Below are positions 1 to 64,000 of a DNA stretch of 64,000 nucleotides, piece by piece. The stretch spans positions 338,307 through 402,306 of the forward strand of contig JAQTLX010000001.1 in assembly GCA_028714695.1 (NCBI GenBank), in the 5' to 3' direction. A program made the position numbers and the translations under genes. The DNA is from Ignavibacteria bacterium (GTDB lineage: Bacteria > Bacteroidota > Ignavibacteria > Tepidaquicellales > Tepidaquicellaceae). The notes under the pieces are model-generated. The model was given only the letters and a program-made list of their open reading frames with translations, did no database searches and had not been told where the DNA came from. Within the stretch, counting starts at the first letter, position 1; every line of letters starts with the position of its first letter.

Positions 1-455
1 GCAGTATATCCTGCCTGCTTGTCGGTTCATATTCTATTCAGGTAATCGCTGAAAATGAAAAGGGTTTAAGCAGCAATATGCTTAGTTCGATTTTGCCTGT
101 TGTAAATACAGCAAATCAGGCGCCTGTTATGTCGAATCCTGTTCATCCCGATAGTGTGATAAGACCTCTTTCGGGTTCTATTGACCTGACATTATCAGTG
201 AAGGCTGTAGATGCTGACGGCATTTGTGATATTGCTTTTGTTTATATGGACTTTTACAGGCCTAGCGGATCTTTTCTCGGCAGATATCCAATGAGTCCAG
301 CAGGCAATAATGTATACTCATATACAAATCAGGTAACTTATGCCCAGCCCGATTCACTTTATGGCTATTATAAATTTAATTTTTTCGCGATTGACAGGTC
401 GGATGTATTCAGCACAATATTAAAAGACAGCATCAAATTCGTAAGACCAAATTAA
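1..455 (+). CDS. Ig-like/fibronectin-like surface protein, C-terminal fragment
   Basis: The reading frame is open from the window edge (codons in phase with position 3) through the stop at 455, so this is the 3' end of a longer gene; the ATG at 78 is internal and should not be taken as the start. The visible part of about 150 residues has a linker with NQAP followed by a beta-strand-rich segment with alternating hydrophobic residues and a VDADG motif, as seen in extracellular Ig-like or fibronectin type III-like modules. No T9SS tail or membrane anchor is visible at the C-terminus. It ends 8 bp before the next gene, suggesting co-transcription. The exact family is unknown. Confidence 0.65.
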   Translation, partial: SISCLLVGSYSIQVIAENEKGLSSNMLSSILPVVNTANQAPVMSNPVHPDSVIRPLSGSIDLTLSVKAVDADGICDIAFVYMDFYRPSGSFLGRYPMSPAGNNVYSYTNQVTYAQPDSLYGYYKFNFFAIDRSDVFSTILKDSIKFVRPN

Positions 456-463
456 AGAACACA

Positions 464-2092
464 ATGATGATTTATAAAAAAATATTATTATTAATAATTT
501 TGTCGGCAAGTGTGAATTTATTTGCACAATCGATTCCCGAAAGTTTTAAACTCGGCACCTATAAGAAGACCGATATTAATAATACGGGTAAAAATAAAAT
601 CGGAAAAATAACGGATGTAGCCGCAGTGCCTAAAAATTCGAAATGTCCGATAAGCAATTTCATAACCGATATATATAAATCGGGAGATACGATTTGGTTC
701 GGCACGGGAAGCGGAATAATGAGGACAACGGATAATTTCAATAGTTTTGATTATTACCTCGGTTCAGATCCGTTTGGCGCCGACGATATTTTCGGTTTTA
801 ACATAAAAAATAATATGTTCGTTGTTACTACGGCGATTAGTCAGGAAATCAACGGAGAGAGCGTTTCCGTCGGTACCGGTGTAAAAGTTTCAACGGACTA
901 TGGAAAAACCTGGAATTCACATCCCCAGCCGATGGACGGAAGATACGACACGACAATCACATACGGAGCAAATACGCTTCATTCACTGCCGGTTGTAGTC
1001 CCCCAGCAGAACGTTTCATATGATATAGCAATAACAAGAACGAAAGGCGATACTTTAAATTATACAATATGGGTTACGGGTTTCTCGAGCGGTCTACGGA
1101 AATCCACAGACTATGGCTCGACCTGGCAGAGAGTTTTACTGCCTCCTGATAATCTTGACAGTATATATTTAGGAGGTGTGTATAACTTCGCTTTGAATCC
1201 AAACATAAATTTAAATCACAGGTTATTTTCGGTTCAGGCTATTAACGACTCTACTCTACTGGCAGGCTCGGCGAACGGTATCAATGTCTCACGTGACTGG
1301 GGGGTAAGTTGGAGAAAATATAATTATCAGAATTCAGGCAACGGCACACACAGGGTATCGGGAAATTTCGTAGTGAAATTTCATGTACAGAAATACGGAA
1401 GCAGGGAAATATGGTGGGCTTCTACAAGACGTGCAGAAGATAACAACGAACAGAATGCCTTATCATATTCAACCAATCACGGTTATTCCTGGGAATATAC
1501 GCTTGCAGGCTATTCACCGAACGGCATAGGTTCAAGAGACTCTGTCGTTTACGGATTTACAGACGGCGGCCTGTGGCGCGCAAACTTCGGAATTTTTGAC
1601 TGGTCAAAACCTTCTTTGATTGCGGATCCAGTCTCAAAGGATTTATGCAGGTCAAACAGTTTTTATTCCGGCAGTTATATTAATGATACATTATACATCG
1701 GCGGTGCGGACGGATTATTAAGAACGCGCGAAACAGGGTCTCCATGGAACGCACCATGGAAGATATACAGAGCCTGCGGAGATATTATATCAGGCTCAAC
1801 TTCAACTTCATACGCAGCACCGAATCCTTTCTCTCCGAATATGGAAGTTACAAGGATATTCTATAAAACCGGCAAACCGTCATCAAAAGTCACGATAAAA
1901 ATATTTGATTTCGCGATGAATCCCGTCAGAACTCTTATTCAGAATGCCGCCAGAACAGGCGCGGATGTTCAGTTCTCAATTTGGGATGGAAAAAATAACG
2001 ACGGATATGTAGCGGCGAATGCGGTTTATTTCTACAGGATAGAAGTTGATGACGATACTCCTGTCTGGGGAAAAATAATTTTAATGCAATAA
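464..2092 (+). CDS. Secreted BNR/beta-propeller-like protein with FlgD-type Ig C-terminal domain
   Basis: The 542-residue protein starts with a signal peptide (KILLLIILSASVNLFAQ). The middle has repeated segments of the type ST(D/N)YG..W followed by short strands (around residues 140-150, 215-225, 275-285 and 335-345), which is the pattern of BNR/sialidase or YCF48-like beta-propellers. The last 85 residues (YAAPNPFSP, then KVTIKIFDF and IWDGKNNDG) match the FlgD-like Ig domain used as a C-terminal module in secreted proteins of this lineage. It lies directly upstream of two PorV/PorQ genes, so it is a plausible T9SS substrate. Its ligand cannot be told from sequence. Confidence 0.75.
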   Translation: MMIYKKILLLIILSASVNLFAQSIPESFKLGTYKKTDINNTGKNKIGKITDVAAVPKNSKCPISNFITDIYKSGDTIWFGTGSGIMRTTDNFNSFDYYLGSDPFGADDIFGFNIKNNMFVVTTAISQEINGESVSVGTGVKVSTDYGKTWNSHPQPMDGRYDTTITYGANTLHSLPVVVPQQNVSYDIAITRTKGDTLNYTIWVTGFSSGLRKSTDYGSTWQRVLLPPDNLDSIYLGGVYNFALNPNINLNHRLFSVQAINDSTLLAGSANGINVSRDWGVSWRKYNYQNSGNGTHRVSGNFVVKFHVQKYGSREIWWASTRRAEDNNEQNALSYSTNHGYSWEYTLAGYSPNGIGSRDSVVYGFTDGGLWRANFGIFDWSKPSLIADPVSKDLCRSNSFYSGSYINDTLYIGGADGLLRTRETGSPWNAPWKIYRACGDIISGSTSTSYAAPNPFSPNMEVTRIFYKTGKPSSKVTIKIFDFAMNPVRTLIQNAARTGADVQFSIWDGKNNDGYVAANAVYFYRIEVDDDTPVWGKIILMQ

Positions 2093-2113
2093 ACTAAAAG
2101 AGTTTTCAAATAT

Positions 2114-3145
2114 ATGAAAAAATATATAGCAGTAATATTGGTTCTAATTTCGTTTTCCGCTGCAAATGCGCAGTTAGGTAGTTACGCAGGCGGATTCGCA
2201 AGAATGGGATTCGGCGCTAGGGGACTTTCGATGGGCAATGCGCTTGTCTCTGATACTCACGGTGATATATCCGGATATTATAATCCTTCTTTGAGTTGTT
2301 TTCAGGAAAAAGGCATAGTCAATCTCGGTTATACATTTCTGAGTCTTGACAGGAAACTGAATTTTGTTTCGTTTACAAAAAAGTTTTCACTTTCAGGCGG
2401 AAAACAAACGGCAGGCTTAAGTATATCATGGATAAATGCAGGTGTATCGAATATCGACGGCAGGGATAATGATGCGCGTTCCGTAGGAATGCTTTCGACA
2501 TACGAAAATCAATTAATGCTGGGAATGAGTTTTCTAATTTCGCCGCAGGTGGCGCTGGGTGTGGGCTTTAAACTGTATTATTCAAAATTATACGACGGTG
2601 TAACAACAACAAATCCCGGCTTTGATGCAGGTGTCACATATATTGCAAACAAGGATTTGAGTTTCGGTCTTGCGGTCAGGGACCTGGGCTCAAAATATAA
2701 ATGGGTGACTTCTGACCCGAGTATATACGGGAATAACGGAACGACTACGGAAAATAAATTCCCCGTTCTTGTTGACCTCGGCGCAACATACAAATTACCG
2801 AAACTGCTTGGTATTGTTTCAGCAGCGGTTGAAACTTACATCGACCCGAAATATGAAACTAAGGATACGCTTGGAATAGTCACTAAGAGCGACCAAAAAT
2901 ATAATTTTGCTTTTAAATTTGGCGGAGAAATAAATCTTAACGAATACGTCAAAGTCCGTGCAGGTATAGACAGAATAGACCTTAAAGCCGATGATGTTTG
3001 GGGAAATATGATACCCGGTGCCGGGATTGGACTTCAGAAATCATTTTCAAATGACATGAATCTGGAACTTAATTACAGTTTCCAACTGGAAGCCTATACT
3101 CATAAACCTATACAGAATATCGGAATTGCTTTTAAATTCAAATAA
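2114..3145 (+). CDS. PorV/PorQ family outer-membrane protein
   Basis: The 343-residue protein has a signal peptide ending near residue 19 (AANAQ) followed by the family signature: FARMGFGARGLSMGNALV and then a GYYNPS-type segment. The rest is amphipathic beta strands ending in a terminal aromatic/basic strand (IGIAFKFK), as expected of an outer-membrane barrel. PorV and PorQ are barrels of the type IX secretion system that help deliver or modify sorting-domain proteins. The gene is 21 bp after the propeller-like gene and 36 bp before a paralog, so the three probably form one transcription unit. Which member (PorV, PorQ or another paralog) it is cannot be decided by eye. Confidence 0.82.
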   Translation: MKKYIAVILVLISFSAANAQLGSYAGGFARMGFGARGLSMGNALVSDTHGDISGYYNPSLSCFQEKGIVNLGYTFLSLDRKLNFVSFTKKFSLSGGKQTAGLSISWINAGVSNIDGRDNDARSVGMLSTYENQLMLGMSFLISPQVALGVGFKLYYSKLYDGVTTTNPGFDAGVTYIANKDLSFGLAVRDLGSKYKWVTSDPSIYGNNGTTTENKFPVLVDLGATYKLPKLLGIVSAAVETYIDPKYETKDTLGIVTKSDQKYNFAFKFGGEINLNEYVKVRAGIDRIDLKADDVWGNMIPGAGIGLQKSFSNDMNLELNYSFQLEAYTHKPIQNIGIAFKFK

Positions 3146-3181
3146 ATATTGCATAATTTGAGAAATATGAGTTTAAATAAT

Positions 3182-4078
3182 ATGCGAAAATTTTTTATTG
3201 TTATAATAATCATTCTTTCCGTGAAATTATCATACGGTCAGAATGACGGCGCGGGAAATACAGGTTTGGCTTTTCTTAAACTGGGTATAGGTGCGCGCTC
3301 GATCGCGATGGGGGAAGCGTTTGTTTCCCTTGCTGACGATGGTACGGCTTACATTTACAACCCTGCAAGAATAAATGCCACTGAAAACGGTAATGTTACC
3401 GTAATGTTCAATAAGACGATGCTTGACCTGACGACAAACTTCGTAGGTGCAAAGTTCAGATTGAATAAATTCGGAATCGGTATCGGTTTGCTTAAAACAA
3501 CCGTGAGCGATATTGAAGTCAGAAATACTCCCGGTGCGGCGATAGAAAAGTTTAATGCCGACAATTTCTCGACCGGCATTAGTATTTGTTATGATGTGCA
3601 GAAAAATCTGTCAATAGGCATAACGGGAAAAATGCTCTATGAAAAAATTTATATAGACGAAGCAGCAGGTTTCGCAATGGATTTCGGCGCAAATTATAAA
3701 TTCAATAACCTGTCGTTTGCTGCCGTGCTTTCGAATGTAGGCTCGATGAACAATCTCAATAATTCCGAAACCAAACTTCCAACGGCGCTTAGGTTTGGAG
3801 GCAGTTACCTAATTAAGAAAAACGATTTCACTTTCACCGGAGCGCTTGACGGATATAAAGTTCTGGACGGCGGTACAGTACACTCGCATTTTGGCGCAGA
3901 AGCGGGGTATAAGGATTTTATTTATCTTAGAGCGGGTTATCAGACGGGTTATGAAAATAAAAATTTCTCGGCGGGACTCGGATTGAAGTATAAAACTCTT
4001 TATGTGGATTACGCATTCCAGCCGTATTCAATAGGTTTCGGCTCGGGTAATTCGTTGTCTCTGGGCTTTAATTTCTAA
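3182..4078 (+). CDS. PorV/PorQ family outer-membrane protein (second paralog)
   Basis: This frame encodes a second member of the same family: LAFLKLGIGARSIAMGEAFV followed by YIYNPA. I start it at the ATG at 3182 because that gives a normal signal peptide (MRKFFIVIIIILSVKLSYGQ) of a 298-residue protein; an ATG at 3167 and TTG codons further upstream are also in frame. The barrel-like C-terminus ends in aromatic and glycine-rich strands (GNSLSLGFNF). It follows the first paralog by 36 bp. The two paralogs differ clearly in sequence, suggesting specialised roles in T9SS cargo handling rather than a recent copy. Confidence 0.8.
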   Translation: MRKFFIVIIIILSVKLSYGQNDGAGNTGLAFLKLGIGARSIAMGEAFVSLADDGTAYIYNPARINATENGNVTVMFNKTMLDLTTNFVGAKFRLNKFGIGIGLLKTTVSDIEVRNTPGAAIEKFNADNFSTGISICYDVQKNLSIGITGKMLYEKIYIDEAAGFAMDFGANYKFNNLSFAAVLSNVGSMNNLNNSETKLPTALRFGGSYLIKKNDFTFTGALDGYKVLDGGTVHSHFGAEAGYKDFIYLRAGYQTGYENKNFSAGLGLKYKTLYVDYAFQPYSIGFGSGNSLSLGFNF

Positions 4079-4113
4079 ATCAAATATTCGTTTCCGGCTG
4101 TTAAGAATTATTA

Positions 4114-5790
4114 ATGACAGGAATAATAAAATATTTAGACGACGGGAAAAAACTAAAGTACTTCTTTGCTTTTCTCGTCGTTTTCTTATTCGCATCGAAA
4201 ATTCATACGATAATCGTTACGGATATTCAACCCTGGGATGAGGGCATGTATGCTGCACGCGTGCTTTCAATAAAAGATTCAGGCGATATACTTGACCAGA
4301 GCCAGCATTCAATCGGTAAATTCTATTCGGGCTCGCATCCGCCGCTGCTTATCTGGACAGGATACATTTTCACTTCAATATTCGGAATGAATAACGTTAG
4401 TTTTAAAATTTTCATATTTCTTCTAAGTATTGCACTTCTGTGGTTCATCGTATTATTCGGAAAAAAAGTTTACGACAACAGAATCGGAATGCTTGCGGCA
4501 ATTATTTTCAGCAGCAATATCATCTTCAGCATTTTCTGCAACAGGTTTCAATTTGATATACCTTACTCGCTTCTAATAATAATTTCGTTCTATTATGTAC
4601 TTAAATACGAGGAATCGGGCAGCAAAAAATATAATATCTACGCCGGAATATTTTTCGGTCTATGCCTTATGGTTAAAATCCTTGTAGGGTTTTTTATACC
4701 GATGGTTCTTTTCTTTGTGGTTATCCTTTCAGGCAGGAAATTCAAGTACTCAATTTCGGATTTATTCGTTCTTACTTCAATAGGCGTGATAATAGCGGCT
4801 CCGTGGCATATATATATGTTTGCTGCCTACGGAAGCGAGTTCGCGAATTATTTCTTCTTTTATCATATTTATGAGAGGGCATTATTCGGGGTAGAGCAGA
4901 ACACAAAGGGTTCGGGATATCTTTACCATATAAATTATCTTTTGACCATTCTACCCTACGGTGTAATCTTTCTTTTCGGCGCTGCAAAGCAGATGCTTAA
5001 TATCAAAAAAATTCAACCGAAAGAACTGTTCATATTAATATGGTTCATGATGGGTCTGCTGATTATAACATTTTTCAGGACAAAACTTGAGGTTTATATA
5101 ATGCTGATTTTATTGCCGGGTGTGTTTATTGCGTCGAATTATGTCAGAACGCTTGCTTCGGCAGGGAATAAAGAAAAGATTCTTCTGCTTACCGCTACGG
5201 CTTTTAATATTTTCTGGTCAGTGCTGAATTACTTCAGAATCGAAGAAGGATACAAAATACAATCATCGAATATAAATACTTTCATTTTGCTTTCAGCCCT
5301 GTGGGTGCTGATTTCCGCTGTGCTGATATTTTTTATTATGAAGAAGAGGTCCGGCATTCCGAGTATATACTATGGTTTTATTTTAGTATTTTTAATTTTT
5401 GTAAACTTGCTTTATGCGGTAAGAATACCTTACTGGGAAAATTCGTTTAAAATTACCGATATTAAGGGAGAAATAGAAAAAAGCGGGAATAAAAACCTTA
5501 TATACGTAGCATCCAATCGCAGAGCCAATCCTCAATTCAGTTTTTATTTTGACGGTCTCGACATTGGATGGAAAACAAGCGACTATAAATTTGAACTTCT
5601 TGACACAAAAGACGGCACTGAAAATATAAAAGAAATTCTAAAGGGTAAAAAGGAAGCCTGTAATATTATAGTCGAAAAAGATAAAATAAACCGCAGTGAA
5701 TATCCGGAATCGTCAACATTTATTCCTGAAGGATTCATACTGATAAAAAAATCTCCCGGTTACGAATTATACAGAAACAATTGGAAATAG
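4114..5790 (+). CDS. Glycosyltransferase family 39 (ArnT/PMT-like) membrane protein
   Basis: The 558-residue protein is strongly hydrophobic with about ten to twelve membrane helices. Near the N-terminus, in the first periplasmic loop, it has DIQPWDEGMYAARV; the Asp42-Glu43 pair is the position of the catalytic acidic motif of GT39 enzymes, which move a sugar from a polyprenyl-phosphate donor to lipid or protein. A later SGSHPPLLIW segment is also typical of the family. The C-terminal 120 residues form a soluble periplasmic domain. It begins a run of seven coupled genes; its stop overlaps the next start by 10 bp. The acceptor is unknown; lipid A-like or surface-polymer glycosylation is an inference. 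Confidence 0.8.
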   Translation: MTGIIKYLDDGKKLKYFFAFLVVFLFASKIHTIIVTDIQPWDEGMYAARVLSIKDSGDILDQSQHSIGKFYSGSHPPLLIWTGYIFTSIFGMNNVSFKIFIFLLSIALLWFIVLFGKKVYDNRIGMLAAIIFSSNIIFSIFCNRFQFDIPYSLLIIISFYYVLKYEESGSKKYNIYAGIFFGLCLMVKILVGFFIPMVLFFVVILSGRKFKYSISDLFVLTSIGVIIAAPWHIYMFAAYGSEFANYFFFYHIYERALFGVEQNTKGSGYLYHINYLLTILPYGVIFLFGAAKQMLNIKKIQPKELFILIWFMMGLLIITFFRTKLEVYIMLILLPGVFIASNYVRTLASAGNKEKILLLTATAFNIFWSVLNYFRIEEGYKIQSSNINTFILLSALWVLISAVLIFFIMKKRSGIPSIYYGFILVFLIFVNLLYAVRIPYWENSFKITDIKGEIEKSGNKNLIYVASNRRANPQFSFYFDGLDIGWKTSDYKFELLDTKDGTENIKEILKGKKEACNIIVEKDKINRSEYPESSTFIPEGFILIKKSPGYELYRNNWK

Positions 5791-6746
5791 AAAAAACCGA
5801 CATATCGAAAAATTCAGACTGGGAAGATTTTCTCAATACAGATTATAATATGTTCTATGACAAACGGTTTCTATGTTATAACGACGAATTCGGCAAGAAC
5901 ATAAAATGGCATCACCTTCTTTTCAGGGAAAGAAACAAAGTAATTGCTATTTTACCCGGAAATGAGATACAAAACGAAACGGATAAAACTTTTGTTTCAT
6001 GCGACGGTGTAAGTTTCGGCGGCTTCCTCTGGAGAGATAAACTTAAGATTATGGATTTTTTGAATGTAATAGAAAAATTCAAATCTTATCTCTCTTCTAA
6101 CGGATTCAATAAATGCCTCATAAGAAATTCTCCTTACATTTACCAGAAAAACGCGAACGAAGAATATGAATATGCCCTGATACTATCGGGTTTCAATGTA
6201 TCGAGGTACTCGATTACGAACATAGTTGACCTGAACAACTTCGAGTTCGAAAAACTTAAGAACCCGAAAAAGCGTTCAATACAAAAGTCGGCAAAGATGA
6301 TTTCCATCGACCTGATGGAAGAGAATATAAACGAAGATACTCTGCGCGAATTTTACGATATACTCTATTCCAACAGAGAACTGAAGCATGTAAGACCGAC
6401 TCATACACTCGAAGAATTGGTGTATCTGAAGAACGTACTGAAGTATAGGATTAAATTATTTACTGCTAAAATTGAAAACAAAGTTGTTGGTATCTGCACT
6501 CTATTTCTCGTAAAGGACGATGTTGTTTTGAATTTTTATCTTGCCGCCGATGAAGAACATAAAAAAGACAGGGTCTCGGATTATCTTCTCTATAAAACTA
6601 TTGAATGGTCGAAACTCAATAACTACAGGCTTTATGATATAGGCACATCAAATGTCGGGAACGAACTCCTGCAGGGGCTGTTCGATTTCAAGAAAAAATT
6701 TATGGCGGACGGATTTTTAAGAAAAAGTTATACTTTAAACTTATAG
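5781..6746 (+). CDS. FemAB/GNAT-like acyl- or aminoacyltransferase
   Basis: The start is a TTG inside the end of the previous gene, which gives a 10-bp overlap and points to translational coupling. The 321-residue protein resembles FemAB-related and BioF2-like acetyltransferases (GNAT fold): an N-terminal half with GVSFGGFLWRD, a central helix-rich segment, and a C-terminal half with NKVVGICTLFLVKDDVVLNF, then DYLLYKTIEWS and YDIGTSN, which matches the late GNAT-like strand and helix order. Proteins of this type transfer amino acids or acyl groups to peptidoglycan or to sugars. The location in a glycan cluster favours sugar or exopolysaccharide modification. The substrate is not determinable. 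Confidence 0.65.
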   Translation: MEIEKTDISKNSDWEDFLNTDYNMFYDKRFLCYNDEFGKNIKWHHLLFRERNKVIAILPGNEIQNETDKTFVSCDGVSFGGFLWRDKLKIMDFLNVIEKFKSYLSSNGFNKCLIRNSPYIYQKNANEEYEYALILSGFNVSRYSITNIVDLNNFEFEKLKNPKKRSIQKSAKMISIDLMEENINEDTLREFYDILYSNRELKHVRPTHTLEELVYLKNVLKYRIKLFTAKIENKVVGICTLFLVKDDVVLNFYLAADEEHKKDRVSDYLLYKTIEWSKLNNYRLYDIGTSNVGNELLQGLFDFKKKFMADGFLRKSYTLNL

Positions 6747-6754
6747 GTTGTCAA

Positions 6755-7720
6755 ATGATTAAAAACAAAAGGATATTGTTAACCGGCGGCGGCGGATTTA
6801 TCGGCAGCAGACTTGCGGAATTGTTCAGTAATGATAATGAACTTCTGATATATGATATTTTCGCGCGGGATTCTCTGAAGTATAAGAAAATTAATTATAA
6901 AAATGTCAAAGTTGTTGACGGCGATGTGACGGATTTTTCGTCTTTGAAGAAAGAAACTGAGGATTTTAAACCGCAGATAGCGATTCATCTTGCGGCAATT
7001 GCCGGCGTTGATACAGTGATAAATAATCCTGTTAAAACCATGGATGTTAATATTCTCGGCACATTCAATTTTATAAAATCGCTTAAGAAATTCAGCGGAA
7101 AACTTGAACGGGTTATCAATTTTTCCACAAGCGAGGTTATGGGCGCTTATTCGTATAAATCTTCTGAAAAATCTAACACGAACGTTGCTCCTGTCGGCGA
7201 AGGCAGATGGACCTACTCAATAAGCAAGGTCTCGGGTGAACATCTCATTTACAGTTATTATAAAATGTTCGGTTACCCCGCATTATCCGTGAGACCATTC
7301 AATATCTACGGTCCCGGGCAAATTGGCGAAGGCGCAATACAGATTTTTATAAAGAACGCTGTCCTCAATAAAGATATTCAGATTCACGGGGAGGGCGACC
7401 AGATAAGATCATGGTGCTATATTGACGATATGATTGACGGAGTAATGCTATGCCTCGAAAATAAAAAAGCAATCGGAGAAATTTTTAATATAGGAAATCC
7501 GAAAGGCACTGTTACTATAACATCACTTGCGGAAAAGATACTTGCACTTTGCAAAACGAAATCGAAAATAAAATATATCCCGAAGAATTACGTTGACGTT
7601 GAATTAAGGATTCCAAGCATAGATAAGGCTCAGGAAATACTTGGTTTTAAACCTAAGGTCGACCTTAATGAAGGGATAATTAAAACATTTAAGTGGTATA
7701 AAAAATATTTTAATAATTGA
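6755..7720 (+). CDS. NAD-dependent nucleotide-sugar epimerase/dehydratase (extended SDR)
   Basis: The 321-residue protein opens with the Rossmann motif LLTGGGGFIGSRLAELF, has an AIHLAAIAGVDTV strand, a Ser in NFSTSEVMG, and the catalytic YSISKVSGEH (Y-x3-K). RPFNIYGPGQ and DDMIDGV follow in the order usual for extended short-chain dehydrogenases acting on NDP-sugars. The ATG at 6755 is 8 bp after the previous stop. The next gene encodes a formyltransferase, so this enzyme may provide a keto- or epimerised sugar in a formamido-sugar route; this is inference. Specific activity (4-epimerase or 4,6-dehydratase) cannot be fixed. Confidence 0.85.
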   Translation: MIKNKRILLTGGGGFIGSRLAELFSNDNELLIYDIFARDSLKYKKINYKNVKVVDGDVTDFSSLKKETEDFKPQIAIHLAAIAGVDTVINNPVKTMDVNILGTFNFIKSLKKFSGKLERVINFSTSEVMGAYSYKSSEKSNTNVAPVGEGRWTYSISKVSGEHLIYSYYKMFGYPALSVRPFNIYGPGQIGEGAIQIFIKNAVLNKDIQIHGEGDQIRSWCYIDDMIDGVMLCLENKKAIGEIFNIGNPKGTVTITSLAEKILALCKTKSKIKYIPKNYVDVELRIPSIDKAQEILGFKPKVDLNEGIIKTFKWYKKYFNN

Positions 7721-8631
7721 GATACTTTTTTCTGTCATACGGCGAAATGAGTCTGAGATGCTTGTCTGACCTCATTTCAATGAATCTTAAGCCTGTGTTT
7801 GTGGTTACGCATAAATCTTATGAATACGAAAAAGAAAGAAACGGATTTTATAAGAAACTCGGCGAAGTATGCAGTCAGGCGGATATCGAATTAATAAGAA
7901 CAGACAGCATTTCGGAACTGAAAGATAAAATCAAAGGCACACATGCAGGTGTTTGCGCAGGATTCATGGAAATTATAAAAGAAGAAATCTTTTCAATTCC
8001 CGAATACGGAATTCTGAATATACACTGCGGAAAACTTCCCCAATACAGAGGGCGGGCGCCTATTACAAGAGCAATCATGGACGGCAACGACACGCTGTAT
8101 CTCACTATTCATAAGGTTGACAGCGGAGTCGATTCCGGCGATATACTTTTTGAAAAAGAAATTATAATTGATGATGAGGATGATGTGAATTCCCTGTATT
8201 ATAAATGTTCTTTTAATTGCGCTTATGTTTTAAAGGAAGCCATAGAAAAATTACTCGGTAAACAGGAAGGGAAGTTTGCAAAACAGGATTTATCCATTAA
8301 GCCCAAAGCAAATCTTAAAATTCAGGATGAAGAAAGATGTCTGGACTGGAACCGGAATCTAAAAGATATATATAATAAAATCAGGGCGCTGACTTATCCC
8401 TATCCGTCCGCCTCTACTTATCTGAACGGAATAAAGTATTATATACTTCGCTCAAAACCTTTCTATACTCCTGAGAAACCCGGTTCAAACGGAGAAATAA
8501 CGGAAGTGAACAGTGATTTTATACTCGTAAAATGCAAAGACGGATACATCATGAATTATGACGTCCGCGATGAAAATTTTGAAAAGGTTAACTGCCTTGA
8601 GGTCTTTAAAAAAGGAGATATTTTAAGTTGA
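7717..8631 (+). CDS. Formyltransferase of the methionyl-tRNA formyltransferase fold, likely sugar N-formyltransferase
   Basis: The TTG start overlaps the previous TGA stop (TTGA junction). The 304-residue protein has the formyltransferase core: LNIHCGKLPQYRGRAPI, with Asn and His of the catalytic triad, and then HKVDSGVDSGDILF, which supplies the Asp. A C-terminal domain (from about residue 200) contains RALTYPYPSASTYLNG, as in the C-terminal part of Fmt and ArnA-type enzymes. Such enzymes use N10-formyltetrahydrofolate. Because it is embedded between sugar-modifying genes and is not next to def or other translation genes, it is more likely to formylate an amino sugar than Met-tRNA. Confidence 0.75.
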   Translation: MRYFFLSYGEMSLRCLSDLISMNLKPVFVVTHKSYEYEKERNGFYKKLGEVCSQADIELIRTDSISELKDKIKGTHAGVCAGFMEIIKEEIFSIPEYGILNIHCGKLPQYRGRAPITRAIMDGNDTLYLTIHKVDSGVDSGDILFEKEIIIDDEDDVNSLYYKCSFNCAYVLKEAIEKLLGKQEGKFAKQDLSIKPKANLKIQDEERCLDWNRNLKDIYNKIRALTYPYPSASTYLNGIKYYILRSKPFYTPEKPGSNGEITEVNSDFILVKCKDGYIMNYDVRDENFEKVNCLEVFKKGDILS

Positions 8632-9365
8632 AGATAATAGACTCGCATATTCATATCGGCAAATGGAGCAGCGTATTTCTTGATTACGAAACAAGCGTGA
8701 AAGATGCCGTGAAAGTAATGAAGGAATCCGGAGTAGATTCGGCAGTTGCGCTGCCGTGCGATACTTTCATGAACCGGGAATTGCTCGACGAAATCAGGAA
8801 AGAGAATAATTATAAATTTCATTTTGCCTGCTGGATTAATCCTGATGATAATAATCTCGACGGCTTCATTGAAAAGAATATTAAAGATATAAAAGTTTTT
8901 AAGATACACCCTTCGTTTCAGAAAAAAAGAGTAACTGATATTGCTTATTCAAAGTATCTCGATATAGCCGAAAGTGAAAATATACCGGTTATTGTACACT
9001 GCGGAAGATGGCAGGAGATTGCCGGTTTTACTTTCCCAATTGAAACGGCAAAGAAAAGAAAAAATCTGAATCTGATTCTTGCTCACATGGGAGGCGACCA
9101 GCCGAACCTCGTTACCGATTGCGCAAATGCGGTAAAAGAGAGCGGTCTGAAGAATTTGTTCCTCGGCACGGAGTCAGTACGCGAATTCCATTTTGTCAAT
9201 GAAGCCGTAAAAATCGCAGGAGCCGAACGGGTTATCTTCGGAAGCGACTACAATCTCGGACTTCCGAAAATGTATATACCAATTATAGAAAGTCTTAAAA
9301 TCAGTAATGAAGAAAAGGAATTGATATTTTCCCGTAATATATCAAGACTGCTCGGAATTGAGTAA
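8628..9365 (+). CDS. Amidohydrolase-family metal-dependent hydrolase
   Basis: The TTG start again overlaps the preceding TGA (TTGA). The 245-residue protein opens with IDSHIHIG (HxH metal ligands), has VIVHCGRW with a third His, LAHMGGD with a fourth His, and ends with FGSDYNLG, which supplies the catalytic Asp. This is the order seen in amidohydrolase-2/TatD-like TIM barrels. In a glycan cluster it could deacetylate, deformylate or hydrolyse a sugar derivative, but its substrate is unknown. It overlaps the following glycosyltransferase gene by 8 bp. Confidence 0.75.
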   Translation: MKIIDSHIHIGKWSSVFLDYETSVKDAVKVMKESGVDSAVALPCDTFMNRELLDEIRKENNYKFHFACWINPDDNNLDGFIEKNIKDIKVFKIHPSFQKKRVTDIAYSKYLDIAESENIPVIVHCGRWQEIAGFTFPIETAKKRKNLNLILAHMGGDQPNLVTDCANAVKESGLKNLFLGTESVREFHFVNEAVKIAGAERVIFGSDYNLGLPKMYIPIIESLKISNEEKELIFSRNISRLLGIE

Positions 9366-10404
9366 AAAAATTCTTCATATAGCGCCCCAAAATTTTGCAG
9401 GTATGCCGATAGATTTTGCGAAGATGCAGAATGAATCGGGGCATTACTCGCGTCTTGTCACGGTTTTCAAAAATACACTCGATTTCGAAGAGGATTTGTC
9501 TCTTGGATTTAAATTACCGGTAAACAAACTCGCGAAACAATGGCGTGATTCGAAGATTACCGGAATGAAATATTATAAACCGAAGAATTTTTCCGAAAAA
9601 ATATTTTTCAAACTCCGTGATTTAAAAAACAGCAGTGTTATAAATAAATTCATTGAAGAAAATAATCTTCTCGATTTCGACATCTATCATTTCGACGGGG
9701 GTATGGACTTCTTCAGGGATTTGAGATTTGCAAAAAAACTTCATGGTCTCGGAAAGAAGATTGTTTGCTGCTATTACGGAAGCGATTTAAGAACGAGGGG
9801 AATATTCCGGGAACTCGATGAAATGAGCAGACTGAATCTGACGGTCGAATTCGATCACATAAGACTCCATAAAAACATACATTATCTGTTCTTCCCGTAT
9901 GATGTGAAAAAAACTCAATATAATTTTGTAAGCAATGAAGAATTAAGAATTATACATTCGCCTACAAACCGCCTGTATAAAGGGACAGACAGGATTCTTG
10001 AAGTAATAGAGCAACTAAGAAAAGATTTCGACTTCGAATTCATACTTGCGGAAAATGTTTCACGCGATAAACTTATGCGGATGAAATGCGGATGCGATTT
10101 AGCGATAGATCAGGTCGGAGGAATTATGGGCGGCTCGGGTTACGGAAAGAATTCAATTGAAAATCTTGCAATGGGTCTTCCGACTATCACAGAGTTCTAT
10201 GATGAATATCTGAACTTTCTTCCTGAAAATCCTTTCATATGCAGCGATATAAAAAATCTGAAAACAACAATTACCGATATTCTGGAAAACAGGGGACTGC
10301 TGAAAGAATATTCCGAAAAAGGAAGACAATGGGTTGAAAAGTACCACTCTTTCGAAAGCGTCAACAAAAGGCTTGAAAGTCTTTATGAGGAGAATGATAT
10401 ATGA
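9358..10404 (+). CDS. GT-B fold glycosyltransferase
   Basis: The TTG at 9358 lies within the end of the amidohydrolase gene. The 348-residue product has an N-terminal half with ILHIAPQNFAGMP and DIYHFDGGMDFFRD, and a C-terminal nucleotide-sugar domain with IHSPTNRLYKGTDRILEVI, then GYGKNSIENLAMGLPTI, where the Glu is the usual donor-binding acidic residue of GT4-like enzymes. No signal peptide or membrane helix is seen, so it should act on the cytoplasmic face. Its stop overlaps the next start by ATGA, giving continuous coupling to the flippase. Confidence 0.75.
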   Translation: MSKKILHIAPQNFAGMPIDFAKMQNESGHYSRLVTVFKNTLDFEEDLSLGFKLPVNKLAKQWRDSKITGMKYYKPKNFSEKIFFKLRDLKNSSVINKFIEENNLLDFDIYHFDGGMDFFRDLRFAKKLHGLGKKIVCCYYGSDLRTRGIFRELDEMSRLNLTVEFDHIRLHKNIHYLFFPYDVKKTQYNFVSNEELRIIHSPTNRLYKGTDRILEVIEQLRKDFDFEFILAENVSRDKLMRMKCGCDLAIDQVGGIMGGSGYGKNSIENLAMGLPTITEFYDEYLNFLPENPFICSDIKNLKTTITDILENRGLLKEYSEKGRQWVEKYHSFESVNKRLESLYEENDI

Positions 10405-11870
10405 GCGGCAAACACGTTAAAGACCTTTTTTCTCAGACTACTATATACGGTATCGGGTTGTTTGCCAATAAAGCGATATCGTTTATATTGCTTCCTTTAT
10501 ATACTTACTATTTTGCTCCCGCCGAACTTGGTGTGTATAATCTTGTTCAATCGGTATGGCTGTTCGTAATATTGATTTATCTTTATGGACAGGAAACCGC
10601 TTTCATAAAGTTTTTCATAGACGGCAGGAATGATGAAGAAAAGAAAACGGTATATTCGACAACATTGATAATGCTTGTATGCTCGTCATTGGTATTTTCT
10701 CTGATAATCTATTTTCTGTCCCCATCAATTGCTTCTTTAATAAGGTTTGAAAATCCTGAACTTGGAAACAAACTCCTGCGCATACTTGCTTTGCTGCTGT
10801 TTACGGATACATTGTTCAGATTTCCGTTATTGCTAATAAGAGCGGAACTGAAAGCAAAGTCGTATCTGTATCTTACGCTCCTGTCTGTATTGGCCAATGT
10901 CTCGGCTAATTTCATTCTTATCGTGGGCTTGAAAATGGGAGTTGAAGCAATATTCTACAGTTATATCATATCCGTTATAATCACATTCATAGCGGGACTT
11001 CTGGCAACGGGGAAATATTTGTCGTTAAGGTTTTCATTCGATACGGCAAAGAAACTTGCTGCGTACGGAAATAAATTTATTTATATCGGTTTGTTTGTTC
11101 TGCTGATTGATGTTTCGGACAGATTTTTTCTAAAATATTTTTTCAATGAAGAAGTCGTCGGAATATACAGCGCAAACTACAGGCTCGCTTCTGTAATGTC
11201 GCTGATAGTTGCCGCATTCAGATTTTCATGGACACCGTATTTTCTTAATCTAGAAAAAAATCCCGAGAATAAAAAAATTATTTCCGACATTTTTACGTAT
11301 CTCGTTTTTACGGGAATGTTGTTGTTCTTATTCTTTTCATTCTTTACGGAGCCGATCGTTAAAATATCTTTCGGAAAATTTTCATTGCTTGATTTCCGAT
11401 ACAGAAGCGGACTTTCGATAATCCCAATAGTGCTTCTTGCATACTTTTTTTCTGGCATGTATTCGGCTTTGAGTGTTGCGCCGTTTTACGCGAATAAAAC
11501 CGGAGAACTGTTCTTCGTAACGTGGCTTGGATTCGCAGTTAATATGATTTTCAATTTTATTTTGATTCCTAAATTTATTATGATGGGCGCTGCGCTTTCA
11601 ACTCTGATTACATATCTGGTAATGCTTGTATATTTATATTTCCGTTCGCAGAAAATTTATAAAATTGATTTCGAATCGTCTAAAATCCTTATCATTACTG
11701 CATTTGCAGGGATTTGCTATTTCTTGTATTACTTATCTTCATCATACTTCGATAACACAATTTTAATGATAATTTCATTTTTTCTCATAACTTTTTTCAT
11801 TTTATTTTTAAACCTGCTACATGTCGTCAAATTAACTGCTGTAAAAACAATATTTACAAGAGGACTCTAA
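10401..11870 (+). CDS. Wzx-like oligosaccharide/polysaccharide flippase
   Basis: The 489-residue protein is almost entirely membrane helices (about twelve to fourteen). It starts with KHVKDLFSQTTIYGIGLFANK, a typical beginning of MOP-superfamily Wzx/RfbX flippases, with charged residues at the mouths of helices. Flippases of this family move undecaprenyl-linked oligosaccharides across the inner membrane. It is the last gene of the coupled cluster and starts at an ATGA overlap with the glycosyltransferase gene. A candidate terminator lies about 100 bp downstream, after a candidate small RNA promoter. Confidence 0.85.
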   Translation: MSGKHVKDLFSQTTIYGIGLFANKAISFILLPLYTYYFAPAELGVYNLVQSVWLFVILIYLYGQETAFIKFFIDGRNDEEKKTVYSTTLIMLVCSSLVFSLIIYFLSPSIASLIRFENPELGNKLLRILALLLFTDTLFRFPLLLIRAELKAKSYLYLTLLSVLANVSANFILIVGLKMGVEAIFYSYIISVIITFIAGLLATGKYLSLRFSFDTAKKLAAYGNKFIYIGLFVLLIDVSDRFFLKYFFNEEVVGIYSANYRLASVMSLIVAAFRFSWTPYFLNLEKNPENKKIISDIFTYLVFTGMLLFLFFSFFTEPIVKISFGKFSLLDFRYRSGLSIIPIVLLAYFFSGMYSALSVAPFYANKTGELFFVTWLGFAVNMIFNFILIPKFIMMGAALSTLITYLVMLVYLYFRSQKIYKIDFESSKILIITAFAGICYFLYYLSSSYFDNTILMIISFFLITFFILFLNLLHVVKLTAVKTIFTRGL

Positions 11871-11894
11871 AGTATAACTTTATTGATTTTTCTC

Positions 11895-11925
11895 TTGACA
11901 ATTAAGAATAATGTACTTATGTTTG
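11895..11925 (+). promoter_or_regulatory. Strong candidate promoter ahead of a non-coding stretch
   Basis: A TTGACA hexamer at 11895-11900 is separated by exactly 17 bp from TATGTT at 11918-11923; the same place also reads TATGTTTG, which fits the Bacteroidota TAnnTTTG element. No coding sequence begins before the hairpin terminator at 11975, so the promoter appears to serve a short untranslated RNA. Confidence 0.5.
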
Positions 11926-11930
11926 TAGTA

Positions 11931-12009
11931 GATGGATGAGATAAAATAAGAATTACCCTTTCTTATTTAAAACCAATCCGGTTGTTGCAAGGCGATAACC
12001 GGATTTTTT
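11931..12009 (+). ncRNA. Candidate small RNA (about 80 nt)
   Basis: Between the promoter at 11895 and a rho-independent terminator is a segment of about 80 nt with no ORF. It would fold into two hairpins: AAATAAGAA (11944-11952) pairs perfectly with TTCTTATTT (11960-11968) around a 7-nt loop, and the terminator stem AATCCGGTT/AACCGGATT (11975-11983 and 11997-12005) is followed by a T run. The downstream gene starts about 220 bp later, too far for this to be a simple leader. I know no family match. The remainder of the 11871-12226 gap is AT-rich with no other feature seen. Confidence 0.4.
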
Positions 12010-12010
12010 A
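11975..12010 (+). terminator. Rho-independent terminator
   Basis: A perfect 9-bp stem (AATCCGGTT with AACCGGATT) closes a 13-nt loop and is followed by TTTT. It would end either the glycan cluster transcript or the candidate small RNA. Confidence 0.75.
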
Positions 12011-12226
12011 TTGTACTAACGGATTAATAATACTAGTCAAAATCTAAACACATACATGTATTAAGTATTTTTCACGATTATTTTATCTCTTTTTTCTCCG
12101 TCTTGTTAAATAAAATATTATATGCGGCAATTTATATTGATTTTATAATCTTTATTACTGAATTTGGAATAGGCTCATTTATAATTCGCAGTGAAATTCT
12201 TACAATAAAATTTCGTATATAATTAA

Positions 12227-12718
12227 ATGAAGATTCTTATTCTTACTTGTCTCATAATTCTGCCTTTGACTGTCTTTTCTCAGACGGATAAATTAAAAGT
12301 TTATTCTTTAAGTTTTGAAACATCATATTTATATATCCGGAATTCCAATAAAGGCATTTCGTTAAAGCCGTCCGCGCAGTACAAATTAGGCAGGGACATT
12401 TCGGTTTATTCCGAATTTCTTTATTGTTTCACAAAAGATGAGTCATACAAGTATCAATATGCCGTTGTTGATTTCGGCGTTAAAGTAAATCAGACGGCAG
12501 AGCAAATAGCATACGTAAAACTCGGCTTAGGAGGTATTATCAGTCAAAGTGAAAATTCAGGCGGAGCAGGAGGCATTTTGATTAATCTTGGAATCGGTCG
12601 TGAATTTAATTTAAGCAGGAAGGCTGCTCTTTTTATCGAAAGTAATGCATTGTTTTCTCCTTACCGGTTGTCGGGGTTCTATACCTTTGGCGCCGGCTTA
12701 AAGTATAGTTTTTACTAA
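12227..12718 (+). CDS. Small predicted outer-membrane beta-barrel protein
   Basis: The 163-residue protein has a signal peptide (MKILILTCLIILPLTVFSQ) and then alternating hydrophobic/polar strands with frequent aromatic residues and glycine-rich turns (SGGAGGILINLGIG), ending in TFGAGLKYSFY. A terminal aromatic after a beta strand is usual for outer-membrane barrels. The length would fit an eight-stranded barrel. No specific family is recognised. A neighbouring gene of similar general type, interrupted by a stop codon, follows 30 bp downstream. Confidence 0.6.
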   Translation: MKILILTCLIILPLTVFSQTDKLKVYSLSFETSYLYIRNSNKGISLKPSAQYKLGRDISVYSEFLYCFTKDESYKYQYAVVDFGVKVNQTAEQIAYVKLGLGGIISQSENSGGAGGILINLGIGREFNLSRKAALFIESNALFSPYRLSGFYTFGAGLKYSFY

Positions 12719-12748
12719 TTTCAAACTTTTTTAAATCCACACAATTAC

Positions 12749-13396
12749 ATGAAAACACTTGTTTTTATTTTCCTTGCTGTAATTCCACTTAATTTGTTTT
12801 CTCAGGTTTTGCACAAAGAGAAAATTTCATTGCGTAACACGGATAATTATTCTATTAATACCGTTTGCCGTTCATAGGATTTCAAAGAATTATACAGCGA
12901 TAAATCAAAAATATCGGGAATGTTTTCTTTAAATTTCGGTCCTGATTTTCTAATTCCCCCGGATGAAACTAATCTCAGCAAAAAAATCGGATATGGTATA
13001 TCTTTGGAGTTTCAGTATATCAGGAATAATACACTTACCTGGTTCGCGGGTTTCGATATAAATTACTATCAGGAAAGGAATGACTTATATGCTATGTATC
13101 CTGGCGAATATCCTGAAGGATATGAATCAAAGGTCTGGCTGGCATTCATATTAGGCGCGAAGATATATCCGGATAAGGATTTATTCGGTCTTCACTTTAT
13201 TCTGGGTGCCGGTGCTATTAATGAATATGTTGGAGCCCTTGATTTCGGATTGGGTTATGAAATTAAAATAAATGATAGAATTTCTGCCAATCCATTTGCA
13301 AAGACACACATAATTTTAGGTGCGGGAGGGGAGAGCATCGGAATTTTATATTTGAAATCTATGCATTTTGGATGTACCTTGAATTATAATTTTTAA
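12749..13396 (+). pseudogene. Outer-membrane-like gene interrupted by an in-frame amber codon
   Basis: An ATG at 12749 opens a good signal peptide (MKTLVFIFLAVIPLNLFSQ), but the frame meets TAG at 12875-12877 after 42 codons. The same frame then stays open to 13396 and encodes a beta-rich protein (IGYGISLEFQYIRN, later GAGAINEYVGALDFGLGYE) that would lack a signal peptide if started at the next ATG, 12920. The parts join without a frame change, so a single base substitution explains the break. It is either a recent pseudogene, a sequencing error, or a readthrough case. The repaired product would be about 215 residues. Confidence 0.7.
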
Positions 13397-13518
13397 ATAA
13401 TCTCCGGAAAAATAAATTTATCCCGAAATTCAGATTATTTTGGATATTTTAATAAAATTTTTTACTTTTATTCGTAGATTAACTTTCCTAACTTTATGTC
13501 ATAAGTAAATTTATTATC

Positions 13519-16500
13519 ATGAAAAAATATCTACGCTCATTATTACTTTCCCTGTTGATTCTTTCCGTTTCATCTTTTGCTTTTGCAAATGTGATTACCT
13601 CAAATGGAAACGGAACCGGTATTAGTGTAAACGTTATTGAATCAAGAAGCGGATACACAAAATTGGAATATAATTTTTTCGGATACGATTCCAAAGAAAT
13701 TAAAATAAACGGGAACACATATCTTTCTGTGTATGCTCCTGAAATGTCGTGGCTGATGGAGAAAAACAACCCCGAACTGCTTACTTACAAAAGAAGCATT
13801 CTCATCCCCGATAATTCGGCTATGAATTACAAAATACTTTCTCAGGAAACTGATGAGTTCTCAACTCTTCCGATTATGCCTTCTAAAGGCAACTTCACAA
13901 GGGATATAGACCCGAATTCAATACCATACGCATTTAGCAGCATTTATACTTCTGATAAATATTTTCCCGAAAATTCCGTTTCTTTTGCATCGCCGTATAT
14001 CGTGAGAGACTTCAGAGGAATGACGATTCAATTCAATCCTATGCAGTACAACCCGGTAAAAGGTAAAATGAAAATAACCAGAAGAATGGTTATTGAAGTG
14101 TTTTCGGATAATTCACTTAAAGCCGAAAATCCTTTGATAAGACAAACTCCGCTTTCAAGAGTTTCGGGTGAATTTGCAGGCATATATAGAAACCTGTTCA
14201 TGAATTACGGTGTAGGCGAAACGCGTTTCGATTCTATTCCCGAACCCGGCAAAATGTTAATCATTTGTCCTACTGCTTATTTGACTGCAATTCAGCCTTT
14301 GGTTCAGTGGAAACAATCCCGCGGTCTGAATGTTACCGTTGCCGAATATCCGGCAGCAACAGGTTCAGGTAACACTGCAATAAAAACTTACATCCAAAAT
14401 ATGTATAATTCTTCGGGTTCGGTTACATACATTATTTTGGTCGGCGATGTAGCGGATATACCGACTCTGAACGGCGTTTACGAATCTGCCCCATCGGATC
14501 CGTGTTACGTGAAATTAGCCGGGACAGACGCATATCCCGACGCGTTTATATCAAGAATATCCTGCCAGAATGCGTCAAGTGTTTACTATGTTGCTCAGAA
14601 ATTTATAAGATTTGAAAGAGATATAGAATATGGTGCTTCCTGGTATACAAAAGGAGCCGGAATCGGCGGACCTGATGTCGGCGGTACACCGCCTTATGCG
14701 GATTCAATCAGAATGAACTGGGTTAGGGATACATTGATGGCTCATGGTTTTACACAAGTTGATAAAGTTAATGGTCCTGTGGCTACACCGCAGACATTAA
14801 TAAATGTTCTTAATGAAGGAAGATATGTATTGAATTATATCGGCCATGGTTCGGGTACATCCTGGAGCAATACAGGATTTTCAACTACAAATTCATATCA
14901 ACTGGCAAACGGCTGGAGAGAGCCGTTCCTCGTTGACGTTGCATGCCTGAACGGCAATTTTACATTGAATGAATGTCTTGCAGAATCACTTCTGCGAGCA
15001 GGCGATACTGCAAATCCTAAAGGATGCGTTTCAATTTATGCGTCGTCCACTAACGCAAGTTGGGTGCCCCCATGCGATATGCAGGCAGCTGTAATGAGGA
15101 ATTTGGCAAATAGAACAAAGAAGACCGCAGGCGCAATTTCGTTTTTCGGTCTTATGACTGCAATGGATATTAACGGTGGAAGCACAGGAGAAGGTCTGAA
15201 GATGATGGAGCAATATAATATATTCGGCGATTGTTCGCTTCTTCTTTCCAGAGGAGTTCCTCTCGGACCGTCGATTTCTCATAATCAACTGCCGAATACC
15301 GAAAATCTATCCGGACCTTATATCGTAAATGCAACAATAAACACGGTAAATTCAGGTCTTGTAGCAGGCAGAACAAAATTGTTCTGGACACGCGGTACTG
15401 CATTCACTGACAGCGTTACTATGACAAATTCAAGCGGGAATAACTGGACTGCCACCATTCCGGGAAACGGTAGTTCAGCAAACTACAGGTACTTTATCAC
15501 AACAATTGATTCTGTCGGTAGAACTGCATTTGCACCCGGCGGAGCGCCTTCGAATTATTATTCATTCGCGGCAACTCCTGATAATATTAATCCCGTAATT
15601 ACGCATACTCCTTTACCGAATACACCGAAATCAGGTTGGCCGGCAACCGTAACAGCAAATGCAACTGATAATATAGGCATAGATTCTGTATGGGTAAAAT
15701 GGTATATCAATAATACATCAACCGGTATTAAGGAGTTCAAACTGGTACATACAACCGGGACGACATACACAGCAGCATTCAACTCTACTAATGCTCAGGT
15801 GAATTTTAACGATTCAATATTTTACAGAATATTCGCAAGAGATATATCAAATGCACATAATACCGATTCTACATCACTTAATAAATTAGTAATTATTAAT
15901 CTCGTTAATGCCTGTATCGGAACGGGTACATCATCTTCAAACTATCCGTTTGCAACATACTGGCACGATGGCAGAACACAGATGCTCTTTACTGCTTCGG
16001 AATTAAATTCAGTGGGAGCAGGTTCAAACAGTACAATCACTAAGATAGGATTCAATGTCATTAGTGCCTCGTCTCAGGTTATGAACGGATTCAATGTAAG
16101 ATTCCAGCATACCTCGGCAACATCGTTGGCCGGTTACGTTACATCCGGCTGGACGACAGGTTTCTCTGGTACATATACCGTGCCTGGAACAGGCTGGCAG
16201 TATATTGATATGACGTCGCCATATTTCTTATATAACGGTACAAGCAATTTGCTCGTTGAAGTGTGTTTTGACAATACATCATGGACGGATTATTCAACTG
16301 TTAATTCAACTTCGGCACCTAATATGACCTGGGCATATGCAAATGATAACCTAACAGGCTGTTCTATAACGGGAGGCGCAACGCAATCGTACAGACCTAA
16401 TGTTTGTTTCACATTAACTACTGTATTAGGAGCAGTAAATAATGCAAATCTTATTCCTAACAAATACGAATTGGCTCAAAACTATCCGAATCCGTTTAAT

Positions 16501-16722
16501 CCTGTTACTAAGATTAACTTTGCACTCCCGAAGCAAGGTCTTGTTATTATGAAAATCTATGATGTGCTCGGCAGGGAAATCAGAACTCTCGTTAATGAAA
16601 TCAAACAAGCAGGAAACTATTCGGTTGATTTCAATGCCTCCGAATTCGCCAGCGGCGTCTATTTCTACAGACTCGAATCGAATGATTTCGTTGACGTAAA
16701 GAGAATGATACTCATAAAATAA
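13519..16722 (+). CDS. Gingipain-like C25 family cysteine protease with T9SS sorting domain
   Basis: The 1067-residue protein has a signal peptide (LLSLLILSVSSFAFA), a propeptide-like region of about 230 residues, then the C25 catalytic domain: KMLIICPTAYLTAIQPLV, IILVGDVADIP, NYIGHGSGTSW with the catalytic His, and VDVACLNGNF with the nucleophile Cys. Ig-like domains follow (around 590-800), a carbohydrate- or adhesin-like module, and a C-terminal sorting domain beginning at LAQNYPNPFNPVTKI. Gingipains are exported by the type IX system and degrade extracellular protein. Substrate residue preference cannot be read. A terminator follows 20 bp after the stop. Confidence 0.88.
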   Translation: MKKYLRSLLLSLLILSVSSFAFANVITSNGNGTGISVNVIESRSGYTKLEYNFFGYDSKEIKINGNTYLSVYAPEMSWLMEKNNPELLTYKRSILIPDNSAMNYKILSQETDEFSTLPIMPSKGNFTRDIDPNSIPYAFSSIYTSDKYFPENSVSFASPYIVRDFRGMTIQFNPMQYNPVKGKMKITRRMVIEVFSDNSLKAENPLIRQTPLSRVSGEFAGIYRNLFMNYGVGETRFDSIPEPGKMLIICPTAYLTAIQPLVQWKQSRGLNVTVAEYPAATGSGNTAIKTYIQNMYNSSGSVTYIILVGDVADIPTLNGVYESAPSDPCYVKLAGTDAYPDAFISRISCQNASSVYYVAQKFIRFERDIEYGASWYTKGAGIGGPDVGGTPPYADSIRMNWVRDTLMAHGFTQVDKVNGPVATPQTLINVLNEGRYVLNYIGHGSGTSWSNTGFSTTNSYQLANGWREPFLVDVACLNGNFTLNECLAESLLRAGDTANPKGCVSIYASSTNASWVPPCDMQAAVMRNLANRTKKTAGAISFFGLMTAMDINGGSTGEGLKMMEQYNIFGDCSLLLSRGVPLGPSISHNQLPNTENLSGPYIVNATINTVNSGLVAGRTKLFWTRGTAFTDSVTMTNSSGNNWTATIPGNGSSANYRYFITTIDSVGRTAFAPGGAPSNYYSFAATPDNINPVITHTPLPNTPKSGWPATVTANATDNIGIDSVWVKWYINNTSTGIKEFKLVHTTGTTYTAAFNSTNAQVNFNDSIFYRIFARDISNAHNTDSTSLNKLVIINLVNACIGTGTSSSNYPFATYWHDGRTQMLFTASELNSVGAGSNSTITKIGFNVISASSQVMNGFNVRFQHTSATSLAGYVTSGWTTGFSGTYTVPGTGWQYIDMTSPYFLYNGTSNLLVEVCFDNTSWTDYSTVNSTSAPNMTWAYANDNLTGCSITGGATQSYRPNVCFTLTTVLGAVNNANLIPNKYELAQNYPNPFNPVTKINFALPKQGLVIMKIYDVLGREIRTLVNEIKQAGNYSVDFNASEFASGVYFYRLESNDFVDVKRMILIK

Positions 16723-16742
16723 TATCAAAATAAAAATATATC

Positions 16743-16771
16743 AAAGGCTGTCCCCTGGACAGCCTTTTTCA
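16743..16771 (+). terminator. Rho-independent terminator of the C25 protease gene
   Basis: An 11-bp perfect stem (AAAGGCTGTCC with GGACAGCCTTT) closes a 3-nt loop and is followed by a T-rich tract. It lies 20 bp after the stop codon. Confidence 0.9.
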
Positions 16772-16911
16772 TTTTTTAAAATTATTAATCTTATTAAAAT
16801 TAAAATAATACCCTGAATTAATAAAAATTTAATGTTCTGATAATGATTATTTAAATTGATAAACATTTTTAGTAAATTTCACCGTCTCATTTCAATAATG
16901 AAAATTTAAAG

Positions 16912-18699
16912 ATGAATATTCACAAAAAAACGCTCATTCAACTGCTCATAAATGCTATGAAAAAGTTCGATGTGATGCAGGATATTGTTTTTACGAAGAA
17001 AGATGACCAGTATGCAGGCATGAACAGATTTGAAATAGTCAATTATTCCCTCTGCATAAAAGAATACCTCGAAACTCTAGGATTAAGAAAAAACAGCGAC
17101 CTGGCAATCATTTCCGAAAACAGGGTTGAGTGGATAATAACGGATCTGGCGTGCATGCTTTCGCAAAACAGAACCGTCCCTATATACGCTTCGCTTACTC
17201 CCGAATCAATTAAATATATACTTAATGACTGCAAGGCGGAAATTATTTTCGTCTCAACAGGTCTTCAATTGGATAAAATTCTTTCCATAAGAAATGAATG
17301 CCCTGATTTGAAATATATAATCTCTTTTAACAGTTTCGAAAGAGCAAACATAAAAGAACATATTATCTCTTTCAGGGATATTTTCTGCGATAAAACAAAG
17401 TTATCGAAGAATGAACTCCTTGAGAAAATTGAGATTATTTCCGACGGCGTTAATGATGACGATGTACTGACTAATATATATACTTCCGGAACCACGGGTG
17501 TTCCAAAAGGTGTTATGCTGACACATAAAAATATTTATTCGAATCTTGTTTCATTTCCGGAAGTACTGCATATCGACGAAAAGGAAATATTCCTTTCCTA
17601 TCTTCCGTATTCACATATTTATGAGAGAACAGCGGGGTATTATCTTCCGTTTTTCTGGGGTTCAAAGATATATTATGCACAAAGCATCGATACTATAGCA
17701 TTACAGATGACCGAAGTTAAGCCCACTATTATTATTACTGTACCCAGGCTTCTCGATAAGATATATAACAAATTGATGAAAACTTCCGCGGAAATGCCTG
17801 AAGGATATAAAAAGAAGATATTCAACTGGGGACTTAATGTTGCACGGACTGAATGGAATAACAAAGATTCGGTGAAGTGGAAACTTGCAAATAAACTTGT
17901 CTTTCAGAAAATCCGCGAAAAAACAGGCGGAAAATTAAATCTGTTCGCTTCCGGAGGAGGCGCTTTAAACAGAGCCGTTGGAGAATTTTTCGACGGAATA
18001 GGAATTATTACTCTTGAGGGATACGGTCTCACGGAAACATCCCCAGTTGTAGCCGTTAACAGAGTCGACAGAAATAAATACGGTACGGTGGGTATTCCTA
18101 TGAGAGGCGTCAGTGTTAAAATTGCCGATGACGGAGAAATACTCGTCAAAGGCGATACAGTGATGAAGGGTTATTATAACCAGCCGGCAGAAACCGCAGA
18201 AGCAATTAAAGACGGATGGTTCCATACTGGTGATATCGGAGAATTCGATTCCGACGGATGCCTGAAAATCACGGATAGGAAAAAATCTTTGTTTAAGTCA
18301 TCGGGAGGAAAATATATTGCCCCGACTCATATAGAAGAACTCGTTTCAACGCTTCCTTATGTCGATCAGGTGATTGTGATAGGCAATGAAAGGATGTACG
18401 TGACTGCACTGATAGTTCCGGATACGAACGAACTGAAATCGCTGGCAAAAACATTGAAAGTGAATCTTGAATTTGAATCCGACCTCTTCACGAGTCCAAT
18501 AATCCTGAAGCAGATTGAAAAAGATATCAACGAAGTACAGAAGAATCTCGCAAGTTTTGAAAAAATCAGAAAATTCAATTTGCTGCAGACTCCGTTTACT
18601 ATTGAAGGCGGTGAGATTACGCCTACTCAGAAAATCAAAAGAAAATATGTCGAGGAGAAGTATAAGCACATTATAGATAATATGTACCATAAAGTGTAA
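16912..18699 (+). CDS. Long-chain acyl-CoA synthetase (AMP-binding)
   Basis: The 595-residue protein carries the adenylate-forming signature: IYTSGTTGVPKGVMLTHKN (P-loop, about residues 190-210), GYGLTETSPVV (A5-type motif), and GWFHTGDIGEFDSDG followed by ITDRKKSLFKSSGGKYI (A7-A8 motifs). The C-terminal subdomain has the late lysine region (TPTQKIKRKYVEEKYK). Length and motif spacing are those of bacterial long-chain fatty acyl-CoA ligases that activate fatty acids with ATP and CoA. It stands alone between a terminator and a repeat region. Confidence 0.9.
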   Translation: MNIHKKTLIQLLINAMKKFDVMQDIVFTKKDDQYAGMNRFEIVNYSLCIKEYLETLGLRKNSDLAIISENRVEWIITDLACMLSQNRTVPIYASLTPESIKYILNDCKAEIIFVSTGLQLDKILSIRNECPDLKYIISFNSFERANIKEHIISFRDIFCDKTKLSKNELLEKIEIISDGVNDDDVLTNIYTSGTTGVPKGVMLTHKNIYSNLVSFPEVLHIDEKEIFLSYLPYSHIYERTAGYYLPFFWGSKIYYAQSIDTIALQMTEVKPTIIITVPRLLDKIYNKLMKTSAEMPEGYKKKIFNWGLNVARTEWNNKDSVKWKLANKLVFQKIREKTGGKLNLFASGGGALNRAVGEFFDGIGIITLEGYGLTETSPVVAVNRVDRNKYGTVGIPMRGVSVKIADDGEILVKGDTVMKGYYNQPAETAEAIKDGWFHTGDIGEFDSDGCLKITDRKKSLFKSSGGKYIAPTHIEELVSTLPYVDQVIVIGNERMYVTALIVPDTNELKSLAKTLKVNLEFESDLFTSPIILKQIEKDINEVQKNLASFEKIRKFNLLQTPFTIEGGEITPTQKIKRKYVEEKYKHIIDNMYHKV

Positions 18700-18711
18700 A
18701 TAAACAATTAA

Positions 18712-18812
18712 CAATTAGTAATTAGTAATTAATAATTAATTATTATTTTTTCGAAAACATAATATATCTCTTCTTTAAAAATTACCAATTACCAATTACT
18801 AATTACTAATTA
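18712..18812. repeat. Inverted repeat of TAATTAG units (hairpin)
   Basis: After the acyl-CoA synthetase gene, TAATTAG-type units recur around 18712-18738 and their reverse complement (AATTACTAATTACTAATTA) is at 18794-18812. The arms would form a long AT hairpin with a loop of about 60 nt. It may act as a transcript end or be a short mobile or slipped repeat; there is no G+C-rich stem typical of a terminator. Confidence 0.6.
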
Positions 18813-18877
18813 TCTTTTTCTGCATTTAATAAGCACCAATAAATTATTACTTTAAACTCGATAATTAAAATAATTCT

Positions 18878-19852
18878 ATGCAGGTTTTAGTAACAGGAGG
18901 AGCCGGCTATATCGGCTCACACACAGTCAGAAAATTACTTAAAAAGGGATACGAAGTTATAATTCTCGATAATCTTTCCAGGGGACATATTGAATCCGTT
19001 CCCGAAAATGTGAAATTCGAGAAAGTTGATTTACTCGATACGGATGGGTTAAAAAAAGTATTTTCGAAATATAATGTTGATGCGATTGTTCATTTCGCGG
19101 CGTTTGCATATGTCGGAGAATCAGTTGAAAATCCCGGAATGTACTACAGAAATAATGTAATTGGCAGTTTTAACCTGATTAATACGGCTAACGAATTTAA
19201 AGTTAAGAGATTTGTTTTTTCTTCAACCTGTTCCACATACGGTAACCCCGAAAGAATACCAATATCGGAAGAAGAGCCGACTGCGCCAATTAATCCCTAT
19301 GCAAGAACTAAATTGATTATTGAAAATATTCTCGCTGATTATGATATATCGTCAGGCTTGAAATATTCGGCTTTAAGATATTTTAATGCAGCGGGAGATT
19401 CTGACGACAGTTCGATTGGTGAAAGCCACGATCCCGAACCGCATTTGATTCCGCTTGTGCTTTTTACGGCTCTGGGAAAACGCGGCAGCATTAAGATTTA
19501 TGGAGACGATTATGATACGAAAGACGGCACATGCATCCGCGATTACATTCATGTCAATGACCTTGCTGATGCGCATGTATTGGCACTTGAATATTTAAAC
19601 GATAAAAATCCGTCAACTATAATAAATCTGGGAACCGGAGATGGTTATTCAGTTAAAGAAATTATAGATGCCGCCCGAGAAATAACAGGGTCGGAAATAA
19701 AAACGGAAATTACCGGGCGCCGTGCAGGTGACCCTGCAATACTCGTAGCCGATAACACTAAAGCGAAAAAAATACTGGGATGGAAACCTGAATATGATTT
19801 AAAAAGAACTTTGGAAACCGCCTGGAACTGGCATAAAAATCAGAAATATTAA
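18878..19852 (+). CDS. galE: UDP-glucose 4-epimerase
   Basis: The 324-residue protein begins with VTGGAGYIGSHTVRKLLKKG (NAD-binding), has FSSTCSTYG and NPYARTKLIIENIL (catalytic Tyr and Lys), and the characteristic GalE segment GDDYDTKDGTCIRDYIHVND. This matches GalE enzymes that interconvert UDP-glucose and UDP-galactose. It is 17 bp upstream of ugd, which draws on the same UDP-glucose pool. Confidence in the family is high; substrate breadth (GlcNAc) is not resolvable. Confidence 0.93.
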   Translation: MQVLVTGGAGYIGSHTVRKLLKKGYEVIILDNLSRGHIESVPENVKFEKVDLLDTDGLKKVFSKYNVDAIVHFAAFAYVGESVENPGMYYRNNVIGSFNLINTANEFKVKRFVFSSTCSTYGNPERIPISEEEPTAPINPYARTKLIIENILADYDISSGLKYSALRYFNAAGDSDDSSIGESHDPEPHLIPLVLFTALGKRGSIKIYGDDYDTKDGTCIRDYIHVNDLADAHVLALEYLNDKNPSTIINLGTGDGYSVKEIIDAAREITGSEIKTEITGRRAGDPAILVADNTKAKKILGWKPEYDLKRTLETAWNWHKNQKY

Positions 19853-19869
19853 TTAATAAAATCAAGTAT

Positions 19870-21195
19870 ATGGATATTTCAGTAATTGGAACAGGGTACG
19901 TAGGACTCGTATCGGGAACATGTTTCGCCGAAATGGGCAACAATGTTATTTGCGTTGATAACAGTCCGGAAAAATTAAAAAAACTTCAGAAAGCGGAAGT
20001 TACGATTTATGAACCCGGGCTTGAAATTATATTCAGCAGAAATATTGAAAAGGGGAGACTTACATTTACTGATAATCTGAAAGACGCCGTAATAAAAACC
20101 GAGGTTGTGTTTTTGTGTCTTCCGACACCGCAGGGTGAAGACGGCTCCGCCGATTTACAGTACGTACTTGGCGTTGCTGATGAGATAGGCAAAATTTTAA
20201 AAGATGACGGCAATAAAAATTATAAAATTATAGTAAATAAAAGCACTGTGCCTGTCGGCACTGCGCAATTAGTCGAAAACGTAATTAAAAAACAGGGCGG
20301 CGGGAATTTTGATATTGTATCTAATCCGGAATTTCTCCGCGAGGGTTTCGCTGTAGATGATTTTATGAAACCCGACAGAATAGTTGTCGGTTCTGAAAGC
20401 AAAAAAGCGCTTGAAAAAATGCGGCTGCTGTACGAACCTTTCGTCAGACAGGGGAATCCGATTGTAGAGATGAACACTGCAAGTTCCGAGGTTACGAAAT
20501 ATGCAGCGAACTCGTATCTCGCGATGCGGATTACGTACATGAATGAACTTGCGAATTTCTGCGAGGCTGTAGGCGCCGATATTGATTTTGTAAGAAAAGG
20601 AATGGGCACCGATTCGAGAATCGGGAAAAGATTTCTTTTTGCAGGTATAGGTTACGGCGGCTCATGTTTTCCGAAAGACGTTAATGCTTTGATAAAAACA
20701 TCGATTGATCGCGGTTCTGAAATCAATCTTCTTACGGTTGTCGATAAAATGAACAAAGAGCAAAAGAAAGTTCTTTTCAAAAAAGTACTGAAACATTTCG
20801 ACGGTGATATAAAAGGAAAACGATTCGGTGTCTGGGGGCTGGCGTTCAAACCCAATACCGATGATATGAGAGAAGCGCCGTCTGTTGTAATTATAAAAGA
20901 ATTATTAAAATCAGGAGCCGTCGTTTCCGCTTATGACCCGGCTGCCGAAGAGACTTCCCGGTTTTATCTGAAGGATTCTATAACTTATGCTAAAAACGAA
21001 TATGATGCAATCAAGGACGCCGATGCACTGCTAATATTTACCGAATGGAATGAATTCAGGAATCCCGATTTTGAAAAGATTTCAAAATGTCTTAAGAATA
21101 AACTGATTTTTGACGGCAGAAATATCTTCACTGCCGGAAAGATGAAAGAACTTGGTTTCACTTATTACAGTATCGGAAGAAAAACCGTAAAGTAG
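19870..21195 (+). CDS. ugd: UDP-glucose 6-dehydrogenase
   Basis: The 441-residue enzyme starts with ISVIGTGYVGLVSGTCFAEM (NAD-binding), has VNKSTVPVGTA, SNPEFLREGFAVDDF, and the catalytic-Cys motif GIGYGGSCFPKDVNAL. The C-terminal UDP-binding domain contains WGLAFKPNTDDMREAP. These are diagnostic for the UDP-glucose/GDP-mannose dehydrogenase family, which oxidises UDP-glucose to UDP-glucuronate using two NAD+. It follows galE by 17 bp and its stop is 5 bp from the stop of the convergent gene uxs, whose enzyme consumes UDP-glucuronate. Confidence 0.93.
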   Translation: MDISVIGTGYVGLVSGTCFAEMGNNVICVDNSPEKLKKLQKAEVTIYEPGLEIIFSRNIEKGRLTFTDNLKDAVIKTEVVFLCLPTPQGEDGSADLQYVLGVADEIGKILKDDGNKNYKIIVNKSTVPVGTAQLVENVIKKQGGGNFDIVSNPEFLREGFAVDDFMKPDRIVVGSESKKALEKMRLLYEPFVRQGNPIVEMNTASSEVTKYAANSYLAMRITYMNELANFCEAVGADIDFVRKGMGTDSRIGKRFLFAGIGYGGSCFPKDVNALIKTSIDRGSEINLLTVVDKMNKEQKKVLFKKVLKHFDGDIKGKRFGVWGLAFKPNTDDMREAPSVVIIKELLKSGAVVSAYDPAAEETSRFYLKDSITYAKNEYDAIKDADALLIFTEWNEFRNPDFEKISKCLKNKLIFDGRNIFTAGKMKELGFTYYSIGRKTVK

Positions 21196-21199
21196 AAAT

Positions 21200-22150
21200 T
21201 TATTTATTATCTATAATTTTTTTAAAATAATTGTAGGTTATTTTTAATCCTTCTTTGCGCGATATTTTCGGCTCCCAGCCGAGAATTTTTTTCGCCTTTG
21301 TAATGTCAGGCTGTCTTTGCTTCGGGTCATCAGTCGGAAGCGGCTTATAAACGATTTTTTGATTAGTGCCCGTCAGTTTGATAATTTCTTCTGCAAATTC
21401 TTTAATCGTTATTTCATCAGGGTTTCCTATGTTGACAGGCATTGTATAATCGCTCATAAGCAATCTGAAAATTCCTTCGACCTGGTCGTCAACATAACAG
21501 AATGAACGCGTCTGGCTTCCGTCGCCGAATACGGTTATATCTTCGCCTCTTATAGCCTGTCCTATAAATGCAGGCAAAGCCCTGCCGTCATTAAGTCTCA
21601 TCCTTGGTCCGTATGTATTGAAAATTCTCACTATCCGCGTGTCCAATCCGTGATACGTATGATAAGCCATCGTGATTGCTTCCATGAATCTTTTTGCTTC
21701 GTCATAAACACCCCGCGGTCCGATTGGATTTACATTGCCCCAGTATTCTTCGGTTTGCGGATGCACGTTCGGGTCGCCGTAAATTTCCGAAGTGGATGCA
21801 ATCAGGAAACGGGATTTCTTTTCTTTTGCAAGTCCGAGCAGATTATGTGTTCCGAGCGAGCCGACTTTCAGTGTCTGAATCGGAATTTTTAGATAATCGA
21901 TTGGACTTGCCGGCGATGCGAAATGAAGTATGCAATCGAGTTTGCCCGGCACATGCACGAATTTGGTAACATCATGAAAATAAAATTCAAAATCTTTTTT
22001 CGGGAAAAGATGCTCTATGTTCTTCATCGAACCCGTACTAAGGTTATCCATGCCTATGACTTGTAAACCCTCTTTTATGAACCTGTCGCAAAGATGCGAA
22101 CCTATAAATCCCGCCGCGCCTGTGATTAATACCCGTTTTTGTCCCATCAT
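21200..22150 (-). CDS. uxs: UDP-glucuronate decarboxylase (UXS-type SDR)
   Basis: The 316-residue protein begins [20 protein letters not shown], has [33 protein letters not shown], and [13 protein letters not shown] (catalytic Tyr and Lys). The block [19 protein letters not shown] is typical of UXS enzymes, which decarboxylate UDP-glucuronate to UDP-xylose. It lies tail-to-tail with ugd with only four bases between the stops. The pairing of UDP-glucuronate synthesis and decarboxylation supports a UDP-xylose route. MMGQ at the start gives two possible ATGs; either fits. Confidence 0.88.
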
Positions 22151-22607
22151 ATATTTGTTTTGGCTAATTTAAACATAAAATCAAAAAGAAATAACGCAAT
22201 TTCTTTTACGGATAATTCATCAGTTCTCTTTAATTGAGCCGAATATGCTCGAAACCCTGTCTGAAACTTCGTGCGAATCCTTTCGTTTAATAAAGTGAGG
22301 ACAATTAAATTAAAAAACAACACTACTAAGTTTTTTACATTTCAGTCTCCTATTATGTTAAGGTAAGCAGGACCCGGTTATGCCGGGTTTTGTTTCTTTA
22401 AAGAGCGGAAAACGGTATAAAACGGATATTGGATAACTGAATATGGAAAATAGTCGGAACAGGAAAATTTGGAAACGGCACAACCATATTCCATATTCTA
22501 TTTTCCCATTTTCTATTTTCCACTCTCAATCCATTTCCATTTTCTTTTTTCCCGTTCTATATTGAATTTTCCGTTTAAAGTATCTGTTATATATTTTATA
22601 TTAAACT
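22151..22607. other. Intergenic region without a gene
   Basis: No coding frame of interest is seen. It should hold the promoters of uxs (leftward) and nuoA (rightward). The right half is pyrimidine-rich with repeated TATTTTCC-type runs around 22440-22560. A hairpin terminator-like element at 22372 has no visible gene ahead of it on the + strand. Confidence 0.5.
22372..22392 (+). terminator. Orphan terminator-like hairpin
   Basis: ACCCGG (22372-22377) pairs with CCGGGT (22383-22388) around a 5-nt loop, followed by TTTGTTTCTTT. No + strand gene lies upstream in the 220 bp before it, so it may end an unseen small transcript. Confidence 0.5.
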
Positions 22608-22976
22608 ATGCTAAGTACATATATACCAATATTACTCATAACGGGATTTGCACTGATTTTTGCAGTTGCAATGGTAAAGTCGTCCGTAATATTCGGACCG
22701 AGAAAACCAAATAAGGAAAAACAATCTACGTACGAAAGCGGTATGGAGCCGATAGGCACGGCAAGGGATAGATTCTCCGTGAAATATTATATGGTGGCTG
22801 TCAGTTTCATAGTGTTCGATATTGAAATTGTATTTCTCTATCCATGGGCAGTTGCATTTATAAACTATCCGAAACATGAAATGATGTATTCTCTTTATAT
22901 AGCGCTAATATTTATTTTCATACTTGTTGTCGGGCTTATCTATGAATATAAGAAAGGCGTATTGAAATGGGATTAG
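22608..22976 (+). CDS. nuoA: NADH-quinone oxidoreductase subunit A
   Basis: The 122-residue protein has three membrane helices and the NuoA signature in the first loop: [20 protein letters not shown] followed by [18 protein letters not shown]. It forms part of the membrane arm of complex I next to the quinone site. It overlaps nuoB by 10 bp. nuoC and later subunits do not follow, so the rest of complex I must be encoded elsewhere. Confidence 0.93.
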
Positions 22977-23443
22977 AAGAAAAACTCAGTAAAGACGGAT
23001 TTGTAACTTCAAAACTCAGCGACCTAATAGAATGGTCAAGGAAAAATTCATTATGGCCTATGCCGATGGGTATTTCATGCTGCGCTATAGAAATGATGGC
23101 AGCAGCGGCGTCGAGATTCGATATTGCCAGATTCGGCTCGGAAGTTTTTCGATTTTCTCCCCGCCAGAGCGATGTGATGATTGTTGCAGGAACAACCACT
23201 TATAAGATGGCGAAAGTTGTAAGGAAAATTTATGACCAGATGCCGGAACCCAAATGGGTGATTGCGATGGGCGCTTGTACGTCTTCAGGCGGTATGTACC
23301 GCAGTTATTCAGTCGTACAGGGAATTGACCTGTTTCTTCCTGTCGATATATATGTAGCAGGCTGCCCCCCCAGACCCGATAATCTTCTCAACGCGCTTAT
23401 GACGCTTCAGGAAAAAATACTTGCAGGTAAGAAGAAAATTTAG
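22967..23443 (+). CDS. nuoB: NADH-quinone oxidoreductase subunit B
   Basis: The 158-residue protein contains the N2 cluster ligands: [18 protein letters not shown] (tandem Cys), [11 protein letters not shown] and [15 protein letters not shown]. This is the standard NuoB pattern binding the terminal [4Fe-4S] cluster that reduces quinone. The ATG at 22967 lies within the last codons of nuoA. It is followed by a short hairpin (GGAGTCG at 23460 with CGACTCC at 23499) and then by a gene on the opposite strand, so the operon stops after two genes. Confidence 0.94.
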
Positions 23444-23518
23444 ATAATTATATGATAAGGGAGTCGATTTATTCTCTTCCTTTGCAAAAGAAATATACCG
23501 ACTCCATGAAAAATATAA

Positions 23519-24316
23519 TTATTTAATTAATATAAGATGAAAACTATCGTCATACGGTACACCGTGAGCGAATGTTATGGTTCTGACTTTTGACCAATTA
23601 CTTCCATTTTCCTCACCAAAAAAGATTGAAATAGTGTATGTTCCATCAGGGAAGAAATCACCGAGTGATAAAGAATTACAATAGTTTACGTCGTAATAAT
23701 CAAAGTAATATTGATTATTGCAATCATGCCCGTCAATCATAACATGCCCGGGTGTTCCGAGAGGAGGTAAAAAATGGCTTCCTTCCACGGTTAATACGCG
23801 GTGATCATAAAAACAAGAACCGCCATAATTGTTTAAATACTGTCCTGCGCATTCATTTAAACAAAACTCTCCATTGTATGATTGTCCATGCACAAAGGTT
23901 ATAACTTTTCTGCCAACCCAGTTTGTTGTATTGTTTGAGTTATAAAAAACCATTGTAATTGTATATGTTCCATCAGGGATGAAATTACCTAATCCTGTCT
24001 GACTTCCGTTCGCTGTCATATATCTGCAGTAAAAGTATTGACCATTGCAGTCGTGACCATCAACCGTGACATAGCCGATAGTCGCAAAAGGAGGTTTAGG
24101 ACAGCTTTCGCTTATAGATAAACAATGGTGTTCCCAATAACAACTTCCTGTGTAATTAAGAATACAACTTTCAGGCATACTACTGACATCAAGATTCTGT
24201 TTGTTTTGAGAAGTCGGCAAGTTGTCGACATTATCATTGCAGGAATATAGAAACGTAATCAGCGATAAAACCAAAATAAATGTAAACATGGAAAGGAATT
24301 TACTAAGATTTTTCAT
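23519..24316 (-). CDS. Lipoprotein with two tandem Cys-containing repeat domains
   Basis: The 265-residue protein has a lipoprotein signal ending in LYSC (Cys around residue 26). Two domains of about 95 residues follow and clearly resemble each other: each has GSC, a (C/R)L-(S/T) strand, VxIDGHDC or VTVDGHDCN followed by N/GQY, then GxFxPDGTYTI, W, a TITFxHG or VITFVHG segment, and a final Phe/Leu strand. Conserved Cys residues may form disulfides. It is probably exported and anchored in the outer membrane. I recognise no family. It lies between nuoB and a T9SS protein gene, read leftward. Confidence 0.6.
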   Translation of the reverse strand: MKNLSKFLSMFTFILVLSLITFLYSCNDNVDNLPTSQNKQNLDVSSMPESCILNYTGSCYWEHHCLSISESCPKPPFATIGYVTVDGHDCNGQYFYCRYMTANGSQTGLGNFIPDGTYTITMVFYNSNNTTNWVGRKVITFVHGQSYNGEFCLNECAGQYLNNYGGSCFYDHRVLTVEGSHFLPPLGTPGHVMIDGHDCNNQYYFDYYDVNYCNSLSLGDFFPDGTYTISIFFGEENGSNWSKVRTITFAHGVPYDDSFHLILIK

Positions 24317-24793
24317 GTTAAGCTCCTAATTGACCGGTTTATTAATTTGGAAGTTATTCAAGCCGGAATAAATAACAATTTTCATTTTTTTACATAAGTC
24401 ATTAATATTTTTTGCTAAAGTGTAGAGAAATAAAAAAAATATATTAATAATATAATTTAATAAATTATTATAATATAGCCATTATTAATATTTCTAAATT
24501 TCTATCATTAAAGCAATATAAGTTAATATCGTCTATGAATTATTGATTATTGCTTTTTTATTTTGCGAGTTTTTCAAAAGTTATGATATCAATATTTTAT
24601 ATACTAATATAAATACGAAATCCAGATGTCTATTTATTTGTTGTATAATTCACGCACAAGCGTCATTTATGAAAATTGAACTAAGATTTATCTCATTAAC
24701 CTAAAATAAGGCAGATTTTATGTTAGAATATTTTTGTTTTTTACTAAATTATTTTTATTTAAATTCCTTTAACTACTTATCGAAAGGAGAAAT
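24317..24793. other. AT-rich intergenic region
   Basis: No gene-like frame is seen. The sequence is very AT-rich with oligo-A/T stretches. It separates divergent genes and must contain the promoters for both; an AAGGAG-like ribosome binding site precedes the ATG at 24794. Confidence 0.6.
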
Positions 24794-25723
24794 ATGAAAA
24801 AAGTAATATTTACTTTTTTAGTTTTAATTTTCTTAATTCCTTCCTTATTTGCCCAAAGAGTACTCGTAAATCAGAATTTTGAAAATACAGGATACGGCAC
24901 TGATAGCATGCCTCCTAATTGGGTTAAAGAAAACGTAGATCCCACAACAGGTCCTGGAATGGATTGGGCTGTCCGCGATTCAGGGACTTATTATGTAGGT
25001 ACCAGTCAATATGTTATAGCTAAAGCGCATGACAGTAAACGAGCACTTACTATTCCATGGAGTGCGGGTAATCCTATCGCCGACGACTGGGCATTTACAG
25101 ATACATTTACGGCAATGACGGGGGATTCATTGATTTTTTGGATGCTAATTGGCAGTCCCGTTGGATATACCGCTTATCTTGACACAATGCAGGTCTGGGT
25201 TTGTTTTGATCAATTTTCAGCGACAACTCTACAGAAACTTGCATCTATCAAAAGTAATGACAGTGCAGGTGTCCCGTTAGCAACGAATGTATGGACTCAA
25301 CATGCATTTGTTCTTTCTGCATTTGCGGGACAACATATATGTATAGCCTTCAGATATTACATGAATACAGCTCTCGATGGATTATGGTGCAATGTAGATG
25401 ATGTCTTTATAGGTAATCGTTCATATGTCGGCATCCGCCAAATCGGCACAAATCTTCCGAAGTCGTTCGCTCTTCAGCAGAATTATCCCAATCCGTTCAA
25501 TCCGACTACGAAAATTAAATTCGATATTCCGAGAAACACTAATGTGAAGATTGAAGTGTTTAATAACCTCGGTCAGGTCGTGAAAGTTCTTCATGACGGT
25601 TATACATCAGCGGGATATTACGAAACGGAATTCAATGCAAGTAATCTTACTAGCGGTGTCTATTTCTACAGAATTACAACTCAGGACTTTGTACAAACAA
25701 AGAAAATGGTGCTGATTAAATAA
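24794..25723 (+). CDS. Secreted cleaved-adhesin/choice-of-anchor-like protein with T9SS sorting domain
   Basis: The 309-residue protein has a signal peptide (FLVLIFLIPSLFAQ), then a domain with QNFENTGYGTDSMPPNWV and ADDWAFTDTFTAM and ending in FRYYMNTALDGLWCNVDDVFIG. This matches the cleaved-adhesin/choice-of-anchor J jelly-roll domain, in which a Trp/Asp-containing motif precedes the C-terminal strand. The last 75 residues form a T9SS sorting domain beginning LQQNYPNPFNPTTKI. A clear ribosome binding site (GAAAGGAGAAAT) precedes the ATG, and a terminator follows. It is probably exported to the surface; its binding partner is unknown. Confidence 0.8.
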   Translation: MKKVIFTFLVLIFLIPSLFAQRVLVNQNFENTGYGTDSMPPNWVKENVDPTTGPGMDWAVRDSGTYYVGTSQYVIAKAHDSKRALTIPWSAGNPIADDWAFTDTFTAMTGDSLIFWMLIGSPVGYTAYLDTMQVWVCFDQFSATTLQKLASIKSNDSAGVPLATNVWTQHAFVLSAFAGQHICIAFRYYMNTALDGLWCNVDDVFIGNRSYVGIRQIGTNLPKSFALQQNYPNPFNPTTKIKFDIPRNTNVKIEVFNNLGQVVKVLHDGYTSAGYYETEFNASNLTSGVYFYRITTQDFVQTKKMVLIK

Positions 25724-25742
25724 ACTCTACCCGGAAATTTTA

Positions 25743-25770
25743 AAAGGCGGACAATAGTCCGCCTTTTTTA
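25743..25770 (+). terminator. Rho-independent terminator
   Basis: A 10-bp perfect stem (AAAGGCGGAC with GTCCGCCTTT) around a 4-nt loop is followed by further T residues, 19 bp after the stop. Confidence 0.9.
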
Positions 25771-25929
25771 TTACGTATATAAAACCGGTATCTCAGAGAA
25801 GTAATATACTAAAAAACAGATGTTTATACGGATTTATCAAATATATTTCCCGATATTTAAGATTAATTTTTAAAATTGAATTTGCATGTCTGATTTAGTA
25901 TCTTCAATTTCCAATTTAAATACTCTACA

Positions 25930-26013
25930 GCTCAAATGGCGGAACTGGTAGACGCGCTGCATTCAGGGTGCAGTCTATGTATTTAGGTGGGGGTTCGAGT
26001 CCCCCTTTGAGCA
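25930..26013 (+). tRNA. tRNA-Leu, anticodon CAG
   Basis: The acceptor stem GCTCAAA (25930-25936) pairs with TTTGAGC (26006-26012) and the discriminator base is A. The D arm has GGAACTGGTAGACG. The anticodon stem CTGCA/TGCAG closes the loop TTCAGGG, giving anticodon CAG, which reads CUG. A long variable arm and a T arm GGGGGTTCGAGTCCCCC follow, as expected of class II tRNA-Leu. No CCA is encoded. It ends 25 bp before the recJ start. Confidence 0.95.
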
Positions 26014-26037
26014 CTAAAAAAATAAATATGAGAGAAA

Positions 26038-27771
26038 TTGGAAAAAATTTGGAAGTTAAAAAATTTATTCCCGGAAAACGGGGGGGATGGGTACGTCCGA
26101 TTTGATACTTTTATCAATGACGTACGCAATCTCAATGGCAGAATCAAAATTCCCGATTCTGTAGCAAAACTTCTCTACATGAGAGGTGTTACCGACTACT
26201 CGAAAGTCATTCGTTTCTTCAAGCCTACTTTAGATAAACTTCATGACCCTATGTTGATGAAAGGCTGCGACCTTGCAACTAAAAGGGTTCTTGAAAGCAT
26301 CCGGAAAAAAGAAAAAGTTATGATACTCGGCGATTATGATGTCGACGGCATCATCGGCGCTTCGATGTTCGCGCTTTTTCTCAGACATAACGGCGTCGAA
26401 GTTTCTATTTTCATACCCAACAGAATCAGCCAGGAATACGGACTTTCGAAAAGCGCAATCGATGAAGCCAAAGAAGATAATATAAAACTTCTCGTTGCAA
26501 TCGACTGCGGTATTACGGCAATCAGTACGGTTGAGTATGCAAATGAAAAAGGAATAGATGTTATTGTCTGTGACCACCATCAGCCGCCGGATGAATTGCC
26601 GAAGGCTTACGCCATAATGGACCCGATACAACCCGGGTGCGACTATCCGTTCAAGTTTCTTTGCGGTACGGGCGTAGCATTCAAACTTATTCAATCGGTC
26701 TGCCGCGTGCTCGGCGATGAAAAATACGCTTTTACACTTCTTGATTTCGTTGCCATCGCAACTTCATCGGATATAGTTCCTATTACAGACGAAAACAGAA
26801 TTCTTGTGAACGAAGGTTTCAATAAAATAAATACAAACCCGAGACCTTCCATTAAGGCGCTGATTGAAAAAATCGGTCTTAAGGAAAATAAGGTCAATAC
26901 AACAAATATAGTATTCTCGCTTGCGCCGAGAATCAACGCTGTAGGAAGACTCGGCGATGCCGACCGTGCCGTCGATATGCTTATAAGCGATGACGTGAAA
27001 GCGCTCGACGGACTCGTCAACGTTCTCGACGTTGAAAACGCGAACAGAAGAGAAATCGACAAGGATATTACCGAAAAAGCATTCCAGTTATATGAAGATA
27101 ATAATACTGAAGATGAATATTCCATTGTGCTCCACAACGAGGATTGGCATCCGGGCGTTATATCAATTGTTGCCGCAAGACTCGTTGAAAGATACAACAG
27201 ACCTACGATTGTTCTTACGACAATCAAAGGCTCGGCTAAAGGAAGCGCGCGAAGCATAAACGGTTTTAATGTATATGAGGCATTAAAAGAATGCGAAGAC
27301 CTGCTTATACAATACGGCGGACATTGCCACGCGGCAGGACTTGAAATAGAAGTTGATAAAATCGACGAGTTCAGAAAACGCTTCAATGATATCGCGAAAA
27401 AGCAGTTGCTGCACGAAGACCTTAAACCTGAAATCGACGTCGACCTTGAAATAAATTTTGAAGATATTAATCCTACGTTCATAAAGATAATTTCTTTCTT
27501 CGAACCGTTCGGTCCGGGAAACCCCCAGCCGATTTTCCTTACGCGGAACGTGAAAATTGTCGATGACGTCAAATTCACGAAAGTCGAATCGCACGTTTTC
27601 AAAGTAAGCGACGGCATTTCGGATAGGTCGTGGAACGCGGTTTTCTATAATTCAAAAGAACATCTCGATAATATTTCAAAGGATTCGATTTGCGATATAT
27701 GCTATACGATTGATAAAAATCAAAAGAACGGATATACAAAATTCGTAATCAAAGATATAAGAATTCATTAA
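26038..27771 (+). CDS. recJ: Single-stranded-DNA-specific exonuclease RecJ
   Basis: The 577-residue protein has the DHH phosphodiesterase motifs in order: ILGDYDVDGIIGASMF (motif I), AIDCGITA, VCDHHQPPDELP (motif III, DHH), then the DHHA1 domain with YGGHCHAAGLEI and a C-terminal OB-like region. RecJ is a 5'-3' exonuclease on single-stranded DNA used in RecF repair and mismatch repair. The start is TTG at 26038; an ATG at 26028 is in another frame and does not lead into this protein. It begins a genome-maintenance run with yebC, ruvC and ruvA. Confidence 0.93.
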   Translation: MEKIWKLKNLFPENGGDGYVRFDTFINDVRNLNGRIKIPDSVAKLLYMRGVTDYSKVIRFFKPTLDKLHDPMLMKGCDLATKRVLESIRKKEKVMILGDYDVDGIIGASMFALFLRHNGVEVSIFIPNRISQEYGLSKSAIDEAKEDNIKLLVAIDCGITAISTVEYANEKGIDVIVCDHHQPPDELPKAYAIMDPIQPGCDYPFKFLCGTGVAFKLIQSVCRVLGDEKYAFTLLDFVAIATSSDIVPITDENRILVNEGFNKINTNPRPSIKALIEKIGLKENKVNTTNIVFSLAPRINAVGRLGDADRAVDMLISDDVKALDGLVNVLDVENANRREIDKDITEKAFQLYEDNNTEDEYSIVLHNEDWHPGVISIVAARLVERYNRPTIVLTTIKGSAKGSARSINGFNVYEALKECEDLLIQYGGHCHAAGLEIEVDKIDEFRKRFNDIAKKQLLHEDLKPEIDVDLEINFEDINPTFIKIISFFEPFGPGNPQPIFLTRNVKIVDDVKFTKVESHVFKVSDGISDRSWNAVFYNSKEHLDNISKDSICDICYTIDKNQKNGYTKFVIKDIRIH

Positions 27772-27800
27772 TAGTATAATATAAATTTAATTTTAATTTT

Positions 27801-28520
27801 ATGTCCGGACATTCAAAGTGGGCTACCATTAAGAGAAAAAAAGCCTCAACAGATGCAGCAAGAGGAAAAGTATTTACAAAAATCATTAAGGAAATCACAA
27901 TAGCCGCGCGCGACGGCGGCGGCGACCCCGACGGAAACCCGCGTCTTCGTCTTGCAATCCAAACTGCCAAATCGAGTAATATGCCTCAGGATAATATTAC
28001 AAGAGCGATTAAAAAAGGTACGGGCGAACTGGAAGGCGTTCACTATGAGGAAATCAATTATGAAGCCTATGCGCCTCATGGTATCGCCGTTATCATTCAA
28101 TGCGTAACCGATAACAGAAACAGAACGGTCGCTGAATTAAGGCACATGATTTCAAAACACAACGGAAACCTCGGAGATTCGGGATCTGTTGCCTGGATGT
28201 TCGATAGAAAAGGTGTTGTAACAATTGAAAAAGGCAAACATACCGAAGACGAAGTTATGGAAGTTATACTCGATGCGGGAGCGGATGACCTAAAAACGGA
28301 AGATGATTACTTTGAAATAATATCTTCGGTCGAAAATCTCGAAAAAGTTAGAAAAGCAGTCGAGGAAAAAGGATATAAAATCGAAAGCGCGAACATTTCT
28401 TATCTTGCCAAAGAGTTAATAGCGCTTGATGAAACAAAAGCGGAGAGCGTTATGAAATTCCTTGAAGTGGTCGAAGAGTACGATGATGTTCAAAACTTAT
28501 TCACTAACGCCGACTTTTAA
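27801..28520 (+). CDS. YebC/PmpR family protein
   Basis: The 239-residue protein starts MSGHSKWATIKRKKASTDAA and has GNPRLRLAIQTAKSSNMPQD and EEINYEAYAPHGIA, all typical of YebC/PmpR/TACO1 proteins. Members have been described as DNA-binding regulators and, more recently, as translation factors that help ribosomes through difficult sequences. It lies 30 bp after recJ and 5 bp before ruvC, which is a conserved association in many bacteria (yebC-ruvC-ruvA). Confidence 0.93.
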   Translation: MSGHSKWATIKRKKASTDAARGKVFTKIIKEITIAARDGGGDPDGNPRLRLAIQTAKSSNMPQDNITRAIKKGTGELEGVHYEEINYEAYAPHGIAVIIQCVTDNRNRTVAELRHMISKHNGNLGDSGSVAWMFDRKGVVTIEKGKHTEDEVMEVILDAGADDLKTEDDYFEIISSVENLEKVRKAVEEKGYKIESANISYLAKELIALDETKAESVMKFLEVVEEYDDVQNLFTNADF

Positions 28521-28525
28521 ATAAT

Positions 28526-29086
28526 ATGAGAATAATCGGTATTGATCCCGGTTCCGTTATTACGGGCATCGGCGTCATCGAAATCATAAACGGGTCGGTA
28601 AAAGTCATTGACTACGACGCGGTTAAGATGAGTTCGAAAGAATCGATACCTTCAAGATTAAAAAAGATTTACGATTTCTGTACCGCTAAAATCAAAAAGT
28701 ATAAGCCTGAAGAGATGTCGGTCGAAACCGCGTTCTTCGGCAAGAATATACAATCCACTTTAAAACTCGGACAGGTGAGAGGCGCTGTAATTGTTTCCGC
28801 GCTTAACTCGGGTCTTGTCGTTTCCGAATATTCGCCGAGAGAAATCAAGAAATCCGTTACGGGAAACGGCGCATCATCGAAAAACAATGTACAGAACTAT
28901 ATTAAGAAAATTCTTTCCATGAAAGAAGACAGAATATTAAATGACTCCTCTGACGCCCTTGCAATTGCTTTGTGTCATTACTATAATTCAACTAACATAA
29001 TGCAGGTTTCTTTGAAAACCGCGAGGGGAAAAAACAACTGGAAAGATTTTGTCGAAAAACATCCCGAAAAAATATTAAGGAGATGA
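28526..29086 (+). CDS. ruvC: Holliday junction resolvase RuvC
   Basis: The 186-residue protein begins IIGIDPGSVITGIGVIE, which carries the first catalytic Asp, then has SVETAFFGKNIQSTLKLGQ with the catalytic Glu, and SSDALAIALCHYYN with the last Asp residues. RuvC cuts Holliday junctions during recombination. It is close to the usual length of about 160-190 residues. It follows yebC by 5 bp and precedes ruvA by 4 bp. ruvB is not in this window. Confidence 0.93.
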   Translation: MRIIGIDPGSVITGIGVIEIINGSVKVIDYDAVKMSSKESIPSRLKKIYDFCTAKIKKYKPEEMSVETAFFGKNIQSTLKLGQVRGAVIVSALNSGLVVSEYSPREIKKSVTGNGASSKNNVQNYIKKILSMKEDRILNDSSDALAIALCHYYNSTNIMQVSLKTARGKNNWKDFVEKHPEKILRR

Positions 29087-29090
29087 TAAA

Positions 29091-29711
29091 TTGATATCAT
29101 TGCTTAAAGGAAATCTTGTTTCTAAAACAGCAAACGAAATAGTTCTCGATGTGAACGGAGTCGGCTATTCCGTGTTTGTTACGCGCAAAGTACGCGAAAG
29201 CCTGCCCGAAACCGGCAACACCGTATCCGTTATCACATACCTCGATGTAAAAGAAAACTCCCTTATGCTCTTCGGCTTTGCCGACGAAAAAGAAAGAGAA
29301 ATTTTCAAAATGCTTATGTCCGTCAGCGGAATAAGCGCGAAGACGGCGCATATAATTCTGACGCACGCATCATTCGAAGAAATTGTCGGACTTATTTCAA
29401 GCAAATCCGCGTTCGCGTCAATCAAAATTCCCGGTATCGGACCGAAAAAAATCGAAATGATTTCGCTCGCGCTGAAAGATAAAATATTTAAAATATCGTC
29501 AGACTTTGAAGAAGGCGTTAAACCGGGCACGGGCGGCATTCAGGACAATGATATGTCGCGGCTTGAAGCGCTCAATGCGTTGATGAACCTCGGCTACCAG
29601 CGCTCGGACGCCGAAAGAATAATAAGAGAAGTGCTTAAAGAAAATCAGGGTGAAAAACTCTCTACGGAAGACATTATTAAAAAATCATTAAACCACATTT
29701 CAAGGATTTGA
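29091..29711 (+). CDS. ruvA: Holliday junction DNA helicase subunit RuvA
   Basis: The 206-residue protein has the RuvA N-terminal OB domain (MISLLKGNLV, NGVGYSVFVT), the two helix-hairpin-helix motifs (VSGISAKTAHIIL and IPGIGPKKIEMISLAL), and the C-terminal domain III (EALNALMNLGYQRSDAERII) that contacts RuvB. The TTG start at 29091 is preceded by AAGGAGATGATAAA, a good ribosome binding site, which supports it. It overlaps or abuts ppa and is translated from the same operon as ruvC. Confidence 0.93.
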   Translation: MISLLKGNLVSKTANEIVLDVNGVGYSVFVTRKVRESLPETGNTVSVITYLDVKENSLMLFGFADEKEREIFKMLMSVSGISAKTAHIILTHASFEEIVGLISSKSAFASIKIPGIGPKKIEMISLALKDKIFKISSDFEEGVKPGTGGIQDNDMSRLEALNALMNLGYQRSDAERIIREVLKENQGEKLSTEDIIKKSLNHISRI

Positions 29712-29713
29712 TT

Positions 29714-30388
29714 ATGGATAAAAAAGATGCACAAAAGTTTTTCGGCGAAATAAGAACAATACTCAAGGCGCATCCGTGGCACGGTGTTCATATCGGAAAT
29801 AACGCGCCTCAAATTGTCACCACATATATAGAAATCGTTCCTACGGATACGCTTAAATTCGAACTCGATAAACAGACCGGATATCTTAAAATCGACAGAC
29901 CCCAGTTGTACTCGAATATATGCCCGACGCCTTACGGACTGATTCCTCAGACATACTGCGGCGATAGAGTCGCCGAATACTGCTGCAGCAAAACAGGCAG
30001 GAACGGGATTAAAGGCGACGGCGACCCGCTTGATATCTGCGTGCTTACGGAAAAAGTTATAACTCATAATGATATACTCTTAAATGCCGTTCCCATCGGC
30101 GGACTTCGAATGATAGACGGCAATGAAGCGGACGATAAGATTATCGCGGTAATGCATAAGGATAATATATTCGGCGGCTGGGATGACATATCCGACTGCC
30201 CGACTTCATTGATTGAAAGAATCCGACATTATTTCCTGACCTACAAGGAAGCGCCGGGAGCGGACAAGCGAATCTGTGAAATCACGCATATATACGGACG
30301 CGAAGAAGCCTATGAAGTCATAAAACGAAGCCGCGAAGACTACCTCGAAAAATACTCCGACATAAATGATTTGCTGATGAATGGGTAG
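29714..30388 (+). CDS. ppa: Inorganic pyrophosphatase (family I)
   Basis: The ATG at 29714 (MDKKDAQKFFGEI) gives a 224-residue protein; a TTG at 29708, overlapping the ruvA stop, is an alternative start. It has KIDRPQLYSNICPTPYGLIP and KGDGDPLDICVLTE, where the Asp residues bind metal, and then GGLRMIDGNEADDKIIAV with further metal ligands. These are the family I pyrophosphatase motifs that hydrolyse PPi to phosphate. The C-terminus is somewhat longer than E. coli Ppa. It is the last gene of the + strand block. Confidence 0.9.
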   Translation: MDKKDAQKFFGEIRTILKAHPWHGVHIGNNAPQIVTTYIEIVPTDTLKFELDKQTGYLKIDRPQLYSNICPTPYGLIPQTYCGDRVAEYCCSKTGRNGIKGDGDPLDICVLTEKVITHNDILLNAVPIGGLRMIDGNEADDKIIAVMHKDNIFGGWDDISDCPTSLIERIRHYFLTYKEAPGADKRICEITHIYGREEAYEVIKRSREDYLEKYSDINDLLMNG

Positions 30389-30457
30389 GGGGGAGTAGAA
30401 GTTCTTTTATTCTGAAATTGACGGGTTATCATTGGAAAATTATTTATCCGATTTGTC

Positions 30458-30477
30458 ATTCCCGCGAAAGCGGGAAT
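30458..30477. repeat. REP-like hairpin ATTCCCGCGAAAGCGGGAAT
   Basis: A perfect 8-bp stem (ATTCCCGC with GCGGGAAT) closes a GAAA loop shortly after ppa. This short palindrome is of a type widely dispersed in bacterial genomes. It may act as a transcript end between ppa and the convergent gene at 30523. A related half (CGCCGGGATGAC) occurs near 37654. Confidence 0.6.
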
Positions 30478-30522
30478 CCATTAGCGAAACACTGATTCCC
30501 GATGAGCAACTCGTAACGATTT

Positions 30523-30957
30523 TCATGTTTCAGGGAACCACCACCCTTCTTGTTTTTTGTTATATACTTTTCCTTTGTCGTCAATTATTACAACCTCACA
30601 TACATAGGGGTTTTCAATATACTTTTTGAAAGTAGAATCGAGGCGTGACTCATTAAGGTTAAATTCTATAGTAAGTTTCGCGGATTTCACATAATCCATG
30701 CTTGATCCGCTTCTTTCAACCATATCAGGATACAAAGAAATCCAGTTGTTGAGAGATTTAATTACCGGCTTTGTCAATAATTTTGCGGGAGACATTTCTT
30801 TGTTTAAAATATCAACTTCAAGTTTGCTGCATTTTGTTTTTCTCGCCTGCTTAAGTAGATGACCTAAAAAATAATTGTCTTCTATATGATTCATGCAACT
30901 GACAAGAGAATTCCCGAAATTATGTGATACACTCTTAAGAGGTTTATGTCGTTTCAT
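30523..30957 (-). CDS. Hypothetical protein, 144 residues
   Basis: I do not recognise this protein. It starts MKRHKPLKSVSHNFGNSL, has a helix-rich, lysine-rich N-terminal half and a C-terminal half with beta-like strands (LTIEFNLNES, VCEVVIIDDKGKVY), ending in WWFPET. No signal peptide or membrane helix is seen. Its start lies 18 bp from the first palindromic repeat (30976). It is the leftmost gene of the - strand accessory block. Confidence 0.5.
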   Translation of the reverse strand: MKRHKPLKSVSHNFGNSLVSCMNHIEDNYFLGHLLKQARKTKCSKLEVDILNKEMSPAKLLTKPVIKSLNNWISLYPDMVERSGSSMDYVKSAKLTIEFNLNESRLDSTFKKYIENPYVCEVVIIDDKGKVYNKKQEGWWFPET

Positions 30958-30975
30958 ATTTCTACGTTATGATTT

Positions 30976-31038
30976 GTGCCCGTCAGGACTTACGTCCTGA
31001 CGGCATATCACTGTCAGGAGGAAACTCCTGACAGTCAC
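30976..31038. repeat. Palindromic dispersed repeat, copy 1 (63 bp)
   Basis: It begins GTGCCCGTCAGGA and ends TCCTGACAGTCAC, so its ends are imperfect inverted repeats. Internally it has hairpin A (GTCAGGACTTACGTCCTGAC) followed by hairpin B (CTGTCAGGAGGAAACTCCTG). The same plan is seen at 31701, 35802, 37748 and 38481. It sits between two genes, with no ORF of its own. Confidence 0.75.
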
Positions 31039-31127
31039 GAAAAGGTTATGTTTTGTAACCGATTGTTGCACGATCGGCATTTTGTCAAATATTTTATCTT
31101 ACTTTATTACAAATATACTGAAATTAG

Positions 31128-31646
31128 TCAATTCCAATTCAATATTTTGGTGAAAAGAGATTTGTTGATTTTAAAATCTTCTGGAAATAATTTAATTTCA
31201 ATTCCATAATTTATTAAGTTCTGAAATGAACAATCTGTATTATTCGATTTCGAAAAATGGTATAGATTCCATAAATATTCTTTTGAAGAATATGAGACAC
31301 AAATTCTATGTATTTCATACTGAAATATTTTAAATTCTGTCGCTGAAATGTTTCCTGTTGTCTTTAAATAGCATACATAATCTACATAAGAAAACAATTT
31401 ATCAATAGAACATTCGAAATCGCTTTTATGAAAAGAACTATTATACCAATCTTGTTTATAGTCTATAATATACATTGCTTTTTGTAAGTCCTTGTCAAAT
31501 CTAAGTTTTTCAAGAATTTGGCTAATAAATTCAGCACGTCTGATTTTCAAACTTTTTTTCCACTGACAATAAATGAAAATACCTCCAATTGCTACAAACA
31601 TTAATGAAATTAAAGTAAACCAATTCTCAATTGTAAGATTACACAT
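31128..31646 (-). CDS. Hypothetical membrane-anchored protein
   Basis: The 172-residue protein has one membrane helix near the N-terminus (about residues 9-27, FTLISLMFVAIGGIFIYC) followed by a charged cytoplasmic-type domain rich in aromatic residues with ISQILEKLRFDKDLQKAMY and an IHRICVSYSS segment. This layout resembles small DUF4760-type proteins with an N-terminal anchor, but I cannot confirm the family. It lies between repeat copies 1 and 2. AT-richness and lack of relatives suggest transferred DNA; function unknown. Confidence 0.5.
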   Translation of the reverse strand: MCNLTIENWFTLISLMFVAIGGIFIYCQWKKSLKIRRAEFISQILEKLRFDKDLQKAMYIIDYKQDWYNSSFHKSDFECSIDKLFSYVDYVCYLKTTGNISATEFKIFQYEIHRICVSYSSKEYLWNLYHFSKSNNTDCSFQNLINYGIEIKLFPEDFKINKSLFTKILNWN

Positions 31647-31700
31647 GATGTTATTCTTTTATATTTAATAAAATTTTTAATTCTTAAACTATGCTCGTTT

Positions 31701-31763
31701 GTGCCCGTCAGGACTTACGTCCTGACGGCATATTTCTGTCAGGGGGAAACAACTGACAGACAC
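31701..31763. repeat. Palindromic dispersed repeat, copy 2 (63 bp)
   Basis: It has the same length and order as copy 1: hairpin A (CGTCAGGACTTACGTCCTGACG) and then a degenerate hairpin B (CTGTCAGGGGGAAACAACTGACAG), ending GACAC. It lies between genes 31128-31646 and 31782-32369. Confidence 0.75.
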
Positions 31764-31781
31764 GCAAATAAAGCTGTTCAA

Positions 31782-32369
31782 TTATCCTGTAATTTTTATT
31801 TCTTCAACTTGTGTATTCATTATTCGTCGCATTAGAATAAAAGAGAATTTCACGCCTTCTTTTTCGGTAATTATATCCTTTAAGAAAACATTAGAATCAT
31901 TTAAATATTCCTTCGGAAAACTTATTGTTAAATACGTCATTTCTTTTTTAGCGGGTTCCCAATATCGATATTTTATTACCTTATGTCCTACATATTTTCT
32001 TAGAAATTTGTTGATTGTCTGACCATCTTTGTACCAGTTAATGAGTGATTTATTTACATAAACATCATCCCAACTTTTAAATAATGGAAAATGTACAACA
32101 ACATTCCTGATAAATTTAAATAATTCACTCCCAATCTCTGATTCCATAGGTGGTCTAACTGTTTTTAATTTTTCGATTACCCATTTCAAAGGTTCGTAAT
32201 TTAAAAGTTCTGCATAAATAGAAAATGCTTGCTGTATTTTAGAAAATCGTTCCCATTCGTCTTTTCCCCAAAAATCATCATCCATAACTTCTTCATATAA
32301 ATCGTAGAATCGATTATACGCTAAGGTTAAGAATTGTATTTCGGATTTATTTGGTCCAATGTCATTCAT
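31782..32369 (-). CDS. HEPN-like hypothetical protein with RX4H motif
   Basis: The 195-residue protein is mostly helical in its first 110 residues (FLTLAYNRFYDLYEEVM, IQQAFSIYAELLNY) and carries ELFKFIRNVVVHFPLF at about residues 80-95. R-N-x3-H is the signature of HEPN domains, where it forms the RNase active site or its remnant. The C-terminal part has strands (YLTISFPKEYL). HEPN proteins act in toxin-antitoxin, abortive infection and CRISPR systems. The match here rests on one short motif, so the assignment is moderate. It lies 18 bp from repeat copy 2. Confidence 0.5.
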   Translation of the reverse strand: MNDIGPNKSEIQFLTLAYNRFYDLYEEVMDDDFWGKDEWERFSKIQQAFSIYAELLNYEPLKWVIEKLKTVRPPMESEIGSELFKFIRNVVVHFPLFKSWDDVYVNKSLINWYKDGQTINKFLRKYVGHKVIKYRYWEPAKKEMTYLTISFPKEYLNDSNVFLKDIITEKEGVKFSFILMRRIMNTQVEEIKITG

Positions 32370-32669
32370 AAAACTGGTACTAATTCGTATTTAAGTCTGA
32401 TAAAATGAGACCTCTACTGTTAAAATTAGGTGATTAGGTCTGGTTGTAATCAAATTATGTTTTAAAAATATATCTATTTCTAGAAGACAAATAAGAAAAA
32501 GTAATTCAACTTATTCCTTTTTTCGAATATATTAATTAAAAATAAAATTATATACACAATAAAAAACAAATACCTTTCCTTAAGAGAGGACATTAACATT
32601 TATTGATATTCGAAAGCCGGTTTCTTCCCTTTTTGTAAAAAGGAATTTGAGAAGAATAAAAAGCTAAAA
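32370..32669. other. AT-rich intergenic region
   Basis: About 300 bp with no gene-like frame. The sequence is AT-rich, with one short CCTTAAGAGAGG hairpin near 32579. It probably includes the promoter of the HEPN-like gene on the - strand. Confidence 0.5.
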
Positions 32670-33479
32670 TTATTTTGTGTACTTCTTTCTCATTTTGTTA
32701 ATAAAATTTATTTTTAGGCTCCCAATATTTTTACCAGTCAAATAAAAGTTTCCACTACCAATTAACCAAAAAACTTTGTCAACAGCATATGACGTGACAT
32801 TACAAGAATTTGCAATTCTGTCAATTGCTTTAAATGTTGAATAGTCTTGTTTAGTAACAGATTTAATATTTGGATTTATTATTTGTAATGCTTTAAAAAT
32901 GTCTTTTAAATGAACGTCAGGTTTTCCATACTCAACAAACCCTAATTCTTTTAGAAAGTTGCATGCTAAAGGAAACCCGATACCTGAAATTTCATTACTT
33001 ATCATTAATGGAAGTGCGGGTTTCGCTCTAATATCGTTTGTAAAGATATTAGACCACTCATAGAATTTCTCTGCTGTTTCAAAGTATTTTAAAAAATGTG
33101 CCGAATCAATAACTGATTGACAAAATTCTGGCCATAAACTTTTCGGTGTTGTTCTCATCTGTCCTGTAGGATATAATATATTTTGGATTTCTGACAATAG
33201 TACTCCTGTGTCCGTTACACCAAATTTATCAGCAACTCTGTGAGGATCAAAGTCAAAAAGAACATTTTTTAAATTGTCAATACCGCCAATTGCGTTTCCA
33301 ATAACATTTGTACTCATTTGTTTTTCTTGTGCAGATTTGCATAGTCCTTTGTAGATTATTTTCAAATCATTTGGTTTCTCATACTCTGAAACTAAATGTT
33401 TATCAAGATCTGATTTTTTAATTGTCTCAAACGACATTAGAAAATCAAGTGCTGATTCGTAAATATCTTTTTCTGTCAT
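32670..33479 (-). CDS. Possible HhH-GPD-like protein (DNA glycosylase-related)
   Basis: The 269-residue protein has, in its second half, ISGIGFPLACNFLKELG, which fits a helix-hairpin-helix (x-GIG-x3-A-x2-FLKELG), followed by GKPDVHLKDIF, where an Asp next to His resembles the catalytic region of HhH-GPD glycosylases. The typical Lys of bifunctional enzymes is not obvious. The N-terminal part is helical (KIIYKGLCKSAQEKQM). It may act on DNA, but a glycosylase role is only an inference from these motifs. No signal peptide is present. Confidence 0.45.
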   Translation of the reverse strand: MTEKDIYESALDFLMSFETIKKSDLDKHLVSEYEKPNDLKIIYKGLCKSAQEKQMSTNVIGNAIGGIDNLKNVLFDFDPHRVADKFGVTDTGVLLSEIQNILYPTGQMRTTPKSLWPEFCQSVIDSAHFLKYFETAEKFYEWSNIFTNDIRAKPALPLMISNEISGIGFPLACNFLKELGFVEYGKPDVHLKDIFKALQIINPNIKSVTKQDYSTFKAIDRIANSCNVTSYAVDKVFWLIGSGNFYLTGKNIGSLKINFINKMRKKYTK

Positions 33480-33550
33480 TCGCTTATTTTTTATTTAATA
33501 CATTAAATGCTATCTAATAGGTAAAACAAAATCAAACTAAATATAACACA

Positions 33551-33576
33551 AACATCCTCTCTTACGAGAGGATGTT
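33551..33576 (-). terminator. Hairpin, probable terminator of the GIY-YIG-like gene
   Basis: AACATCCTCTC and GAGAGGATGTT form an 11-bp stem around TTAC. It lies 17 bp after the stop of the gene at 33594 read on the - strand. It resembles the hairpins at 37904 and 46568. Confidence 0.6.
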
Positions 33577-33593
33577 TTATAAAAATTTGAGAA

Positions 33594-33902
33594 TTATTGT
33601 TTACCGCAAATAGGGTCATACAATGATCTTAATTCTTGCTCAATGAGTCTTCTTCCTGCTTGTTGCAAGTTTGGAGTGTAATAAACTGAAACCGTCAAAG
33701 TACCCTTACAATTCTTTGTCCAACAGTCTTTTCTATCATGATTTGCTACTCTAGATTTTACCTGTGAACTTTCTCCGACATCAATTAAATAATATTTATC
33801 ATATATTTTACAATGTATTGCATAAATTCCGGATTTATCATCGAGAGAATCCGTTGTTGTATAAGGTCCTTCAAACGAATAATTACCTACAGAAATTGAC
33901 AT
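33594..33902 (-). CDS. GIY-YIG-like small protein
   Basis: The 102-residue protein has SGIYAIHCKIYDKYYLIDVG, which matches the first two strands of a GIY-YIG domain (GIY, then a degenerate YIG as DVG), followed by ESSQVKSRVANHDRK (helix with Arg, His) and IEQELRSLYDPICG, which offers the conserved Glu and the final loop. The order and spacing support a GIY-YIG fold, although the nuclease may be inactive because YIG is altered. Such domains cut or bind DNA in repair, homing and defense proteins. It lies beside a DUF4041/GIY-YIG gene, possibly related in job. Confidence 0.6.
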   Translation of the reverse strand: MSISVGNYSFEGPYTTTDSLDDKSGIYAIHCKIYDKYYLIDVGESSQVKSRVANHDRKDCWTKNCKGTLTVSVYYTPNLQQAGRRLIEQELRSLYDPICGKQ

Positions 33903-34011
33903 AATCTTACTCCTTTATATTTTAAAAATATTATTTGTTCCCCTTAAGACCAACTTCTTGATGGTATTTGCTGTCATTAGATTACTCTTAACAGTCATGG
34001 ATATTCGCAAC

Positions 34012-34248
34012 TCATTTATAATCGTAATCTACAGGAATCCAATCAATAAGTGTCCCGTCGCATTCAGGTGCATAAGGGCAATAAATAAGTTCTTCGTCAT
34101 CTTCGTCAATAAATACTTTATAGTCTCCGATTGTAAATATTCTGTCACAATGTATACATCTTCTTTGATCTCTTAGATTTGGTATATTTTCAAAAGGATA
34201 GTGTTCTTTCAGATATTTTTCTTTATCTTCAATTTTAACTTCTTTCAT
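34012..34248 (-). CDS. Small zinc-ribbon-like hypothetical protein
   Basis: I start it at the ATG at 34248 (MKEVKIEDKEKYLKEHYPF, 78 residues); an upstream ATG at 34275 adds nine residues. It contains RRCIHCDRIF and, about 20 residues later, CPYAPEC, a C-x2-C and C-x5-C pair that could bind zinc. The rest is acidic (DEDDEEL). No function is known. It lies between two GIY-YIG-type genes on the same strand. Confidence 0.5.
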   Translation of the reverse strand: MKEVKIEDKEKYLKEHYPFENIPNLRDQRRCIHCDRIFTIGDYKVFIDEDDEELIYCPYAPECDGTLIDWIPVDYDYK

Positions 34249-34328
34249 AATTTTATAATTTAAATTTGTTGTCACTATATTATTTTACAAATAATCTCCC
34301 TTGCGTGAGAATACTTGACTATGATCAA

Positions 34329-35690
34329 CTATACAAGCGAAGATGGAAACTCACTAGCAATCTTTTCTTCAATCGTTTCAGGTTTTATCGGATTATTCAA
34401 TTTATCCATAATAGCGAGCGTCTCTCTATATTCCATCGCTTCAGGTAATTTTGTAAATTCAGCATTTATGCCTATGTTTGATACTTCTTTCTCTATCTCA
34501 TCTATACTGACTTTAAAAAACTCTTTTCGGTTGTTTAACATATTGACTTTTTTATTAGCGAATGCTAAATGCAATTTATTTTCTAAAGCAGGTGCGTTTT
34601 CTGAAAATATCATGGCATGTACGTCAAAGTGAAACGGTACCGATGCATCTCCCAACTCTCTCACTCTATCCAGCGGTTCTAATCTTCTGGTCAAACCTAT
34701 TTTGTATACATTCTCGCCAAATGAACCAATATTTGAAATTATATATATGTTTCCTCTCTTGGTTTGTTGCGCCATAGATATTGCTCTTTCCTTTTTGTCT
34801 CTAGCTTCAGATAGTTCTTTCTCCAATGATTCTATTTGTAACAGCAATTTATCGTGTTTCTCTCCTGTTACCTGCTCAACTTCTTTTTTTGCTTTATCGA
34901 GAGCCTTTTGATAAATGACTTCCTCTTTTTCAGCCTCACGTTGTGCTTGCTCGTATTCTCTTTTTGCTTTTTCTTCTTCTCTTTGTTCCTCTTGCATACT
35001 TCTCAACTCTTCTTTTTCCTGTTGTCTTTTTAATTGGTATTCATGTTCAAGTAAAAGCTCCTTTTGCTTTAATACAAGATATTGAGTATTCAAGTAGACA
35101 TTAAACCCTTCGCCAAGTTTATTGATTGCATCAAATAACCTTTGCATTCTATCTTTCATTTGATTGACATTGTTCCATTTTACTTTAGATACAAGAGAAT
35201 CGCATTCACCATTGAAAGCCCTGAGCATAAGTTTTTTATACCTATTAACAACTGCTCTTCCTTTTGATTCACTATTACCAACAGTCCATTTAGTATTGCA
35301 TATTGCCGCGGTATCCTCTTTTATCATTGATTTCTGCTCATCAATAATTCTATTTTGTTTGACCCGGTAATCATCAGATTTTGCAAAATCAAATACAGTC
35401 TCATATATACCAAAATCAATTGCATCAATTTTAGATTCAAAAAGATTTATTTCTTTTCTAAGTTTTGTATAAATTTCTAAAGCATCTTGGTATTTAGAAT
35501 TTAAATTATTGATATTTAATTGAATTTCATCAATTTCTTTTTTCTTGTTCTTAGTTATTTCATCTAATAAATTTTTTTTATTAGATACTTCTTGTTCTAT
35601 GTCAGTTATTGATTTGTATCGTTCGAGTTGACTTTTCAGTGCAGAAATCTCTTCTAACTCTTTCTTTTTATTAAAATCAAATATTCCCAT
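34329..35690 (-). CDS. DUF4041 protein with C-terminal GIY-YIG (T5orf172-type) domain
   Basis: I start it at the ATG at 35690 (MGIFDFNKKKELEEISALKS), which gives 453 residues; an ATG at 35762 is possible but adds a poorly typical N-terminus. A long coiled coil follows, then the DUF4041-type domain (YETVFDFAKSDDYR, NQMKDRMQRLFDAINKLGEGF), a highly charged coiled coil of about 120 residues (KREYEQAQREAEKEE), and a C-terminal GIY-YIG-type domain: NIYIISNIGSFGENVYKIGL, then ARAND-like DRVRELGDASVPFHFD and ENKLHLAFANKKVN. This architecture is common in phages, mobile elements and defense islands. Confidence 0.82.
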   Translation of the reverse strand: MGIFDFNKKKELEEISALKSQLERYKSITDIEQEVSNKKNLLDEITKNKKKEIDEIQLNINNLNSKYQDALEIYTKLRKEINLFESKIDAIDFGIYETVFDFAKSDDYRVKQNRIIDEQKSMIKEDTAAICNTKWTVGNSESKGRAVVNRYKKLMLRAFNGECDSLVSKVKWNNVNQMKDRMQRLFDAINKLGEGFNVYLNTQYLVLKQKELLLEHEYQLKRQQEKEELRSMQEEQREEEKAKREYEQAQREAEKEEVIYQKALDKAKKEVEQVTGEKHDKLLLQIESLEKELSEARDKKERAISMAQQTKRGNIYIISNIGSFGENVYKIGLTRRLEPLDRVRELGDASVPFHFDVHAMIFSENAPALENKLHLAFANKKVNMLNNRKEFFKVSIDEIEKEVSNIGINAEFTKLPEAMEYRETLAIMDKLNNPIKPETIEEKIASEFPSSLV

Positions 35691-35801
35691 GATATTATTA
35701 TTAGAGTTGATAGGGGATTTTGTATTAATTTTAATATACAAATAGTAATAAAAAAATTCCATTTAATAAACAAACATCTACCTTTAGTAGGAATGTTCAC
35801 T

Positions 35802-35903
35802 GTGACTGTCAGGACTTACGTCCTAACAGAAAATACCGCCAGGAGGAAACACTCCCTCGACACAGCGAGACTTCGTCATGGCGGGCTGGCTCCTGACTGG
35901 CAC
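35802..35903. repeat. Palindromic dispersed repeat, copy 3 (102 bp)
   Basis: It begins GTGACTGTCAGGACTTACG and ends CTCCTGACTGGCAC. Hairpin A and B are both degenerate; the centre adds GACACAGCGAGACTTCGTCA. It lies between the DUF4041 gene and the hydrolase gene. Confidence 0.7.
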
Positions 35904-35980
35904 AAAAGAAATATCTATTTTGTATAAATCTTCCTATGTATTATAAACGCTGCTATATTTTACAGCCAATTCTGCGTGTC

Positions 35981-37324
35981 TTATTTTGCGAGTTTTAAAA
36001 TCCATTCTATACAGCCGGCCGGGTCAACAATAGACCAGGAATGCGGATGTCTTGTTCCATCGACTCTATATCCTTTTCCGAGCGCCTGAACAAATTCAGC
36101 ATTTTTGTTTCCTTTAAGCATTAAAAAATTAATCATGGCGGATTGATCGGCTGCATTCATGTGATAAAAATCTCTACTTTTATTTTTTAATTGCCAAACA
36201 ACATCGGGGTCAGAATATATTCTAACGGGAACATCTATTAAAAATTTAGCATTTCCTCCGTCATCCCGATTTAGCGAAAATACCGAACTTGCGGAGTATT
36301 TGTCAGGAAATTCCTCGGGCGGTCCTCCATACAAATCGTGATAATATTTAATTATAAAATTATCCTCATTGAGAGCCATTTGTTTGCTGTCTGTTATTTT
36401 TGTGGTATCTTTCGCGTATAAATCTATTTCGTATTTTGCATGATGATATAATGTAACGTTATCCACAGGCGGGTCGGCGCCAATTACTGCCAATGGATAT
36501 ATATAAGTATTGTATTTTTTATTCCTTGACATTTCGGTGTATAGCAGCGCATTCTCACCGCCCAACGAAAGTCCGCTTAAAATAAATTTATCTTTAGGAG
36601 CGCTAAATTTTGTAACCAGTTTTTCAAAAACGATTTCGAAAAAGTTCATTGCCCGCATATCGCTTTCGAGACTTTTATTGTTGTTGCAACTTATTACCGC
36701 TGTCAGGATGCCATTATCATATGCCTTTTGCATCAATTCCTTATTGCAACTTATTACATTTTCCGAAGTCTCTCCGGCGGAAGGTAATAAAATCAATACA
36801 GCATTTATTTCCTTGTCGGGTACAAGGGCATAATAAAAAAACATATCACTCCCATTGCCGTTAATATAAATTTCCGTGCTGTCTTTTAATGTAAGGTATT
36901 CCTTCTTTAGTACGGCTAAATAGTTATCGTCAAGATTCAGAAAATCACCATTTACAAAGTTGCCGATTGTTTTTCCTCCATTGTCAAAATAAATCGCCCC
37001 CTTTCCATTTAAAAGCCCGTCTGTAAAATCCCCCTCCATAACACCCAGACCAAAAATACTGTATTTACCCTTTCCGTTAAATTTGCCGCCTTTCATTTGC
37101 CCGGTATATTCCGCCGCTAATTTTCCATCTTCATAACAAAGTAAAGTTCCATTGCCTTCGGCATAGTTATTCTTGCAATCTCCGGTCCAACTAATGCCGG
37201 CGCCGAGAGAATATTCATAACTCCATATCATACAACCGGTTTTGCTGTCTTTAATATATTGTCCCGTTTGAGGAAATGCGTTAATCGAAATTAATAGAAA
37301 AAGAACTAAAAGAATTTGTTTCAT
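35981..37324 (-). CDS. MORN-repeat protein fused to an alpha/beta-hydrolase-like domain
   Basis: The 447-residue protein has a signal peptide (ILLVLFLLISINAFPQ), then several MORN-type repeats at about residues 40-130 (GDCKNNYAEGNGTL, GQMKGGKFNGKGKYS, GDFTDGLLNGKGAIYF). From about 165 an alpha/beta-hydrolase core follows: AVLILLPSAGETSENV, then KFILSGLSLGGENAL with the nucleophile Ser in GLSLGG, and a late HPHSW with a possible catalytic His. It is likely periplasmic. Its substrate is unknown. Repeats flank it on both sides. Confidence 0.7.
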   Translation of the reverse strand: MKQILLVLFLLISINAFPQTGQYIKDSKTGCMIWSYEYSLGAGISWTGDCKNNYAEGNGTLLCYEDGKLAAEYTGQMKGGKFNGKGKYSIFGLGVMEGDFTDGLLNGKGAIYFDNGGKTIGNFVNGDFLNLDDNYLAVLKKEYLTLKDSTEIYINGNGSDMFFYYALVPDKEINAVLILLPSAGETSENVISCNKELMQKAYDNGILTAVISCNNNKSLESDMRAMNFFEIVFEKLVTKFSAPKDKFILSGLSLGGENALLYTEMSRNKKYNTYIYPLAVIGADPPVDNVTLYHHAKYEIDLYAKDTTKITDSKQMALNEDNFIIKYYHDLYGGPPEEFPDKYSASSVFSLNRDDGGNAKFLIDVPVRIYSDPDVVWQLKNKSRDFYHMNAADQSAMINFLMLKGNKNAEFVQALGKGYRVDGTRHPHSWSIVDPAGCIEWILKLAK

Positions 37325-37747
37325 TTCTAATTTGTTATTGCGTTAAAGTTTTCTAAATTTATGCGTCAAGTTTTGCCGCTTTCCGGCATGTGTGTTCTCC
37401 AACATTGTATTTTATTACCTTCCAAAACACTGCCGGTAAGGAATTATCGCAATCCTGTCTCAAAATTATAAAGTAATATGCTAAAATAATAAAGGTAATA
37501 ATAGAATTTAGTTTTGTAATATTCTTTGTGCCTTTCTGATTCCTGTGCAAATGCCCTATTGAAAAGATTTGCCGAAGCGAATCTTCGGTTTTTGGAGGAG
37601 AGAATTAATCTATGTTTCGTATATGGATTCCGTCCAGCCACGGCAGTTCTTCGACTTTCGCCGGGATGACAAAAAGGAATAACCTGATTATAATATGTTA
37701 TCGGAATTATTTCCTTTGTTCTTTGCCCTTAATGGTAAATATTTAAT
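37325..37747. other. Intergenic region without convincing gene
   Basis: Two overlapping short frames on the - strand have unusual composition and no family resemblance. A small hairpin (GAAGATTCGCTTCGG) and a REP-like fragment CGCCGGGATGACAAAAAGG near 37654 are present. The region appears to be repeat debris next to repeat copy 4. Confidence 0.5.
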
Positions 37748-37871
37748 GTGACTGTCAGAACCTGTCCCGATTTAATCGGGGACTTACGTCCTATGAGAAA
37801 ATACCGTCAGCATGAAATCCTCCAGCGACACAGCGAGCCCTTGGCATGGCGGTCGGATTCCTGCCGTGCAC
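37748..37871. repeat. Palindromic dispersed repeat, copy 4, with a nested palindrome (124 bp)
   Basis: It begins GTGACTGTCAG and ends near TGCCGTGCAC. The left hairpin is split by a second palindrome, TGTCCCGATTTAATCGGGGA, suggesting insertion of a different short repeat. The centre (GACACAGCGAGCCCTTGGCATGGCGG) is like copy 3. Confidence 0.7.
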
Positions 37872-37903
37872 ATAAATAATTTTTTAATAAAACTTGGTTG
37901 TAA

Positions 37904-37932
37904 ACAAATCCCCTCCATAAGAGGGGATTTGT
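37904..37932 (-). terminator. Hairpin, probable terminator of the lipoprotein gene
   Basis: A 12-bp perfect stem (ACAAATCCCCTC with GAGGGGATTTGT) closes a 5-nt loop, 26 bp after the stop of the gene at 37958 on the - strand. A near-copy, with the same right flank GTGTTT and AAGTATTA, is found at 46568. Confidence 0.65.
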
Positions 37933-37957
37933 GTTTTAAAGTATTAGTTTTCACTTT

Positions 37958-38410
37958 TTATTTCTTTAGTCCGGTTAATTTATTTTTTATTTCCTCGGTT
38001 ATTCTTTTGCTGTCGTTCTCCGTAAAAGTTGCGTCCTGACAATAGATGTTACGGCCGAGGTACTGTTCGTATCCGGAGGTTTTAATTGTTGTAAACTGGT
38101 CCCATTCATTTTTTTCCTTTGACAGAAATTCTCCGCAAACAAGGTAAGATTTCCTGTCCCCTGACGTCGTGTATCCGGCCTTTACATTACGTACATCGAT
38201 AATCTTCCCCGCCTGATGCTCGTTGAAATCCATAGCAGCCGAATTAATTAAAAACTGAATTACTGAATCAGGTATCGATTCCTTGCTCTCCGGTTTTGTG
38301 GTATTGTTGGAAGTGTTAGTTCTTGAATCTTTTTCCTTTACCTGCGTATTGCAAGCCATTAAAAGTGTCAAAAAAATGGCTGCCAGATATAATAAAATAA
38401 ATCTTTTCAT
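37958..38410 (-). CDS. Small lipoprotein
   Basis: The 150-residue protein has a lipoprotein signal peptide with lipobox LLMAC (Cys at about residue 20). A Ser/Thr/Asn-rich linker follows (TNTSNNTTKPESKE), then a compact domain with FLINSAAMDFNEHQ, AGYTTSGDRKSYLVCGEF and a C-terminal helix. This could be an outer- or inner-membrane lipoprotein; no family was recognised. Repeat copies 4 and 5 lie on either side. Confidence 0.6.
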   Translation of the reverse strand: MKRFILLYLAAIFLTLLMACNTQVKEKDSRTNTSNNTTKPESKESIPDSVIQFLINSAAMDFNEHQAGKIIDVRNVKAGYTTSGDRKSYLVCGEFLSKEKNEWDQFTTIKTSGYEQYLGRNIYCQDATFTENDSKRITEEIKNKLTGLKK

Positions 38411-38480
38411 GAAATTAAATTATTTTATAAAATATGTTATTGATTTAAGTTCGTTCCCTTAGGGTATTGTAACTTTTAAT

Positions 38481-38567
38481 GTGACTGTCAGGACTTACGT
38501 CCTGACAGAAAATACCGTCAGGAGGAAACCCTCCAAACGAGAAGGCGGGCAGGCTCCTGACGGGCAC
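38481..38567. repeat. Palindromic dispersed repeat, copy 5 (87 bp), abutting a gene fragment
   Basis: It begins GTGACTGTCAGGACTTACG, has CCGTCAGGAGGAAACCCTCC in the middle and ends CTCCTGACGGGCAC. It shares its left flank (TTTAATGTGACTGTCAG) with copy 4. Its right end joins directly to the interrupted reading frame of a DUF1801-type gene. Confidence 0.75.
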
Positions 38568-38665
38568 AAAATGCGGTGCAGTTCCTGCATGTCGCCGCGT
38601 TTTGGTTCGGGCTGTGCCGCTATGTATTCTTTTATTTGTGTATTAATTTGTTCTTTTGTATTCAT
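38568..38665 (-). pseudogene. DUF1801-type gene, N-terminal fragment cut by repeat copy 5
   Basis: From an ATG at 38665 the - strand reads MNTKEQINTQIKEYIAAQPE and then PKRGDMQELHRIL, which is the conserved start of DUF1801 family proteins (AxQPEPKRxxMQxLHxxI). At 38567 the frame runs straight into the palindromic repeat and the rest of the domain is missing on both sides of it. The intact gene would be about 110-140 residues. It lies just downstream of the RibD-C-like gene on the same strand, so it probably belonged to that gene set. Confidence 0.75.
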
Positions 38666-38679
38666 AAAACACTTTTAAG

Positions 38680-39240
38680 TTATGATATTTTTTTGCTTGC
38701 AGGTTTATAGTAATGAATTACAGCGCCGCCGCTAAAAGTTTTTGTGTTTATGAGTTTAAGAACAGTTCGTTCATTAATGTTTTTAAATAAAGGCAAACCG
38801 CTTCCCGCAATAACAGGGTGAATGCAAATTTGATATTCGTCAATTAAATTAAGATTTGTCAAAGATACAATCAAACCCGGGCTGCCGACAAATACGTCCT
38901 TACCCGATTGCTGCTTGAGTTCCAAAACTTCGCTTTCAATATCACGTTCTGCCAGTTTAGCGCTTTTCCAATCGACACTTTTCAAAGTATGAGAAAAAAC
39001 TAATTTCGGGGTTTTGTCTATTGCAACTGCAAAATCGTCCATTGATTTGTTGCCTGTGGGATTCTCGAGCACAGTTCTCCAATATTCCATAAGTTGATAC
39101 GTTATTCTTCCATAAAGAACGATACACGCATTTCTTAGCAAGTCTGCATAATGCTGATGTATTTCATCATCGGGTATTCCTGCTGTATGGTCGCAATACC
39201 CGTCAAGCGTCATATTGATTGCTGCTATTAGTTTTCTCAT
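38680..39240 (-). CDS. Dihydrofolate reductase/RibD-C family protein (paralog 1)
   Basis: I start at the ATG at 39240, giving MRKLIAAINMTLDGYCDHTA and 186 residues; an upstream ATG at 39303 adds a poorly conserved leader. The family features are the first strand with TLDGY, then LYGRITYQLMEYW and a late segment with VGSPGLIVSL and IHPVIAGSGLPLF. These small reductase-like proteins bind NADPH-type nucleotides. They are related to the riboflavin-biosynthesis reductase domain, but most act on unknown substrates. Two further paralogs are nearby. Confidence 0.82.
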   Translation of the reverse strand: MRKLIAAINMTLDGYCDHTAGIPDDEIHQHYADLLRNACIVLYGRITYQLMEYWRTVLENPTGNKSMDDFAVAIDKTPKLVFSHTLKSVDWKSAKLAERDIESEVLELKQQSGKDVFVGSPGLIVSLTNLNLIDEYQICIHPVIAGSGLPLFKNINERTVLKLINTKTFSGGAVIHYYKPASKKIS

Positions 39241-39308
39241 AATTTGTATTTCACACGCCTGTGTTTTGTTCAGTTCATAGTTCAATGAAGATGTCAGGTT
39301 CAACGTTA

Positions 39309-39878
39309 TTATTTGTCCACTATATAATTCAGTTCAGTAACTCCGCAGGTAAATTGCTTCGTATTCAAAAGTATCAGTTTTGTTTTATCCTTGATGTCTT
39401 TAAACAACGGAATGCCCTGTCCGAGAATAATCGGATTAACAAACAGCCAGTAGCCGTCAATTAAGTTCAACTGCATAAGCGAATGAGTCGCTGTCGGGCT
39501 GCCAAACAGCAGAATTTCACTACCTGCTTTTTGTTTTATTCCGTTTATTCTGTCCGAAATGTTGCCGTTGATAATTGTTGTGTTAGTGAGTCCCGTGTCT
39601 TTAATTGTATTTGAGAGGACGACTTTATGAACTTTGGCGTACCACTTTGAATGTTCGATATCGTGCTTGCTGGCATCCGGCTTGTCTGCTGCCGTAGGCC
39701 AATAATCTTCCATCATCCGGTAAGTTACGCGTCCGTATAACGAGGTGTCGCCTTCGTTTATCCTCTTACTTACGTAATCAAAAATTTCTTCGTCAACTTT
39801 AATCCAGTCCATTTCTCCATTCGGTCCCGCAACAAAACCGTCGAGAGATATGTGCATGAATGAAATTATTTTTCTCAT
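39309..39878 (-). CDS. Dihydrofolate reductase/RibD-C family protein (paralog 2)
   Basis: The 189-residue protein has MRKIISFMHISLDGFVAGPN, then SLYGRVTYRMMEDYW, KVVLSNTI and ILLFGSPTATHSL, VNPIILGQGIPLF, all in the order of the RibD-C/DHFR-like family. It follows the previous VOC gene on the - strand and precedes paralog 1. Sequence differs enough from paralog 1 that this is an old duplication or separate acquisition. Confidence 0.85.
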   Translation of the reverse strand: MRKIISFMHISLDGFVAGPNGEMDWIKVDEEIFDYVSKRINEGDTSLYGRVTYRMMEDYWPTAADKPDASKHDIEHSKWYAKVHKVVLSNTIKDTGLTNTTIINGNISDRINGIKQKAGSEILLFGSPTATHSLMQLNLIDGYWLFVNPIILGQGIPLFKDIKDKTKLILLNTKQFTCGVTELNYIVDK

Positions 39879-39962
39879 ATAATTATATTTTTTATTATTT
39901 GTTATTGTTTCTTAAAATCACCGCTAACGTTTGTATTCAGGCAATAGGTATTGCCGTTATTT

Positions 39963-40439
39963 TCATTTAGGCTCCCAAAGTTCAATCTTATTTCCTTCGA
40001 TATCCAGAATATGTACAAATTTTCCGTAATCGTATGTTTCAATTTTGTCAACTATTGTAACGTTTGCCTTCTTTAATTCTTCTACAAGCGCTTCCAGATT
40101 TTCCACTCTGTAGTTTAGCATAAAGTCTTTCGACGAAGGTTCAAAATATTTTGTATTATCAGGAAAAGGATTCCACACTGTAATTCCCTTTTTTGTGCTG
40201 TCGTCATTTTCCCGCCATTCGAAGTTTGTACCATACGGGCTTGTTTCGAACCCGAGGTGTGCTTTATACCATTCGTTGACTGCTTTGGGGTCTTTGCATT
40301 TGAAAAAAATGCCGCCGATGCCTGTTACTTTTTTCATCTTTATTTCCTTATTCTGTTGTGAAATTATTATTGTTTTGAATGCGAAACCGAAGCAAAACGA
40401 TGCCGCGATAATCAGAATTATCAAAGTTACTTTTTTCAT
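39963..40439 (-). CDS. VOC-family protein with an N-terminal membrane anchor
   Basis: The 158-residue protein begins MKKVTLIILIIAASFCFGFA, a membrane anchor or signal, and then has a VOC (glyoxalase/bleomycin-resistance) domain from about residue 36: VTGIGGIFFKCKDPKAVNEW, GLEALVEELKK-like segment, IVDKIETYDYG and LDIEGNKIELWEP with the terminal metal-ligand-type Glu. An internal Met at residue 36 is a possible alternative start and would give a cytoplasmic protein like other VOC enzymes. Function unknown. Confidence 0.78.
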   Translation of the reverse strand: MKKVTLIILIIAASFCFGFAFKTIIISQQNKEIKMKKVTGIGGIFFKCKDPKAVNEWYKAHLGFETSPYGTNFEWRENDDSTKKGITVWNPFPDNTKYFEPSSKDFMLNYRVENLEALVEELKKANVTIVDKIETYDYGKFVHILDIEGNKIELWEPK

Positions 40440-40475
40440 AACTATACTTTAAAATTTTATTTTCAAATGTATTAA

Positions 40476-40901
40476 TTATTTTTTGGGGTTAAAGTCAACC
40501 ATCCATTCAATGCCATATTTGTCTCGGAACATCCCAAAGTATGAACCCCAGGGGCTGTCGCCGATAGGCATTTCAACATTTCCGCCTTCAGAAAGTCCAT
40601 TGAATAATTTTTCCGCTTCTTCGCGGCTCTCCGCACTGATTGCTATTTTAGATCTGTTTTCGTTTTCATTTGTTCGTCCCATAAATTCCGGAACGTCATT
40701 GCCCATTAAGACATTTTTGCCGATAGGCAAAGCAATGTGCATTATTTTATTTTCTTCATCGGGTGATACCTGAAAGTCGGGGCTTGATAAATCTTTGAAG
40801 CGCATAACTCCTGAGAATTCACCGCCGAATACTGATTTGTAAAATGTAAACGCTTCTTCGGCATTACCGTTGAAGTTAATGTGAGGATTGATTGTTGCCA
40901 T
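40476..40901 (-). CDS. PhnB-like VOC family protein
   Basis: The 141-residue protein begins MATINPHINFNGNAEEAFTF, followed by YKSVFGGEF, MHIALPIGKNVLMGND and a C-terminal WGSYFGMFRDKYGIEWMVDF. This is the PhnB/YjdN-type pattern of the VOC superfamily, for which enzyme activity is mostly unknown. It is 26 bp from the DUF2200 gene and 36 bp from the VOC gene, so these are likely co-transcribed. Confidence 0.88.
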   Translation of the reverse strand: MATINPHINFNGNAEEAFTFYKSVFGGEFSGVMRFKDLSSPDFQVSPDEENKIMHIALPIGKNVLMGNDVPEFMGRTNENENRSKIAISAESREEAEKLFNGLSEGGNVEMPIGDSPWGSYFGMFRDKYGIEWMVDFNPKK

Positions 40902-40927
40902 AATTTATATTTAATTTGTTAAAATGT

Positions 40928-41287
40928 TTACTTTCTTAAAATTTTATCCAAAGTCTTACCTTTTGATAATTCATCCACCAACTTGTCCAAATACCTTACC
41001 TGTTGTGTAAGCGGATTTTGTATTTCTTCCACACGATAGCCGCAGATAACACCGTTAATGAGATGAGCCTTAGGGTTTAATTCAGCGTTTTGAAAGAATT
41101 TATCAAAAGTTACTTTTTCATTAATGAGTGATTGAAGTGTTTTGTCATCATAGCCGGTCAGCCATTCAATTATCTGATGCAGTTCTTTTTCAGTTCTGCC
41201 TTTCTCCATGACTTTTGTAAGATTATGAGGATAAACTGATGAGAATGTCATTTTAGAAATACGCTCATCGTGATTGTTTGTGTTGTT
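40928..41287 (-). CDS. DUF2200 family protein
   Basis: I start at the ATG at 41287, giving a 119-residue protein beginning MNNTNNHDERISKMTFSSVY; an upstream ATG at 41329 is in frame but adds a lysine-rich leader. It has VMEKGRTEKELHQIIEWLTG, typical of DUF2200, and ICGYRVEEIQNPLTQQVRYL near its end. The family is of unknown function. It is often found among accessory genes. It lies between the PhnB-like and the third RibD-C-like gene. Confidence 0.88.
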   Translation of the reverse strand, partial: NNTNNHDERISKMTFSSVYPHNLTKVMEKGRTEKELHQIIEWLTGYDDKTLQSLINEKVTFDKFFQNAELNPKAHLINGVICGYRVEEIQNPLTQQVRYLDKLVDELSKGKTLDKILRK

Positions 41288-41454
41288 CATTTTCTTTTTA
41301 TGCTTTTGTTTTTGCGGCGCCGCAGTCAAAGATACCTGACAATCTTGCCGGTGTTGTCAAATTTTCTGCAAACTTAAAAAATAATGAAACAATTGTATCT
41401 CTCATATGTATATCGTTATTTATTATTGAATTACCGCTTATCATGTATTTGAGT

Positions 41455-42048
41455 TTAAACCCCCATGGTACCTGTCTTCACTTCACCTGTCCGGACATAA
41501 TTTACGATAATGACTCCGGTCGGTGTAACGGTACTCTCCGTTAAAGTAAAGGCTGCCGGAATTGTGCCGTTGCCAAACAACTTTTTACCGCTGCCAAGAG
41601 TAACCGGGTAAATTTTGAGCCAGATTTCGTCCACTAAATCATTCTTAAGCAAAAGTTGGACAAGTTCACCGCTGCCGTGAACCTGAATATCTGAACCTTC
41701 TGAATCTTTTAACTTTTTAATTTCGGCAAGGTTTGTTAGGAAGACAGAGTTTTTCCAGTTCGATTTTTTCAAAGTCCTTGATAACACGTACTTTGTGCCA
41801 TCATTTATGGCAGGCCAAAAGTTATCGTGTTCAGGCCAGTAATCAGCCCATGCCTCAAACGTTTTTCTTCCCAAAAGATAATCGGCAGGTTTCAGTTGTC
41901 CTACGATAATCTTCCCGCCGACTTCTTCAAAATAAGGCGCGACCCATCCTCCGTATTTGAAGCCGCCGGAAGTATCCTCCTCCGGTCTTCCGGGCGCCTG
42001 CATCACTCCGTCCAATGTGATGTAAGATAAAACGATAATTTTTCTCAT
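41455..42048 (-). CDS. Dihydrofolate reductase/RibD-C family protein (paralog 3)
   Basis: The 197-residue protein begins MRKIIVLSYITLDGVMQAPG and has the PEEDTSGGFKYGGW segment common in one subgroup of the family, then LLGRKTFEAWADYWPEHD, KYVLSRTL, DIQVHGSGELVQLL and IYPVTLGSGKKLF. It is the third such protein in under 4 kb. It precedes DUF2200 by about 170 bp, a gap that holds only a 36-codon frame of doubtful value. Confidence 0.86.
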   Translation of the reverse strand: MRKIIVLSYITLDGVMQAPGRPEEDTSGGFKYGGWVAPYFEEVGGKIIVGQLKPADYLLGRKTFEAWADYWPEHDNFWPAINDGTKYVLSRTLKKSNWKNSVFLTNLAEIKKLKDSEGSDIQVHGSGELVQLLLKNDLVDEIWLKIYPVTLGSGKKLFGNGTIPAAFTLTESTVTPTGVIIVNYVRTGEVKTGTMGV

Positions 42049-42426
42049 GATTATTTCTTTGATAAATTTTTCGTTAAAGATTTATTCGTTTATGTTTGTC
42101 GAAAAGCCGTTTATGTTGTCCTGTGATATACGCATGTATATTTTTAATTGAGTATATAAATCCTACTGTATTCAAACTTAATTCTATAAACATATTAATT
42201 ATTTGAAAAATTCAGAAAATATATCCGCCCTGATATATGTGATATTAGTGATAATTAGCGGCTGAATATCTTTACCTTCTTCCCCGTTATTTCCCGCGGC
42301 GATGGTATAATTGTTTCCAATTCTACATTTGATTTACCGAGTAAATTTTTCTTTTTGGAGAGACCTTCTCTTTCTTTTTAGACGGCGCGGAATATGCTTA
42401 ATGATAGAAATATATGTATTACAACG

Positions 42427-42459
42427 AGACCTATACATTTATTTAGGATGTATAGGTCT
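42427..42459. repeat. Perfect 12-bp inverted repeat in a 475-bp intergenic region
   Basis: AGACCTATACAT (42427-42438) and ATGTATAGGTCT (42448-42459) form a hairpin with a 9-nt loop and no T run. The surrounding 42049-42523 gap has no convincing gene. At about 42296-42320 it holds a motif CCGCGGCGATGGTATAAT, nearly repeated at about 46472 upstream of katG. Confidence 0.6.
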
Positions 42460-42523
42460 GTGTGTAGTCATACATAATTGTGAAAATATTTGATTTGTCA
42501 ATAGAAGCAGGCTGTACGTCTGT

Positions 42524-43288
42524 CTATAACTGCATTCCGCCCGATACTTCAATCCGCTGTCCGTTAATCCACTTTGCATCTTCTGTGCATAAGAAGGCAA
42601 CAACACCGCCTATGTCATCAGGCAAACCAACTCTGCCTAATGCGGTTACGCTTGCTATCTGTGCATTTATATCTTTGTTGTCTCTGACATGCCCGTTTCC
42701 AAAATCGGTTTCAATGGCGCCCGGAGCAACTATATTTGCAGCAATGCCTCGTGAACCTAATTCTTTCGAAAGATACCTTGTAAGTACTTCAACAGCCCCT
42801 TTCATTGATGCGTAAGCCGAAGAACCCGGAGATGAGAACCGCGTAAGACCGGATGAAATGTTTATGATTCGTCCGCCGTCATTAATGTAAGGTAATGCTT
42901 TTTGCGTTAAGAAGAACACTCCTTTATAATGTATGTTGAAAATTGCATCAAGTTGTTCTTCCGTTGTATCGGAGAAAAGTGCATACAGGGCGGTACCTGC
43001 ATTGTTTATTAGAAAATCAAAATTGGTGCTTCCGTTTTTTTCTTTCAAGTATTCGGTTGTCTGTTTGATGAAATTATCGAACGATTTTATACTGCTTGTG
43101 TCTAATTGAAATGGTGCCGCGTTTTGCCCGATTGCCTGAATCTCGGCAGCGACCTTGTCGGCTTCCTGTTTGCTGCTGTTATATGTAAACACTACATCAA
43201 TCCCTTTTTTGGCAATCTTAATCGCCATATCTCTGCCTAATCCGCGGCTTCCGCCGGTTATTAGAGCAATCTTACTCTTTGTTTTCAT
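42524..43288 (-). CDS. SDR family oxidoreductase (FabG-like)
   Basis: The 254-residue protein has IALITGGSRGLGRDMAIKIA (NAD(P)-binding), DFLINNAGTALYALF, ISSGLTRFSSPG with the catalytic Ser, and SAYASMKGAVEVLT with Tyr and Lys. GGVVAFLCTEDAKWINGQRI near the end is typical of FabG-like classical SDRs. Cofactor and substrate are unknown. It is followed on the same strand by a long non-coding gap and preceded by a second SDR gene. Confidence 0.9.
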   Translation of the reverse strand: MKTKSKIALITGGSRGLGRDMAIKIAKKGIDVVFTYNSSKQEADKVAAEIQAIGQNAAPFQLDTSSIKSFDNFIKQTTEYLKEKNGSTNFDFLINNAGTALYALFSDTTEEQLDAIFNIHYKGVFFLTQKALPYINDGGRIINISSGLTRFSSPGSSAYASMKGAVEVLTRYLSKELGSRGIAANIVAPGAIETDFGNGHVRDNKDINAQIASVTALGRVGLPDDIGGVVAFLCTEDAKWINGQRIEVSGGMQL

Positions 43289-43356
43289 TTTTCTGTATCT
43301 TATAAATTTTTTAAATTATTTTTGTAAATATACTGCAAAAATTCTTCTGCTAGTGA

Positions 43357-44073
43357 TTACCAGGCTACTTCACCATCTTTATTAAAAGATTTCCCTGTAC
43401 CTATATTTTCTAAAGTAACATATTTAATTACTATATTAGCCGCTTGTTCAACTGTTTGTGTTCCTTGAAATTGATTTAAGTCTGTTGCTGTATAACCGGG
43501 ACAAACACTATTGATTTTAAAGTTTGTATTTCTTAAGTCATTAGCCAGCATAACAGTAAAAGCATTCAATGCTGTTTTGGAAGAACTATATACATCATAA
43601 ATGTCAAAATCTGGATTTTGCCTGCTGCTATGAAGTGTTAAAGATCCCAACGAACTTGAAACGTTTACGATAACAGGTTCGTTTGATTTTTCTAAAAGTC
43701 CGAGAAACTGCTGTGTAGTTTGAATCACGCCGAAAAAGTTAGTCTCAAATACTTTACGCAAATTATCAATATTGTGTACTGTAAAGTTCTGAGGCTGTCC
43801 CCCGGAGATACCGGCATTATTTATTAAAACGTCTAAAGTTTCAATTTTTGTTTCTAATTCTTGTCGTGCTTGTTTTATCGAATTGATATTAGTAACATCG
43901 AGTTCAATCAATGCGACATTTGAGATACCTAAGTCTTTTAACTTATTTATGGCATCCATACCTTTTGTTTTGTCCCTGCTTCCCAAATAAACAAAATAGC
44001 CCATTTGTGCCAATTGTTTTGCTGTTTCAAATCCGATTCCTTTGTTAGCCCCTGTAATTAATACTGTTTTCAT
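43357..44073 (-). CDS. SDR family oxidoreductase (carbonyl-reductase-like)
   Basis: The 238-residue protein begins MKTVLITGANKGIGFETAKQ, then DVLINNAGISGG, VNVSSSLGSLTLHSS and YDVYSSSKTALNAFTVML with the active-site Tyr and Lys. Overall layout resembles carbonyl reductase-type SDRs. It lies 68 bp before the FabG-like SDR and 150 bp after the katG stop. Whether it works with katG in redox stress is a guess. Confidence 0.88.
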   Translation of the reverse strand: MKTVLITGANKGIGFETAKQLAQMGYFVYLGSRDKTKGMDAINKLKDLGISNVALIELDVTNINSIKQARQELETKIETLDVLINNAGISGGQPQNFTVHNIDNLRKVFETNFFGVIQTTQQFLGLLEKSNEPVIVNVSSSLGSLTLHSSRQNPDFDIYDVYSSSKTALNAFTVMLANDLRNTNFKINSVCPGYTATDLNQFQGTQTVEQAANIVIKYVTLENIGTGKSFNKDGEVAW

Positions 44074-44223
44074 TTTTCTGTTATTTTTTAATTTTTATTA
44101 TATATGACTATAGAAGTGAAAATACTTTTTCTTGCAGAAGGGTATTCACATGCATAATATAAAATCTATTATCGATATTGGTGTCAAAGAATCATGTTTA
44201 GAACATGTAATAGATATCAATAA

Positions 44224-46413
<2,190 letters not shown>

Positions 46414-46567
46414 CTATTTGTAATATAAAACTATTTATTTCTTGATAAGGTTCATGACCTTGCTGAACGCTTGCCGCGGCGATGATATAATATTTCCTTT
46501 CCAAGTGTCCTTTGAACTTAGAGTTGAAAAGAAAAAAAAACATGTGTAATTCACGTCATTATAAAAT

Positions 46568-46591
46568 AAATCCCCTACTGAGAGGGGATTT
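46568..46591 (-). terminator. Hairpin, probable terminator of dnaK
   Basis: AAATCCCCT and AGGGGATTT form a 9-bp stem with a 6-nt loop, 30 bp after the dnaK stop on the - strand. A near-copy, including the flank GTGTTT..AAGTATTA, lies at 37904, so this is part of a dispersed hairpin family. Confidence 0.6.
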
Positions 46592-46620
46592 GTGTTTCGA
46601 AGTATTATATATATTATAGG

Positions 46621-48555
46621 TTATTTTTTATCGTCTACAACTTCAAAGTCGGCATTCTCAACGTTGCCATCGTCTTTCTTAGGTTCGCCTGTTCCTGCAT
46701 TTGGATCGGCATGCGGCTGTTCAGGTCCCTGTGATTTTGCCTGTGAATACATCTTCGAAGATGCTTCGTTCCATGCAGTATTGTACTGGTCCATAGCGGA
46801 TTTGATTTCCGCGTTGTTGCTGCTCTTTACTGCTTCCTTCAGCCTGTCGAGCGCCGCCTGTATCTTTGCTCTGTCTTCCTGTCCAAGTTTTCCTTCGAAT
46901 TCTTTCAATTGCTTTTCGCCCTGGAATATCATCGCGTCAGCCTGATTCTTTGTATCTATTTCTTCGCGTTTCTTCTTGTCATCCGCTTCATGTTCTTTTG
47001 CATCCTTCTTCATCTTTTCAATTTCAGTATCGGTTAAACCGCTTGAATGCGTAATCCTGATATCCTGAGTCTTGCCTGTTCCTAAGTCTTTTGCCGTTAC
47101 GTGAAGAATACCGTTCGCGTCAATGTCGAATGTTACTTCAACCTGCGGAACACCTCTCGGTGCAGGCGGAATCCCTTCAAGATGGAATCTGCCGAGCGTC
47201 CTGTTATCAACTGCCATAGGTCTTTCGCCCTGAAGCACGTGAATTTCAACAGAAGGTTGATTGTCGCTTGCCGTCGAGAATATCTGCGACTTTTTCGACG
47301 GAATTGTTGTGTTGGCTTCAATCAGTTTTGTCATAACGCCGCCGAGTGTTTCAATACCGAGCGAAAGCGGAGTTACGTCAAGAAGAAGTACGTCCGAAAC
47401 ATCGCCTGCAAGCACACCGCCCTGAATTGCCGCGCCTATCGCGACCACTTCATCCGGGTTAACGCCTTTATGCGGTTCTTTGTTGAAAATCCTTTTCACC
47501 GTATCCTGTACCATCGGGATTCTTGTAGAACCGCCGACCAGTATAACTTCATCTATTTCGCTTAAACTGTAGCCTGAATCGTTCAATGCCTTTGTGCATG
47601 GACCCACTGTTCTTTCTACAAGGTCGTTCACAAGCGACTCGAACTTTGCTCTTGTCACAGTTTCTACAAGAAACTTCGGTCCGTCCGCTGTTGCCGTAAT
47701 ATACGGAAGATTGATTTCGGTCTGCGGAGTCGTCGATAATTGTTTTTTTGCAGTTTCCGCCGCTTCTTTAAGTCTCTGCAATGCCATCGGGTCTTTTCTT
47801 AAATCAATACCTTCTTTTTTCTGAAATTCATCCGCTAAATAATCCACTAATCTCTGGTCAAAATCATCGCCTCCTAAGTGTCCGTCGCCGTTCGTCGATT
47901 TCACTTCAAACACGCCGTCGCCCAGTTCAAGAATCGAAATATCGAATGTACCGCCTCCAAGATCGAATACAGCGACTTTATGATTCTTTTTCTTTTTATC
48001 CAATCCGTATGCAAGCGCCGCTGCCGTAGGTTCGTTTATAATTCTCTTTACATCGAGTCCCGCGATTTTACCCGCGTCTTTTGTTGCCTGTCTCTGCGCG
48101 TCGTTAAAATATGCCGGTACAGTAATAACAGCCTCCGTAACAGGCTGACCGAGATAATCCTCGGCTGTTTTTTTCATCTTCTGCAAAACCATCGCCGAAA
48201 TCTCGGGCGGTGAATATACTCGTTTCTGATTCGAACTCTTGTCATCTATTTCAACTCTTGCCACATCGTTATCGCCTCTTATAACTTTATACGGGACTTC
48301 GCCGATTTCCATAGAAACTTCGTCGAACTTGCGTCCCATAAATCTCTTTATGGAGAACACGGTATTTGTCGGATTAGTAACTGCCTGCCTTTTCGCGGCA
48401 TCACCGACAAGTCTTTCTCCTGTTTTCGTGAATGCAACAACCGATGGGGTTGTTCTCATTCCTTCGGAATTCGGGATAACCACGGGGTCGTTGCCTTCCA
48501 TTACGGAAACGCAAGAGTTTGTAGTTCCCAGATCAATTCCAATAATTTTTCCCAT
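46621..48555 (-). CDS. dnaK: Molecular chaperone DnaK
   Basis: The 644-residue protein starts [20 protein letters not shown], has the ATPase signatures [37 protein letters not shown] and [14 protein letters not shown], the substrate-binding domain ([20 protein letters not shown]), and ends in FEVVDDKK. It folds and protects proteins with GrpE and DnaJ. It lies about 90 bp downstream of an Hsp20 gene on the same strand; grpE and dnaJ are not adjacent. A heat-shock link between the two genes is inferred. Confidence 0.97.
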
Positions 48556-48587
48556 TTAAAAAAATCCTCACTTTCTTTTTGTAAAAT

Positions 48588-48618
48588 GGAACTACCTGCT
48601 GTCCGGGCAGGCAGTTCC
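48588..48618 (-). terminator. Rho-independent terminator of the hsp20 gene
   Basis: A 12-bp stem (GGAACTACCTGC with GCAGGCAGTTCC, one mismatch) with a 6-nt loop is followed on the - strand by ATTTTAC. It lies between hsp20 and dnaK, so the two genes may have separate transcripts. Confidence 0.7.
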
Positions 48619-48644
48619 GTTTTTTAGACGTCTTTTGTTGAAAG

Positions 48645-49076
48645 TTATTTCAATTTTATTTCTTTAACCACCGGTTTGGCTTCTTCAACTTTCGGTAAAG
48701 TTATCAGGAGCAGACCGTCTTTAAATTCAGCCTCAATTCCGTCGACCTTAATATCTTTCGAGAGATTGAAATTTCTGCAGAATTCACCGTAGACTATTTC
48801 ATTCATCACGAGATTTGAATCTTCGGATTTTGTTTGCGCTTTCTTCTCACCCTTTATTGACAGAATGTTGTTTTCGACTTCAATCTTCACATTATCTTTC
48901 GGAACGCCGGGCATTTCGAGATTGATATAGAAATTATCTTTATCCTCGGTTATTCTTGTTCTCGGCATATATGTCGAAGTATCGTGAACGTCGCCTCTGA
49001 AAAACGGCGAATCAAATATTGACCTGAAAGCATCGTTCATCAGGTCACTGTCTTTTCTTAATTTAATCAAGTTCAT
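48645..49076 (-). CDS. Hsp20/alpha-crystallin small heat-shock protein
   Basis: I start at the ATG at 49076 (MNLIKLRKDSDLMNDAF), giving 143 residues, because AAGGAG lies at the right distance before it on the - strand; an earlier ATG at 49127 is in frame but lacks this. The alpha-crystallin domain spans about residues 40-130 with LEMPGVPKDNVKIEVENNIL and the closing FKDGLLLITLPK. It acts as an ATP-independent holdase. It is directly upstream of dnaK. Confidence 0.93.
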   Translation of the reverse strand: MNLIKLRKDSDLMNDAFRSIFDSPFFRGDVHDTSTYMPRTRITEDKDNFYINLEMPGVPKDNVKIEVENNILSIKGEKKAQTKSEDSNLVMNEIVYGEFCRNFNLSKDIKVDGIEAEFKDGLLLITLPKVEEAKPVVKEIKLK

Positions 49077-49427
49077 TTTTAAATCTCCTTTGTTTTTGTT
49101 GTTTTTGTTTTCTATTGTACACAACATATATCAATACTCGTGCCAAATTTAGAAATGTGCAAAAACAATTAAAAACTTCATAGTGTCTCTGACATTTTAG
49201 TCCTAAATCTGAATTATAATGCAAAAATATGAATTTTGTATCAAAAATTGAATTAAATGTCAAATAAGTAAATTCATGCAGCGAAACACAGGGACGATAT
49301 GTTTGAATCACCTATAATGTGAAACACCGAATATCGGCTATAGTTATCAATTTCATAAAAAAATATTGTTTTGCAGACAGGAATAAATAGCATTGTTCGA
49401 CGCAGTGAATTTTCGACTCGAAACTAT

Positions 49428-49543
49428 GAGCCTTCGGCTCACCACGGCGAGCCTTCGGCTCATCGCAGCGAGCCTTCGGCTCACCGCAGCGAGCCTTCGG
49501 TTCATCACAGCGAGCCTTCGGCTCACCGCAGCGAGCCTTCGGT
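49428..49543. repeat. Six 21-bp tandem repeats (GAGCCTTCGGCTC hairpins)
   Basis: Units of 21 bp begin at 49428, 49449, 49470, 49491, 49512 and 49533. Each contains GAGCCTTCGGCTC, a GAGCC/GGCTC stem with a TTC loop. Units differ by a few bases in the spacer (CACCGCAGC or CATCACAGC). Although one frame reads as repeated EPSAHRS, no start region supports a protein. Confidence 0.85.
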
Positions 49544-49615
49544 TTGTATGTCAGGAATATTATCCCAAAGAAATGTGACTTTCAGCGTGACATCGCAAAA
49601 GAATATTTTTAAAAT

Positions 49616-49645
49616 ATGGCTCATAATGGCTCATAATGGCTCATA
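49616..49645. repeat. Three 10-bp tandem repeats ATGGCTCATA
   Basis: ATGGCTCATA occurs three times in a row, starting at 49616, 49626 and 49636. It contains part of the GGCTC element found in the 21-bp units upstream. It lies immediately before the GGTATCATT box cluster. Confidence 0.75.
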
Positions 49646-49652
49646 TTGACAG

Positions 49653-49845
49653 AATGATACCGGGGGTATCAAAATGACACCTTTTTGGTGTCATTTTTCG
49701 GAGTCGATATTGAAAAAACAGTTGTTTATGTCAAAGAACTATTGAATTTCGCAAAAAGGTATCATTCAGGTATCATTTCAGCGATAATATATTGATATTT
49801 TCGCAGTTTAAAAATGACCCCAGGGGTATCATTTCAGGTATCATT
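49653..49845. repeat. Iteron-like GGTATCATT boxes with an adjacent hairpin
   Basis: GGTATCATT occurs at 49758, 49769, 49825 and 49837, in pairs spaced 11 and 12 bp, with its inverse AATGATACC at 49653. A perfect hairpin (AAAATGACACC with GGTGTCATTTT) lies at 49671-49697, using a related sequence. Pairs one helical turn apart are usual for protein-binding sites. Confidence 0.6.
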
Positions 49846-50158
49846 TTCATAAGACGGATAAATACAATTGTGCCCTTTTTACTATTAGATGCAAGAATAT
49901 TGTTTAGAGCATTACGACTATCAGTTCCGGATTTACAAGAAAAAATATTGCGGATATTTGCAGCGAAATATATAGAATTTTCATTTTTCATAACAATGAA
50001 TTTCCTTAGTGATTATAAATAGTGAACTTTTGCTACAAAGATAATAAAAAAATGTTTTGTTGATTCTATAAATGACCAGAGGGGAATTTAAAATATTGAT
50101 TAGAAAGAATTTATGTGCTAGTAATTTTTGATGGAAATGAAGAAATTCGGAAATATAT

Positions 50159-50222
50159 TAGGACTAAAGTCCTTTTTTGGGAGTACTTTTTTCCCGCAAA
50201 AGAGTGGGGCTACTGCAATAAT
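50159..50222. repeat. GGACTAAAGTCC dispersed repeat, copy 1
   Basis: AGGACTAAAGTCCTTTTTT is followed by TTCCCGCAAAAGAGTGGGGC. A degenerate copy of the same plan is at 55305. The elements contain short palindromes with a T run, so they could end transcription. Confidence 0.65.
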
Positions 50223-50586
50223 AAAATATGAAAAATAAAATCAAATATTTAATATAAAAAATTAAATATATTTTAAGGCAAATTTTATATAGCGGTTATC
50301 GAAATATTGAACTTACCGGGACATTGCGAAAGGAAGATTAAGGAGCAAGAAAGTTAACTGCTAATTTAGATGTCATCCCTCTGCCTTTAGCAGACAGGTC
50401 CGGGGTTTTAAAAGTCAGAGCAATTTCTTTCTATTGGATGCCGCTCGCCGGGCGAGATTAAAGAATACTGCATTCATTTTCTACAAATTTTAAAAAAGAA
50501 AGATAACTTTATGCCTTAATATTACAGGCGAAACATTGAATAATATTTTGTATTATTAATGTGTATTTAATTTTGAAATACAAATT

Positions 50587-51996
50587 ATGAAAACATTTTC
50601 ACTAAAGTATCCGCTATTATTTGTTCTCGCGATTTTCCTATTTGTAAATATTTCATTTTCACAAACGAATAACTGGCAGAGAGCATACCGTCCAAATGGC
50701 GATATATATATGAAGGGTATGTGTCAATCTAACAATGGTGATTTTTTTCTATTGCTAGAAAGTTATACTGCTTTAATTTATAAAATTAATTCAAACGGCG
50801 ATTCTATCTTTGCTACTACAATCTCTACACGCATAGGTCATACTTGTATTTCTTCTGATGACGGGGGCATGATATTTACAGGCAATGGCGGCAACAAACC
50901 ATATTCAACAAGAATAAACTCGCAGGGTCTTATTTATTGGGACAATACATACTATTCGGGATATAACGGTGCCGATTATTTTGATATCATAAAAACTCAA
51001 AATAGTTATATCTCCGCAGGTGAAGGTGCTTTGAAGTTCAACTTAATAGGAGATTTCATCTGGCAAAAATTTTATCCGACATCTTATACGAAAATATATT
51101 GGAGTGTTATTGAAGCAATTGACGAAGGATATATAATGGCGGGAGAAATATGCGATGGAATGCATGCACCCACATATGGAGTTATAACAAAAATAGATAC
51201 TGCCGGTAACTTGAAATGGGAAAAAAGATATACTTTAGGCGACCCCAACAATAATTTCCTTCGGATGAAAGCGGTAAAAAGAAACAACACATACTATGCC
51301 GGAGGACATTGTCCGGATCCTCCGCTTACGGGAAACGCTAAAATTGCTATTTTTAAACTGGATTTAAACGGCAACGTCAGAGATACTCTTAGGTTTAATG
51401 GAGATCCTGATTTTAATTACTTTTTCTGGGATATGAAGTTTATATCCGATAACCGGATTGTAGTATTATACAACAGGCATAAATATTACGATTCAACGAT
51501 TGCCGCTGCAATGATAATAGATACATCGGGACATGTTATCAGGTCCCGGGAATATACGGGAACAGATTACACGAAACTGCAAAAAATATATTTGCATAAC
51601 TCAAATACTATATTTTTTACCGGCATATCCGACCATTATTCAATATGGTTCGATAATCCGTTTGTAGTTAAAACGGATACGACGTTATACGCTCCTCCGG
51701 TTTCAGTAAGAAATATCTCGCAGACAGTTCCGGATAATTTCTATATGAAACAGAATTACCCCAATCCGTTTAACAGCGCTACACAGATTGTATTCGGAAT
51801 AAAAAAGAAGGGGTTGTATAATCTGAAAATTTATGATGTAACGGGAAAACTAATAAGCGAAATATTTAATCAAAATTTTGAACCCGGAGAATACAAGACG
51901 GATTTCCATGCAGATAATCTTTCTTCCGGAGTTTATTTTTATAAGTTAGAATCGAACAACAGCATTATAACAAAGAAGTTTGTTTTACTGAAATAA
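50587..51996 (+). CDS. Secreted T9SS protein, tandem paralog A
   Basis: The 469-residue protein has a signal peptide (FVLAIFLFVNISFSQ), then a repetitive beta-propeller-like region (kelch- or delta-60-type blades such as GLIYWDNTYYSG, GVITKIDTAGNLKWEKRY, RIVVLYNRHKY), and a sorting domain beginning YMKQNYPNPFNSATQIVF. It is followed by a close paralog 39 bp downstream. The first 35 residues and the last 190 are nearly identical to it, while the middle is diverged. It is probably cell-surface or released; ligand unknown. Confidence 0.8.
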   Translation: MKTFSLKYPLLFVLAIFLFVNISFSQTNNWQRAYRPNGDIYMKGMCQSNNGDFFLLLESYTALIYKINSNGDSIFATTISTRIGHTCISSDDGGMIFTGNGGNKPYSTRINSQGLIYWDNTYYSGYNGADYFDIIKTQNSYISAGEGALKFNLIGDFIWQKFYPTSYTKIYWSVIEAIDEGYIMAGEICDGMHAPTYGVITKIDTAGNLKWEKRYTLGDPNNNFLRMKAVKRNNTYYAGGHCPDPPLTGNAKIAIFKLDLNGNVRDTLRFNGDPDFNYFFWDMKFISDNRIVVLYNRHKYYDSTIAAAMIIDTSGHVIRSREYTGTDYTKLQKIYLHNSNTIFFTGISDHYSIWFDNPFVVKTDTTLYAPPVSVRNISQTVPDNFYMKQNYPNPFNSATQIVFGIKKKGLYNLKIYDVTGKLISEIFNQNFEPGEYKTDFHADNLSSGVYFYKLESNNSIITKKFVLLK

Positions 51997-52035
51997 TTAT
52001 ATTCTATATAGAATAAATATATACTGAAAAAAATT

Positions 52036-53445
52036 ATGAAAACATTTTCCCTAAAATATCCGCTATTATTTGTTCTCGCGATTTTCCTATTTGTAAATAT
52101 TTCATTTTCACAAACGAATAACTGGCAGAGAGCATACCGTTATCAAGACGACGTTTATTGTGAGGATATGTGTAATTCTGATAGCGGAAATTATTTCTTA
52201 TTATTAAGACGATTTTCAGACGCTATTATTTGTAAAATTAATTCGAATGGTGATACGATTTTTTCCGTAACATATCCCTCTCGGTTGGGACGGACATGTT
52301 TATCTACTGAAGACGGAGGAATGATTTTTACGGGCAGCCGCACTCTGCCATTTTCTGCACGATTAAATTCTCAGGGTCTCATTTATTGGGATAATACATA
52401 TTATTCAGGTCATGGATATCCTGACTTTACTGATTTAATAAAAACTCAAAATTGCTATCTTACTGTTGGTGAAAGTGTTTTAAAGTTTAATCTTAACGGA
52501 GATTTCGTCTGGCAAAAAGATTATCCGTCAAATTTTACAAAAATATATTGGAGTGTTATTGAAGCAATTGACGAAGGTTATATAATGGCGGGAGAAGTAT
52601 GCGATGGAATTGGTCAGCCCACACTTGGAGTTATAACAAAAATAGATACTGCCGGTAACTTAAAATGGGAAAAAAGATATTTCCTCGACGACCAAATCAA
52701 TGGTATAAGACAAATGAAAGTCATCAAGAGAAATAACACTTATTATGCAGGAGGTTATTGTTTCGACACATTAGTAGGAGGAAGTGCAGTTGTTACTATA
52801 CTGAAACTTGATATAAACGGTATTGTTAAGAATACATTAAAGTTCCAAAGGAGCGTTGATTTTAATTATTTTTTCTGGGATATGAAGTTTGTATCCGATA
52901 ACCGGATTGTTGTATTATACAACAGGCATAAATATAACGATTCAACAATTGCCGCTGCAATGATAATAGATACATCGGGACATATTATCAGGTCCCGGGA
53001 ATATACGGGAACCGATTACACGAAACTGAAAAAAATATATTTGCATAATTCAAATACTATATTTTTTACCGGCATATCCGACCATTATTCAATATGGTTC
53101 GATAATCCGTTTGTAGTTAAAACGGATACGACGTTATACGCTCCTCCGGTTTCAGTAAGAAATATCTCGCAGACAGTTCCGGATAATTTCTATATGAGAC
53201 AGAATTACCCCAATCCGTTTAACAGCGCTACGCAGATTGTATTCGGAATAAAAAAGAAGGGGTTGTATAATCTGAAAATTTATGATGTAACGGGAAAACT
53301 AATAAGTGAAATATTTAATCAAAATTTTGAACCTGGAGAATACAAGACGGATTTCCATGCAGATAATCTTTCTTCCGGAGTTTATTTTTATAAGTTAGAA
53401 TCGAACAACAGCATTATAACAAAAAAGTTTGTTTTACTGAAATAA
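52036..53445 (+). CDS. Secreted T9SS protein, tandem paralog B
   Basis: It has the same length (469 residues) and layout as the previous gene. The signal peptide and first 35 residues are identical. From about residue 280 (FNYFFWDMKF) to the end only a few substitutions occur, and the DNA there is almost identical too, even at silent sites. The middle is mosaic: changed stretches alternate with conserved ones such as KIYWSVIEAIDEGYIMAGE. This indicates a recent duplication or repeated gene conversion of the ends. It has the T9SS tail YMRQNYPNPFNSATQ. Confidence 0.82.
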   Translation: MKTFSLKYPLLFVLAIFLFVNISFSQTNNWQRAYRYQDDVYCEDMCNSDSGNYFLLLRRFSDAIICKINSNGDTIFSVTYPSRLGRTCLSTEDGGMIFTGSRTLPFSARLNSQGLIYWDNTYYSGHGYPDFTDLIKTQNCYLTVGESVLKFNLNGDFVWQKDYPSNFTKIYWSVIEAIDEGYIMAGEVCDGIGQPTLGVITKIDTAGNLKWEKRYFLDDQINGIRQMKVIKRNNTYYAGGYCFDTLVGGSAVVTILKLDINGIVKNTLKFQRSVDFNYFFWDMKFVSDNRIVVLYNRHKYNDSTIAAAMIIDTSGHIIRSREYTGTDYTKLKKIYLHNSNTIFFTGISDHYSIWFDNPFVVKTDTTLYAPPVSVRNISQTVPDNFYMRQNYPNPFNSATQIVFGIKKKGLYNLKIYDVTGKLISEIFNQNFEPGEYKTDFHADNLSSGVYFYKLESNNSIITKKFVLLK

Positions 53446-53590
53446 TTATTTCATTTCCACGAGGCACCTCAATTTATACTATTAGAAGTCTTGCAAAATG
53501 ATTTCTTAACCTGATATCACAAAAGAACATTTCCTTATGATTTTTAGATGCCGCTCGCTATGCGGGCTTAAAGATTTTTGATATGCTTTT

Positions 53591-53726
53591 CTACCAAGAT
53601 TCCGCCCCTATGGGGCTTAATTTATCTTATATTCTCTTTCTACCAAGATTCCGCCCCTATGGGGCTTAATTTATCTTATATTCTCTTTCTACCAAGATTC
53701 CGCCCCTACGGGGCTTAATATATTTT
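53591..53726. repeat. Three 49-bp tandem repeats with CGCCCCTATGGGGC hairpins
   Basis: Units begin at 53591, 53640 and 53689 with CTACCAAGATTCCGCCCC. Each has a CCCC/GGGG hairpin core; the third copy is slightly changed (CCCCTACGGGGC). A related fragment GATGCCGCTCGC..GCGGGCTTAAAG precedes them at 53549 and another copy lies near 50440. There are no unique spacers, so this is not a CRISPR array. The other part of the 53446-53780 gap holds no gene. Confidence 0.8.
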
Positions 53727-53780
53727 CAGACTTCGATTGTCTCAGTTAATCTTCGACCCGTGCGTCAAAGAAAAAATAAA

Positions 53781-55220
53781 TTATTTCAGCAAAACGAGTT
53801 TGATTGTCCTCGAAAATTTATCCGTTGTCATTTTGCAGAAATAAGTTCCTGACGGCAGTTGCGAGGCGTCCCAGGTTACTTCGTAAGTGCCAGTCTGCAT
53901 ATTTCTGTTTATAAGTGTCTGAACCATTTTTCCGGTTATATCGTATATGCTCATGTTTATCTTGGATTGTCCGTGTACGGAAAATTTAATTTTTGTATCC
54001 GGATTAAACGGGTTCGGATAATTCTGATACAAACTAAATTCTTTCGGAATTTCGCTTTCTATTTTCCTTATCCCAATGCTGACGTGCAGATTTAAACTTG
54101 TGTCGGTTTTGATTACATAGAAATCATCATTTCCGCCCATCATTAAATTCCTATAATATCCTGCAGCAAAGATATAATTATTATCCTGCATGATTGCCGA
54201 AAAGATCTCGCGTGAGCCGCCTTTTGTAGTCAAATCCAAAGAATGCACTATATTAAGATTTGTATCGAGTATTCTTACAGCGCAAAAATGTGTATCAAGC
54301 GTAAGTGGTGTGACAGACGAAAAAAGGAATCTATTTGAATTAATTGACAAGTAACAACGTGATAAAAAATCATACCTCGGTATAATACACTGCCTTGACC
54401 GAATAAAATTACAGGCTGTATCATATGTTTGTAAAACAAGTTTGAGATAATTGGTGCCTGTCTGCCGAAACCCGCCCAGTGAAATAATATTATTAGAATT
54501 CAAAAAAAGATATTCGGGATACACATAATCAGTAACTTGTTTCATCCATAAAGTTTCACCGTTATTATTTATCTTTAAAATATAAAATTTGCTGTTTGGG
54601 ACATCTTGTGTCGAACATATATAACTGTTATTATCGAAAACTTTAAGTTTGGAAAAAGATGTAATTGAGTCAAATGTGTACGGTTTATGCCACTTATAAT
54701 TCCCATTATTATCTATTTTTAAAATATATTCCGGACTGCCGCAAAGAAAACCTTCGTCGTTTGCAACTATAATATCATTTAAGAGATAATCTATACCGTT
54801 TGATAAATAATTCTTTATCCAAATAATATTTCCATTTGTATCGAATTTGGCGGCAAATGCCGTACCATCAAGTGATTTTTTATTCGAGGATCTGATTTGG
54901 CATGAGCCGACAACGATAAAACATCCATCCGAAAGAGCAATACTCGATTTAATAACGCAATTTTCACTGTTTGGGGCATAAAATCTTTTTGACCACAATG
55001 AATCTCCGAATGGAGTTACTTTAAGAATTCTGGCAGATGAAACATTTATATCTTCTGCGAAACCGCCGACTAAAAAATTCCCATCTGATAATTTACAGAT
55101 TGTATATGCTCCCGCATCATATCCCGGATAAAGACTAAACGCTCGTTCCCAGGTTTGGGAATAGAGAAAAGAAGTTGCCAGTGCGAGGAACAGAATATTG
55201 AGTAATATTATCTTTCTCAT
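53781..55220 (-). CDS. Secreted T9SS protein with propeller-like repeats
   Basis: The 479-residue protein has a signal peptide (ILFLALATSFLYSQTW), repeated blades with LSDGNFLVGGFAEDI, AAKFDTNGNIIWIKNY and ILKIDNNGNYKWHKPY, and a sorting domain starting LYQNYPNPFNPDTKIKF. It is on the opposite strand and resembles the tandem paralogs in type (delta-60/kelch-like), but is a distant relative. It is likely exported. Ligand unknown. Confidence 0.8.
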   Translation of the reverse strand: MRKIILLNILFLALATSFLYSQTWERAFSLYPGYDAGAYTICKLSDGNFLVGGFAEDINVSSARILKVTPFGDSLWSKRFYAPNSENCVIKSSIALSDGCFIVVGSCQIRSSNKKSLDGTAFAAKFDTNGNIIWIKNYLSNGIDYLLNDIIVANDEGFLCGSPEYILKIDNNGNYKWHKPYTFDSITSFSKLKVFDNNSYICSTQDVPNSKFYILKINNNGETLWMKQVTDYVYPEYLFLNSNNIISLGGFRQTGTNYLKLVLQTYDTACNFIRSRQCIIPRYDFLSRCYLSINSNRFLFSSVTPLTLDTHFCAVRILDTNLNIVHSLDLTTKGGSREIFSAIMQDNNYIFAAGYYRNLMMGGNDDFYVIKTDTSLNLHVSIGIRKIESEIPKEFSLYQNYPNPFNPDTKIKFSVHGQSKINMSIYDITGKMVQTLINRNMQTGTYEVTWDASQLPSGTYFCKMTTDKFSRTIKLVLLK

Positions 55221-55304
55221 TGCGCGTTAATGTTATCAGAAAATTATTAATTAATTTAATGATTTTATTAGAAGTTTGAAACTTATATCGGTTATGTATT
55301 TTCG

Positions 55305-55350
55305 GGACTAAAGTCCTTTTTGGAAAGTGCCTTTTCCTCACTAACGAGCG
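55305..55350. repeat. GGACTAAAGTCC dispersed repeat, copy 2
   Basis: GGACTAAAGTCCTTTTTGG is followed by TTCCTCACTAACGAGCGGG, a degenerate copy of the element at 50159. It lies in the gap between two divergent genes. Confidence 0.55.
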
Positions 55351-55512
55351 GGATTATTTTTTTATGTACAATACGGAGAATGAAACAGCAATTAGAATCT
55401 GTCTTTAAGACGGTTGGTGAAATGGGCATGCAGCCGGGTATCGGGTGAATTATTTTTAAAAATGGAATTTCATTGTAAGATAAATAATTATAAATTATAT
55501 ATACAAAACCTG

Positions 55513-57429
55513 ATGAATAAGATTTTTATTTTACTGTGTGTGTTTTTCTTATACGGATTTAGCAATGATTTCATTGTTTCTGAAATCGAAAAATCCGGAT
55601 ACAGATATTTATTCAATTCCGGAACCGAGATTCCAATCGATACGACTATAGACATTACCTATTATAAACTTCAGTTGCGGCTGCAACTCAGTCCGAATTA
55701 TGTCTTTGGCATTGCTTCGGTGAACGGCAAATTCAAAACAACGGGTAATTCATTATTTCTTAATCTATCAAACGCGATGCTTGCAGATTCGGTTACGGGG
55801 AATAATGTTTCTTCATTCTCGCAGGCAAATAATCTGCTGACAATAAATTTCAGTTCGCTTCAGGCTGACTTTGCTTTAAATATTTATTATAAAGGACTTC
55901 CTCCATCAAGCGGAAACGGGAGTTTCGTTTTCGCGAGCCACAGTTCACAGCCCGCTATATGGAGTCTAAGCGAGCCCTACGGTTCTTCCGACTGGTTCCC
56001 GAATAAAAATACACCCGCGGATAAGGCGGATTCATCCGATGTTTGGATAACCTGTCCTTCTTCGCTAACGGGAGTATCAAACGGTCTGCTGAAAGAAACG
56101 ATAATTAATCCCGATAATACTAAAACGTATAAATGGAAAAGTTCTTATCCCATAGCGAGTTATCTGATTTCGATAGCGGTTTCAAATTATACATTATATT
56201 ATAACTATTTCAGGTATTCGCAGACGGATTCGATGGCGCTCACGCATTATATTTATCCCGAAACTTTTGCGAATATAAAAACCAATCTCGATGAAACTCC
56301 GAACATGCTTGCTGTGTATTCGGATAAATTCACTCTTTATCCTTTCGTAAATGAAAAGTACGGGCATGCGCAGTTCGGCTGGAGCGGGGGCATGGAGCAT
56401 CAGACAATTTCTTCAATGGGAGCATTTTCTTCCGGTGTCATTGCGCATGAACTTGCGCATCAGTGGTTCGGCGACAAAGTTACTTGCAGGGATTTTCATC
56501 ATATCTGGCTGAATGAAGGTTTCGCAACGTTTTGCGAAGCCGTATACGTCGAAGCCGTGCAGGGAAAGGATGCTTACGACGTTTTCATGAAAACGAAAAT
56601 GAATTATGCCAAAAACGCCGTAGGTTCGATTTATGTAAACGATGTTACTTCAATTAACGAAATATTCGATGCGAACAGAACATATTACAAAGGAGGCGTG
56701 ATACTTCACATGCTGAGGGGAATAACGGGAGATTCGTTATTCTTCACAATAATGAAATCATATGTGAACGATTCACTGCTTGCGTATAAATCCGCGGTTA
56801 CGGAGGATTTCCAGAGAGCCGCCGAAAGAATATACGGAAGCAGTCTGAGTTATTTCTTTAATGAATGGATATACGGAGAGAATTTTCCGAAATATAAAAT
56901 CAACTGGGATAAAGTAAAACGCGAAGGAAATTTATACGACGTAAGCATGACGCTGACGCAGACAGCAAACACAAATCCCGTTTATTTTACGATGCCCGTG
57001 GACGTTAAAATTGCAACAAAATCAGGCGATACTACTTTCAATGTCATGAACAATTCGCAGATACAAACATTTCTATTTACGGTACGGGATGAGCCTGCTG
57101 CTCTTACTTTTGACCCGTCGAATAAAATATTAAAAGAAAAGTTCGGGGACGAAACCGTTGAGACAATTACATTTAAATTGGAGCAGAACTATCCGAATCC
57201 TTTCAATCCATCGACTAAGATTACATATCACATCAAAGAATACGGAGACGTAGTTCTTAAAATATATGACGTGAGCGGACGTGAAATCCAATCACTCGTT
57301 AATCAGAAACAAAAACCCGGAACTTACGACGTGAAATTCACCCCGGTCAATATAGCATCGGGAGTTTATTATTGTGTGCTGAAAGCGGGGGATTTGAGAG
57401 ACTCAAAAAAAATGGTATACATACGATAG
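55513..57429 (+). CDS. M1 family metallo-aminopeptidase with T9SS sorting domain (paralog 1)
   Basis: I start at the ATG at 55513 (MNKIFILLCVFFLYGFSNDF), which gives a signal peptide and 638 residues; an ATG at 55414 is in frame but reads through non-homologous sequence. M1 motifs are GGMEHQT (exopeptidase motif), IAHELAHQWFGDKV (HExxH, His312-Glu313-His316) and WLNEGFATF (Glu335). The C-terminus has LEQNYPNPFNPSTKI, a T9SS tail. It should trim N-terminal residues from peptides outside the cell. It is the first of three M1 paralogs in this window. Confidence 0.9.
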   Translation: MNKIFILLCVFFLYGFSNDFIVSEIEKSGYRYLFNSGTEIPIDTTIDITYYKLQLRLQLSPNYVFGIASVNGKFKTTGNSLFLNLSNAMLADSVTGNNVSSFSQANNLLTINFSSLQADFALNIYYKGLPPSSGNGSFVFASHSSQPAIWSLSEPYGSSDWFPNKNTPADKADSSDVWITCPSSLTGVSNGLLKETIINPDNTKTYKWKSSYPIASYLISIAVSNYTLYYNYFRYSQTDSMALTHYIYPETFANIKTNLDETPNMLAVYSDKFTLYPFVNEKYGHAQFGWSGGMEHQTISSMGAFSSGVIAHELAHQWFGDKVTCRDFHHIWLNEGFATFCEAVYVEAVQGKDAYDVFMKTKMNYAKNAVGSIYVNDVTSINEIFDANRTYYKGGVILHMLRGITGDSLFFTIMKSYVNDSLLAYKSAVTEDFQRAAERIYGSSLSYFFNEWIYGENFPKYKINWDKVKREGNLYDVSMTLTQTANTNPVYFTMPVDVKIATKSGDTTFNVMNNSQIQTFLFTVRDEPAALTFDPSNKILKEKFGDETVETITFKLEQNYPNPFNPSTKITYHIKEYGDVVLKIYDVSGREIQSLVNQKQKPGTYDVKFTPVNIASGVYYCVLKAGDLRDSKKMVYIR

Positions 57430-57467
57430 TAATATAATTACAAAAAGGGTTTGATTATATTTGTATA
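57422..57467 (+). promoter_or_regulatory. Conserved upstream box before M1 paralog 2
   Basis: The stretch TACGATAGT, CAAAAAGGGTTT and TTATATTT is shared, with only a few changes, with the upstream region of M1 paralog 3 (63272-63316), at the same distance from each ATG (about 65-110 bp). It overlaps the end of the M1 paralog 1 gene. A shared promoter or operator is likely. Confidence 0.45.
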
Positions 57468-57533
57468 ACGATTTTAAATAAAATTCAAGGGTTACTAACA
57501 TTCAATAATGCTTTAAAAATAAAATCTCTTAAA

Positions 57534-59570
57534 ATGAAAAAATTTGTTCTTGTTATTTTGCTTTTGAGCATAGCCGTTTCGGGTATTTATGCTCAGGATT
57601 TTACAAACCTTACCGGGGCGAAGATTTGTTCGATGAAAAAGACAAAGATGAAACTCCCGGGGACGGATTTCCAGTATTCCCCGAATACTCCAAGGCATTC
57701 TTTCGATGTACAAAATTATAAATTAAATATTGACATCTATAAGAATTTCTTCAGTCCGTATCCGCACGATTTTAAAGGTACGAATACAATTACTTTTCGA
57801 GTAGATTCAACATTAAGTTCGATATACCTCAATGCAAATAATGCATCACTGGCAATCGACTCAATACGTATTGTCGGCGGTCCGACTCTCGTATATACGC
57901 ATTCCGGTAATATTCTTACAATCACACTGAACAGGACATACAACGTCGGCGAAATCGTATATATAAAAATTGATTACAGGCATCTTAATGTTTCCGATGA
58001 TTCATTCATGGTCAGCAGTTCGGGTTATGTGTTTACTGACGCCGAACCTGAAGGCGCGCGCGGATGGTTCCCGTGCTGGGACAGACCGTCTGACAAGGCG
58101 ACCGTTGATATTACGGCAAAGGTACCTTCAACAGCCAGGCTTGGTTCAAACGGCAGGCTGAATGATTCTCTGGTAACAGGCGACTCGATTTATTACCACT
58201 GGATAAGCAGAGATCCTGTTTCCACTTATCTTACAGTGATGACGGCAAAAACAGGTTATACAATTGATATTGTTTACTGGCATAAACTTTCAAACCCATC
58301 CGATAGTATTCCTTTAAGATTATACTCGCCGTCAGGTACAAGCAGCGCGACTGTTAAAGCCATAATGATACCGATGACAACATACTTCTCTACTGCATTC
58401 GGTGAAATGCCTTATGAGAAAAACGGATTCTGTTACGTTCCAAGTTCAGCAGGATTTATTTGGGGAGGAATGGAAAATCAGACCTTGACGACCGTCTATG
58501 CGTGGAGTTCAAGTGTTTGTGTTCACGAATATGCTCATCAATGGTTTGGAGATTTAGTTACATGCGCTTCGTGGGCGAATATCTGGCTGAACGAAGGTTT
58601 CGCTACGTGGAACGAAGCATACTGGCAGGAAAGAACGGGCGGTTATGCCGCATATAAGAATGCCATCATCAATGATGACGCAAGCGATTATTTATCATAC
58701 AATCCCGGCTGGGCTATTTCTGTACCGTCATGGGATGTAACGACACCCGACCAGAATACTTTGTTCAATTATGAAATTACATATTGTAAAGGTGCATGTG
58801 TTTTGCATCTGTTAAGATATACGCTCGGTGATTCATTATTCTTTGCAGGTATGAAATCATATGCAACGGATACAGCAAACTTCAAATTCAAGAATTCAAC
58901 TATTCCCGATTACTTTGCAAGAATGGGTTCTGTCGCCGGTCAGGATTTGAGTTGGTTCTATAATGCATGGTTATATCAGCCGAATCATCCGCAGTATCAG
59001 AACGGTTACAACATCACAAACGTCGGAGGCGGACAGTGGAGAGTCAACTTCCTCGCGAAGCAGGTACAGACAAATGCCGGATTTTTCCCGATTCCGATTC
59101 AGATAAAGATTTCATTTACATCAGGTTCTGACACGACTGTGAAAGTAATGAACAGTACTAATAATCAGATATTTTCGTTTTATTTCAATCGCCAGCCGAC
59201 TTCGGTTGTATTTGACCCGAATAATGAAATCGTAATCAAAACAGCATCGTTGATTATGGGTATAGACGAAACTCCTCAGATTCCGTCGGAATTCAGATTG
59301 GCACAGAACTATCCCAATCCGTTCAATCCCGTAACAAATATCGATTACGATATTCCGAAGAATTCAAACGTAAAAATTACTATTTACGATATGACGGGCA
59401 GGGAAGTAGCGGCGCCTGTAAATGAATTCAAGACAGCGGGAAAATATACAGTATCATTCAATGCAATGAAACTTGCATCAGGTATATATTATTATAAGAT
59501 TCAGATCTCGGATCCGACTGGGCGGACAGGAGATTTCACTGCGGTAAAGAAAATGACATTGCTGAAATAA
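57534..59570 (+). CDS. M1 family metallo-aminopeptidase with T9SS sorting domain (paralog 2)
   Basis: The 678-residue protein has a signal peptide (FVLVILLLSIAVSGIYAQ), an N-terminal M1 domain with GARGWFPCWDRPSDKAT, GGMENQTLT, then VHEYAHQWFGDLV (HExxH around residue 331) and IWLNEGFATW with the third ligand Glu around 354. It ends in a sorting domain (LAQNYPNPFNPVTNI). It is closer to the partial gene at 63360 than to paralog 1. A terminator lies downstream. Substrate specificity unknown. Confidence 0.9.
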   Translation: MKKFVLVILLLSIAVSGIYAQDFTNLTGAKICSMKKTKMKLPGTDFQYSPNTPRHSFDVQNYKLNIDIYKNFFSPYPHDFKGTNTITFRVDSTLSSIYLNANNASLAIDSIRIVGGPTLVYTHSGNILTITLNRTYNVGEIVYIKIDYRHLNVSDDSFMVSSSGYVFTDAEPEGARGWFPCWDRPSDKATVDITAKVPSTARLGSNGRLNDSLVTGDSIYYHWISRDPVSTYLTVMTAKTGYTIDIVYWHKLSNPSDSIPLRLYSPSGTSSATVKAIMIPMTTYFSTAFGEMPYEKNGFCYVPSSAGFIWGGMENQTLTTVYAWSSSVCVHEYAHQWFGDLVTCASWANIWLNEGFATWNEAYWQERTGGYAAYKNAIINDDASDYLSYNPGWAISVPSWDVTTPDQNTLFNYEITYCKGACVLHLLRYTLGDSLFFAGMKSYATDTANFKFKNSTIPDYFARMGSVAGQDLSWFYNAWLYQPNHPQYQNGYNITNVGGGQWRVNFLAKQVQTNAGFFPIPIQIKISFTSGSDTTVKVMNSTNNQIFSFYFNRQPTSVVFDPNNEIVIKTASLIMGIDETPQIPSEFRLAQNYPNPFNPVTNIDYDIPKNSNVKITIYDMTGREVAAPVNEFKTAGKYTVSFNAMKLASGIYYYKIQISDPTGRTGDFTAVKKMTLLK

Positions 59571-59619
59571 TGAATTAAATATGTTCAGCAATCTGAATTA
59601 GCGGATTATATTAATTCCG

Positions 59620-59655
59620 AAGCCCTTTGACTTAATCGTCAAAGGGCTTTTTTTT
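59620..59655 (+). terminator. Rho-independent terminator after M1 paralog 2
   Basis: AAGCCCTTTGAC (59620-59631) pairs with GTCAAAGGGCTT (59638-59649) around a 6-nt loop and is followed by a run of T residues. The stem is long and G+C-containing. Confidence 0.9.
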
Positions 59656-59724
59656 GCTCAAAAACGAATAATATTCACAATTTACTGAACATTTCAGATG
59701 ATATTTCAGGGGCAAAAATAAATA

Positions 59725-59753
59725 TTGACTTTATAAAATTTTCTTTCTAATAT
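59725..59753 (+). promoter_or_regulatory. Candidate sigma-70 promoter of the TrmB-like gene
   Basis: TTGACT (59725-59730), a 17-bp spacer and TAATAT (59748-59753) give a near-consensus promoter. Transcription would start near 59760, just before the direct repeats and about 65 bp before the TTG start of the regulator. Confidence 0.55.
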
Positions 59754-59768
59754 TGTATCACTACTAAG

Positions 59769-59797
59769 GGGAGACAACCCCTATAAACGGGAGACAA
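59769..59797 (+). promoter_or_regulatory. Direct-repeat operator candidate (GGGAGACAA x2)
   Basis: GGGAGACAA occurs at 59769-59777 and at 59789-59797, exactly 20 bp apart, about two helical turns. They sit just after the likely transcription start of the TrmB-like gene. This would suit autoregulation by a dimer that blocks elongation or initiation. Confidence 0.45.
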
Positions 59798-59824
59798 AAC
59801 AAAAAATAAACTAAATAAAAAATT

Positions 59825-60676
59825 TTGGAAGAAATAATAGAAGAATTAAGGAAGTTCGGATTATCAAAGCGGGAAGCGGAGGTATATGTTGCGTTGTTAC
59901 AGAAGAAGGATATAACCGCGCCGGAAGTTGCAAAGATTACATCAGTCACAAGGACTAAATGTTACGAAATTCTGCAGAACCTTGTGAAGAAGAAAGTATG
60001 CAATGAAAATTTCAAGAACGGAACTAAAACCTTCAGCAGTATCGAGCCCAAGATTGCGTTGCAAAATATTTTAGCAGTGCATGAAGTCGAACTAAACAAG
60101 AAAAAAGAAGCGGCGCGAAATTTTGGAGAGACGTTAACAAAACTTTTTAATGAAAAGGAAAAGTTTGACTCGCCTCTGGATTATATTGAAATAATCAGCG
60201 ATCCGGGCACGCTAAAAGCAAAGTGGATGGAATTTGAAAAGACCATGAAGGAGGAGTTTCTTGTTTTCGTAAAAGCACCTTACGCGGTAAATATGGAAGA
60301 TAATATAGAAGAAGAAACAGAAACTCTCGGCAACAATGTAGCCATTAAAGGTTTATATGAGTATGGAAACCTTAAGACAGAAAAGGAAATAAATAATTTA
60401 ATTCATTTTCTGAATGTGTATCAGAATATCGGCGAAGAGGTCAGGGTATATAAAGAACTTCCGATGAAACTGGCTATAATAGACGGCGCTATAACCATGA
60501 TATCGCTTGCAGACAGGATTTCAATGAAACCGGAACTAACATCGATGATTGTAAATCACCCGAGTCTTGCAAATGCAATGAAAACCGTTTTTTATACTTA
60601 TTGGAATATGGGTATGACTATCCCGGAATTTGAAAAAATGGCATTGAAGGAAAAAGAAAGTTTAGTCGAAAACTGA
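59825..60676 (+). CDS. TrmB-family-like transcriptional regulator
   Basis: The 283-residue protein (TTG start) has an N-terminal winged helix at about residues 5-70: IEELRKFGLSKREAEVYVAL, then APEVAKITSVTRTKCYEILQ with the recognition helix. A helical linker (EVELNKKKEAARNFGETL) leads to a C-terminal domain of about 170 residues with TLKAKWMEFEKTM, LPMKLAIIDGAITMISLAD and FYTYWNMGMTI, as in TrmB-like sugar-sensing regulators. In bacteria such proteins act in gene control; the effector here is unknown. It sits among secreted peptidase genes. Confidence 0.82.
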   Translation: MEEIIEELRKFGLSKREAEVYVALLQKKDITAPEVAKITSVTRTKCYEILQNLVKKKVCNENFKNGTKTFSSIEPKIALQNILAVHEVELNKKKEAARNFGETLTKLFNEKEKFDSPLDYIEIISDPGTLKAKWMEFEKTMKEEFLVFVKAPYAVNMEDNIEEETETLGNNVAIKGLYEYGNLKTEKEINNLIHFLNVYQNIGEEVRVYKELPMKLAIIDGAITMISLADRISMKPELTSMIVNHPSLANAMKTVFYTYWNMGMTIPEFEKMALKEKESLVEN

Positions 60677-60858
60677 TAATAATGGTTAATCCATTTTTAA
60701 CCGATTTTAAATCAAGAGTTAGAAATATAAGTATCTTCAACTTGAAAATTGTTCAATAAATTAAAAATATTTTTGCAGGAAGACTGTTAATGTTTTACTC
60801 GAAAAATCCTCTAAGTAGATTAACATATGCTTGAAGCAAAAAATAGGAGTACAAGGTC

Positions 60859-63066
60859 ATGAAGAAAATTTCCGCTATGTTGTTTGCACTGTTGTTTATG
60901 TTATGTGTCCGGAATCTCGATGCACAGGAAAATCAGGACTGGAAGTGGGTACACCCCGCACCGCAGGGAAATCAAATGCGCTGGATAAAAATGATTGATT
61001 CAGTCAACTGGTATGCATGCGGTAATTCAGGGACGTTCATGAAAACATCAAATGCAGGAGTAAACTGGACTATTTATACTAATGCAGGAGGCTGGTTACC
61101 ATCGTATTACGGTGAAGGAAGAAACCTTATGAACGCATGGTTTTTTAATCTTAATACAGGAGTAGTCTGCGGTTATACAGGATGGATTGCACGAACTACG
61201 AACGCAGGAATTTCGTGGGATTCAATCGGAATACCGACTGTGAACTCAATATACGGAATTCATTTTGTTAATAACATGATTGGTTATGCTTCGGGAGCAG
61301 GCGGCAGAGTATTAAAATCAACCAATGCGGGATTATCATGGGATTCTATACCGACAGGCGTATCGTCAGCGAATTACAATATATATCCGCTTGATACCAA
61401 TACAATATATGTTTGCACAACAATATCTTATCCATTGACCGCGAAAGTAATGAAGACAACGAACGGAGGAGCGAACTGGACAACTTATACTCTGGATACT
61501 GCATTTACAACATATGATATTAATTTTATTAATGAAAACACAGGAATGGTATGCGGCTCTGCGGGTGTAATCAGGTTTACAACAAACGGCGGTGAAACCT
61601 GGACGCGGGCTAATACGCCATCGACTGCGGCAATGTACGGGCTGCATTCAACATTAACGCCGACACCGACATTTTATGTCGTTGGAGATTCCTATGGAAT
61701 TTACAAAACGACTAATTATGGTGCAACATGGACACTTCTAAGTTATAATGACCCGAATATGGTGTGGACGTCGACACATTATTCGGTTGATGTAAGCGGG
61801 AACAGGATAGTTGCAATCGGAGCGTACGGTTCAATACAAAAATCAACAAATGCGGGAACAAATTTCACTGCGCTCACTCAATGGCTGAGTCCGTCTACAA
61901 GAAATGACATATGGGCTCAATACAGCAATGGTTTGGTAATAACAGTCGGAGGCCGCGGCTCAACTTCATCTTTTGACCAGGTATTAAGGTCGACAAACGG
62001 AGGAATAAACTGGTCTTTTGTACCCTTTAATTCATCCGCAACATATTATAGTCTTTCGATGGTGAATTCATCCACAGGGTTTATATCCGGTTCGGGAGGT
62101 AACATGCGCAGGACTACAAATGCGGGTTTAAACTGGGATTCCATTCCCGGTCCGTTTGGTACAAATACAATAAAAAGAATTGAATTCATAAATGCTAATA
62201 CAGGATATGCGTTTCAGAATACCGGTGCACTTAACGGAGGATGGAAAACAACTAACGGAGGGTTAACATGGGATTCGCTGACAAATCTGGGCAGCGAAAC
62301 AAGGATTTCTTCATCATCTTTCATAAACGCAAATACAGGATATGCCGGAAATAATGCTGCAAAATTAATGAAAACAACAGACGGCGGCGCTAACTGGACG
62401 ACACTAACAAGTACTCCGATGGGAACTTACGGTTTATATGGAGTAAAATTTTTCAATGCAGACTCGGGATATGTTTGCGGCTCTGCAGGCTATAAACTAT
62501 GCAGGACAACAAATGGGGGAGTAAGTTTCGATTCAGTTTCACACCCGTTCTATAACGCGCTTTATTCAATGAGATTTTTTGACATGAACACCGGATGGAT
62601 TTTTGCATCTGCGGGATATTCTGCCAAAACGACAAATGGAGGAACGAGTTGGTTTTTCCAGAATACGTCCGGACAATATGGCTACGATTGTTATTTTACA
62701 AGTCCCGATTCAGGTTTTGCAGCCGGTGATAATGGATATATATTAAAGTATGTCAAACCGACAATTACCTCTCTTGAATGGTCAGGGACGCAGATTCCGT
62801 CGAAATATTACATTAAACAAAATTATCCGAATCCTTTCAATCCGACAACAACTATAGAATTTGCTATACCAAAGGCGGGTTTAGTATCACTGATAATTTA
62901 CGATATTACAGGAAGGGAAATCCATGAAGCCATCAATACAAAGTTAAATTCCGGTATTGTGAAATATACTTTCAATGGAGCGAACTTTGCCTCAGGGGTG
63001 TATTTCTACAGGCTAGCGGTTGACGGTAAGTATATTGATTCGAAAAAAATGGTTCTTATTAAATAG
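60859..63066 (+). CDS. Secreted YCF48/BNR-type beta-propeller protein with T9SS sorting domain
   Basis: The 735-residue protein has a signal peptide (ISAMLFALLFMLCVRNLDAQ), then many repeats of the type TTNGGxxW or TTNAGxxWD with spacing of about 40-45 residues (for example MKTSNAGVNW, ARTTNAGISWD, LKSTNAGLSWD, MKTTNGGANW), as in YCF48/BNR propellers. It ends with IKQNYPNPFNPTTTIEF, a sorting domain. An AGGAG ribosome binding site precedes the ATG and a strong terminator follows. The function of such proteins is mostly unknown; surface display is likely. Confidence 0.85.
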   Translation: MKKISAMLFALLFMLCVRNLDAQENQDWKWVHPAPQGNQMRWIKMIDSVNWYACGNSGTFMKTSNAGVNWTIYTNAGGWLPSYYGEGRNLMNAWFFNLNTGVVCGYTGWIARTTNAGISWDSIGIPTVNSIYGIHFVNNMIGYASGAGGRVLKSTNAGLSWDSIPTGVSSANYNIYPLDTNTIYVCTTISYPLTAKVMKTTNGGANWTTYTLDTAFTTYDINFINENTGMVCGSAGVIRFTTNGGETWTRANTPSTAAMYGLHSTLTPTPTFYVVGDSYGIYKTTNYGATWTLLSYNDPNMVWTSTHYSVDVSGNRIVAIGAYGSIQKSTNAGTNFTALTQWLSPSTRNDIWAQYSNGLVITVGGRGSTSSFDQVLRSTNGGINWSFVPFNSSATYYSLSMVNSSTGFISGSGGNMRRTTNAGLNWDSIPGPFGTNTIKRIEFINANTGYAFQNTGALNGGWKTTNGGLTWDSLTNLGSETRISSSSFINANTGYAGNNAAKLMKTTDGGANWTTLTSTPMGTYGLYGVKFFNADSGYVCGSAGYKLCRTTNGGVSFDSVSHPFYNALYSMRFFDMNTGWIFASAGYSAKTTNGGTSWFFQNTSGQYGYDCYFTSPDSGFAAGDNGYILKYVKPTITSLEWSGTQIPSKYYIKQNYPNPFNPTTTIEFAIPKAGLVSLIIYDITGREIHEAINTKLNSGIVKYTFNGANFASGVYFYRLAVDGKYIDSKKMVLIK

Positions 63067-63129
63067 TATTACCGAAAATGGGAATTCTTCATTTGTTAAT
63101 CTGATGCCCTTAAAATGTTGAGATATATA

Positions 63130-63163
63130 AAAACCCGGCAGCGTTGGCTGCCGGGTTTTTTAT
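63130..63163 (+). terminator. Rho-independent terminator after the propeller gene
   Basis: A 13-bp perfect stem (AAAACCCGGCAGC with GCTGCCGGGTTTT) closes a GTTG loop and runs into T residues, 64 bp after the stop codon. Confidence 0.95.
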
Positions 63164-63271
63164 TCTATTCAACTAATATCCCTTCGTTATTTTCATTCCG
63201 TGTTTTATCCAATCGGACTGCCTTTTTATGCGAAAATCGAAGAATTCGGAAGCCGTCCTAATAAGGTTATT

Positions 63272-63316
63272 TACGATAGTGATACATTTTCAAAAAGGGT
63301 TTACTTATATTTAATA
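63272..63316 (+). promoter_or_regulatory. Conserved upstream box before M1 paralog 3
   Basis: TACGATAGTGATACATTTTC followed by AAAAAGGGTTTACTTATATTT matches the box ahead of M1 paralog 2 at 57422. The similarity covers about 45 bp outside the coding regions, although a different gene precedes it. Confidence 0.45.
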
Positions 63317-63359
63317 ATACCCTAATTCAAAAAAGATTATAAAATAAAATTTCATTAAA

Positions 63360-64000
63360 ATGAAAAAACTTGTTTTTACAATTTTACTTTTGAGCATCAC
63401 TTTCGCAGGTATCAATGCTCAGGATTTTGCAAACAAAAGAGGTTCTCAAGTATGTTCAGAGAAAAGATCGAAAATAATTCTTCCTGAAAATTTTTCGCTC
63501 TATTCTCCGAACACACCGAGGCATTCATTCGATGTCCAGAATTATAAATTGAATGTAGACCTATACAAGAATTACTTCAGTCCTTATCCCAAAGATTTTG
63601 CGGCAACCAATACGATGACATTCCGTGTTGATTCCACTTTATCATCAATATTTCTGAATGCAAACAATTCTTCTCTTGCAATTGATTCAATAAGACTTGT
63701 AGGCGGGCCATTATTGGTTTATACGCATACGGGGAATATTCTTACAATTACAATGAACAGAACATATGCGGTCGGCGAAATAGCGGCGATTAAAATCAGT
63801 TACAGGCATTTAAATGTAACTGACGCGTCATTTTATAACAGCGGTTCTTCGGGGTATGTATTTACCGATGCCGAGCCTGAGGGCGCGCGCGGCTGGTTCC
63901 CATGCTGGGACAGACCTTCAGACAAAGCGACTTATGATTTGACTGCAAAAGTAGCATCAACAGTAAGACTCGCGGGAAACGGAAGACTCAATGATTCACT
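63360..64000 (+). CDS. M1 family metallo-aminopeptidase, N-terminal fragment (paralog 3)
   Basis: The frame is open from the ATG at 63360 to the window end (213 complete codons visible). It encodes a signal peptide (LVFTILLLSITFAGINAQ), then a segment with TPRHSFDVQNYKLNVD, LNVTDASF and DAEPEGARGWFPCWDRPSDK, all closely matching M1 paralog 2. The catalytic HExxH motif lies beyond the window. It is cut by the window edge, not broken. It probably has the same T9SS tail as the paralogs. Confidence 0.88.
   Translation, partial: MKKLVFTILLLSITFAGINAQDFANKRGSQVCSEKRSKIILPENFSLYSPNTPRHSFDVQNYKLNVDLYKNYFSPYPKDFAATNTMTFRVDSTLSSIFLNANNSSLAIDSIRLVGGPLLVYTHTGNILTITMNRTYAVGEIAAIKISYRHLNVTDASFYNSGSSGYVFTDAEPEGARGWFPCWDRPSDKATYDLTAKVASTVRLAGNGRLNDS

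Follow-up and report, generated by a model that had tools for sequence, protein, structure and literature searches.

How does a gene come to stop exactly where a palindromic repeat begins? In the window, i.e., the whole stretch of 64,000 nucleotides analyzed here from an Ignavibacteria-type genome, the 5′ part of a DUF1801-like gene (38567..38665, minus strand) ends at the outer end of a repeat (copy 5, 38481..38567, plus strand), which an earlier note took as direct evidence that the repeat had moved or recombined into the gene and that sequence was lost with it. The loss is borne out by intact genes in same-genus genomes, but the movement is not directly evidenced, as three routes lead to the same end product: insertion of the repeat and later loss, deletion up to a downstream repeat, and recombination of direct copies. 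The junction is essentially a clear but familiar type of genome remodeling. What it offers is a breakpoint, concrete and open to checking, for a REP-like family from a little-studied phylum; it also pinpoints a ppa–dnaK hotspot carrying phage-defense and restriction genes.

The gene fragment and its junction with the repeat

Read on the minus strand from 38665 to 38567, the fragment (32–33 codons, delimited by translation, relatives and nucleotide alignment) encodes MNTKEQINTQIKEYIAAQPEPKRGDMQELHRIL, and translation continues through the repeat as CPSGACPPSRLEGFLLTVFSVRT; the resulting hybrid frame is 56 aa long, with 23 extra codons and the stop inside the repeat. Homologs with this N-terminus do exist, being full-length proteins of 138–149 aa (tblastn and alignment), and identity over the fragment is 79% to G001, 55% to G004, and 66–76% to other relatives. 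Searched against the Pfam profile PF08818 (DUF1801), the intact relatives yield E-values from 4e-7 to 7e-3, with the Pfam cut-off passed by one out of seven (L067), and the 33-aa fragment alone yields no match; judged from these sequences, the DUF1801 label seems fair, but borderline. Close to its start, the fragment also carries four inserted codons that every aligned relative lacks, which fits a gene in decay.

The remaining ~109 C-terminal codons, three quarters of the length of this small gene, are nowhere in the window, in agreement with the earlier note, and there is no 3′ remnant at the far end of the 8.1-kb block described below or past the repeat's left end. Besides the fragment, the DUF1801-like content of the genome is one distant paralog. 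What is left of the gene is a pseudogene fragment.

The nucleotide alignment of the window with the relatives stops at CACCGCAT(T), and the repeat sequence TTTTGTGCCCGTCAGG starts there. The break is 0–4 nt from the outer end conserved in the repeat family, and the first 32–33 codons indeed run into the end of copy 5. No target duplication was seen at the junction by eye. Since the gene is intact in the same neighborhood of same-genus genomes and the window copy ends exactly at the repeat end, there is good support for a loss of sequence at this edge of the repeat. It is extremely improbable that the junction is an assembly artefact: the longest identical run between copy 5 and the other copies compared is 24 bases, below the usual assembly words, which makes a chimeric assembly via the repeat unlikely, and neither the N-terminal part nor the missing part has another home in the genome, although misjoins can arise at repeats.

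The repeat family and its copies

Copy 5 consists of two hairpins in series with tagged outer ends, GTGACTGTCAGG ... CCTGACGGGCAC, as seen from folds and the family alignment; its fold has z-scores of −7.2 (DNA) and −7.8 (RNA), and no shuffle folded equally well. Repeat units share the core GTCAGGA..TCCTGAC and the outer end CCTGAC[AG]G[GT]CAC, with A-rich DNA after it, and many of them are paired, with the tagged ends facing outward. Pattern searches and BLAST locate the repeat at about 24 sites across the 3.85-Mb genome (zero for reversed-pattern controls), and under a strict hairpin pattern the family also turns up in further genomes, from the same genus, family, and order, with at most 17 places per genome. 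It shows the general features of REP-like elements, i.e., short, dispersed, apparently intergenic palindromes in paired units with stable hairpins. In the titles and abstracts from a literature search on Ignavibacteria and Chlorobi, nothing relevant to the family came up, and it was not met in the literature searched.

All five window copies have one orientation (plus strand); copies 1–4 lie inside the 8.1-kb block, whose edge is where copy 5 is found. Copy 1 (30973..31043; the two-hairpin subtype TTTGTGCCCGTCAGG...) and copy 2 (31698..31768) are 90% identical; copy 3 (35799..35905) has the same subtype and spacer as copy 5, with 36 out of 37 bases of the left part matching (counted by eye); copy 4 (37745..37872) is degenerate, and its first hairpin contains a nested palindrome. 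A mosaic make-up of copy 5 was considered as proof of recombination and dropped, as the two-hairpin copy at C10:35294 is also short-looped and loop type varies among two-hairpin copies in general. Elsewhere in the window, at 49401–49547 and 53588–53734, units of 21 nt (GAGCCTTCGGCTCAC-like) and of 49 nt, with palindromic cores, are arrayed in tandem.

The 23 other copies examined are apparently intergenic, and in many cases a stop codon lies just a few bases before them; frames overlapping repeat copies are short or start at the edge, and apparently are spurious. Copy 5 is complete, with both of its ends present, and to its left the upstream region of the next gene follows directly. This arrangement would be expected if the repeat had resided downstream of the stop codon and a deletion of ~330 bp or more had ended at its outer edge, through slippage of replication at the hairpin or cleavage at the repeat foot; the strong hairpins of copy 5 point the same way, strong hairpins being known fork-stalling sites. 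However, no copy of the family lies between DUF1801 and ppa in G001, and such a deletion alone would leave the 8.1-kb block unexplained. We regard it as possible, but on the unlikely side.

The genome encodes four Y1_Tnp genes, and none of the four is flanked by the GTCAGGA..TCCTGAC family. Other palindromes surround each of them, so that the flanks assign no transposase to this REP-like repeat, and several REP families apparently coexist within one genome; the palindromes around the four RAYT-like genes (L121, L122, L123, and L124) are CCCCACCTAAAGGTGGGG, CATGGTTAAAACCATGG, CCCACGACTTTAGTCGTGGG, and GCCCCGTAGGGGC.

Copy 5 could have transposed into codon 32/33 as a REP-like element, with a Y1 transposase (RAYT) mobilizing it in trans; decay or deletion would later have removed the distal part of the gene. 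The presence of Y1_Tnp genes and the position of the tagged outer end exactly at the break are consistent with that, and both GTAG and CGTC repeats, the latter in some species, occur within genes (PMC3733652). But the Y1_Tnp genes keep other palindromes, and the missing 3′ remnant calls for a second loss ending at the other end of the repeat. An insertion would be recognized by an empty site in a relative together with gene halves on either side of the element; relatives do have the gene intact, but the window retains just its 5′ part, and the relatives searched included no close strain in the intact, singly inserted, or an intermediate state. With the apparently intergenic location of the other copies and no target duplication seen, the claim of direct evidence for the repeat moving in falls, and transposition is unlikely.

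The ppa–dnaK interval in the window and in relatives

The left border of the region is ppa, encoding inorganic pyrophosphatase (PF00719; 29708..30388, plus strand), and the right one is the gene at 46621..48555 (minus strand), which from its sequence and established knowledge we take to be dnaK. The two conserved border genes are convergent, and the 16.2 kb between them in the window comprise an 8.1-kb accessory block (30389..38480) followed by the DUF1801 fragment and RibD/VOC genes. In G001, a genome of the same genus, contig C106 has the order ppa – intact DUF1801 – RibD_C – VOC – RibD_C – RibD_C – PEP mutase-like – dnaK, so that the intact DUF1801 directly adjoins ppa, whereas ppa of the window is 8.1 kb away from the fragment. 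In G004, also of the same genus, the intact DUF1801 gene sought by the earlier note's check was found directly behind the ortholog of the window RibD_C gene (38680..39240, minus strand), which is directly upstream of the fragment. There, ppa and dnaK are 0.6 kb apart on a different contig, and hence the RibD/DUF1801 cluster sits elsewhere in that genome. The same pairing is seen in a second MAG (L042), where the DUF1801 gene (6593–7030) behind the same RibD_C gene is also disrupted, with a frameshift close to codon 31 as well as an in-frame stop, reflecting independent decay or sequence error. The RibD_C gene is ~85% identical in the nearest genome keeping the RibD_C/DUF1801 pair, and with identity only this high many events may lie between.

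In G011 and G019, hardly anything separates ppa from dnaK; in G003, the gap is occupied by a 4.2-kb R-M island that includes a DNA methylase and a putative restriction enzyme. A conserved gene pair with exchangeable gene content constitutes a minimal mobile element, and, given its conserved borders and differing content in relatives, the ppa–dnaK gap qualifies as such and is a gene-exchange hotspot. In G001, a repeat copy of the same family borders the hotspot, beside the dnaK terminator. The window dnaK terminator with ~12 bases past its hairpin (46559–46607) has a second copy at 37898–37946, beside repeat copy 4, and in G003 direct copies of the genome's own dnaK terminator lie on both sides of the R-M island (L174, about 14439–14477 and 18542–18576); this looks like terminator duplication at island ends.

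The accessory block, with its PD-Lambda-1-like, GIY-YIG-like, and orphan genes, was not found as a whole in the relatives searched and is missing at this place there, single genes having scattered homologs; it represents a larger event, outside the scope of the earlier note. The hotspot has been remodeled, and where the new block ends, DUF1801 has been lost from about codon 33 on. By coincidence, an illegitimate deletion or an import of the ordinary kind could have joined the gene to repeat-bearing DNA, as frequent remodeling of the hotspot would make junctions plentiful; a break within 0–4 nt of the family's conserved end, however, renders coincidence very improbable.

The PD-Lambda-1-like gene (34329–35762, minus strand) was identified by a profile match (E 1.5e-174), and this family has been described as SNIPE, combining DUF4041 with a GIY-YIG nuclease (PMC13190303); the N-terminus of the SNIPE-like phage-defense gene of the window is, by eye, without an obvious membrane segment. 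The GIY-YIG-like gene (33594–33902, minus strand) and the gene at 32670–33479, with weak Ogg-HhH and SwaI-like matches, may also be defense genes. No ortholog of the neighboring lipoprotein-like gene that would fix the left side was found in the relatives searched. A homolog of the block gene 30523–30957 is present at another locus, on contig C126 of G001 (L200, 1487–1972 and 2030–2460), where a methylase-like gene precedes it and a CGTC-type repeat comes after it, along with degenerate GTCAGGA-family copies. The window, too, has dRS3-like/CGTC-type repeats, at about 30453–30482 (ATTCCC..GGGAAT; ATTCCCGC..GCGGGAAT), at the ppa end of the block, and at 37625–37680 (a longer relative), and a similar repeat follows ppa in G001.

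Possible repeat–repeat recombination and known repeat systems

The reading that we rank first, at a probability of roughly 0.45, is that remodeling of the hotspot severed the DUF1801-like gene at the repeat's outer end, via recombination between this repeat and another copy. The starting state would be an intact DUF1801-like gene within a RibD/VOC cluster between convergent ppa and dnaK, with a repeat copy located in or at the gene. This copy would then have recombined with a second, direct copy, resident in or brought by the incoming 8.1-kb block, thereby removing the 3′ 109 codons and joining the repeat to the block. The current role of the repeat probably is only that of a 3′ hairpin behind the RibD_C gene.

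Recombination between copies ranks first because it yields the loss and the block junction in one step and has a precedent in Neisseria. It is favored by the gene being intact behind the same RibD_C gene in G004 (frameshifted in L042) and beside ppa in G001, and by the five same-orientation copies within or at the edge of the block. That breakpoints fall at these repeats is suggested by the DUF1801 junction, the hotspot-bordering repeat by the G001 dnaK terminator, and a duplicated unit elsewhere in the window's genome, on contig C7 (G000; L193, 3990–4921 and 7523–8450). The latter consists of 932 nt with one gene and one repeat, its two copies being 98.5% identical and 3.5 kb apart with other genes between; the right edge is ~15 nt beyond the repeat, and the left edges are away from repeats. 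On the other hand, the exact identity between copies, at most 24 bases, is short for RecA-dependent exchange, and the completeness of copy 5 and the failure to find an intermediate strain also weaken the recombination reading.

A broader reading, which we hold to be quite unlikely, is that the GTCAGGA..TCCTGAC repeats serve in Ignavibacteria as recombination or mobilization sites moving single gene-plus-repeat units without an integron integrase; direct copies between block genes, the duplicated C7 unit, and the DUF1801 break would then be traces of such movement. If it were true, the question of what mobilizes palindromic repeats lacking their own transposase would become testable here. Integron cassettes or an attC array were rejected, as no integrase (TIGR02249) scored above the cut-off in 29 genomes, including G000, and the position of the left edges of the C7 unit also disfavors cassettes.

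The family resembles the REP/BIME/REPIN repeats of the GTAG type, associated with RAYT, in its short palindromic units, often in tagged pairs, its intergenic location, tens of copies, and Y1_Tnp genes in the genome. In contrast to GTAG REPs, it lacks GTAG at the hairpin foot, most copies read having the ends GTG[AC]C / G[GT]CAC, and it differs from REP/RAYT systems in its low copy number and in that no Y1_Tnp gene adjoins it. CGTC-tagged REPs, including the neisserial dRS3, are likewise palindromes without their own flanking transposase and are known in Bacteroidetes and Chlorobi (PMC3733652), but their sequence differs from the GTCAGGA..TCCTGAC core and GGGCAC ends seen here.

As for the hotspot, minimal mobile elements in Neisseria were reportedly described by Saunders and Snyder in 2002. 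The ppa–dnaK interval shares with them the conserved border genes, the exchangeable content, and the loss of genes between or at palindromic repeats, whereas the repeat sequence is unrelated. In Neisseria, hpuAB has been deleted via recombination between repeats (PMC3352162), the same source cites van der Ende (1999) for a porA deletion in which REP clusters recombined, and dRS3-mediated rearrangement has been suggested (PMC3898611).
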